Shown here one piece after another: positions 1-31,795 of a stretch of 31,795 nucleotides of DNA. Numbering within the stretch: position 1 is the stretch's first letter; each line of letters opens with the position of its first letter. The position numbers and the translations under genes were made by a program. The stretch lies in IMG/VR virus record IMGVR_UViG_3300025141_010110, positions 1 to 31,795 of that record; one strand, 5' to 3'. The notes beneath the pieces were generated by a model. The model had not been told where the DNA came from. It made no database searches and was given only the letters and a program-made list of their open reading frames with translations. This DNA comes from a virus.

Positions 1-368
1 TAATCAGAAAAATCGTAGTTGGTATTTGCTAAAACCAATAAAACTGAATCTTCGCTGTGATATATTTGTTCATCCCATATCATCTCTGGAATGTATAAGG
101 CTCTGCTTGGTTCATCTAAAACATAATTCCTTTTTGTTTTACCATCATCACAAGCAACAGTTACTCTACCACTTACAGCAATTAAAATCTGTTTAGTTTT
201 ATGGTGACTGTGCTTTCCTCTATCATTTTGATCGTGAACATCATACACATAAAACATTCTTTTCACATCAAATGGTATATCTCTATCTAATTCAATTGGA
301 GTCAACTTACCATCTGGCTCAATAAATGATTTTAAATTAAATTCTTTTACATCTTTAAGAGTTGTCAT
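1..368 (-). CDS. Sugar 3,4-ketoisomerase, FdtA/QdtA-like cupin (partial)
   Basis: The gene is cut by the left edge of the window; 122 codons from the start are visible. The protein reads as a cupin of the FdtA/QdtA/WxcM type, which converts dTDP-4-keto-6-deoxyglucose to its 3-keto isomer in the cytoplasm for deoxy-aminosugar synthesis. The visible support is the HSHHKTKQ segment around residues 50-57, which resembles the conserved GxHAHK region of the family, followed by the SGRVTVACDDG beta-strand pattern and the ALYIPEMIWDEQ segment. The start ATG at 368 overlaps the stop of the upstream RmlC-like gene as ATGA, so the two are probably translationally coupled. Together with the RmlC-like, C-methyltransferase and glycosyltransferase genes it points to synthesis of a modified deoxysugar. 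The C-terminus and any fused domain cannot be seen. Confidence 0.72.
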   Translation of the reverse strand, partial: MTTLKDVKEFNLKSFIEPDGKLTPIELDRDIPFDVKRMFYVYDVHDQNDRGKHSHHKTKQILIAVSGRVTVACDDGKTKRNYVLDEPSRALYIPEMIWDEQIYHSEDSVLLVLANTNYDFSD

Positions 369-748
369 TTATTCTCCGCTGCCCACTCTTCACCAAAATG
401 TCCTACTGGAACTCTAAACTCATCATCTGGATTATATTTCTCCGTTAGATAATAGAGTAGTATAGAACCTGGCTCTAAAGCTTTATAACCATGATATACA
501 CCTGGCTTCATCTCAATCACCTGTGGATTTTTATCTGATAAATAAACGAATTCACAACCATCTTCTTCTGTAGCCATACCTACTTTGAAAGAACCTTTAA
601 TACAAGTCCAATAGTCTGATTGTATATCGTGTTTATGCCAAGCGACAATGTGTTCTGTACTATTAACATATGAAACATTTATTTGTCCATCTATAACTTC
701 AAAAACATCTAATAACCTTTGAGCTCTATCATCCTCATTATAATACAT
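365..748 (-). CDS. RmlC-like dTDP-sugar epimerase (cupin)
   Basis: A 127-residue cupin resembling dTDP-4-dehydrorhamnose 3,5-epimerase (RmlC family), shorter than the usual 175-185 residues. The visible support is WHKHDIQSDYWTCIKG (residues 37-52; H38 and H40 are candidate active-site histidines), the PGVYHGY segment, and LLYYLTEKYNPDDEFR near the C-terminus, which matches the family's tail pattern of a tyrosine followed by PxDE. It probably epimerises a 4-keto-6-deoxysugar nucleotide in the cytoplasm. It lies between the C-methyltransferase gene (10-base gap upstream) and the FdtA-like gene (ATGA overlap downstream), so all three may act on one NDP-sugar. The exact reaction (3,5- or only 3- or 5-epimerisation) cannot be read from the sequence. 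Confidence 0.72.
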   Translation of the reverse strand: MYYNEDDRAQRLLDVFEVIDGQINVSYVNSTEHIVAWHKHDIQSDYWTCIKGSFKVGMATEEDGCEFVYLSDKNPQVIEMKPGVYHGYKALEPGSILLYYLTEKYNPDDEFRVPVGHFGEEWAAENK

Positions 749-758
749 ATCAATCTCC

Positions 759-1937
759 TTATGAAAATACCATTATTTCTGGCACATGCGTAATAAACTG
801 ACCACCGCTCTCTACAAACTCACTTTCCTTATTAGCAATCAAATCCTTAAAGTTCCAAGCACCCAAGAAAGCGTAATCATATTCTTTTAACCTAACATGA
901 TTTCTATCTACTACTGGTATTAAAGAACCAGGCGCTAAAGTTCCTTGCTTATCAGGTGTCGTATCTGTTATACAGTCAATTAAATCTGAATCAATTCCAC
1001 AATAATTAAATACAGTTGTAGACTTTGATGTGGCGCCAATACTGATTACTTTCTTACCTTCATTCTTTAATTTGTTTAATAAATCTACTAAGTCTTTTTT
1101 AGACTTCTCAATCCTCTCAGCAAATATCTGATAGGTTTGGAAATTATCAACTCCAAACTCTTTTTCTCTCATTAGGTTATCCAAAACAGTATGTTTAACA
1201 TCAACCGAATTATCTTTAGTAGCATATATTCTGTTAGAACCACCGTGAACTGATAGATTATCTATATCAAAAAGAGTTAAACCGTTCTTCTTTAATATAT
1301 TATCCAAAGCTGTGACTGAGAATACATGCGCATGTTCATCGTATATTTGGTCGTATGAACCTCTCTCTAACATTCTAAGTAGAGAAGGATCCTCAAATAC
1401 AAAGACACCATCGTCACTAAGTAAGTTAGCGACTGAACTAAAGCAGTCATCTAAGTCCTGTATGTGGCAAATACAATTAGCAGAATAAATCAAATCCATA
1501 TTTCCATGCTCTGATTTTATTTTTTGAGACAGTTCCTTATTCCAAAATTCCGCATATGTTTCATATCCCATATCATCAGTTATATCAGCAAAATTACCAC
1601 AAGGCTCAACACAAACTGCAGTTGTGGGATCAAAGTGTCTTATAAATGGTCCGTCATTTGAACCAATCTCCATTACATTTACTGGCCTAAATTCTTCTGT
1701 TAACATCTCAGCTACCGATTTAAAGTGGTTAACCATTGGTGTTGACATTGAAGTATTGTATTTGTAATCTTCGTTGAACATCATCTCCGGCTTTACAAAG
1801 TCTTTCATAGAAACCAATTTAGTTTCTTCATCAAACACAACTTTCAAATCATAAAAGAATTCAGAATGATACTCATCTTCTTTTACAAAATTATTTGCAA
1901 TAGGCTGTTTGCCTAAATCTAAAAACTCTCTTTTCAT
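759..1937 (-). CDS. NDP-hexose C-methyltransferase-like protein, zinc-binding cysteines missing
   Basis: A 392-residue SAM-dependent methyltransferase of the TylC3/NovU sugar C-methyltransferase type. In order it has a reduced N-terminal module (FLDLGKQPIANNF, residues 5-17), a class I methyltransferase domain with SAM motif VMEIGSNDG (88-96), the YDEHAHVFS segment (199-207) that matches the family's catalytic region, and a C-terminal C-methyltransferase domain. In usual members a zinc site of CxxC pairs precedes and follows the LDLGxQPxAN motif. Here the protein starts right at that motif and neither cysteine pair is present, so zinc is probably not bound. The ATG overlaps the FkbM gene's stop as ATGA, and no earlier start is needed. 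It would add a methyl branch to a 4-keto-deoxysugar made with the neighbouring cupin enzymes. Substrate unknown. Confidence 0.8.
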   Translation of the reverse strand: MKREFLDLGKQPIANNFVKEDEYHSEFFYDLKVVFDEETKLVSMKDFVKPEMMFNEDYKYNTSMSTPMVNHFKSVAEMLTEEFRPVNVMEIGSNDGPFIRHFDPTTAVCVEPCGNFADITDDMGYETYAEFWNKELSQKIKSEHGNMDLIYSANCICHIQDLDDCFSSVANLLSDDGVFVFEDPSLLRMLERGSYDQIYDEHAHVFSVTALDNILKKNGLTLFDIDNLSVHGGSNRIYATKDNSVDVKHTVLDNLMREKEFGVDNFQTYQIFAERIEKSKKDLVDLLNKLKNEGKKVISIGATSKSTTVFNYCGIDSDLIDCITDTTPDKQGTLAPGSLIPVVDRNHVRLKEYDYAFLGAWNFKDLIANKESEFVESGGQFITHVPEIMVFS

Positions 1938-2584
1938 AATAACTCCTTGTTTAAAAATAGTAAGTCTTTTTGAACTACCTCATCACCATCGTAGTGTTCA
2001 CCTATACTCATTTTTTCTTCAAATCCTATACTATCCATATAGTCTACAACTTCATAACTCGTTGGTGCTCCAACATTATATTCAGTATAAGCGACTTCTA
2101 ATGTGATAGCGGATGCTTTACTAACTAAATTTTCACCACCTCTAAGAATATCCAATTCAGAACCTTGGGTATCTATCTTAATTAATTGAAATGTAGTTTC
2201 AGCTTCAAACAAATCATCTAATCTCTGTAACCTAACAATATTCTCTTGTACAAGTTGTGGAATATCCCAGTAGTTTTTTTCTTTATAATATGAATTACCT
2301 TCTGTGTGTGGTTTATCACTTCGAGTATAAAAAGTAACCTCTCTTTCTTCATCACCCAAAGCTGCTATAAGGTATTCATCTCTATTGTTGTTTGTAATAT
2401 TTATCAAAGCATTTTCATGTAGTGGATTTGCCTCAATCATAAAAATAAAAGAATTATACCAAACTGCTTTAGCCCAACTATAAAACTGACCTGAATGTGC
2501 GCCTATATCAAGTATAGATGAGGGATTAACACCCAAATCTCTAGCTTCATATAATCTCATCATTTCACCATTTCGATATGCCAT
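1934..2584 (-). CDS. FkbM family SAM-dependent methyltransferase
   Basis: A 216-residue protein with the FkbM layout: SAM-binding SILDIGAHSG (residues 23-32), an acidic residue after the second strand (MIEANP, 49-54), and the hallmark LIKIDTQGSELDILRGG (134-150). FkbM enzymes usually methylate hydroxyl groups of sugars or polyketides, and are common in O-antigen, capsule and phage glycan clusters. The start at 2584 is supported by GGAG eight bases upstream, although it lies inside the end of the previous gene (20-base overlap). Downstream it overlaps the C-methyltransferase gene as ATGA. It probably O-methylates the glycan built by the surrounding glycosyltransferases. The acceptor cannot be deduced. 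Confidence 0.85.
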   Translation of the reverse strand: MAYRNGEMMRLYEARDLGVNPSSILDIGAHSGQFYSWAKAVWYNSFIFMIEANPLHENALINITNNNRDEYLIAALGDEEREVTFYTRSDKPHTEGNSYYKEKNYWDIPQLVQENIVRLQRLDDLFEAETTFQLIKIDTQGSELDILRGGENLVSKASAITLEVAYTEYNVGAPTSYEVVDYMDSIGFEEKMSIGEHYDGDEVVQKDLLFLNKELL

Positions 2585-3320
2585 TTAAATACTCCAATAT
2601 TTCTACCCCTTCACATACTCGTTTTATATCTTTATAATATCTACCATGACCTTTACTCGCATCTACTCCCCAAGGTTTATGTAATCCAAATGGAGCTTTA
2701 TCATCCAAAGGATATATATAACCATTATCTATAGAGAAATTCAAAACCTCTCTCACAGTTGGTTTGGTTCTTATTCTATCTGTTACGAAATAATCTTCAC
2801 AAGGATTGCCACCTTCTTGTAAGTATGGTTCTAACTCATTCTTTATAATATCCAACATAAAACTTTTCTTTCTAATAGATACACCACCATTCATAACTCT
2901 ATCATATGATTCATTAACAGATTGCGGATTAAACTTCTTACCCCACCATCCACCTATATAATCAAAATGTTCAAAATCTTCAACCTTATATTCTGAATTA
3001 GGACATAGCATCGAATCACATTCAAAGTATAATACAGTTTCACCAACTACTTGATTCCAAAAATCTTCAGTTAACATAATTTCTGTACTTGAATCATCAG
3101 CACTAATAGACTCTATGTTGAGATTAGTAAATGTAGTTTTCTTTTTAACATCACTCAAAAAATCATCATCAAACATAATGTCTTTAATATAGCCGTAGTT
3201 ATCAGACCCATGAAATATTTGTAACTCCCACTCATCTGGCAAAATAGACATAACATTACATAACACAAAGTGAAGAGCTTTATGTTTTCTAGTCTCTACT
3301 ATTACTGCTACTTTTTTCAT
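2565..3320 (-). CDS. DUF5672-type glycosyltransferase-like protein
   Basis: 251 residues when started at the ATG at 3320. That start overlaps the stop of the upstream gene as ATGA and gives a clean beta-strand N-terminus (KKVAVIVETRKH). A longer reading from 3353 would add 11 unlikely residues. The protein shows a GT-A-like core: an acidic motif in YFECDSMLCPNS, then YIGGWWG, NGGVSIRKKSFM and EDYFVTDR. This order matches the DUF5672 family, which accompanies glycosyltransferases in polysaccharide clusters. It likely transfers a sugar from a nucleotide donor. Donor and acceptor are unknown. Confidence 0.72.
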   Translation of the reverse strand: MKKVAVIVETRKHKALHFVLCNVMSILPDEWELQIFHGSDNYGYIKDIMFDDDFLSDVKKKTTFTNLNIESISADDSSTEIMLTEDFWNQVVGETVLYFECDSMLCPNSEYKVEDFEHFDYIGGWWGKKFNPQSVNESYDRVMNGGVSIRKKSFMLDIIKNELEPYLQEGGNPCEDYFVTDRIRTKPTVREVLNFSIDNGYIYPLDDKAPFGLHKPWGVDASKGHGRYYKDIKRVCEGVEILEYLNGISKW

Positions 3321-3757
3321 TTCTTCCTCATAAAACATAACATAGTTGGCCATTGATATGTTTGTCCTTTTGGACTAGTATATTTATCTACCCCAATTTT
3401 TGTTTCACACCAATCTAATTCACTTCTAATTTTACTAATCATTCCAGCTGATATGTAATTTGTTTCAGTAACCATATCGTCACCATTTCGTAAACTATAT
3501 AATAAATCTGTAGTCAAGGTATCTCCATCCTGTATAACTTTGTATCCGTATAACCAAGGCCATTGATTACTACAACTATGCAAATCTTCTATAACATACA
3601 GACCACCAGACTTCAAAGAGTTCCACAAATAATTTAATGAAGTTTGCATTTGCTCCATAGTATGTCCGCCATCATCAATTATCATATCAAAGTCTCCACC
3701 ATGTTCTGATAGAAATCTTTGTAAATCATCAACATTTGATTGGTCTCCTTCAAACAT
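3317..3757 (-). pseudogene. Class I methyltransferase, 3' fragment of a split gene
   Basis: A 146-codon fragment carrying the second half of a SAM-dependent methyltransferase. It begins MFEGDQSN, then has FDMIIDDGGHTMEQ, the SGGLYVIEDLH segment, and a C-terminal region ending FMRKK. The SAM motif I half lies in the other fragment (3769-4128). The two are separated by an exact 86-base tandem duplication. Removing one copy gives a continuous 726-base reading frame (241 residues) in which the N-terminal part runs directly into FEGDQSN. The ATG at 3757 is internal to the ancestral gene and has only a weak AGG upstream, so an independent protein is doubtful. The intact product would resemble small methyltransferases found in sugar and antibiotic clusters. 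Confidence 0.75.
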
Positions 3758-3912
3758 AATAGACCTATCTAAATAAGGATTACCCTCTTGTAATCTATTG
3801 AATTCCTCAACGCCATATTTAAATATTGGTCTCCTTCAAACATAATAGACCTATCTAAATAAGGATTACCCTCTTGTAATCTATTGAATTCCTCAACGCC
3901 ATATTTAAATAT
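3739..3912. repeat. Exact tandem duplication, 86-base period
   Basis: Bases 3739-3826 and 3825-3912 are identical (88 matching bases, period 86). The sequence differs immediately outside both ends. No mismatch separates the copies, so the duplication is very recent, unstable, or an artefact. It lies wholly inside the methyltransferase gene and shifts its frame. Confidence 0.95.
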
Positions 3913-4128
3913 ATCATAACCATACACTTTGGCATTAGGAAAATATTCTAACCATAACCTATGAGATCTTCCTGTTTCTACACCTATCTCTAATACTTTT
4001 TTAAAGTCGTCTTTTGGATTATATTCAGGTGTGGTATTATTTTCTAATACATCAACGTAGTGTTGAGTATACCCTAATTCAAGAGCATCTACATCATATT
4101 TAATTGTTAATTCTTTAAGTGTAGCCAC
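3769..4128 (-). pseudogene. Class I methyltransferase, 5' fragment of a split gene
   Basis: 119 codons with a GTG start at 4128 that overlaps the upstream stop by one base (TAGTG). It contains KKVLEIGVETGRSHRLW, the SAM-binding motif I, followed by AKVYGYDIFKYG, the second strand with its acidic residue. After FEGDQ the frame runs through the second copy of an 86-base repeat out of phase and ends after a meaningless tail (YLNMALRNSIDYKRVILI). The repeat length is not a multiple of three, so it causes a +2 shift. This fragment lacks the second half of the fold and is unlikely to be active. Loss of one repeat copy, by slippage or recombination, would restore the whole gene. Confidence 0.75.
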
Positions 4129-4877
4129 TATATCCTCTCTTCTAAATAATGATCCTGAACATTTGTATGTCCTACGTGTAGTATAATTTCATTACCACAT
4201 CCTATATAACCACTTCCAACTCCCCATTGTTGTGGCATTGAATAAGGATGTATACCAGTATTCCAACTAGCCCTACTCATCTGTAATGGTGCTCTTTTTG
4301 GATTAGTCTCCATCAATCTACAGAACTCACTCAACCAAGCTCTACCTCTATTATCACTCACATCAAAACTACACCACCATAAATCATAGGTTAATAAATT
4401 ACCCCTACTTTCATCTTCATCCAAATGATAATCACCATCGTTTCCTCTTGTGTGTATACCATCAACCTTTACCATCTGTCTTTCATTGGTTGGAACACAA
4501 ACACCAAACCTTTTTGTTATTGGTAAAATGGTTCTAACATCTGGTGAAACAAACATAAGGTCTGAATCAACCGATATAGCAACATCAGCAGTTGACTCCA
4601 ATAAACCTTTAGCTTCGTAATAATCACAACAATGCCAGCCCCATCTATGATTAGACTTTGTAAAAGGACTTTCGTCTATATCAACTAACCTCACTTCAAC
4701 ATCAGGATAATTCTTACCTAACTCTTTAATATCAGTATACAATGTTAACTTAGCTTCTGGAAAGAATTTCTTTACAGAAGAATATGTTGGGTCTAGTCTG
4801 TGTTCATCAGTAAAACTATCTGGCTGATTAGCAGTAGACCTTGAACCAAATTCTGAAAATATGAACTCTACATTCAT
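4128..4877 (-). CDS. GT-A-fold glycosyltransferase-like protein
   Basis: A 249-residue protein with a nucleotide-diphospho-sugar transferase pattern. ISVDSDLMFVSPDV gives an acidic DxD-type motif for divalent metal and sugar-nucleotide binding. An N-terminal region relating positions of strands (AKLTLYTDIKEL, VEVRLVDIDESP) precedes it, and the C-terminal half is rich in tryptophan and histidine (WWCSFDVSDNRG, ILHVGHTN). I do not recognise a named family. The ATG at 4877 overlaps the cytidylyltransferase stop by one base, and its stop overlaps the next gene's start. Its place inside a run of glycosyltransferases supports a role in glycan assembly. Confidence 0.6.
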   Translation of the reverse strand: MNVEFIFSEFGSRSTANQPDSFTDEHRLDPTYSSVKKFFPEAKLTLYTDIKELGKNYPDVEVRLVDIDESPFTKSNHRWGWHCCDYYEAKGLLESTADVAISVDSDLMFVSPDVRTILPITKRFGVCVPTNERQMVKVDGIHTRGNDGDYHLDEDESRGNLLTYDLWWCSFDVSDNRGRAWLSEFCRLMETNPKRAPLQMSRASWNTGIHPYSMPQQWGVGSGYIGCGNEIILHVGHTNVQDHYLEERI

Positions 4878-5302
4878 TAACCTCTCTCCTTAACAATTTT
4901 AGCTATGGTATTAGTAGTACTATAATCATGATCTCTACTATTGAATATTATATCGATTGGCAAATCATCTCCTGTGAATGGTTTTCCTTTATGGTCTGCA
5001 CCTAATATACGAACATCTATCATATCTACATTTTCAGATAGGTATTTATATAGTGCTGGTTCACCATCATATAGAAATGCGTCATCTACATATTTATTTG
5101 ACTTCACCATAAATAACCTTTCATCAGGAGACCATATAGGTTCATTTTTAGCTCTACCATCTGGTTGACTAACTTTAGTTTTATATTCATTGACACCAAC
5201 TATTAAGTGTTCACAATACTGTTTGCATTCCTCTAACATCATAACATGACCTGGATGCACGATGTCAAAATAACCACTTGTAAATCCCACGACCATTCTC
5301 AA
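4877..5302 (-). CDS. Glycerol-3-phosphate/sugar cytidylyltransferase-like protein
   Basis: A 141-residue nucleotidyltransferase of the TagD/RfaE C-terminal type. The signature HxGH is present as HPGH (residues 16-19) after GYFDIVHPGH, with VGVNEY in the next strand. The C-terminal SRDHDYSTTNTIAKI matches the ISTT-type nucleotide-binding motif of the family. These enzymes join CTP (or ATP) to a phosphorylated polyol or heptose to give an activated sugar. The length is close to that of TagD. It starts ATGA-coupled to the preceding glycosyltransferase. In this cassette it would supply an activated donor for one of the glycosyltransferases. Whether the substrate is glycerol phosphate, a heptose phosphate or another compound is not visible. 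Confidence 0.82.
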   Translation of the reverse strand: MRMVVGFTSGYFDIVHPGHVMMLEECKQYCEHLIVGVNEYKTKVSQPDGRAKNEPIWSPDERLFMVKSNKYVDDAFLYDGEPALYKYLSENVDMIDVRILGADHKGKPFTGDDLPIDIIFNSRDHDYSTTNTIAKIVKERG

Positions 5303-6063
5303 AATAGTTCCTCATAAGTTCTTTCTATCCAATAATTAGCATCTCTACCCATTGGATTTTGTGGTATTGAATTAAAATGATAAATCCAACCAGCATCCAA
5401 ATAATGTAACTCATCAGTCCACCACTCTTGACCATGAACCACCAACAAATTCTTTCTAAATAAATCTTGTAAGTTATAGCAGCTTGGTAAATACTTAACA
5501 TCTACTTCTTCTTTATGTAACATATAATTTACTATAGTTTGATCAGTACCACATTTTAGTTCATCAATAGTCTTAGTAATCTTTTCACTATTTTCATTAT
5601 AATACGACTTCATAGTATTAAAAAAATCTTTATGATTATAGTTAACAATCTGAAATCCCCCATTGATATAATTCCAAGGATGTATTCTCATACCATCAAA
5701 TAATTTATCACCAAATCCTCTAATACTTCTTAACACCCATTCATAACAACCATCAACTCTTACTCCACAATATTGAGCTTCGGTCTCTTCAAAGAAGTTT
5801 GGACAATCTGGATGAACAATCGTATCAGCATCAACCATAAGAACTTGATCATATTGAATACCATTAGCCTCTAATATATCAAAAAGATAGTACCTTTGCC
5901 AAGTGATTTTCATATACTCCACAGGGTACAATAAATCTTCCCATATCAATAACTCACAATTATTCTTATCACACCACCTTTTCCAACTCTTGACAGAATA
6001 AGAATAAGAATCACTTCTACCATTACCTAAATCTATATTTGGAATGAAAACTACATTCTTCAT
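5299..6063 (-). CDS. GT-A-fold glycosyltransferase (GT8-like)
   Basis: 254 residues. The core has QVLMVDADTIVHP, with the DxD metal-binding motif. It is followed by YCGVRVDGCYEW, the acceptor-side NYINGGFQIVNYNHKDF, and CGTDQTIVNYML. This order (DxD, NGGxxxxN, DQxxxN) matches the architecture of GT8-like and related retaining glycosyltransferases. It would act on the cytoplasmic side with a nucleotide sugar. It overlaps both neighbours by four bases, so it belongs to the same polycistronic unit. The family call is by motif order only. Confidence 0.72.
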   Translation of the reverse strand: MKNVVFIPNIDLGNGRSDSYSYSVKSWKRWCDKNNCELLIWEDLLYPVEYMKITWQRYYLFDILEANGIQYDQVLMVDADTIVHPDCPNFFEETEAQYCGVRVDGCYEWVLRSIRGFGDKLFDGMRIHPWNYINGGFQIVNYNHKDFFNTMKSYYNENSEKITKTIDELKCGTDQTIVNYMLHKEEVDVKYLPSCYNLQDLFRKNLLVVHGQEWWTDELHYLDAGWIYHFNSIPQNPMGRDANYWIERTYEELF

Positions 6064-6749
6064 TTTTTGCCTATATGTGGATTTGTATCTCTGTAAAAAT
6101 ATTCGTTATCTCTAGAGTCACCATCCATATAATTAAACTTCAAATCATTCTTCCAAGCACAGTAATTAAAACTCAATTGGTCTCTCTTACTATTATACTT
6201 TATTTCTGTCCACCAATCTTCCATTGTCCTTATACAATCATCCTCATTGTGCCTTCTCAAAATTACCATACCTGTTATTAAACCATTGTTTGCTGGATAC
6301 CTTAAGATCCTATATCGTTCCATTTGTTTTTGAATAACATAGGGATTGTCTTTATAATTTAAAATACCCCTCTCTGGACTTACCTTCATATTTTTCTCAC
6401 CCAAATCAAATATGGTCTGAGCTTCATCATACGCAGAATTTCTAGCATCCAGATGATTGTTCCCATGACTAAAAAAAGCAACATTAGCATCACTTAGATA
6501 TTTCTCAATCAATTCATCCAAGTTACCCCTAACAGTCATATTACCATCTATAAAAATGCTATACTCATAATCCTGTAAGTGTCTGTGTGGTAGAACTTTA
6601 AATCTCTTAGCGTTTCTATTATTATCTTCGTATAATGATAAGCTATTATCTTCACTAAAACATTTCCAATCCCAGCCATCTGGTAAATTTTGTTTCTGAA
6701 CTTCATCGTAGCCACCGAATATAGAAGTATATACTACATTACTTGACAT
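6060..6749 (-). CDS. DUF616-type glycosyltransferase-like protein
   Basis: 229 residues with the DUF616 (TOD1/MUCI70-like) pattern: VVYTSIFGGYDEV at the N-terminus, then WDWKCFSED, the LPHRHLQDYEYSIFIDGNMTV segment with the conserved xDGN, and RYPANNGLITGMVILRRHN. Members are predicted glycosyltransferases and occur in capsule and O-antigen clusters. Its start lies 16 bases inside the upstream gene, and its stop is ATGA-coupled to the next. Its donor and acceptor are unknown. Confidence 0.75.
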   Translation of the reverse strand: MSSNVVYTSIFGGYDEVQKQNLPDGWDWKCFSEDNSLSLYEDNNRNAKRFKVLPHRHLQDYEYSIFIDGNMTVRGNLDELIEKYLSDANVAFFSHGNNHLDARNSAYDEAQTIFDLGEKNMKVSPERGILNYKDNPYVIQKQMERYRILRYPANNGLITGMVILRRHNEDDCIRTMEDWWTEIKYNSKRDQLSFNYCAWKNDLKFNYMDGDSRDNEYFYRDTNPHIGKK

Positions 6750-8173
6750 ATTATTCCCTCATAATCTTTCAATATTTTATGTGCCGTTTTCTCAAAGACA
6801 ACATTTTTCTTATGCCCTATTTTCTTAATAACCTTTAATGCTCCACCGTGCACTAATTCGTCTATACATTTCATTACTGTATTTGGAAACAACCCATAGT
6901 CATCAAAAAACAATAATGGTTTATTAAAATAATTTATAGCATTTATAATATCTCTTTTTACAAAATCATATTCATGCACACAATCAATAAAAACAACTTG
7001 GTGATCTTTATCAAAATCCCATGGTGCACCATACACGTCTTTAACAATGTAATCTATATTTGTTTTACTACTATTGAACTCCCTTGCTGCTTGAATCCTA
7101 GCTGGATCATAATCTACAGCTGTTACCTTATTGAAGTACCCACTTAATACGTGAGTTGTGTATCCTAAAGAACATCCTATCTCAATTACATTCTTATCTT
7201 TAAAATCATCCCCTAAAAAATCTATCAAATCACCTTTAAACTTTAATGAGGTAGTAGTCTTAGACTCAAACTTATCAGGAGCTGATAAATGAATTCTTTT
7301 ATACTCATCATCTAAAAGATTCTCACCACGAACAAAATTATGAGCTATTGGAAATTGTCTCTGCACACTATAAACTTCTGAATATCTAGTTACCAATTGA
7401 GAAGTTCCACATTGATTGCCTACATTATATCTAGCTCTGGATTTAATATACAACTGAATTCGTACTGGCATATTTCTCATATCTAATGCTCTGTCTATAA
7501 AATCAAATTCAGTTTGTTCAATTGGTCTCTCAGTCCAATAAAAATGTTTTAATGTTGGATCGATAACATCACATATTATCTTATCCATAGTGTAATCGTA
7601 TCTATCTGATATCAATAGACAGCCAAAATCATTATCGCCGATATACTCTTTTATGATAGCATCACCCAATTCTATTTCTTCATCAGACCAATATAGCTCT
7701 GGCTGAGAATCCTCATATTCACTTTCTTTAAATTGCCAGAACTTCAACATCTGTTCAACCAATGGAATGTCTGTACTATCTTTATCATAGACTCTATAGT
7801 GATCGTGAAATATTTCACCATCATACTCATCTACAAAATCATCAACATAAGGATTATGTTTAAATACATTCTCTACATTAGTAAATGGATTACTCCAAGC
7901 ATTCCAATTACCAGCATACTGACTAAACAACTTTTCCAATAAAGCAATTGACGGAACATAGACTTTACAATCAGGATATTTCTCTTTAAGTAAACGCGGC
8001 ATCGCTGATATGATTCCCCAATCTCCGATTCCATGAGCAGTTCTCATAACCATAAACTCTTTTCTATCCAAAGACTCATCTGGTATAGCTAAACCATCCG
8101 ATTTTTCAAATCCAAGAGTATTCGTTTCCTCGACTGGATAAACTTTATTATCTACAATTCTCCAAAAAATCAT
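6734..8173 (-). CDS. Glycosyltransferase (GT9-like) fused to a SAM methyltransferase
   Basis: 479 residues with two apparent modules. Residues about 38-280 resemble ADP-heptose-type GT9 enzymes: RTAHGIGDWGIISAMPRLLKEKYP recalls the GxGDxxxxxPxL N-terminal loop, and CGTSQLVTRYSEVY (255-268) recalls the acceptor/donor loop region. Residues about 310-479 are a class I methyltransferase with VIEIGCSLG (329-337), the acidic second strand TAVDYDP, and VVFIDCVHEYDFVKRDI. A linker of roughly 30 residues joins them. This suggests one polypeptide that adds and methylates a sugar, or couples a capping methylation to transfer. It overlaps the GT2 gene by four bases and the DUF616 gene by 16. The GT9 assignment is weaker than the methyltransferase assignment. 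Confidence 0.7.
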   Translation of the reverse strand: MIFWRIVDNKVYPVEETNTLGFEKSDGLAIPDESLDRKEFMVMRTAHGIGDWGIISAMPRLLKEKYPDCKVYVPSIALLEKLFSQYAGNWNAWSNPFTNVENVFKHNPYVDDFVDEYDGEIFHDHYRVYDKDSTDIPLVEQMLKFWQFKESEYEDSQPELYWSDEEIELGDAIIKEYIGDNDFGCLLISDRYDYTMDKIICDVIDPTLKHFYWTERPIEQTEFDFIDRALDMRNMPVRIQLYIKSRARYNVGNQCGTSQLVTRYSEVYSVQRQFPIAHNFVRGENLLDDEYKRIHLSAPDKFESKTTTSLKFKGDLIDFLGDDFKDKNVIEIGCSLGYTTHVLSGYFNKVTAVDYDPARIQAAREFNSSKTNIDYIVKDVYGAPWDFDKDHQVVFIDCVHEYDFVKRDIINAINYFNKPLLFFDDYGLFPNTVMKCIDELVHGGALKVIKKIGHKKNVVFEKTAHKILKDYEGIICQVM

Positions 8174-8829
8174 ACACCCCTCCTGACATTCATCTCTCTA
8201 CTAAAATTTTTATTGTAAAACATATTCTGTTCTTCTTGCCTTTCTATTGTTTTCGGATGATACAAGCTCAACTCCTCATGTGGTGGCAAATGCGAATAAG
8301 TTTTATAGCCCCTTATTACCTCATGAAGTGGTCTTTCCCAACGAATTTCACTACAACGCCGAAACACTCGCGCCTGATAGTCTGGATAGTTTACCCAACC
8401 CTTTTCTGTAACTCTCCAACCCCATCTATTAATATGTTCATCTTTCATACCATCAATTGTATTGACTCGCGGAATCCACACCAAGTCTACATCATTTATT
8501 TCTAATATTTGTTTTAACTGTTGAAGTAATGCCACATTTGGATACTCATCAGCATCTATATGAAATACATAATCACCTACAGAGTTTTCTATGATTGAAT
8601 TCTTTTGAGCAGCAAAGTTTTTATTAAGACTCCTCTGATATACCTTTATGGTTTTTGTATGACCATATTGTTGTGTCCAACTATCTAATACAAACCTTAC
8701 ACCATCATCCTCGCCATCAACACAAATTACTATCTCATCTTCAGCATCTGTTTTGTGAACAAGTACTTCTAATAACCTATTTAACTCATCAACCTCATTA
8801 TATACTGTGATACCATAACTAATTTTCAC
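8170..8829 (-). CDS. Family 2 glycosyltransferase
   Basis: 219 residues with a classical GT2 start: ISYGITVYNEVDELNRLLEVL, DEIVICVDGEDDG, and the donor-binding DYVFHIDADEYP with DxD. These are followed by YQARVFRRCSEIRWERPLHEVI, a region typical of GT2 proteins of the WaaE/LgtF type. It would be an inverting transferase using a UDP- or dTDP-sugar. It lacks any membrane helix, so it is probably soluble or peripheral. It overlaps the upstream hypothetical gene by 11 bases and the fusion gene by four. The assignment to GT2 is firm; the acceptor is unknown. Confidence 0.88.
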   Translation of the reverse strand: MKISYGITVYNEVDELNRLLEVLVHKTDAEDEIVICVDGEDDGVRFVLDSWTQQYGHTKTIKVYQRSLNKNFAAQKNSIIENSVGDYVFHIDADEYPNVALLQQLKQILEINDVDLVWIPRVNTIDGMKDEHINRWGWRVTEKGWVNYPDYQARVFRRCSEIRWERPLHEVIRGYKTYSHLPPHEELSLYHPKTIERQEEQNMFYNKNFSREMNVRRGV

Positions 8830-9265
8830 CGAGAAGTTCCTTTACATAAGCTGGTGGTAATCTTAAATCTTCCAAAAATACCTGACTCTTTCTAGCCTTA
8901 TCATAATTATAAGTTCTGTAGATTCCATGTTTTTTAATTAACGACTTCAATGATGTATAAACCTTTTGGGTATTTCCTTCTATCTCTACCCTATACACTT
9001 GTTTAGCTTCATCAACCACCTCAACATAACCAGCAGACTCCAATATATTCTGCATCACATTCGGCGCATTTATAGCTTGATTAGAAACCTCTAATTGTAT
9101 CCCATGCATCAAAAACTTACTTGATGGATTCTTCGCTTCATTCATTAATTTCGGTTCTAATACTAATATAGTCCTTCTTAAAATACGACCTTCCTTGTTC
9201 GGATATCTGAATGAGATGATATCTCCTCGTTTAGCTTTACCCCAACTATAAGTTAACTTACCCAT
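8819..9265 (-). CDS. Hypothetical phage protein, possible SH3-like N-terminus
   Basis: 148 residues that I do not recognise. The first 40 residues (KAKRGDIISFRYPNKEGRILRRTILVLEP) have the spacing of an SH3-like barrel start as in PemK-type proteins, but nothing else confirms this. The middle is helical and charged (APNVMQNILESAGYVEVVDEAK). The C-terminal half contains YTSLKSLIKKHGIYRTYNYD and ends in a basic-acidic tail. No signal peptide or membrane segment is seen. It overlaps the stop of the zinc-ribbon gene by one base. It sits between the two GT4-type transferases and the GT2 gene, so it may be an accessory of the glycan cassette. Confidence 0.55.
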   Translation of the reverse strand: MGKLTYSWGKAKRGDIISFRYPNKEGRILRRTILVLEPKLMNEAKNPSSKFLMHGIQLEVSNQAINAPNVMQNILESAGYVEVVDEAKQVYRVEIEGNTQKVYTSLKSLIKKHGIYRTYNYDKARKSQVFLEDLRLPPAYVKELLGEN

Positions 9266-9738
9266 TAAAGTTGAACCTTATCACCTGAATTTTCCAGCAT
9301 AATTCCCATAGCTTTACAAGCATCCATAAATTCAAACTGACCAAATACTTCAGGATTTTCTATATCCAATCTTTTATCATGACCATCATATTGATCTCGT
9401 TCTTCCTCAGGTACATCTACTACTTTAGCATAGTTCCAACTCCAATCAGTAACTTCACCGTCTGGATAAATAATACCTCGGGCACCCATATTAACTACTG
9501 ACGGAAACCAGACGAGCCCCCTTTCTTCATCTACTATCTTTAAATCATTCATAAGTTGGGTATTATTTTCAGTAGCCTTTTCCAAGTGTTCACTATCCAT
9601 AGCCATATATGAATTGGTAGTCATACCACAACCAAAACACATATACGATTCAAACGGCTTCTCTTCAACCAAAGTTTGTTCTACAAAGCAGTTATTATGT
9701 AAATCCTTACATAAAGGACAATTAGTTTTCTGTTCCAT
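9265..9738 (-). CDS. Small zinc-ribbon protein, function unknown
   Basis: 157 residues with a four-cysteine ribbon at the N-terminus: CPLC at residues 7-10 and CFGC further on (YMCFGCGMTTNSY). The rest has tryptophan-rich strands (GLVWFPSVV, VTDWSWNYAKVVDVPEEER) and no recognisable catalytic motif. It resembles zinc-ribbon hypotheticals of large phages. It lies 17 bases inside the end of the GT4-like gene and ends at the start codon of the next gene. DNA, RNA or protein binding are all possible. Confidence 0.6.
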   Translation of the reverse strand: MEQKTNCPLCKDLHNNCFVEQTLVEEKPFESYMCFGCGMTTNSYMAMDSEHLEKATENNTQLMNDLKIVDEERGLVWFPSVVNMGARGIIYPDGEVTDWSWNYAKVVDVPEEERDQYDGHDKRLDIENPEVFGQFEFMDACKAMGIMLENSGDKVQL

Positions 9739-11080
9739 GATTAACCTTTTTTAGTTGTGGCAAATTCATCTTTGGTGTATCTTTAGTTGTTTCATTCCCC
9801 ACCTTTTTAAGCTTTGGAAGTTTCAGATTCACCGCTTGTGGAATCTCTTCAAATTGTGGAAGATATTGATCTAGTATTTCTTCAAATTTCTTATTCATGC
9901 CTTCTAATGAAAAGTTAGACCTATTAGATATTGCTAGTCTTTTGGCTGGTAAAGTATATTTTTTGTATTCTTTGAAAACCTTAAACATCATTTGACCAGC
10001 ATACTGATAATTTACAGCAAACCATTGAGCACCTGGTTGTAACATTTCTTTTGGAACAGCTGACTCATGAACATCAATTAAAGTTCCTGGCAAAAGAATA
10101 GCATTATTACTATTAAGAAAATCCTGCTGACCACTCCAATTTGGAGCCATAACTGGTTTCTCTGAAAGAGAAGCTTCAAGTAATGGTCTGCCAAATCCCT
10201 CACCGTGTGTGAATGTTATATGAGCTTTCACCTTTGGATGATTATAAAGTTCATTCACCTCATCATCATGAAGATCTCCATGCAACAAATAGATATTAGG
10301 CAATTTACCCTTTACCGATTTTTTTACATCTTCGATTTTTTCCAACATCGTAATCCTATCTATAACAGAAAATGTAGCACCACTTGTTTTCAATAATAAT
10401 GCTGGTGGATTTTTCTTATTCTTAAATGTTTCACAAAATACCTTAACTAACATACCAGTATCTTTTCTATCCTGACCTAGATTACCTTGTAACCAATGAC
10501 CTGTATAGAGGAATAAGAATTTCTCTGGAATCTTCTCCATTTCATCAACCAATTCTTTGGAAAACTCTTTAGTCTTTTTATAGATATTTAAATCAGCGCC
10601 CTCAAACAAAACTTCCATTGGCTTAGTCATCTTTAATTCACCAATTTTTTGTTTTTCATTATTCATCTTATCATAGATAACAGAATTGAATGTGTTTTTA
10701 ACAAAATTAGATACAGCAATATTCATATCCATTCTATTCAAACCTTCAATCCACTCAGCCTTTGGAGCTGTATTTTCCATACCAGCAGTTACGCCAATAT
10801 TATATTTACCAACTGGAGTAAATTCATTTGGTACACTTACTTGAAAGTGAATGTCTGGTTGTCTTGGTAAACTATTATCTGTCAACAGCCTGTCAATAAT
10901 CAACTTGTCTTTGGGATCTTGTTCATTAAGAGCGTTCATTGGCGTATTCCCCCATCTCAGAGAATTTATATGAATATCAAATCTATCCATACCAATCAAT
11001 GCGTGAATCAAATCTCTTGTGTGAGCACCATAACCACTTCTGGTTGCTGGAGGCCCTGTAACTAATACTAATGGTCTCAT
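9722..11080 (-). CDS. GT4-like (GT-B fold) glycosyltransferase with a repeated basic tail
   Basis: 452 residues. The N-terminal domain starts LVLVTGPPATRSGYGAHTRDLI, the glycine-rich acceptor-side loop of GT-B enzymes. The C-terminal Rossmann domain has the GT4-type donor motif THGEGFGRPLLEASLSEKPVMAP, where the two glutamates (E in GEGFG and E in LLEA) form the EX7E pattern. After about residue 415 comes an extra tail with the LPxLKKV motif twice (LKLPKLKKV and MNLPQLKKV), separated by about 20 residues. The tail is outside the catalytic fold and may be a docking element. The gene is nine bases from the second GT4 gene. The family call is confident; substrates are unknown. Confidence 0.85.
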   Translation of the reverse strand: MRPLVLVTGPPATRSGYGAHTRDLIHALIGMDRFDIHINSLRWGNTPMNALNEQDPKDKLIIDRLLTDNSLPRQPDIHFQVSVPNEFTPVGKYNIGVTAGMENTAPKAEWIEGLNRMDMNIAVSNFVKNTFNSVIYDKMNNEKQKIGELKMTKPMEVLFEGADLNIYKKTKEFSKELVDEMEKIPEKFLFLYTGHWLQGNLGQDRKDTGMLVKVFCETFKNKKNPPALLLKTSGATFSVIDRITMLEKIEDVKKSVKGKLPNIYLLHGDLHDDEVNELYNHPKVKAHITFTHGEGFGRPLLEASLSEKPVMAPNWSGQQDFLNSNNAILLPGTLIDVHESAVPKEMLQPGAQWFAVNYQYAGQMMFKVFKEYKKYTLPAKRLAISNRSNFSLEGMNKKFEEILDQYLPQFEEIPQAVNLKLPKLKKVGNETTKDTPKMNLPQLKKVNHGTEN

Positions 11081-11088
11081 TCTATCTC

Positions 11089-12483
11089 CTAAGCATTAAA
11101 AATTGTGAATCGTTTACGTGGTGTCCATTTTTCAAAAGTAGTATTCATATGATCTGCAAAGTTCTGACACATAGCTTTTGCTGACATTTGAGCATCGTCA
11201 CTCATAACAAATTCATGACCTTTCAGACCACATTCCTTCCGTTTCTCTGGTCCCATATCATACCACTCTTTAAGAGCATCAGCAAAATCCTCAAATCGAG
11301 GTCTGTCATCAAAAATATATGGTGTTGGAATTGAACCCTGTAAACTTCGGTTTGAAGGCCAAACTGGTTTAGCCCACTCGCCCCAAGTTAAATCAGAATT
11401 ATCTTTCCATTTCTTTTCATCATGTAATGAATGTACCCAACTATAATCCTTAGCAGTAAGAAATTTATCTTTATACTTAAAACCACATTGGTCTTGCAGT
11501 CCACCAGTAACATTTACTGAAATTGGTGTTCCACACATTAAGGATTCACAAGTACCCAAACCAAAACCCTCATTAGAAGCCATATTGATTGTAACATCAG
11601 CCATATTATACAAATAAGATAACTGCTTATCAGTTAATTTCTTATGTGAAAATATAACATCATAATCAGGACACACATTCTTAACTACCTCTGGCAAATT
11701 AGTTCCATTGGGATCTTTGGGCTGGGTGTGCATTATCAGAGCACACTTTTTAGCCTTATCTTTTGGTAACATATCACAAAATGTTTTATATGCCATTATA
11801 ACATCACCAGGAAGTTTCCTACGAATGTTTCTATTGTTCCAAAATACTACAAAGTCATATTCTCTACCATCAACCACATTTCGTTTAAAGCTTAATAAAT
11901 CACCCCATTCTTTAATATTTAACTCATCAATAGGATAATAGTTTTTCTCATTAATTCCATGTGGTATATAAGTATTGTTCCACTCATTCGTAGGTACATT
12001 CTGCCTGACATTATCAACTATGTTAACTGTTTGTTTAGATATGTTCATTATCAAATCACAACTTTCATAGAAAGGCTCATTCCACATTGGATAAGGTAAG
12101 TCATCCCAAATGTTGTAATAGAATATTGGAATATCCATTCTTATCTCATGCTCCATTTGATATAACCATTCCCAAAACCTTGGATCTGTGTAATGTAATA
12201 TAGCATCCGGCTTTTCCGTTGCTATTAAGTGCCTTACTAATTCGGGAGTTCCATAACCACTAACAGGAACTATTTTTAGATATGCATCTTCTATACCAGT
12301 TTCTTTACGAACTGAATCGTTCATATCAATGAATTTACCTGCATCGGGATGTTTTATAGCACCCCCTACTTGAACCCATTGAAATTGTTTTAAAGTACCC
12401 ATAACTATCTCTCTGGACATTGTACCAACACCAGATGACATTCTTAAATCGTCTGACAGCAATAGAATCTTCTTTTTATCCAT
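11089..12483 (-). CDS. GT4-like (GT-B fold) glycosyltransferase
   Basis: 464 residues. Visible motifs are ILLLSDDLRMSSGVGTMSREIV (N-terminal GT-B loop), YIPHGINEKNYYP (the typical N-HG-D/E start of the donor domain), VVFWNNRNIRRKLPGDVIMAY, and MASNEGFGLGTCESLMCGTPIS (EX7E-type donor-binding motif). The C-terminal part contains aromatic residues and WTPRKRF. It is probably a retaining transferase using a nucleotide sugar. With the adjacent GT4-like gene it forms a pair that differs in N-terminal acceptor domains, so they may add different sugars in sequence. It starts eight bases after the small coiled-coil gene. Confidence 0.86.
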   Translation of the reverse strand: MDKKKILLLSDDLRMSSGVGTMSREIVMGTLKQFQWVQVGGAIKHPDAGKFIDMNDSVRKETGIEDAYLKIVPVSGYGTPELVRHLIATEKPDAILHYTDPRFWEWLYQMEHEIRMDIPIFYYNIWDDLPYPMWNEPFYESCDLIMNISKQTVNIVDNVRQNVPTNEWNNTYIPHGINEKNYYPIDELNIKEWGDLLSFKRNVVDGREYDFVVFWNNRNIRRKLPGDVIMAYKTFCDMLPKDKAKKCALIMHTQPKDPNGTNLPEVVKNVCPDYDVIFSHKKLTDKQLSYLYNMADVTINMASNEGFGLGTCESLMCGTPISVNVTGGLQDQCGFKYKDKFLTAKDYSWVHSLHDEKKWKDNSDLTWGEWAKPVWPSNRSLQGSIPTPYIFDDRPRFEDFADALKEWYDMGPEKRKECGLKGHEFVMSDDAQMSAKAMCQNFADHMNTTFEKWTPRKRFTIFNA

Positions 12484-12491
12484 ATAAACCT

Positions 12492-12731
12492 CTAATCTTT
12501 AAGTAATGATTTGACATTTTTTGTTTTTCCATCTTCACCAAAATATGCTCTTAAATTATCCAAATTTTCCACAGCCTCTGATAATTTAGATGTCCATTTA
12601 TGAATTTCAGCGCTAAGATCGGAATGGTCTCCAATACCAACTGAATCATTGAAATATAACTCTAAAGTAGCTAACGCTTGGGAACGTTCTGATTTCCAAT
12701 AATCAAGTTCCGCTTTTAACCATTTATTCAT
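12492..12731 (-). CDS. Small helical hypothetical protein
   Basis: 79 residues, mostly helical and charged. The segment SAEIHKWTSKLSEAVENLDNLRAYF has heptad-like spacing of hydrophobic residues, suggesting a short coiled coil. It overlaps the upstream 62-residue gene by four bases (ATGA). I do not recognise it; the tight coupling and conserved position before two glycosyltransferases are the reasons to call it a gene. Confidence 0.5.
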   Translation of the reverse strand: MNKWLKAELDYWKSERSQALATLELYFNDSVGIGDHSDLSAEIHKWTSKLSEAVENLDNLRAYFGEDGKTKNVKSLLKD

Positions 12732-12916
12732 AATGCACTCCCACTTGGTTTAAGATTTTTCCATTCGTTAATAGTATTTCTAAAGCTCTTATCATGCACA
12801 TATAAATCCATAGAGCGATTTACTAATTTTTGTAGTGTAAAGTTATCATCTAAATTGCTTATTTTGAATTTTTTGTATAGATTGTCTAATAACTTCACGG
12901 ATGTTAGTTTTAACAT
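12728..12916 (-). CDS. Small ribbon-helix-helix-like hypothetical protein
   Basis: 62 residues. LTSVKLLDNLYKKFKI followed by DDNFTLQKLVNRSMDLYVHD has the strand-helix-helix spacing of small ribbon-helix-helix DNA-binding proteins, and similar short proteins are common in marine T4-like phages. The start is supported by GGAG upstream (CGGAGAATAATGTT before ATG). It is the first gene after a 39-base AT-rich gap, so it may head a transcription unit that includes the glycosyltransferases. DNA binding is inferred only from the pattern. Confidence 0.5.
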   Translation of the reverse strand: MLKLTSVKLLDNLYKKFKISNLDDNFTLQKLVNRSMDLYVHDKSFRNTINEWKNLKPSGSAL

Positions 12917-12955
12917 AACATTATTCTCCGTATATACATATATAAATATATAAAA

Positions 12956-13357
12956 CTAATTTATTATTACATATTTTTTTTCATTTTTTACAGCTTCGTT
13001 TAAAGCTGAGTTTGTTCCCTTAGATGTGATTCCCTTTGGTATGAATGCTACAACTACATCTGAATATTCAATCAGATCTTTATTTCTACTATGGTAATGC
13101 CAGACAGCATAAGGTTTACCATACTTATAACTTTCCAACACACAATGTTGGTTATACTGATAATGAGCAGGTGGAAATTCTGAATATTTTAAATCAAATT
13201 CCAAAGCATACTTTTTAGCATATCCATCAGCGCCATCTTTTTGACCACCACTTACTATTTCTAATTCATCACCCCATTTCTCTTTGAGCTTGTAGATGAA
13301 CTCTTGTACCCTTCTCTTATTTTCGTATTTACGACTTCCTATTATTGCTACTTTCAT
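12956..13357 (-). CDS. SLOG/YAcAr-type (DUF2493-like) protein
   Basis: 133 residues starting at the ATG at 13357, which has AGAGGAA upstream; the longer reading from 13426 is unlikely. MKVAIIGSRKYENKRRVQEF is the Rossmann-like first strand and loop of the SLOG superfamily, followed by EIVSGGQKDGADGYAKKYA, which matches the conserved GGxxGADxxA motif. The C-terminal half has DVVVAFIPKGITSKGTNSALNEA, matching the family's second nucleotide-binding strand. SLOG proteins bind nucleotides or nucleotide-derived ligands, and several act in stress and conflict systems. Its role here is unknown. It overlaps the previous gene by 29 bases. Confidence 0.75.
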   Translation of the reverse strand: MKVAIIGSRKYENKRRVQEFIYKLKEKWGDELEIVSGGQKDGADGYAKKYALEFDLKYSEFPPAHYQYNQHCVLESYKYGKPYAVWHYHSRNKDLIEYSDVVVAFIPKGITSKGTNSALNEAVKNEKKYVIIN

Positions 13358-13763
13358 AGTCGTTCCTCTTTTGCCTTTTAGGTGGTTTTTCTGATGTACA
13401 GAATTTAGCGCATTTGTGATACTCATCTAAACCATTTAGTATATCTTCTTTCTTATTATAAATATACTGAAACCTATGTCTATTAGTCTTATGAGCATTA
13501 TTTTTATCAATTATATCGAACCATATAAAATCATTAGTGGACAATTCACAACCAACTACTATATTAGTCTTAAAATACAATTTGGATTCATACTTTTTTA
13601 TAAAGCTTTTTAATTCAGCTGGTTTTAATTTACCATCTTCATACCACAATGTCAAGTAATATTTTATAGAATCTTTATGTATGATACCGAGCTTATTTAT
13701 AATCTCTTCTTCATATGGCTCATTTAAAAAATGAGATAAATTCATTCTCAGATTTACTTTCAT
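13329..13763 (-). CDS. Hypothetical phage protein
   Basis: 144 residues from the ATG at 13763, chosen because GGAG lies eight bases upstream; a GTG directly before it would add one residue. I do not recognise a family. The N-terminal half is helical and mixed-charge (MNLSHFLNEPYEEEIINKLGII). The middle alternates beta-like segments (YLTLWYEDGKL, FIWFDIIDKNN), and the C-terminal 20 residues are strongly basic (PPKRQKRNDYES). No membrane segment. It overlaps the SLOG gene, suggesting coupled expression. Confidence 0.5.
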   Translation of the reverse strand: MKVNLRMNLSHFLNEPYEEEIINKLGIIHKDSIKYYLTLWYEDGKLKPAELKSFIKKYESKLYFKTNIVVGCELSTNDFIWFDIIDKNNAHKTNRHRFQYIYNKKEDILNGLDEYHKCAKFCTSEKPPKRQKRNDYESSNNRKS

Positions 13764-13793
13764 CACTTCACTCCTATACTATAATAATAAGTA

Positions 13794-14630
13794 TTATAGG
13801 TCTTTGCATTTGTTGTAAGCTTTACACTTGCCAACACACTTTTCATATTCAACTTCTTTAATATTACCTTCATCATCATATGTGGCATCTAAAAACTCTT
13901 TGAATCTAGCAATCATCTTATTCATACTCGGCTTGCCATTTGCGGGAACAAACTTTTGAACTCTCTTCTGTGGGAAATCTACCTTCTCATACAATTTTCT
14001 TTTAACAATAAAATACTCAACCTCTATCTTATCGATAGGATGATTAAATTGTTTAGCATAAAATTGTTTATAAAGTAACAACTGATCTGTTTTATTACTG
14101 TCAGCCTTCACCCATTTATTCCAACCCATAGTAGATGTCTTTATATCGTATATCTTAATCACATCTCTAACTGTATCTTTAATTACTATGTCTATATACC
14201 CAACAAATTTTAGATTGTTCGGTAAATCATAGTTCAATGGAACTTCAATGCCAATCAACTCATAACCTTTCTTACTAAAATACTGAGCTCTTTTCTTTTT
14301 TATAAAGTCTAGTATCTGTACACCATGAGTATAAAACTCAACCATATCTTTCTCACTACAAAACATCTCACCACCATTAGCCTTAACAATCTCTTCAAAG
14401 TTACGCTTCATCCTAGTTCGCAACATATCCTCTAATGGCAATTGTTCTGCTAGTTTAGCAGTATCATTATACATTACTGTAAGAAAGGTTTGAATGACCT
14501 CGTGCATCGAAGTACCAAACATTGTGTGGATGCTGTCCGTATACTCTCTTATACCATCCACATATTGTATCTTCCATTGGTAAGGACATTGTTTCCACAA
14601 TGAGTATTGACTATAACTTATTTTCTTCAT
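13794..14630 (-). CDS. PD-(D/E)XK nuclease of the Cas4/RecB type with a predicted Fe-S cluster
   Basis: 278 residues. The nuclease motifs appear in order: GTSMHEVI (H43, motif I), GYIDIVIK (D147), YDIKTS (D162 and K164) and QLLLY (Q183, Y187), as in Cas4, AddB and RecB nuclease domains. One cysteine near the N-terminus (C15, in KQCPYQ) and three near the C-terminus (C265, C269, C275) match the four-cysteine 4Fe-4S arrangement of Cas4/AddB. It probably degrades or trims DNA ends, and may take part in recombination or host DNA breakdown. It lies directly after the Nmad1 gene (four-base overlap). No CRISPR or cas1/cas2 sequence is visible, so a CRISPR role is not suggested. Confidence 0.85.
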   Translation of the reverse strand: MKKISYSQYSLWKQCPYQWKIQYVDGIREYTDSIHTMFGTSMHEVIQTFLTVMYNDTAKLAEQLPLEDMLRTRMKRNFEEIVKANGGEMFCSEKDMVEFYTHGVQILDFIKKKRAQYFSKKGYELIGIEVPLNYDLPNNLKFVGYIDIVIKDTVRDVIKIYDIKTSTMGWNKWVKADSNKTDQLLLYKQFYAKQFNHPIDKIEVEYFIVKRKLYEKVDFPQKRVQKFVPANGKPSMNKMIARFKEFLDATYDDEGNIKEVEYEKCVGKCKAYNKCKDL

Positions 14631-15034
14631 TTACCCCACTTACCATTCTTTACAATTGTAGCCATAATACCATAATTAGATACATCAAGAAAAGCATCTT
14701 CCAATGGTTCGTCTTGCACTGCATTATCTCTACCACTCATCAATAGATTCTTTAATCTCTGAATCTTATCATTCATCCTAAACCACAAACCTGTAAGTGA
14801 TAATTGTATTTCTTCTGGCGTCTGTAATTGTGTTCCAACTGAAATATTACCTGGACCATAGTCGTGTTGTTTATGTAGGAACAACTCATATTGTTCTCTT
14901 TGTAACCTACGAAATTCAGCAGTCATCTGCGGCCACTCTTGTTCCATCATTGTTACAATATCAGTACTTTTTTTATTCCCATACTGATTTGTATACTTCT
15001 TTTTTGTTTTAGATTCTTTTATTGTATCACTCAT
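14627..15034 (-). CDS. Nmad1 (DUF1599) nucleotide-modification-associated protein
   Basis: 135 residues from the ATG at 15034. That start has GGAGGAG at 15039-15045. The alternative ATG at 15058 would fall on the -10 element of the promoter called here. The support is LFLHKQHDYGPGNISVG, WFRMNDKIQRLKNLLMSG, and DEPLEDAFLDVSNYGIMATI. This matches the DUF1599/Nmad1 family pattern, which is linked by gene neighbourhood to enzymes that modify DNA bases or nucleotides in phages and bacteria. Here the link is strengthened by three Mom/DruA-like genes just upstream. The exact reaction is not known. A promoter immediately upstream suggests separate control. Confidence 0.78.
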   Translation of the reverse strand: MSDTIKESKTKKKYTNQYGNKKSTDIVTMMEQEWPQMTAEFRRLQREQYELFLHKQHDYGPGNISVGTQLQTPEEIQLSLTGLWFRMNDKIQRLKNLLMSGRDNAVQDEPLEDAFLDVSNYGIMATIVKNGKWGK

Positions 15035-15057
15035 TAATCTCCTCCAATTTACATGCA

Positions 15058-15087
15058 AATATACACATTTTTTAGTATATTAGTCAA
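15058..15087 (-). promoter_or_regulatory. Sigma-70-like promoter before the Nmad1 gene
   Basis: On the minus strand, TTGACT (15082-15087) and TATATT (15058-15063) are separated by exactly 18 bases, with TG before the -10. The -35 overlaps the stop codon of the Mom/DruA-like gene upstream. The same hexamers and spacing occur before the DNA polymerase gene, which is the main reason to believe it. Confidence 0.6.
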
Positions 15088-15679
15088 GTCTTTTTATAAA
15101 AATTATTTTCTTATTTTCACCAGTCGGTGGTAAAAAAGTTTCTTTCAAATATTCAGCACTACTCCACTTTACTGAAAATGATTTTCTTTCTTTTGCTAAT
15201 CCAGCTGTTTCACCAATCTGCTTCCAATTGTCTGCTTTGTATACAGCACCATTGTTGCCACCAGCTACAAAGGTAATCAACCATTTTAAATCATCTCCAT
15301 ACTTTTTCTTCCATTCTATAGGTGCTTGTTTTCTAACCTGTTTCAATATCTGTGTTCCTGCATTTTTTATTGATTTTGTCATGCAGAATCTCCAGTTATT
15401 CGCTATAGTATTAAAATATGCTGGTTCTTTATATTCATCTGCCTTTTTACCTAAATGATTTAATATATCTTTAGGACAAGGATAAACAGAAGAACCAATT
15501 CCAATCATACCAATAGGCTTTTCAACACCCAATATATTAGTATAATCAGAATGGTATACTAACCAATCAATTCTTCTTCCGACAGATTTATGACTGGGAA
15601 CATAAGAATGATGGTTATTAATAATCTTCTTTACTAAGTTTGCAGCTGATTGTGTATTAACCATTTCTAGCGATATCAT
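15080..15679 (-). CDS. DruA/DUF4338- and Mom-like acyltransferase-fold protein
   Basis: 199 residues. It shares with the two other Mom-like genes a near-N-terminal NNHHSY (residues 21-26) and a late GGNNGAVYKADNWKQIGET (139-157). The stretch from ANNWRFCMTKSI to WITFV-like FVAGG resembles the DUF4338 (DruA) pattern: an NNxRF segment, then a long basic helix, then a TFVxxxxxGxxYxAxNWxxxGxT motif. It lacks the MHSRS element of the other two. DUF4338 proteins occur in the Druantia defence system and in phages; Mom proteins modify adenine. The start at 15679 was kept because it supplies the first beta-strand; an in-frame ATG at 15664 is possible. It overlaps the next Mom-like gene's stop. Function here is inferred only. 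Confidence 0.65.
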   Translation of the reverse strand: MISLEMVNTQSAANLVKKIINNHHSYVPSHKSVGRRIDWLVYHSDYTNILGVEKPIGMIGIGSSVYPCPKDILNHLGKKADEYKEPAYFNTIANNWRFCMTKSIKNAGTQILKQVRKQAPIEWKKKYGDDLKWLITFVAGGNNGAVYKADNWKQIGETAGLAKERKSFSVKWSSAEYLKETFLPPTGENKKIIFIKRLD

Positions 15680-16292
15680 TTTTTATTTGTCTTTTAATTT
15701 TTTTATTTAGATAGTATGTATAAATATGTTTTGGTTTTCTCTTCTTAAAAAATATATTTGGATCACCTTCATCATATCTCCGTTTTAACTCTCTACCATA
15801 AGGTCGATTTTTTTGGTTTAAAGAACGGCTGTGCATCTCTCTACCATCTACCATTAATACCTGACCAGCTGCAGTTTCACCTAAATAATCAAAGTTACTA
15901 GCTTTATAAATCGTACCAGCATGACCATAATGTTGGTCAGCAAAAGAAACTATAACCTCTATATCTGTATTCTGTTTTAGCCATCTCAAAGTTTTACCTA
16001 TAAAATAACTCTCTGTATTTTTGGGTGTATCATCAATACAACATAACCTTCTCAGCTCCATACACCTAGTGGGATTAATAGGATTGTACTTAGCTGCTGT
16101 ATGTGGCATTGATGGCATAGCATACATCATAGCACCAATCATTTTAGGTAATCCAAAGTTACCCTCTGTGTATAAGCCGAAGTGGTGATATGATTGAATC
16201 CCATTTACATTATGTGAATAGTGATTTTTCTCTATAAAGCTAACAAGCGCTTTTCGATTTATGTACTCAACTGTGAAGTCGGTAACACTCAT
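15657..16292 (-). CDS. Mom-like DNA modification protein (GNAT fold)
   Basis: 211 residues with the Mom layout: FIEKNHYSH (residues 19-27), a beta-rich section with IGAMMYA, MELRRLCC (78-85), SFADQHYGHAGTIYKASNF (116-134) and MHSRSLNQK (153-161). In phage Mu, Mom is a GNAT-fold enzyme that modifies adenine in DNA and protects against restriction; this protein has the same order of hallmark motifs. It would act on phage DNA in the cytoplasm. It starts ATGA-coupled to the gp62 gene, so it would be made with the replisome. The target base and the group added cannot be deduced. Confidence 0.78.
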   Translation of the reverse strand: MSVTDFTVEYINRKALVSFIEKNHYSHNVNGIQSYHHFGLYTEGNFGLPKMIGAMMYAMPSMPHTAAKYNPINPTRCMELRRLCCIDDTPKNTESYFIGKTLRWLKQNTDIEVIVSFADQHYGHAGTIYKASNFDYLGETAAGQVLMVDGREMHSRSLNQKNRPYGRELKRRYDEGDPNIFFKKRKPKHIYTYYLNKKIKRQIKNDIARNG

Positions 16293-16738
16293 AATCCAAT
16301 CTTACGACACTCATCCTCTGTTTTACCATACTTAACAAGTATATCAATTAACTCAGCTTGACCACCATGTGACATCTCATATGTTTCAACCGCTTGGGAT
16401 GCTTCTCTAAGACTAACCTCTAAGTGTTTAGCCACAATTTCATAAACCCATTTTGGATATTTCATTTTCTTATCTCCTTTGACATATTTTAACCATTGTT
16501 TTTTCTTTGGTAAAATGTCTGTATAAACTTTGTATAAGTCTTTTGGTTGTAATGGATATCTCTGAACCTCATTAACAAGCTCAACCCAATCCATTTTCAT
16601 AGATAGAAATCTATTAACCATATAGTTAGACCACGACTTTTTATCATCATCAGAGATGTCATCCCAATAATTAGGACTCTGAACATCTGTGATTTGTTTT
16701 ATGTGGTCAAATAGACTCTTCTTTTTAACTGTCGCCAT
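16289..16738 (-). CDS. 62: Clamp loader small subunit, gp62-like
   Basis: 149 residues, shorter than T4 gp62 (187). LFDHIKQITDVQSPNYWDDI and KKSWSNYMVNRFLSM are the segments characteristic of gp62-like subunits of marine T4-like phages, and the protein sits two genes downstream of gp44 as in T4 (gp45-gp44-gp62 order). With four copies of gp44 it forms the complex that opens the sliding clamp and loads it at primer ends. It overlaps the zinc-ribbon gene by 14 bases and is ATGA-coupled to the Mom-like gene. The identification rests on motif recall and gene order. Confidence 0.8.
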   Translation of the reverse strand: MATVKKKSLFDHIKQITDVQSPNYWDDISDDDKKSWSNYMVNRFLSMKMDWVELVNEVQRYPLQPKDLYKVYTDILPKKKQWLKYVKGDKKMKYPKWVYEIVAKHLEVSLREASQAVETYEMSHGGQAELIDILVKYGKTEDECRKIGL

Positions 16739-16976
16739 TAGCTTCCTGATTTAACTTATCTGGTACTTTACCACAATTCCCACAACTATATACCTGAATC
16801 GGTATAAGTGCTTCTTGACCGGTAGGTGATACAATCGGCGAAAGTCTCTTTAAGAAAAATGCTGGAATGAAAACCGCGTTGCCACACTCATCACACTTCA
16901 TAGTTTCAGCTTCATTCAAATCAACCTGTACCTGAGATTGTTGTTGTGGTAATGATTTTTGTGCTTTCATATTCAT
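16725..16976 (-). CDS. Small zinc-ribbon protein between the clamp-loader genes
   Basis: 83 residues. CDECGN and CGNCGK form two CxxC pairs about 38 residues apart, typical of a zinc ribbon. The N-terminus is glutamine-rich and probably disordered (SLPQQQSQVQ). It starts with ATGA overlap on gp44 and ends inside the start of gp62. Small zinc ribbons at this position are found in other T4-like marine phages. A role in replication or transcription is a guess from position. Confidence 0.6.
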   Translation of the reverse strand: MNMKAQKSLPQQQSQVQVDLNEAETMKCDECGNAVFIPAFFLKRLSPIVSPTGQEALIPIQVYSCGNCGKVPDKLNQEANGDS

Positions 16977-17911
16977 TTTATTACTCCTAATAATTCAATT
17001 AACATAGCCATAGCATTTATCTCTTTATCAACTACCTGAGCATCTGACAACTGATACTTAGCTACAGTTAAAATACATTCTGCGATATGCCCTGTACCAT
17101 AATCATCTACCTCATCATAAAGTAGACGAAACAGATCAGCGAAGTCTGATATCTGATTATCAGCCAACATCTTTCTTATAGTAACGAAAGCATCTTTTTT
17201 ACTTTGTGTCTTTAAAACATTTACAATCTGTGATGAGAATACATTCACATTCAAATCTACAGCAACCAAATTATCTTGGTCTATTGACAGCGTACCATCA
17301 ACCACTTGCCTTTGAGCAAAGTTTATAACTCTACGAATATCAGGATAGCCACCATTAACTAATGTAGCAACATCATCCATTTCAAAAGTAACATTCTCTT
17401 CTTTCAGTATATTGTTTAGATGAACAGCAACTTCTTTTCTTGATGGTGGAACTATCTGAAATGGTTGACAGCGACTTTGTATCGGATCGATAATCCGTTC
17501 TACATAGTTACAAGTCAATATAAATCTAGTGTGTTTAGAGAAAGTCTCCATAAGGTTACGCAAAGCGGCTTGTGCGTTAGGCGTGATGTAATCACACTCA
17601 TCCAATATGATAACCTTCATATCTTTGAATCCAATGGTGGAAGCAAAATTACGAACCTTGTTACGGACTGTATCTACACTATTCTCATCTGAAGCGTTAA
17701 TGTATAATTGGTCACATTCTATATTATTAACCAACAATTTTGCCAGTGTAGTTTTACCTGTACCAGCCCTTCCGTACAAAAGAAGATGTGGTAAATCTCC
17801 ACTCTCTAAATATAATTTTATCTTACTCTTTAGATGTTCATTACCTATGTAAGTTTCAAGTAAATCAGGCCGATACTTTTCAACCCAAAGTGTGTGTTCT
17901 AATTTTCCCAT
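16973..17911 (-). CDS. 44: Clamp loader large subunit, gp44-like AAA+ ATPase
   Basis: 312 residues, close to T4 gp44 (319). Walker A is GRAGTGKTT (residues 47-55), Walker B is IILDECD (101-107), and the SRC arginine-finger motif typical of RFC-type clamp loaders is at 146-148 (PIQSRCQP). A C-terminal collar-like helical part follows. It uses ATP to open the gp45 ring and place it on primed DNA, with gp62. The start lies 13 bases inside the Mom-like gene upstream. All motifs are intact, so it should be active. Confidence 0.96.
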   Translation of the reverse strand: MGKLEHTLWVEKYRPDLLETYIGNEHLKSKIKLYLESGDLPHLLLYGRAGTGKTTLAKLLVNNIECDQLYINASDENSVDTVRNKVRNFASTIGFKDMKVIILDECDYITPNAQAALRNLMETFSKHTRFILTCNYVERIIDPIQSRCQPFQIVPPSRKEVAVHLNNILKEENVTFEMDDVATLVNGGYPDIRRVINFAQRQVVDGTLSIDQDNLVAVDLNVNVFSSQIVNVLKTQSKKDAFVTIRKMLADNQISDFADLFRLLYDEVDDYGTGHIAECILTVAKYQLSDAQVVDKEINAMAMLIELLGVIK

Positions 17912-18663
17912 TTATTGTTTTCTACCTTTATTTTTGTAATTTCAACTTCTTGTACATAATTCTTCGGATACTTCATTTCTGGATGTTTCATCACTTTACG
18001 AAATTTCCTATTCTCAGCCTTAGTGCCTAAGAAATAAATGTATCTATGTTTGGTAGCTTCTTTCTTCAACCAAAAGTCTCTACCTATAGCCTTTATTAAA
18101 TTCTTAGGAGCAGCTGAACCATATTTGGAATACACACTTCTACTGTGCATCCAATCATCATCTTCATTGACTCTCAAAGAGTATGTAGGTGCTAACTGAA
18201 AATCACCACAACCTTGGTATATCCAATTAGTAGCTTGATAGATAGCACCATCATGACTTTGTTCTGGATCTGCGTATGATATTAAAACCTTTATATTTGG
18301 AGCATTTTCTTTCATCCATTTGAATGTGGCTGAAATTACATGCGACTCAATATTTTTACCATAACCATCGTGTATAAATAGTCTCGTCAATTCCAAAATG
18401 TTCTTATTTTCTAATATCTCTTCCTTAAAGATAGAACCGATAACTCTTCTACCAACTGGAAATCCATAACAAGCAACTCCAATCAGCTTCTCTTCAGCCT
18501 CATCAAAAAACTGGTGTTGGTTGTCCGTCTGATAGAAAATTCCTAACGGATATCTACAAGAGGACAACCTACCACTATAGTGATTCTTTTCGATTATATC
18601 TCTAGCCAATGGTTTGTAAATCGGCCTTATAGATACCCTCGAAGTATCTACATAAGTCTCCAT
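17899..18663 (-). CDS. Mom-like DNA modification protein (GNAT fold)
   Basis: 254 residues, the longest of the three. KNHYS (26-30), a hydrophobic strand IGVACYGFPV, ELTRLF (91-96), SYADPEQSHDGAIYQATNW (129-147) and MHSRS (172-176) follow the Mom order, and the C-terminal 70 residues are basic (RKFRKVMKHPEM). It sits between the sliding clamp (no gap) and gp44, an unusual place, since these two are normally adjacent in T4-like phages. It would be co-made with the replisome, consistent with acting on newly copied phage DNA. Base and chemical group are unknown. Compared with the 211-residue copy, identity is limited to the motifs. Confidence 0.78.
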   Translation of the reverse strand: METYVDTSRVSIRPIYKPLARDIIEKNHYSGRLSSCRYPLGIFYQTDNQHQFFDEAEEKLIGVACYGFPVGRRVIGSIFKEEILENKNILELTRLFIHDGYGKNIESHVISATFKWMKENAPNIKVLISYADPEQSHDGAIYQATNWIYQGCGDFQLAPTYSLRVNEDDDWMHSRSVYSKYGSAAPKNLIKAIGRDFWLKKEATKHRYIYFLGTKAENRKFRKVMKHPEMKYPKNYVQEVEITKIKVENNKWEN

Positions 18664-19380
18664 TTACACATCTTGTTCAGCAACTAGATAATATGTGGCA
18701 TCGTACTCATCAATCTTAAAATTGATACGAGCAAGACCTTGTGAACTCACTTCTAATGTAGCACTTTCACATTCTTTATTTGCCACTAATACATCTCTGA
18801 ATAGATTAGCATTGAAAGAAACATTATCTATTACATCATAAGATTCTGTTTCAACAGGAAGAGTAACACGATTAGTGTTAATCTCAGCATAACCAATTAC
18901 AACCTTTACACCATCATTATTTGTCAATACTGTAAAGTTATCTGTATCAGCCAAAGCACCTTTACCAGCGACAAACTTACTCATAAAAGATTTGTCTACC
19001 TTTATCTTAACTTCAAAGTCAGGTATAGATTTTAGGTTTGGTGGTGAGCTGATAACAGACAGATCTGATAACATATAGTTTACATCTGAAGTACTATCTG
19101 ATATCTTCAGAGAAACTACCTTATCACCAGCTTTTGTCAAATTCATTGAAATATTGTCTGACATAACTGAAAGTAGTTTTATCAACTGCTCTGTGTTATA
19201 AACACCAAGCTCAGCTTTATCAAATTTCCAATCTGACATTGTTAGTTCACCAAGCAAATTCTTATCACCTGTAATGAATCGAGTAGTGAGATTATCACCA
19301 TCGCTTTTTATTACAACGGAAGAACAATTTCCTCCAAGATAGTATTTGTCGATGAAACGGTTTAACGAATGTTTATTCAT
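18664..19380 (-). CDS. 45: Sliding clamp, gp45-like
   Basis: 238 residues, near the T4 gp45 length of 228. The pattern of alternating short strands and two-fold repeated beta-alpha-beta units is clamp-like, and the position between polymerase and clamp loader matches T4. The start ATG is preceded by AAGGAGTGATAA. It forms a trimeric ring that holds the polymerase on DNA and, in T4, also takes part in late transcription. Sequence motifs of clamps are weak, so the call leans on gene order and length as well as the fold pattern. Confidence 0.88.
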   Translation of the reverse strand: MNKHSLNRFIDKYYLGGNCSSVVIKSDGDNLTTRFITGDKNLLGELTMSDWKFDKAELGVYNTEQLIKLLSVMSDNISMNLTKAGDKVVSLKISDSTSDVNYMLSDLSVISSPPNLKSIPDFEVKIKVDKSFMSKFVAGKGALADTDNFTVLTNNDGVKVVIGYAEINTNRVTLPVETESYDVIDNVSFNANLFRDVLVANKECESATLEVSSQGLARINFKIDEYDATYYLVAEQDV

Positions 19381-19413
19381 TTATCACTCCTTATTAATTA
19401 ATCGGTATATACA

Positions 19414-19442
19414 TATATATCTACCAAGTTTATCAAAATCAA
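19414..19442 (-). promoter_or_regulatory. Possible promoter before the sliding-clamp gene
   Basis: On the minus strand TTGATT (19437-19442) and TATATA (19414-19419) are 17 bases apart in the 58-base gap after the polymerase gene. The gap is AT-rich, so chance matches are likely. Confidence 0.35.
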
Positions 19443-21934
19443 AAAAATCTTTCAATGGATGTCTTTTTATTTACTGGCTCATCCCACTTCAATGTGTCAT
19501 AAAACATCATAATCTTTTTCTCAAGCATCTGAGCATACATCTTCTTATAGTTAATATTTCGTTTAACAAAATCAATTATTTGTGGTGGATCTTCATATCC
19601 CTTATACCCACACGACTCCAATCCAAGCTCATTCTGTTTAAGATACACCCATCTAATCTTTTCCGAATTACCAATCTTCTCATACTTACCACCGACACCA
19701 AAGTGGTCTAGTAAATTATTATAGGTTATAGCAGCCTTAACATGCGCTGGAGCTCCCTTAGCAAACTGAGTAAAATTACCATTCTTACCAGCGCTGTATT
19801 TCTTCAAATTCTTCACACCTGTTGGCATTGCTATCTTATCAAAATCAACCAATTTCATAGACTCTTTAAAATTGATTATCCTCTCATCTATCTTATCCTT
19901 TGGAACAGTAGCTAAAATATCTTCTAATACATCTTTCAATAGTTTTCCCATAGCCTTTGGAAAATTACTACGGACTAAATCCAAGCCCTTCACATGCAAC
20001 TTATTTACCTTAACTCCATTGTCGTTAATGATTTTCATACCATATCGTTTCTTCACAATGAACAAACCTGACTTAGCAATCAACTCCTGTTTTATCTCAA
20101 ACCTATGCTTGTCTAAGTTCAAAAAATTCTTAGCAAAGTAATCATAAGACTTATTTAGAAATACCTGCATCTCATCAGCTACATCCAATATCCTCTTACT
20201 CATCATAGTCTCACTATCGAAGTCCATAGTAGGAAATCTCTTCTTAACCAATGGAAGCGCTGAGTAGAAAACTGAATCTGTATCGATATAAATACAATAA
20301 TCCTTATCATTTCCCAACTCTTTATTATAGAAATGATTGCCAATCTTCTTTGTAAATTTAATCAACTCTTGACCTGTAAGTGTAGTAGCCTCAGCGTTAT
20401 CTAAGTCATAGAACCTAAATACTGGCAAACCTAATACACCATATAATGAGTTTAGAACCACCTTCTGAATCAACTGACGACTTTTAAAGTATGTGTATTT
20501 TTCATTATCTCCAGCATCACCAAACTTCTTCATCAACTTTCTATACTCAACACGAGTATCGAACCACTTTGCCAGTAGGGCTGGAATTAAGCCCTGTTTA
20601 TCGCTACGATATAAGACACCATTGGAAGATACTGAAACCTCGTTCTTATCAAAGAAATCCTTCAGTTCTGTTTCCGTAAGCTTCCCCATCTCTTTTTCAT
20701 TGGACTCGAGGGTATAAGTTTTTGGCGTGCCCTTCAAGAACTCCTCAGCATCCCAACCTGAAAGTTTTCCAATTTTTGTTTCGGGTGATATATTAAGACT
20801 CATAATAACAGATGGATACATAGAAGTAATATCCAAATCGAATACCCAATCGTGTTTACCTCTTTGTGGTGATTGAACATAAGCTCCAGCAAACTTATCT
20901 CCACTACTCATATTCGGCTTCGATGGTTTATTAGGAGCAACCACTCCCAAATTTTTCAGATAGACTAATATAGCACCTTCTAAGTATCGAGACGAAAAAT
21001 ATACATCCTCATACGGAACATGACCTACATGACAGACACCCCTAGCCATATCAATGAAATCTAATTTATCGTGCATCTTCTTTACTAACCTAACATCATG
21101 GATATTATACTCTACATACTTATTGATATCATTTTCATATAAGTCATTAAGTGTTCCAGTATACTCTATCTTATTCTCACTCAACTCATGTTCTGCTACA
21201 GCATCTAATCTATATGAAGAAAGTTGAGTATATGTAAATAACTTATAAAGACCCAAATAGTCTAAACAACTAACACCAGCAAATAAATACCTTTTACGAT
21301 GTTTATTCCATTGAACTATCTGAATGGGTGAAAGCATATCACCGACATTCTTACCTGCCACTTTACAAATTCTATTATATAGATATGGCATATCAAATGT
21401 ATCTATATTCCAACCTGTAATAATAGTTGGTTTAAATTCTAAATACTTTACTAAAAATCTTTGGAGTAATGAGAACTCTGTATCAAAACTCTCTATAACA
21501 ACATTATCCTTTGATTGTAATGTTAGCTTCGCTTTCTCATCCAATACAAATGCGTAATATTTATCACTATTAGAATCATAAACAGCAATAGAAGTTATCT
21601 TATTATTAGCATCTTCTGGCATCGGAAACCCTTCTGTAACTTCCACCTCAATATCAATCATCATTATATTGTGATTGGCAGATAGTTCTTCTGAGTCTGT
21701 ATATTGGTCAACTAAGACCCTGGTTTCAGGTGGAACATCAGATTCAAAAAGATTGGGTGTTTCAGCGTCAAACTTAAATACTTTTCTCAGCTTATCACCA
21801 TACAGAGAAACGTGTGAACCATTTCTATCCCTTACATAAGCGTATCTCTTATATGGGATAGCATAATATCCTTTCTCATCATCCCAGATATGAACCTTTC
21901 GTGTTTTCATATCGAAGTAAATATTTTGATACAT
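19439..21934 (-). CDS. 43: Family B DNA polymerase, gp43-like
   Basis: 831 residues (T4 gp43 has 898). The exonuclease motifs are MMIDIEVE (D94, E96), GWNIDTFD (174-181) and YNIHD (276-280). The polymerase motifs are DLDITSMYPS (366-375, motif A), KVVLNSLYG (491-499, motif B) and IDTDSV (550-555, motif C). All catalytic acidic residues are present, so both activities should work. The C-terminal end SIERFF is a short hydrophobic tail of the kind that binds the sliding clamp. It copies the phage genome together with the clamp, loader and helicase. It has its own promoter upstream (21967-21996) just after the TonB-receptor terminator. No intron or split is present. Confidence 0.98.
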   Translation of the reverse strand: MYQNIYFDMKTRKVHIWDDEKGYYAIPYKRYAYVRDRNGSHVSLYGDKLRKVFKFDAETPNLFESDVPPETRVLVDQYTDSEELSANHNIMMIDIEVEVTEGFPMPEDANNKITSIAVYDSNSDKYYAFVLDEKAKLTLQSKDNVVIESFDTEFSLLQRFLVKYLEFKPTIITGWNIDTFDMPYLYNRICKVAGKNVGDMLSPIQIVQWNKHRKRYLFAGVSCLDYLGLYKLFTYTQLSSYRLDAVAEHELSENKIEYTGTLNDLYENDINKYVEYNIHDVRLVKKMHDKLDFIDMARGVCHVGHVPYEDVYFSSRYLEGAILVYLKNLGVVAPNKPSKPNMSSGDKFAGAYVQSPQRGKHDWVFDLDITSMYPSVIMSLNISPETKIGKLSGWDAEEFLKGTPKTYTLESNEKEMGKLTETELKDFFDKNEVSVSSNGVLYRSDKQGLIPALLAKWFDTRVEYRKLMKKFGDAGDNEKYTYFKSRQLIQKVVLNSLYGVLGLPVFRFYDLDNAEATTLTGQELIKFTKKIGNHFYNKELGNDKDYCIYIDTDSVFYSALPLVKKRFPTMDFDSETMMSKRILDVADEMQVFLNKSYDYFAKNFLNLDKHRFEIKQELIAKSGLFIVKKRYGMKIINDNGVKVNKLHVKGLDLVRSNFPKAMGKLLKDVLEDILATVPKDKIDERIINFKESMKLVDFDKIAMPTGVKNLKKYSAGKNGNFTQFAKGAPAHVKAAITYNNLLDHFGVGGKYEKIGNSEKIRWVYLKQNELGLESCGYKGYEDPPQIIDFVKRNINYKKMYAQMLEKKIMMFYDTLKWDEPVNKKTSIERFF

Positions 21935-21966
21935 TTAGATTATAAAATCCCCTCTTTCCGTACTGG

Positions 21967-21996
21967 AATATACAACATAAACCCTATATAAGTCAA
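21967..21996 (-). promoter_or_regulatory. Sigma-70-like promoter before the DNA polymerase gene
   Basis: TTGACT (21991-21996) and TATATT (21967-21972) on the minus strand, separated by exactly 18 bases, 33 bases before the polymerase ATG. Identical hexamers and spacing occur at 15058-15087. It would restart transcription after the terminator at 22014-22033. Confidence 0.65.
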
Positions 21997-22013
21997 GGGT
22001 TTTTTAGTAAAAC

Positions 22014-22033
22014 GGGGGCTATTTCTAGCCCCC
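22014..22033 (-). terminator. Rho-independent terminator after the TonB-receptor gene
   Basis: A perfect 7-base-pair GC-rich stem (GGGGGCT / AGCCCCC) with a 6-base loop, 13 bases after the receptor stop codon. On the minus strand it is followed by GTTTTAC and more AT-rich sequence. The other strand reads AATTTTTA after the stem, so it might work in both directions. Confidence 0.8.
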
Positions 22034-22046
22034 AATTTTTACCATT

Positions 22047-24770
22047 TTAGAAATTAACAGTTAGTCCTACATTGTAGTATCTTGGTGTACCCAAGAATAC
22101 TTCAGCGTTATGAGCTAAGTGAAGTTTATCACCGAACCCATTGTACTTACTGTTATCAACAGCGTCTTGAACATAAACATCGTCAAGAGCGTTAAAGACA
22201 TGACCACTAAGAGTCAAGTCAAGACCAGCAATCTCTGGTAGTTTGTATGATAGATGTAAGTCAAGTTTTGAATAGCCAGGAGCTTTCCATACTTGAGCTC
22301 TATCCTCATCACCATCTACTTCACGAGAATCTGGAGACCAGTCAGCATAATTGTCATCATACATTTTGTATAGACCTTGAATGCTAAGACCTTCAATTGG
22401 TTTAACTGTAAGACCACCAACATAAGCAGTTTGTGGCATATCACCAACCATCAATCCATCAAGAGCATATTCATATTGAGTAGTCATTTGTCCAACGACT
22501 TGACCTTCCTCATTATACTCCATCTCTTGATAATCACCAGTAGCATCACCATCGAACTTCCAAGTACCCTTACTGAACACTAAGTCCAAGTCAACCATTT
22601 CGTGAAGTGCAACTTTACCTTCAACTTCAACTCCAGTATGACTTTGGTTTACACCCTTCAGATAAATGATGTCTGTGTCACCTGAGTCTCCTTGTCCAGT
22701 TTCAACAGATTTGGTAAGGTTTCTGTCTTTCCATTGAGTATTATAAGAACTCAATTTAAGATCAACATTACCACTTCTGTATTTACCACCGAACTCAAAA
22801 CTGGTGAACTTTTCATTATCTGGATTAGAAGCAACTGTACCATCATAAGCAATCACATTGTCTAAGATGGGTGGCTTTTGAACATATCCAGCATTAGCGA
22901 ATGCTGACATTCTATCATCAAGATTGAATACACCACCACCTTTCACTTGGAAAGTTGTGATAGCATCAGCTTCAACTACATCAGCATCAACTGCAAAATG
23001 GTCGTGGTAAGTATACCCAATAGTGGACAACCCACCCATACCATAAAGGTTGAATTTAGCTACATCATATTTAGCCTGTACAAATCCACCTAACCAATCA
23101 ACTGTGGTTTCGTTGTGATAAGCGATAATATCACCTAACTTAACAACTTTACCATCAGCAGCATTAGCATCAGCATAATCAACATAGTAATCACCACCAA
23201 GTAGATCACGAACTTCACGAGCGTGTTCTATACCAGCAGTTCTCCAATCAATACCGACTTGTACTTCCAAGTCATCATTGACATCATAGTTCAATTTAGA
23301 AATCAAACCATAAGTGTTCTGTCTATTGATTGAATTACGAAGAATGCCAGTTGAACGATTTTCAGTATCAGACCAAGCTGAATCGACATTTGCTGAGTTC
23401 TCAGCAATTTCACCGTTCCAATCCCAAGTCCAAGGTGAACTCGCATACCAAGCATTATCTTCAACTGCAGGGAATCGTTTCACACTACCATAAGTACCAG
23501 TACCACCACCTGAACCACCAGACCAGTAAGCAACAGAACTCACACGAGTTTTATCATTTAATGTTAAGAAGTGATTCAAATTAACCAATGGTTTATGGAA
23601 ATAGTTCTCTCTTTCATTAAGAAAGTCTGAACCATATCTATCCACGGTTTTAGCACCATACATATAATAGTATTGTTGACCAGTATATGAAGCATCAACT
23701 GGAGCTACATTCTGATTGAACAACCTACCAGCTTCATGTTCAAATTTCTCACCTTCAGCGAAAGCAGCAACATCATATCCATCGATGTCACCAGCCAACT
23801 CTTGTGAGTAAGTTGCTATGTTCTGTTTGTATAGGTTATGTCCATGTCGTTGTGGGGCACCAACTGCATACAACTCAAATCGTTGGTCATCGCTTACAGC
23901 ATAAGAACCACCGAAGTAGTACGCCCAAGCATCTGTCCAAGTTCCATCAATGATACCATCACCAGTCTTACGAACTATTGTTCCACTAAGTGCTAGTTTA
24001 TCATTAATTAGACCTGAGTTATAGTTTAAAGTAGATTTGACAAATCCACCTTCACCTATTTCTTGCTTTGCCTTACCACCCTTTTCGTGGGAGGCAGGAT
24101 CTGTAATGATGTTCATTGTTCCACCAATAGAAGGCGTTGCAAGATTAACGGCTGATAGACCTCTTTGCATCTGAATGGAATTTGAAGCATCTGCGACACC
24201 ATCCCAATTAGACCAATAAACCCATCCGTTCTCCATATCATTCTGGGGAACACCGTTTATCATTACAGCAACATTTCGTTGGTTAAAACCTCTCACATTT
24301 ATACGAGCATCACCCGCGCCACCACCTTGTTGAGTTGCGTAAACACTTGGTGTTGTATTAAGCGCCATTGGAAGATCTTGAGAACCGAGCCTCATTTCCA
24401 TTTCAGCTTTATCAACAGTAGTATAAGCAACAGGTGTTTTTTCATCAGCACGAGAAGCCAAGACTTCAAGAGCTGACATAGCAAGTGCGTCAATCACAAG
24501 TGTGAAATCAGCATTTACATTGTTTTCACCCACCGTAACTTCTTGAGTTACAGATGAGTACCCAATGAATGAAGCAGTAATAGTATGGTTACCAGGATCT
24601 ATATCTACAGTATATGCTCCAGTATCATCTGATACTGTACCTAGATCTGTTCCCTCTACTACTATGTTTGCTCCAACCAAAGGTTCATTACCATCGGTTA
24701 CAACTCCAACAATAGATTGTGCAAACAATCCTGTCATCATCATAATCAATGCTATTAGATTACGTTTCAT
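22047..24770 (-). CDS. TonB-dependent outer-membrane receptor with carboxypeptidase-D-like domain
   Basis: 907 residues, full length. Residues 1-18 form a signal peptide (basic start, hydrophobic core, cleavage after LFAQ). Residues 19-92 are a carboxypeptidase-D regulatory-like domain (GVVTDGNEPLVGANIVVEG, then GAYTVDIDPG). A TonB-box-like LEVLASRA (101-108) follows, and then the plug (about 112-225), with INVRGFNQRNVAVMINGVP and GGTMNIITDP. The rest is a beta-barrel ending YYNVGLTVNF with the terminal phenylalanine expected for barrel assembly. It would bind a ligand (siderophore, vitamin, glycan or peptide) at the host surface and import it using TonB. The layout is typical of Bacteroidetes/Marinimicrobia. 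The ribosome site TAAGGAG is good. It has its own leader and terminator, while both neighbours are phage genes. Substrate unknown. Confidence 0.95.
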   Translation of the reverse strand: MKRNLIALIMMMTGLFAQSIVGVVTDGNEPLVGANIVVEGTDLGTVSDDTGAYTVDIDPGNHTITASFIGYSSVTQEVTVGENNVNADFTLVIDALAMSALEVLASRADEKTPVAYTTVDKAEMEMRLGSQDLPMALNTTPSVYATQQGGGAGDARINVRGFNQRNVAVMINGVPQNDMENGWVYWSNWDGVADASNSIQMQRGLSAVNLATPSIGGTMNIITDPASHEKGGKAKQEIGEGGFVKSTLNYNSGLINDKLALSGTIVRKTGDGIIDGTWTDAWAYYFGGSYAVSDDQRFELYAVGAPQRHGHNLYKQNIATYSQELAGDIDGYDVAAFAEGEKFEHEAGRLFNQNVAPVDASYTGQQYYYMYGAKTVDRYGSDFLNERENYFHKPLVNLNHFLTLNDKTRVSSVAYWSGGSGGGTGTYGSVKRFPAVEDNAWYASSPWTWDWNGEIAENSANVDSAWSDTENRSTGILRNSINRQNTYGLISKLNYDVNDDLEVQVGIDWRTAGIEHAREVRDLLGGDYYVDYADANAADGKVVKLGDIIAYHNETTVDWLGGFVQAKYDVAKFNLYGMGGLSTIGYTYHDHFAVDADVVEADAITTFQVKGGGVFNLDDRMSAFANAGYVQKPPILDNVIAYDGTVASNPDNEKFTSFEFGGKYRSGNVDLKLSSYNTQWKDRNLTKSVETGQGDSGDTDIIYLKGVNQSHTGVEVEGKVALHEMVDLDLVFSKGTWKFDGDATGDYQEMEYNEEGQVVGQMTTQYEYALDGLMVGDMPQTAYVGGLTVKPIEGLSIQGLYKMYDDNYADWSPDSREVDGDEDRAQVWKAPGYSKLDLHLSYKLPEIAGLDLTLSGHVFNALDDVYVQDAVDNSKYNGFGDKLHLAHNAEVFLGTPRYYNVGLTVNF

Positions 24771-24789
24771 AAACGTTCTCCTTACTTTG

Positions 24790-24801
24790 TTCGTTAACGA
24801 A
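24790..24801. promoter_or_regulatory. 12-base perfect palindrome in the receptor leader
   Basis: TTCGTTAACGAA reads the same on both strands, 20 bases before the receptor ATG. It may be an operator for a dimeric regulator, or a small hairpin with a TTAA loop in the transcript. Confidence 0.4.
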
Positions 24802-24806
24802 GTTAA

Positions 24807-24840
24807 GACGCATTTTTCTACAGGTGCGTCAACTGCCTGT
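24807..24840 (-). promoter_or_regulatory. Predicted H-type RNA pseudoknot in the receptor leader
   Basis: In the transcript (minus strand), ACAGG pairs with CCUGU (5 pairs) and GACGCA pairs with UGCGUC (6 pairs). The second stem begins in the loop of the first and ends beyond it. Loop 1 is 5 bases (CAGUU), no base separates the stems, and loop 3 is AGAAAAA (7 bases, A-rich). This is the classical geometry of H-type pseudoknots. A TTGACG, -35-like, overlaps it without a convincing -10. The rest of the 87-base gap between the reductase and receptor genes holds the palindrome and ribosome site. Confidence 0.5.
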
Positions 24841-24857
24841 CCGCTTGCATGTGAATT

Positions 24858-26846
24858 CTATTCATTATCTGATATTGGTATTATTTCACAGACATCATTA
24901 TTACAAAACTTATCAACCTCTGCTTCTTCACCCTCAATACCCACAAAGCTTAATCTACCAAGTTTATTAACTTGTTTATTATATTCCTTTTCATCTATAG
25001 CTTCATATGGCATTTGTTTGTAAGCTCCTAATGGATGTCTTGGTAACAATGATATACCCTTTAGTCTATATTGAAAATAATTCAACACATGAGGTAATTG
25101 TTCTACTTCTGTTTCAGGATTGAATGTCGCAGTACAACTTACTTGGTTATCTGCCCAATGTCTTTGAAGAAAAGCGGCTAAACTGAATTGTTCCCAAATC
25201 GAAAGTTCAGCCGCAGTTCTTATACCCTCCCCGACATCAACGGGCACCTCGACAACCATCGTAGAATCTTCTGATCCAAATGCTGGTTCTAACTTGTAAC
25301 CTGCTTTTTCTAACGGTTTAATTAATTCCGAGTGTTTTGACAACCTCATTCTACGAATATAAAATCTACTTTCTGGATAGTGCATACCTGGAGTAGCACC
25401 AACTAATAAAGATACTGTACCACTTGGTTTTACACTTGTGGTTTTAATTGACTTTGGAACAGCAAACCAATCGGAATACATTTTATCCCATTCTTGTATT
25501 GTGTCATACCCATCTTCTAACCAAGTTCTTAATTCTTCCATTCCATTTTTTGTAATAAATTGTGCAACACCACTTACTGAGCAACCAATTCTCCTATTCC
25601 TCAACATAACACGATTGGTTTCAGGCCAATGAGTTCTACCGAGAGTTACTGTCTTAGCATATAAATAAGCATACTTTAATGTTCTCTGATAATCCTCTAA
25701 TGAATCGTGATTAGCTGGAAAAGTTTCTACTAAACAACATAACTCATAACTCTCCAATGATTGTTCTAAACAAGGATTTCCACCTGCAACTCTATGGTCT
25801 TTATTGTCACCGCCATTTTGCATACGAGAGAATTTTCTCATATTTTCTAACCAAGCAAATCCTGGTTCACCATTATCTGAAATTCTTTTACATACATCAG
25901 TATAATCCATACCAAGTTCAGCAAAGATACTATTATTACTTGTCCATCCATATTGATCCCTATGCGGGTTAACTTTATAATTTTTTAAATCTAAATATTC
26001 TTCGTCGTGTGCATCACCAAATACAATCTCCGCTGTTCGTCTTACATTACCAGCTACGACACATTTACCAATAAGGTTCATTATATCCACAATTGTAGTT
26101 ACTGTAATTGGTTCTCCAACATTTATATTTAATACATTTCTTATTTCTTTATGAATTTCTTTTAGTGGTTCGTGACCACTTGAAACTCCACCAAAGCCTT
26201 TGATTACGGCGCCAGCTGGTCTGATTTGGTTGTAGTCGAATTGAACTTCTGCTGTCCCATGAAAATAACTTTCTAATAACAATCGTAATGATTCAACCCA
26301 ACCTTCTCTTGTATCAGGTATCACATATTCTTCTATGCCTCTATTCGGATTAGGCAATTTAACCACAACCTCACCAGCACCTTTTGTATCGAAACCAACT
26401 CCTACACCCAACATACTAGCATCCATTAAAAATGTAAATGGTTTTGAATAATCTTCCTTTAGTGTTTTAGTTGATACAAAAGCACAATTGTTTAATGCTG
26501 CATATAACTTCTTTTCTTCTGTGATTGCTGTTCCCATAGCCCATAAACCACGGCCTGGAGGTAAAAACTTCATATTAAACATTCGGTTATACATTTCTTG
26601 AGCTGATGCTTGTGCTTGCCAAGGATTCCAACCAAGTTGATGTGAGTCAATCCAATTTTTTTGCATAGAGTATGTTCCCTCTACGACTCTTCTGATGGTT
26701 TCCCACCATCTCTCATTTTTTCCATTCTCTTTTATTCTTGAATAGGTTCTCATATAAACTAATTCACCTAATCCATTGAAACCAAACGGTGGCTTTTTCC
26801 GTCTGTACTTATTTATAAAATTTTCTGATAATGTAAACTTTTCCAT
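24858..26846 (-). CDS. nrdJ: Adenosylcobalamin-dependent (class II) ribonucleotide reductase
   Basis: 662 residues, related to the monomeric triphosphate reductase of Lactobacillus leichmannii (739). The key residues can be matched by position: C121 (in LNNCAFVS), C359 in NPCLEQ with N357 and E361, C370 eleven residues later, and the C-terminal re-reducing pair C648 and C653 (CNNDVC). In the Lactobacillus enzyme the corresponding active-site cysteines are 408 and 419, also eleven apart. It converts ribonucleotides to deoxyribonucleotides using vitamin B12 coenzyme and needs no oxygen or second subunit; no nrdB-like gene is present. It supplies DNA precursors for phage replication. It has a possible own promoter. 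A host that makes or imports B12 is implied. Confidence 0.93.
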   Translation of the reverse strand: MEKFTLSENFINKYRRKKPPFGFNGLGELVYMRTYSRIKENGKNERWWETIRRVVEGTYSMQKNWIDSHQLGWNPWQAQASAQEMYNRMFNMKFLPPGRGLWAMGTAITEEKKLYAALNNCAFVSTKTLKEDYSKPFTFLMDASMLGVGVGFDTKGAGEVVVKLPNPNRGIEEYVIPDTREGWVESLRLLLESYFHGTAEVQFDYNQIRPAGAVIKGFGGVSSGHEPLKEIHKEIRNVLNINVGEPITVTTIVDIMNLIGKCVVAGNVRRTAEIVFGDAHDEEYLDLKNYKVNPHRDQYGWTSNNSIFAELGMDYTDVCKRISDNGEPGFAWLENMRKFSRMQNGGDNKDHRVAGGNPCLEQSLESYELCCLVETFPANHDSLEDYQRTLKYAYLYAKTVTLGRTHWPETNRVMLRNRRIGCSVSGVAQFITKNGMEELRTWLEDGYDTIQEWDKMYSDWFAVPKSIKTTSVKPSGTVSLLVGATPGMHYPESRFYIRRMRLSKHSELIKPLEKAGYKLEPAFGSEDSTMVVEVPVDVGEGIRTAAELSIWEQFSLAAFLQRHWADNQVSCTATFNPETEVEQLPHVLNYFQYRLKGISLLPRHPLGAYKQMPYEAIDEKEYNKQVNKLGRLSFVGIEGEEAEVDKFCNNDVCEIIPISDNE

Positions 26847-26872
26847 AATAACTCCTTAGTACAATATTAAAT

Positions 26873-26901
26873 ATAATATATACTCATTCTTCTTTACTCA
26901 A
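26873..26901 (-). promoter_or_regulatory. Possible promoter before the ribonucleotide reductase gene
   Basis: TTGAGT (26896-26901) and TATTAT (26873-26878) on the minus strand, 17 bases apart. The -35 overlaps the helicase stop codon, as the -35 before Nmad1 overlaps a stop codon. The AT-rich background lowers the weight. Confidence 0.45.
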
Positions 26902-28252
26902 AACCTTCCATATCTTTATATTTTTGAGATAAAGTTTTCCGTAAATATTCTTCCGAATTGTCCATCTTTCCCTGTGCTGATTTTCCACCTACAGTTGAAG
27001 CTTCATGCACTTGTATTAAACCTGTATTAGTATTTATGTTTGCTGGAAATGTAATTCCATCAATACCAAATCTATTTTTGATTACGTGAAACCTACCCGT
27101 ATTCGCAATCTTATCTTCCACCTTACGACTTACCGACATAACAAAATCAGCAGTCATCACCTTACTATAATCTTCTGAGACTTTACTGGCATCAATCACT
27201 TCTTCTTCCAATGAACTTCTGTTTGCCTGTGAAGCTGTCCATATTGGAATATCAAACTCACCAGCCATACCACGAAGATTTTCATAAGTCTCACCAGTTG
27301 CATGCCTCTTCTCCTTATAGAATGTGGTTGGTTTTAAGATATCAGCATAGTCTACAATAACCACATCAGGTTTGATTTCCTGTATCTCCATCTGTTTTAG
27401 ATGAGCAGCTAAGGTGTTTACAGTAGCAGACCGAGTAGGATAATACTTAATAATCAATTTACCTGTAAGTGTATCGATAACCTTTTGTACATCCTCTTGA
27501 TAGAACTTTACATTAGCAGTAGGTGTTCCACTAAATACTGTATCATATCTTAACCCAACATAATTAGCATTTAATTCCAATGTATAATGAACTACTGTTT
27601 TACCACACTTAACTAAATGGGCACCAATAGATTGTAAACACCAAGTTTTACCAATACCAGCAGGAGCAACTAATACACCTAACTCACCACCTGCTAATCC
27701 GCCATCCATAACATTAGTCACAGCATCCCATGGAGTTGGTAAAGTTGCTCTTACCGAATCTGTAAGTCTATCTTCCAATGATATAATATAGTCATGGCCT
27801 AAGTCTCTTTCACTACCAGCCTTCATAGCAGCATCTATTATAACTTTTATATCATCATATTTCTTCTGTTCCAATAAATCAACTGCTTCTACAATAGCAC
27901 CTTTAAGTACCTGATTTTTACAAAACCCCAATGTCTCCTGTTTCACAAATTCTAAATCAGTAGCTTCAATATTTCTCCAAGCCTCTTTAAGATTCTCCAC
28001 AACAGATACTTTGAGAATCTCATCATCCATTTGAGTTATCTTAATTTTCAATACTTCTAATGTAGGAGCTTTTCTAAACTCCATAAAGTATTTACTGATT
28101 TCTTGAGTCAACCATTTATTTGCATCCGAGTCGAAATATTTGGGTTCTAATATATCGCTAATTGTTTGTATGAATTTATTATCTGATAATAATGATGATA
28201 TTACCTTTGCTTGAAATGTGGGTCCAAACTGATTAAAATTTTCATTCGCCAT
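26894..28252 (-). CDS. 41: Replicative DNA helicase, DnaB/gp41-like
   Basis: 452 residues, near T4 gp41 (475). Residues 1-160 are a helical N-terminal domain. The RecA-like motor has Walker A LVAPAGIGKTW (194-204, catalytic K202), a conserved glutamate after strand 2 (YTLELNANYVG), Walker B PDVVIVDYADIL, and the DnaB motif WTASQANRSS. It forms a hexameric ring that unwinds DNA ahead of the polymerase. No primase domain is fused, and no gp61-like primase gene is visible in the window. Its ATG lies inside the end of the 59-residue gene, an 11-base overlap. Confidence 0.93.
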   Translation of the reverse strand: MANENFNQFGPTFQAKVISSLLSDNKFIQTISDILEPKYFDSDANKWLTQEISKYFMEFRKAPTLEVLKIKITQMDDEILKVSVVENLKEAWRNIEATDLEFVKQETLGFCKNQVLKGAIVEAVDLLEQKKYDDIKVIIDAAMKAGSERDLGHDYIISLEDRLTDSVRATLPTPWDAVTNVMDGGLAGGELGVLVAPAGIGKTWCLQSIGAHLVKCGKTVVHYTLELNANYVGLRYDTVFSGTPTANVKFYQEDVQKVIDTLTGKLIIKYYPTRSATVNTLAAHLKQMEIQEIKPDVVIVDYADILKPTTFYKEKRHATGETYENLRGMAGEFDIPIWTASQANRSSLEEEVIDASKVSEDYSKVMTADFVMSVSRKVEDKIANTGRFHVIKNRFGIDGITFPANINTNTGLIQVHEASTVGGKSAQGKMDNSEEYLRKTLSQKYKDMEGFE

Positions 28253-28421
28253 ATAGTTCTTTTCTTTGTTTTTCTTTTATTTCCATTTGTTTCTTTCTAC
28301 GATATCGTGCACGAGCTTTAGATTGAAGAACTGCTCTATTTCTATGGTAATATTCCATAGACCACTTTCTTTGAGCGGCTTTACGTTCTTCTTTTGAGTT
28401 GTATTTACGCTTTCTTCCCAT
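28242..28421 (-). CDS. Small basic protein, 59 residues
   Basis: An open frame of 60 codons that exactly fills the space between the nuclease and helicase genes. It overlaps the first by 17 bases and the second by 11. The start ATG has GGAG eight bases upstream (GGCGGAGAAAACAT). The protein is very basic and helical: it begins MGRKRKYNSKEERKAAQRKW, then has YYHRNRAVLQSKARARYRRKK. Similar short basic helices occur as parts of phage DNA- or RNA-binding proteins. Nucleic-acid binding is inferred from charge only. The protein could assist the helicase or nuclease by position. Confidence 0.7.
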   Translation of the reverse strand: MGRKRKYNSKEERKAAQRKWSMEYYHRNRAVLQSKARARYRRKKQMEIKEKQRKELYGE

Positions 28422-29439
28422 ATGTTTTCTCCGCCATCTGATTCAGAGTGGCAAAACATTGAACTAACCAACTATCCATATTTGGTAATGTGGCAAATAA
28501 CCTATCTTCTATGAATCTCTTTTGGAATTGTAACTTATTAAGTTTGTTTATTGGTTCACGAACCTTATCTAATATTTTCATTTTAGCTGAAGCGCTGATG
28601 TCTACTTCTTCCAACTGCATCAACATATAGTTTCGTTTCAATAACTCTTCACTCTCCTTGAGCTTTTCATCTTCATTAATTATATCGTCTATATTAAGTA
28701 TCTTATCTTCCAGTAAAAGTGGAATCTTTTTTTGAATAGTTTTCAATCCCCACCCACGAACTCCATCTATGTTATCAGACTTGTCTCCATCTATTGATCT
28801 GTATACAGCAAAATTATGAGATGGTATTCCATAGTCCTCTAATACCTTTGGTGGATCGTACATTTTCTTTTTAGTGGGAGACCAAACTGAAACTCTAGAA
28901 TTAACTAACTGAAGAAAGTCCTTGTCGGTTGACATCAACACTATTTTAGATGTTTTCAATATCTGCTTAGTTACATAAGCCATCGTATCGTCAGCTTCAA
29001 TATTCTCAATCGTTATTGTAGTGATTGGCAAATAATCCAAATAGTCAATGACTCTGGTTAATTGCATAATCATAGATTGGTGTTCATCTTCCTTAGTATT
29101 AAAATCATAAGACCGATTAAGTCTTTCCGACATATTCCTATTAGCTTTGTACTCTGGAAATAATTTTCTACGGCGGTTAGACCCACCCTTACCATCAAAT
29201 ACTATGACAGTCCGAGTAGGCCTAATTGTTCGTATCGCATAACCGATTGACCTTAGAAAACCAACTATTCCCCCAACGTGAGCGCCGTCATCATTGAGAG
29301 TTGGTATAGCACTAAAACATCTTATGAATGTATTCAGACCATCTATAATCAATACCTTATCATCGGGTTCACCTGAGTCTAATTTACCGCCTTTATTTTT
29401 TATTTCTTCAAGTATCGAAAGATACTTAGCATTAGTCAC
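28405..29439 (-). CDS. rnh: 5'-3' exonuclease/flap endonuclease (T4 RNase H-like)
   Basis: 344 residues (T4 RNase H has 305). Acidic metal-binding residues appear in order: LIIDG (D33), VIVFDGKGGSNRRRKLFPEYKANR, IENIEADDTMAY, and IVLMSTDKDFLQLV. They are followed by the helix-3-turn-helix region IDGDKSDNIDGVRGWGLKTIQKK. This is the FEN/T4 RNase H nuclease order. It removes RNA primers and flaps during lagging-strand synthesis. It overlaps UvsX by eight bases upstream. The gene symbol is used in the T4 sense. Confidence 0.92.
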   Translation of the reverse strand: MTNAKYLSILEEIKNKGGKLDSGEPDDKVLIIDGLNTFIRCFSAIPTLNDDGAHVGGIVGFLRSIGYAIRTIRPTRTVIVFDGKGGSNRRRKLFPEYKANRNMSERLNRSYDFNTKEDEHQSMIMQLTRVIDYLDYLPITTITIENIEADDTMAYVTKQILKTSKIVLMSTDKDFLQLVNSRVSVWSPTKKKMYDPPKVLEDYGIPSHNFAVYRSIDGDKSDNIDGVRGWGLKTIQKKIPLLLEDKILNIDDIINEDEKLKESEELLKRNYMLMQLEEVDISASAKMKILDKVREPINKLNKLQFQKRFIEDRLFATLPNMDSWLVQCFATLNQMAEKTYGKKA

Positions 29440-30529
29440 CCAAAACCTCTTCTGTAACTTCTACATCATCTATACCGATTTCAGCCTTGTTATATTTCAG
29501 TATTACTTTATCACAGATAAGTTGGTAACAGTAAGATTTGAATTCTCCATCCTCTAATTTTTCAGACCAATCTTTAGATTGAAACTTTATCTCTTCACCA
29601 TTGTGGTCTTTCATAGTATACCAAGCACCACCGACTTTAACTAAGTTGTGATCTTTGAGAACTTGTAACCAACTACCTTCATCATCTACACCACTTTCAA
29701 AGTAGAGTGGAAACTCAGCTTTTCGTAATGGAGGACCCAAGCGATTTTTAATTACTTGAGCCAGAATAGTCATACCAATAGTATTCTTTTTACTATCTTT
29801 AATCTGACCTTTATTCTTCAATCTGATACGGGTTGATGCGTGAAATGGTAATGCTTTTCCACCACTTGTAGTCCAAGGGTCTCCGAACATTACACCAAGT
29901 TTTTGTCTAAGTTGATTGGTGAATACCAAAGCTACTCTTTGCCTGCCAATCATCTGGGTAATCTTCCTCATAGCTTTAGAAATGATAATAGCTTTACTTG
30001 TCGCCCAACCATCTTTGTCATAGTCTGCATTCAATTCAACCTTAGTTGTAGAAGCAGCCAATGAATCAACCAATATAGTTACTAACCTATCTTTATCTGA
30101 TTCACGAACTTTGGTTACAATCTCTTCGATAGCCTCAAAAATATCTTCTACTGTTTCTAAGTGCAGATATAACATTTTGCCAATATCCACTCCTATAACT
30201 TGAAGAAAATCTTCACTAACGGCAGTTTCAGTATCTATGTAAACAGCTACACCACCCTTCTTTTGAGTTTCTGCAAGAAGGTGAGCGCCTACTAAAGATT
30301 TACCACTACTTTCTAAACCATTCAACTCTGTAATCCTACCAACTGCAATACCACCATTAGGGCGATTTGAAATTGCTAAGTCTAACATTGTTGAACCTGT
30401 AGAGATAAATTCTTTTATATCCGTTGGTGTTGGTGTGCCACCATCTAAAAAATATGCAACCTTATAATCTTTGAATTTTTTATTTAGGGAGTCGGCGAGA
30501 ACTCCAGCCAAGTCATCTTTAACTGACAT
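29432..30529 (-). CDS. uvsX: UvsX-like RecA recombinase
   Basis: 365 residues (T4 UvsX has 391). Walker A is GLESSGKS (71-78), the catalytic glutamate follows in IDTETA (E101), Walker B is VTILVDSLAAS, and LVFTNQLRQKLG plus TSGGKALPFHAS match the DNA-binding loop region of RecA proteins. It catalyses strand exchange for recombination-dependent replication and repair. The start has AGGAG seven bases upstream. It follows the ssDNA-binding gene by 92 bases that contain a long inverted repeat. Confidence 0.95.
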   Translation of the reverse strand: MSVKDDLAGVLADSLNKKFKDYKVAYFLDGGTPTPTDIKEFISTGSTMLDLAISNRPNGGIAVGRITELNGLESSGKSLVGAHLLAETQKKGGVAVYIDTETAVSEDFLQVIGVDIGKMLYLHLETVEDIFEAIEEIVTKVRESDKDRLVTILVDSLAASTTKVELNADYDKDGWATSKAIIISKAMRKITQMIGRQRVALVFTNQLRQKLGVMFGDPWTTSGGKALPFHASTRIRLKNKGQIKDSKKNTIGMTILAQVIKNRLGPPLRKAEFPLYFESGVDDEGSWLQVLKDHNLVKVGGAWYTMKDHNGEEIKFQSKDWSEKLEDGEFKSYCYQLICDKVILKYNKAEIGIDDVEVTEEVLGD

Positions 30530-30549
30530 TTAAATCTCCTAATTAAATA

Positions 30550-30611
30550 GTGGGTAGTTAGGCGTACAAACACAGCCTTCTCATCGCTTAATTCTGTAGG
30601 ATACTACCCAC
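30550..30611 (-). promoter_or_regulatory. Long inverted repeat between the gp32- and uvsX-like genes
   Basis: A perfect 9-base stem (GTGGGTAGT / ACTACCCAC) encloses 44 bases that contain a smaller AGGC/GCCT hairpin and a possible GTAG/CTAC hairpin competing with the outer stem. No T run follows, so it is not a classical terminator. It fills most of the 92-base gap and ends just before the uvsX ribosome site. Confidence 0.55.
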
Positions 30612-30621
30612 CACACTTTAT

Positions 30622-31377
30622 TTACTTATTGAAAAGATCATCAAATGCTGCACTAGCATCTTCAACAGTATTTGCCGCAGCAACGGCTGCTACTGGAGCA
30701 GTTTCATCCTTAGTGTCATCATCTGACGCTTCAGGATTCAACCATTGATTCAGTACATCTGTGAGCTCTTCATATGAGAGTTCCTGATACAATTCATTAA
30801 TGTCTTTTTGATTTTCCAACAAACCTTCCAATTGTGCCTTATCCTCTGAGATCGGAGTTTGATTAGGTTTAACACGAATTGTAGTTTTTGGAAAAGAAGC
30901 CCCACTTTCTTCAGCAGTAATAAACTCTACTGATATGTCACGTCCGCTTACAGCATCTGTTATATCACCATAGTCTGGATCTGCAATTACAGAAAGTAGT
31001 TCTTGATAGACAGTCTTACCGAAACCCCAAAAACGAACACCTTGAGCCTCTTCACCACGAACGATAACTGGAGCAAAAGTTCTCATTTTAGCTTCCAATT
31101 TACGAGCCATTTGGTATTCCTCACGATTGCCACTCGTTTTAAGTTTTTGAGCAAACTCTTCGATTGGATCAGGACGACCATATGTGATTGGTGATAGGTA
31201 GGTTTTATTATTCAAACCAAAGTGAAAAAACAACTCAATAAAAGGATTATCCTTATTATGCTTATATGGCAAAACACGAATTACCTGTTTACCTGGTTGT
31301 GGTTTCCATAGGTTTGAAGTCCTATTGTTTGTTGTTTGAAGTTGATTAAGACGCTTACGAATAGAATTAATATCCAT
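30622..31377 (-). CDS. 32: Single-stranded DNA-binding protein, gp32-like, without zinc ligands
   Basis: 251 residues (T4 gp32 has 301). The basic N-terminus INSIRKRLNQLQ resembles the cooperativity (LAST-like) region, then comes the OB-fold core with FFHFG and YLSPITYGRPDPIEEF. The C-terminus is an acidic tail (EASDDDTKDE) ending AAFDDLFNK, as in proteins that use the tail to bind partner enzymes. T4 gp32 binds zinc through one histidine and three cysteines in the region between FFHFG and PDP-like motifs; this protein has no cysteine at all, so zinc must be absent. It coats single-stranded DNA during replication and recombination. It stands first in the replication block, next to UvsX. Confidence 0.88.
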   Translation of the reverse strand: MDINSIRKRLNQLQTTNNRTSNLWKPQPGKQVIRVLPYKHNKDNPFIELFFHFGLNNKTYLSPITYGRPDPIEEFAQKLKTSGNREEYQMARKLEAKMRTFAPVIVRGEEAQGVRFWGFGKTVYQELLSVIADPDYGDITDAVSGRDISVEFITAEESGASFPKTTIRVKPNQTPISEDKAQLEGLLENQKDINELYQELSYEELTDVLNQWLNPEASDDDTKDETAPVAAVAAANTVEDASAAFDDLFNK

Positions 31378-31412
31378 TTGTTATTCTCCTTATTGTTTAA
31401 TATTCATTTGTT

Positions 31413-31428
31413 AGTTACCATAGTAACC
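31413..31428. promoter_or_regulatory. Inverted repeat upstream of the gp32-like gene
   Basis: GTTAC (31414-31418) and GTAAC (31423-31427) are inverted with a 4-base loop, extended by a G-U pair, 35 bases before the ATG. T4 gene 32 is self-regulated through its leader RNA, which makes any structure here of interest. It could also be a DNA operator. A weak promoter (TTGGCG 31454-31459, TATTAA 31431-31436, 17 bases apart) lies directly upstream; if real, transcription would start within the repeat. Confidence 0.35.
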
Positions 31429-31473
31429 ATTTAATAATAAGTATCTAGCTTTTCGCCAAAATACAATTTTTTT

Positions 31474-31795
31474 TTAATCTTTTGTGTTAATAATTTTATG
31501 TATTTTTGTTGGTATTTTATTTAGTCCAGCATCGTTGGTTAACAACAAAGAGTTCTGATATTGTTCCCACGGAATAGGGAATCTCTTATCTAACACATTA
31601 TTATTTAACTCTCTAATAACTTCATTGAGTGCATTTATTGTGTATAGTGTGTTGCTCTGTTTCTTCCGATGAAGTGAAATAGTATTTGGTATATCTTCAG
31701 GATAATTTTCCTCATCATACTCTACATTATATGTACAAATCAATTGAGAATGATCTTTAATATTCTCAAAGACATATATTTTATCATATAGAATA
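31474..31795 (-). CDS. Hypothetical phage protein (5' end outside the window)
   Basis: The reading frame stays open to the right edge, so the start is not visible; a TTG at 31743 is an unlikely start. The visible 106 codons give LYDKIYVFENIKDHSQ, then a middle region with a run of charged residues, and finish with LNKIPTKIHKIINTKD. No motif is recognised. The protein is rich in asparagine and lysine. It ends 96 bases before the gp32-like start. It may be a small early phage protein. Confidence 0.6.
   Translation of the reverse strand, partial: ILYDKIYVFENIKDHSQLICTYNVEYDEENYPEDIPNTISLHRKKQSNTLYTINALNEVIRELNNNVLDKRFPIPWEQYQNSLLLTNDAGLNKIPTKIHKIINTKD

Follow-up and report, generated by a model that had tools for sequence, protein, structure and literature searches.

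SusC-like TonB-dependent receptors (TBDRs) have been described in two megaphages, LR745206 and the marine Mar_Mega_1, the latter's being proposed to raise uptake (PMC9723777). The receptor described here differs from the Mar_Mega_1 protein in that it falls below the SusC/RagA cut-off and occurs in hundreds of T4-like viral stretches. Among the viral proteins of BFVD, A0A8D9FQQ5 ('TonB-dependent receptor SusC [uncultured marine phage]') alone matched the fold at full length, with 11% identity to the present receptor in a structural alignment. FhuA, Fiu and PqqU have the plug-barrel fold in common with it, but at about 13% identity, and the present receptor carries an extra CarboxypepD-like domain. 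A core TBDR of Candidatus Neomarinimicrobiota (Marinimicrobia, SAR406) has the same domain order, about 55-70% full-length identity and a largely invariant plug; it differs in standing alone without a pseudoknot leader, and the viral clade is separate from it. For the leader the described counterpart is that of T4 gene 32, where a ribosome-binding region with less structure comes after a translational-operator pseudoknot (PMC535899). The present leader is likewise a 5' pseudoknot of a T4-like phage mRNA ahead of a less structured ribosome-binding region, but it precedes a receptor gene. A limited literature search found no earlier description of this leader or of a TBDR in T4-like phages of Marinimicrobia.

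The window, that is, the whole stretch of DNA analysed, covers an entire IMG/VR virus record (31,795 bases), and all genes recognised in it lie on the minus strand. Read in the direction of transcription, it encodes a gp32-like SSB, UvsX, a 5'-3' exonuclease, a DnaB-like helicase, a ribonucleotide reductase (RNR) and the TBDR, followed by a family-B polymerase, a sliding clamp, a Mom-like gene and a clamp loader. The phage is T4-like. The RNR scored 359 bits with TIGR02505 (cut-off 340). The genes at the locus are:

24858..26846, minus strand: adenosylcobalamin-dependent (class II) ribonucleoside-triphosphate reductase, upstream of the TBDR (TIGR02505)
22047..24770, minus strand: TBDR, 907 aa (ORF, Pfam, AlphaFold2, Foldseek)
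19439..21934, minus strand: family-B DNA polymerase (gp43-like), downstream of the TBDR (profile matches)

Elsewhere in the window two Mom-family (DNA modification) genes were seen at 17899-18663 and 15657-16292; in the relatives L004 and L168 the helicase and RNR genes are separated by a Mom-like gene. A cluster of glycosyltransferase and methyltransferase genes at 6734-12483 possibly serves surface or DNA glycosylation. A SLOG-family (YspA, cpYpsA-like) protein is encoded at 12959-13426.

The TBDR reading frame is open and intact. Its product was divided as follows:

residues about 1-18: putative signal peptide (by eye)
residues 19-97: CarboxypepD-reg-like domain (Pfam)
residues about 98-108: putative TonB-box/linker (conserved segment)
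residues 110-218: plug (Pfam)
residues about 230-907: beta-barrel (predicted structure)

Pfam CarbopepD_reg_2 matched with 62.7 bits (cut-off 32.2) and Plug (PF07715) with 55.7 bits (cut-off 23.9), and no Pfam barrel model matched. The N-terminus is signal-like by eye, and residues 98-108 hold the conserved segment SALEVLASR. In an AlphaFold2 model built from 60 sequences the beta-barrel is well supported and the plug poorly modelled. DSSP assigned about 22-24 barrel strands, and Foldseek with the model returned TonB-dependent transporters, e.g. Fiu, PqqU and FhuA, with E-values down to 3e-28. By its plug and its 22-stranded outer-membrane barrel the protein is predicted to be a TonB-dependent transporter. 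The SusC/RagA model TIGR04056 gave 61 bits, below its cut-off of 368. No SusD-like partner is present, the neighbours being RNR and polymerase, and none was recognised beside the host homologues, where families were judged from their sequence. The sequence-only reading had described an intact 907-residue receptor with signal peptide, CPD-like domain, plug and barrel between RNR and polymerase; reading frame, Pfam, TIGR02505 and fold bear out the intact frame, the CPD-like and plug domains, the barrel and the neighbours. The plug is also matched by phrog_5687, a PHROG of unannotated function, which may represent a viral TBDR family.

The following signals flank the gene:

24807..24844, minus strand: H-type pseudoknot leader of the TBDR (covariation in relatives)
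24840-24836 with 24824-24820, minus strand: pseudoknot stem 1, ACAGG/CCTGT
24830-24825 with 24812-24807, minus strand: pseudoknot stem 2, GACGCA/TGCGTC
24778..24782, minus strand: Shine-Dalgarno-like AGGAG of the TBDR (sequence; conserved in viral leaders)
22013..22034, minus strand: intrinsic terminator after the TBDR, GGGGGCTAGAAATAGCCCCC and then a T-rich tail (sequence)
21967..21996, minus strand: promoter-like site of the DNA polymerase, TTGACT-N18-TATATT (sequence)

The leader element, which reads GCGGACAGGCAGTTGACGCACCTGTAGAAAAATGCGTC in the window, stands upstream of the TBDR in nearly all viral loci. Its two stems interlock and its third loop is A-rich. Among 35 distinct leader sequences, 98.4% of cells are paired and 6 of the 11 pseudoknot pairs show double-sided changes; 31 cells with such changes were observed, against 7.5 in shuffles (0/500), and slid versions collapse. 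In IMG/VR the element was found in at least 108 assessable cases, each directly 5' of a TBDR, some of these loci being overlapping copies of the same contigs; ten more ran off the contig end. It was not found in host loci or in 245 host genomes with up to two mismatches allowed, and a search of Rfam 15 gave no match up to E = 10. The leader is a phage-specific, strongly covarying H-type pseudoknot and a new, probably regulatory RNA. A gp32-type operator was considered and rejected, since no similar pseudoknot precedes the SSB gene. L072 has this leader and the TBDR elsewhere, among sugar-modification genes and away from any RNR; because both recur together at this other place, leader and TBDR travel together.

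A terminator-like hairpin follows the TBDR in 72 of 79 viral loci, compared with 9 of 79 shuffles. Sites of the TTGACT-N18-TATATT type are as frequent in shuffles, while the position of this one and its TTGAC box are conserved in relatives. The cassette reads as leader RNA, coding sequence and terminator, followed by the polymerase's own promoter-like site. The leader, strong terminator and polymerase site noticed earlier are all present. The moron-like layout proposed with them is also supported, with an own leader and terminator and a polymerase that restarts from its own promoter. The leader is more than a ribosome-binding region in that it contains the conserved pseudoknot.

When 2.9 million viral contigs were scanned, 325 IMG/VR stretches proved to encode relatives of the TBDR; the best 80 of the 325 share 74-86% identity along almost their entire length. 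Nearly all of these 80 have the gene order RNR, TBDR, 0-2.6 kb, polymerase, which answers the earlier suggestion to look for the gene at the same position in related phages, and SSB, UvsX, exonuclease and helicase lie upstream in almost all relatives. A polymerase-anchored scan, unbiased for the TBDR, found it in 28 of 31 distinct loci with sufficient upstream sequence, and an RNR-anchored scan in 18 of 48. The viral reading frames comprise 105 full-length, 37 cut by contig ends and one broken. Contigs may be near-copies across metagenomes, and locus counts are not independent events. An assembly chimera or misbinned host DNA could be suspected from a single metagenomic fragment of 31.8 kb in which GC is a little higher in the TBDR gene (0.39-0.41) than around it (about 0.33-0.35). 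The recurrence of the same junctions in more than 100 viral contigs from many metagenomes refutes this reading, which is left with a negligible probability; the chimeric junctions, or absence from relatives, that would have spoken against the locus were not what was found. Isolated phages yielded none with a close TBDR. The nearest isolated-phage polymerase, that of Microcystis phage Mel-JY01, is 47% identical, and no TBDR is annotated in the region around it. In L270, L271 and L277 the polymerase gene occupies two ORFs with about 200 extra bases; an intron, an insertion and a frameshift are the candidates.

The TBDR is missing from 42 of 132 RNR-polymerase intervals. Empty sites are seen in L150, L158, L181 and L224. 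In L150, L158, L181 and L211 the stop codon of the RNR gene overlaps or adjoins the TTGACTT box of the polymerase, and at the empty site of L158 the stop TGA falls within it. Where the cassette is present the RNR has a different C-terminal tail, and for this reason many RNR matches end at residue 655. L227 carries a deletion scar (4428-4557) in which the last TBDR codons and the terminator are kept between RNR and polymerase. The interval also gains other genes beside or instead of the TBDR, namely dUTPase, peroxiredoxin, a 504-aa protein of unrecognised family and glutamine synthetase (21 loci, 15 with TBDR); L157, L028, L025 and L044 exemplify this insertion hotspot. Being apparently host-derived, equipped with its own regulatory signals and variable in relatives, the TBDR fits the description of a moron or auxiliary metabolic gene.

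Distances correlate at 0.63 between RNR and TBDR (Mantel), at 0.26 between TBDR and polymerase and at 0.77 between helicase and polymerase, a pattern which suggests that RNR and TBDR move as a pair among phages whose cores have diverged. The correlation has been weighed as a sign that the two form one functional unit, the receptor taking up cobalamin for the neighbouring B12-dependent RNR. That RNR is AdoCbl-dependent and immediately adjacent in almost all loci, and a comparable RNR occurs in few host genomes. The linkage is nevertheless explicable by adjacency alone, the receptor has no specific resemblance to BtuB, and no cobalamin riboswitch lies near the host homologues (Rfam, run on the window and seven host loci, found none). 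The TBDR is absent from many phages that have this RNR, as the RNR-anchored scan indicates, and the TBDR of L072 has no RNR by it. The B12 link was set aside on the riboswitch result, the RNR-positive phages without TBDR and L072, and cobalamin uptake is regarded as improbable.

Cellular relatives of the TBDR are nearly all from Neomarinimicrobiota, and 105 of 245 genomes of this phylum encode a homologue at E ≤ 1e-150, the best with 70% identity. The database search and tree proposed in the sequence-only reading place the viral TBDRs, L083 aside, in one cluster within the core Neomarinimicrobiota TBDR family in both of two trees. Strict viral monophyly was set aside, as the host sequence L083 falls inside the viral cluster on a long branch. 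L083 is a 4.3-kb host contig whose TBDR has a tandem paralogue; it could be a transfer back to the host or an artefact. L082, filed under a Flavobacteriales MAG, and L125, filed under a Euryarchaeota MAG, encode RNR along with further phage genes and are themselves phage contigs. The phylogeny indicates that the viral clade derives from a core Neomarinimicrobiota TonB-dependent transporter, with a clustered viral origin. Of the Bacteroidetes/Marinimicrobia host type named earlier the Marinimicrobia part is supported and the Bacteroidetes part is not. The host is likely a member of the Marinimicrobia, an assignment that rests on the TBDR gene; a polymerase closely matching that of the phage was not found in the host genomes. 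The cassette is a likely marker linking these phages to their host lineage. The host homologue is a solitary gene, with neighbours such as one for a DnaG-like primase, and no transport operon was recognised at its loci; the host operon was accordingly dropped as a clue to the substrate.

Median dN/dS is 0.14 for viral TBDR pairs and 0.125 for host pairs; the viral genes are under purifying selection. These values bear on whether the TBDR is a selfish hitchhiker, a moron kept by hotspot recombination with a benefit outside infection or none. The varied cargo of the interval and the tolerated deletion in L227 would suit such an element, but the low dN/dS, the near absence of broken copies and the conserved, dedicated leader RNA do not, and it is considered very improbable.

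Across viral and host proteins 55% of the plug positions are invariant; the TonB-box region is conserved and the plug is the least divergent part of the viral proteins. The ratio of extracellular-loop to strand divergence, with topology from the model with the poor plug, is 1.06-1.09 in viral and 1.27-1.65 in host proteins, and no diagnostic residue separating viral from host TBDRs was found. Disguise or escape predicts fast surface loops and a same-substrate transporter predicts the observed pattern, which favours nutrient import. The explanation preferred, with somewhat better than even confidence, is a phage-domesticated Neomarinimicrobiota transporter cassette that imports the nutrient of the host version during infection. 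The TBDR would be synthesised in the infected cell, placed in the outer membrane and powered by the cell's TonB-ExbBD. Judging from its conservation, it would take in whatever nutrient its host counterpart takes in, and uptake would go on or increase during phage replication; the leader most likely governs when or how strongly the TBDR is translated. Other metabolic cargo in the same interval, e.g. glutamine synthetase, was counted in favour of import. Some points count against it. Outer-membrane proteins are generally stable, and for this reason the benefit of an extra copy within one infection is not obvious; with no recognised transport operon at the host homologue, the context does not name the nutrient; and the conserved loops speak against the other roles only indirectly.

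TBDRs are usually met as the entry points of phages, and here a large marine T4-like group conserves one. Their classic role as phage receptors counts for superinfection exclusion or receptor replacement, in which the phage copy would dilute, replace or disguise the host receptor used by competitors, and so does the host version being a widespread surface protein. Phage PA-2 sets a precedent: it encodes a porin that takes the place of OmpC, the receptor of PA-2 itself. Phage proteins of the Cor type (phi80, N15) inactivate FhuA (PMC11436027) and were also counted for exclusion; they resemble the present case as phage genes bearing on a TonB-dependent receptor, but Cor inactivates the host receptor and the present phage encodes the receptor itself. 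Against exclusion, the surface loops of the viral clade are not accelerated, no residue tells viral from host proteins, and a pure decoy would not need the strongly conserved plug and TonB-box. Exclusion is judged unlikely. Among the roles first proposed, import fits best, and replacement or masking is weakened. The pseudoknot, the clustered viral origin, the RNR linkage, the empty sites and the TonB-domain protein of relatives go beyond what the sequence-only reading had noticed. If nutrients are imported, these phages alter both the cell surface and the uptake of a phylum of bacteria that is abundant and uncultured, and TBDR genes would join the auxiliary metabolic genes relevant to ocean nutrient cycling. 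The leader is in addition a new RNA element, short and open to experimental test.

Of 43 long contigs of the phage group, 9 encode a protein of about 104-112 aa whose only domain is the TonB C-terminal one (PF03544, above its cut-off), and such proteins occur at 40 loci in IMG/VR. Examples are L423:2946-3260, L424:2747-3070, L425:2994-3326, L426:3112-3447 and L427:2933-3271. The N-terminus was read for five and is signal-like; no inner-membrane anchor or proline-rich linker is recognisable by eye. Several of the genes precede the SSB gene, at distances from a few hundred bases up to about 1 kb. The window record ends just upstream of SSB, where relatives carry the gene, and contains no such protein. 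About 8 of 31 long TBDR-positive and 1 of 12 TBDR-negative contigs encode it, counts that come from fragments and show no statistical link. The protein is apparently exported and might either serve TonB boxes itself or act as a competitor of the host TonB, making it a possible partner or inhibitor of the TBDR. A broader reading would join the receptor clade, a new pseudoknot class (riboswitch or protein operator) and, in some relatives, the exported TonB-domain protein, modulating or competing for TonB-dependent receptors, into a phage-run uptake module; this is considered unlikely. Pseudopilin-like genes of the FTLIELVMVMVILGILAAVA type were also seen in the relatives L424, L425, L426 and L072 (17464-19412), and in L424-L426 they adjoin the TonB-domain gene.
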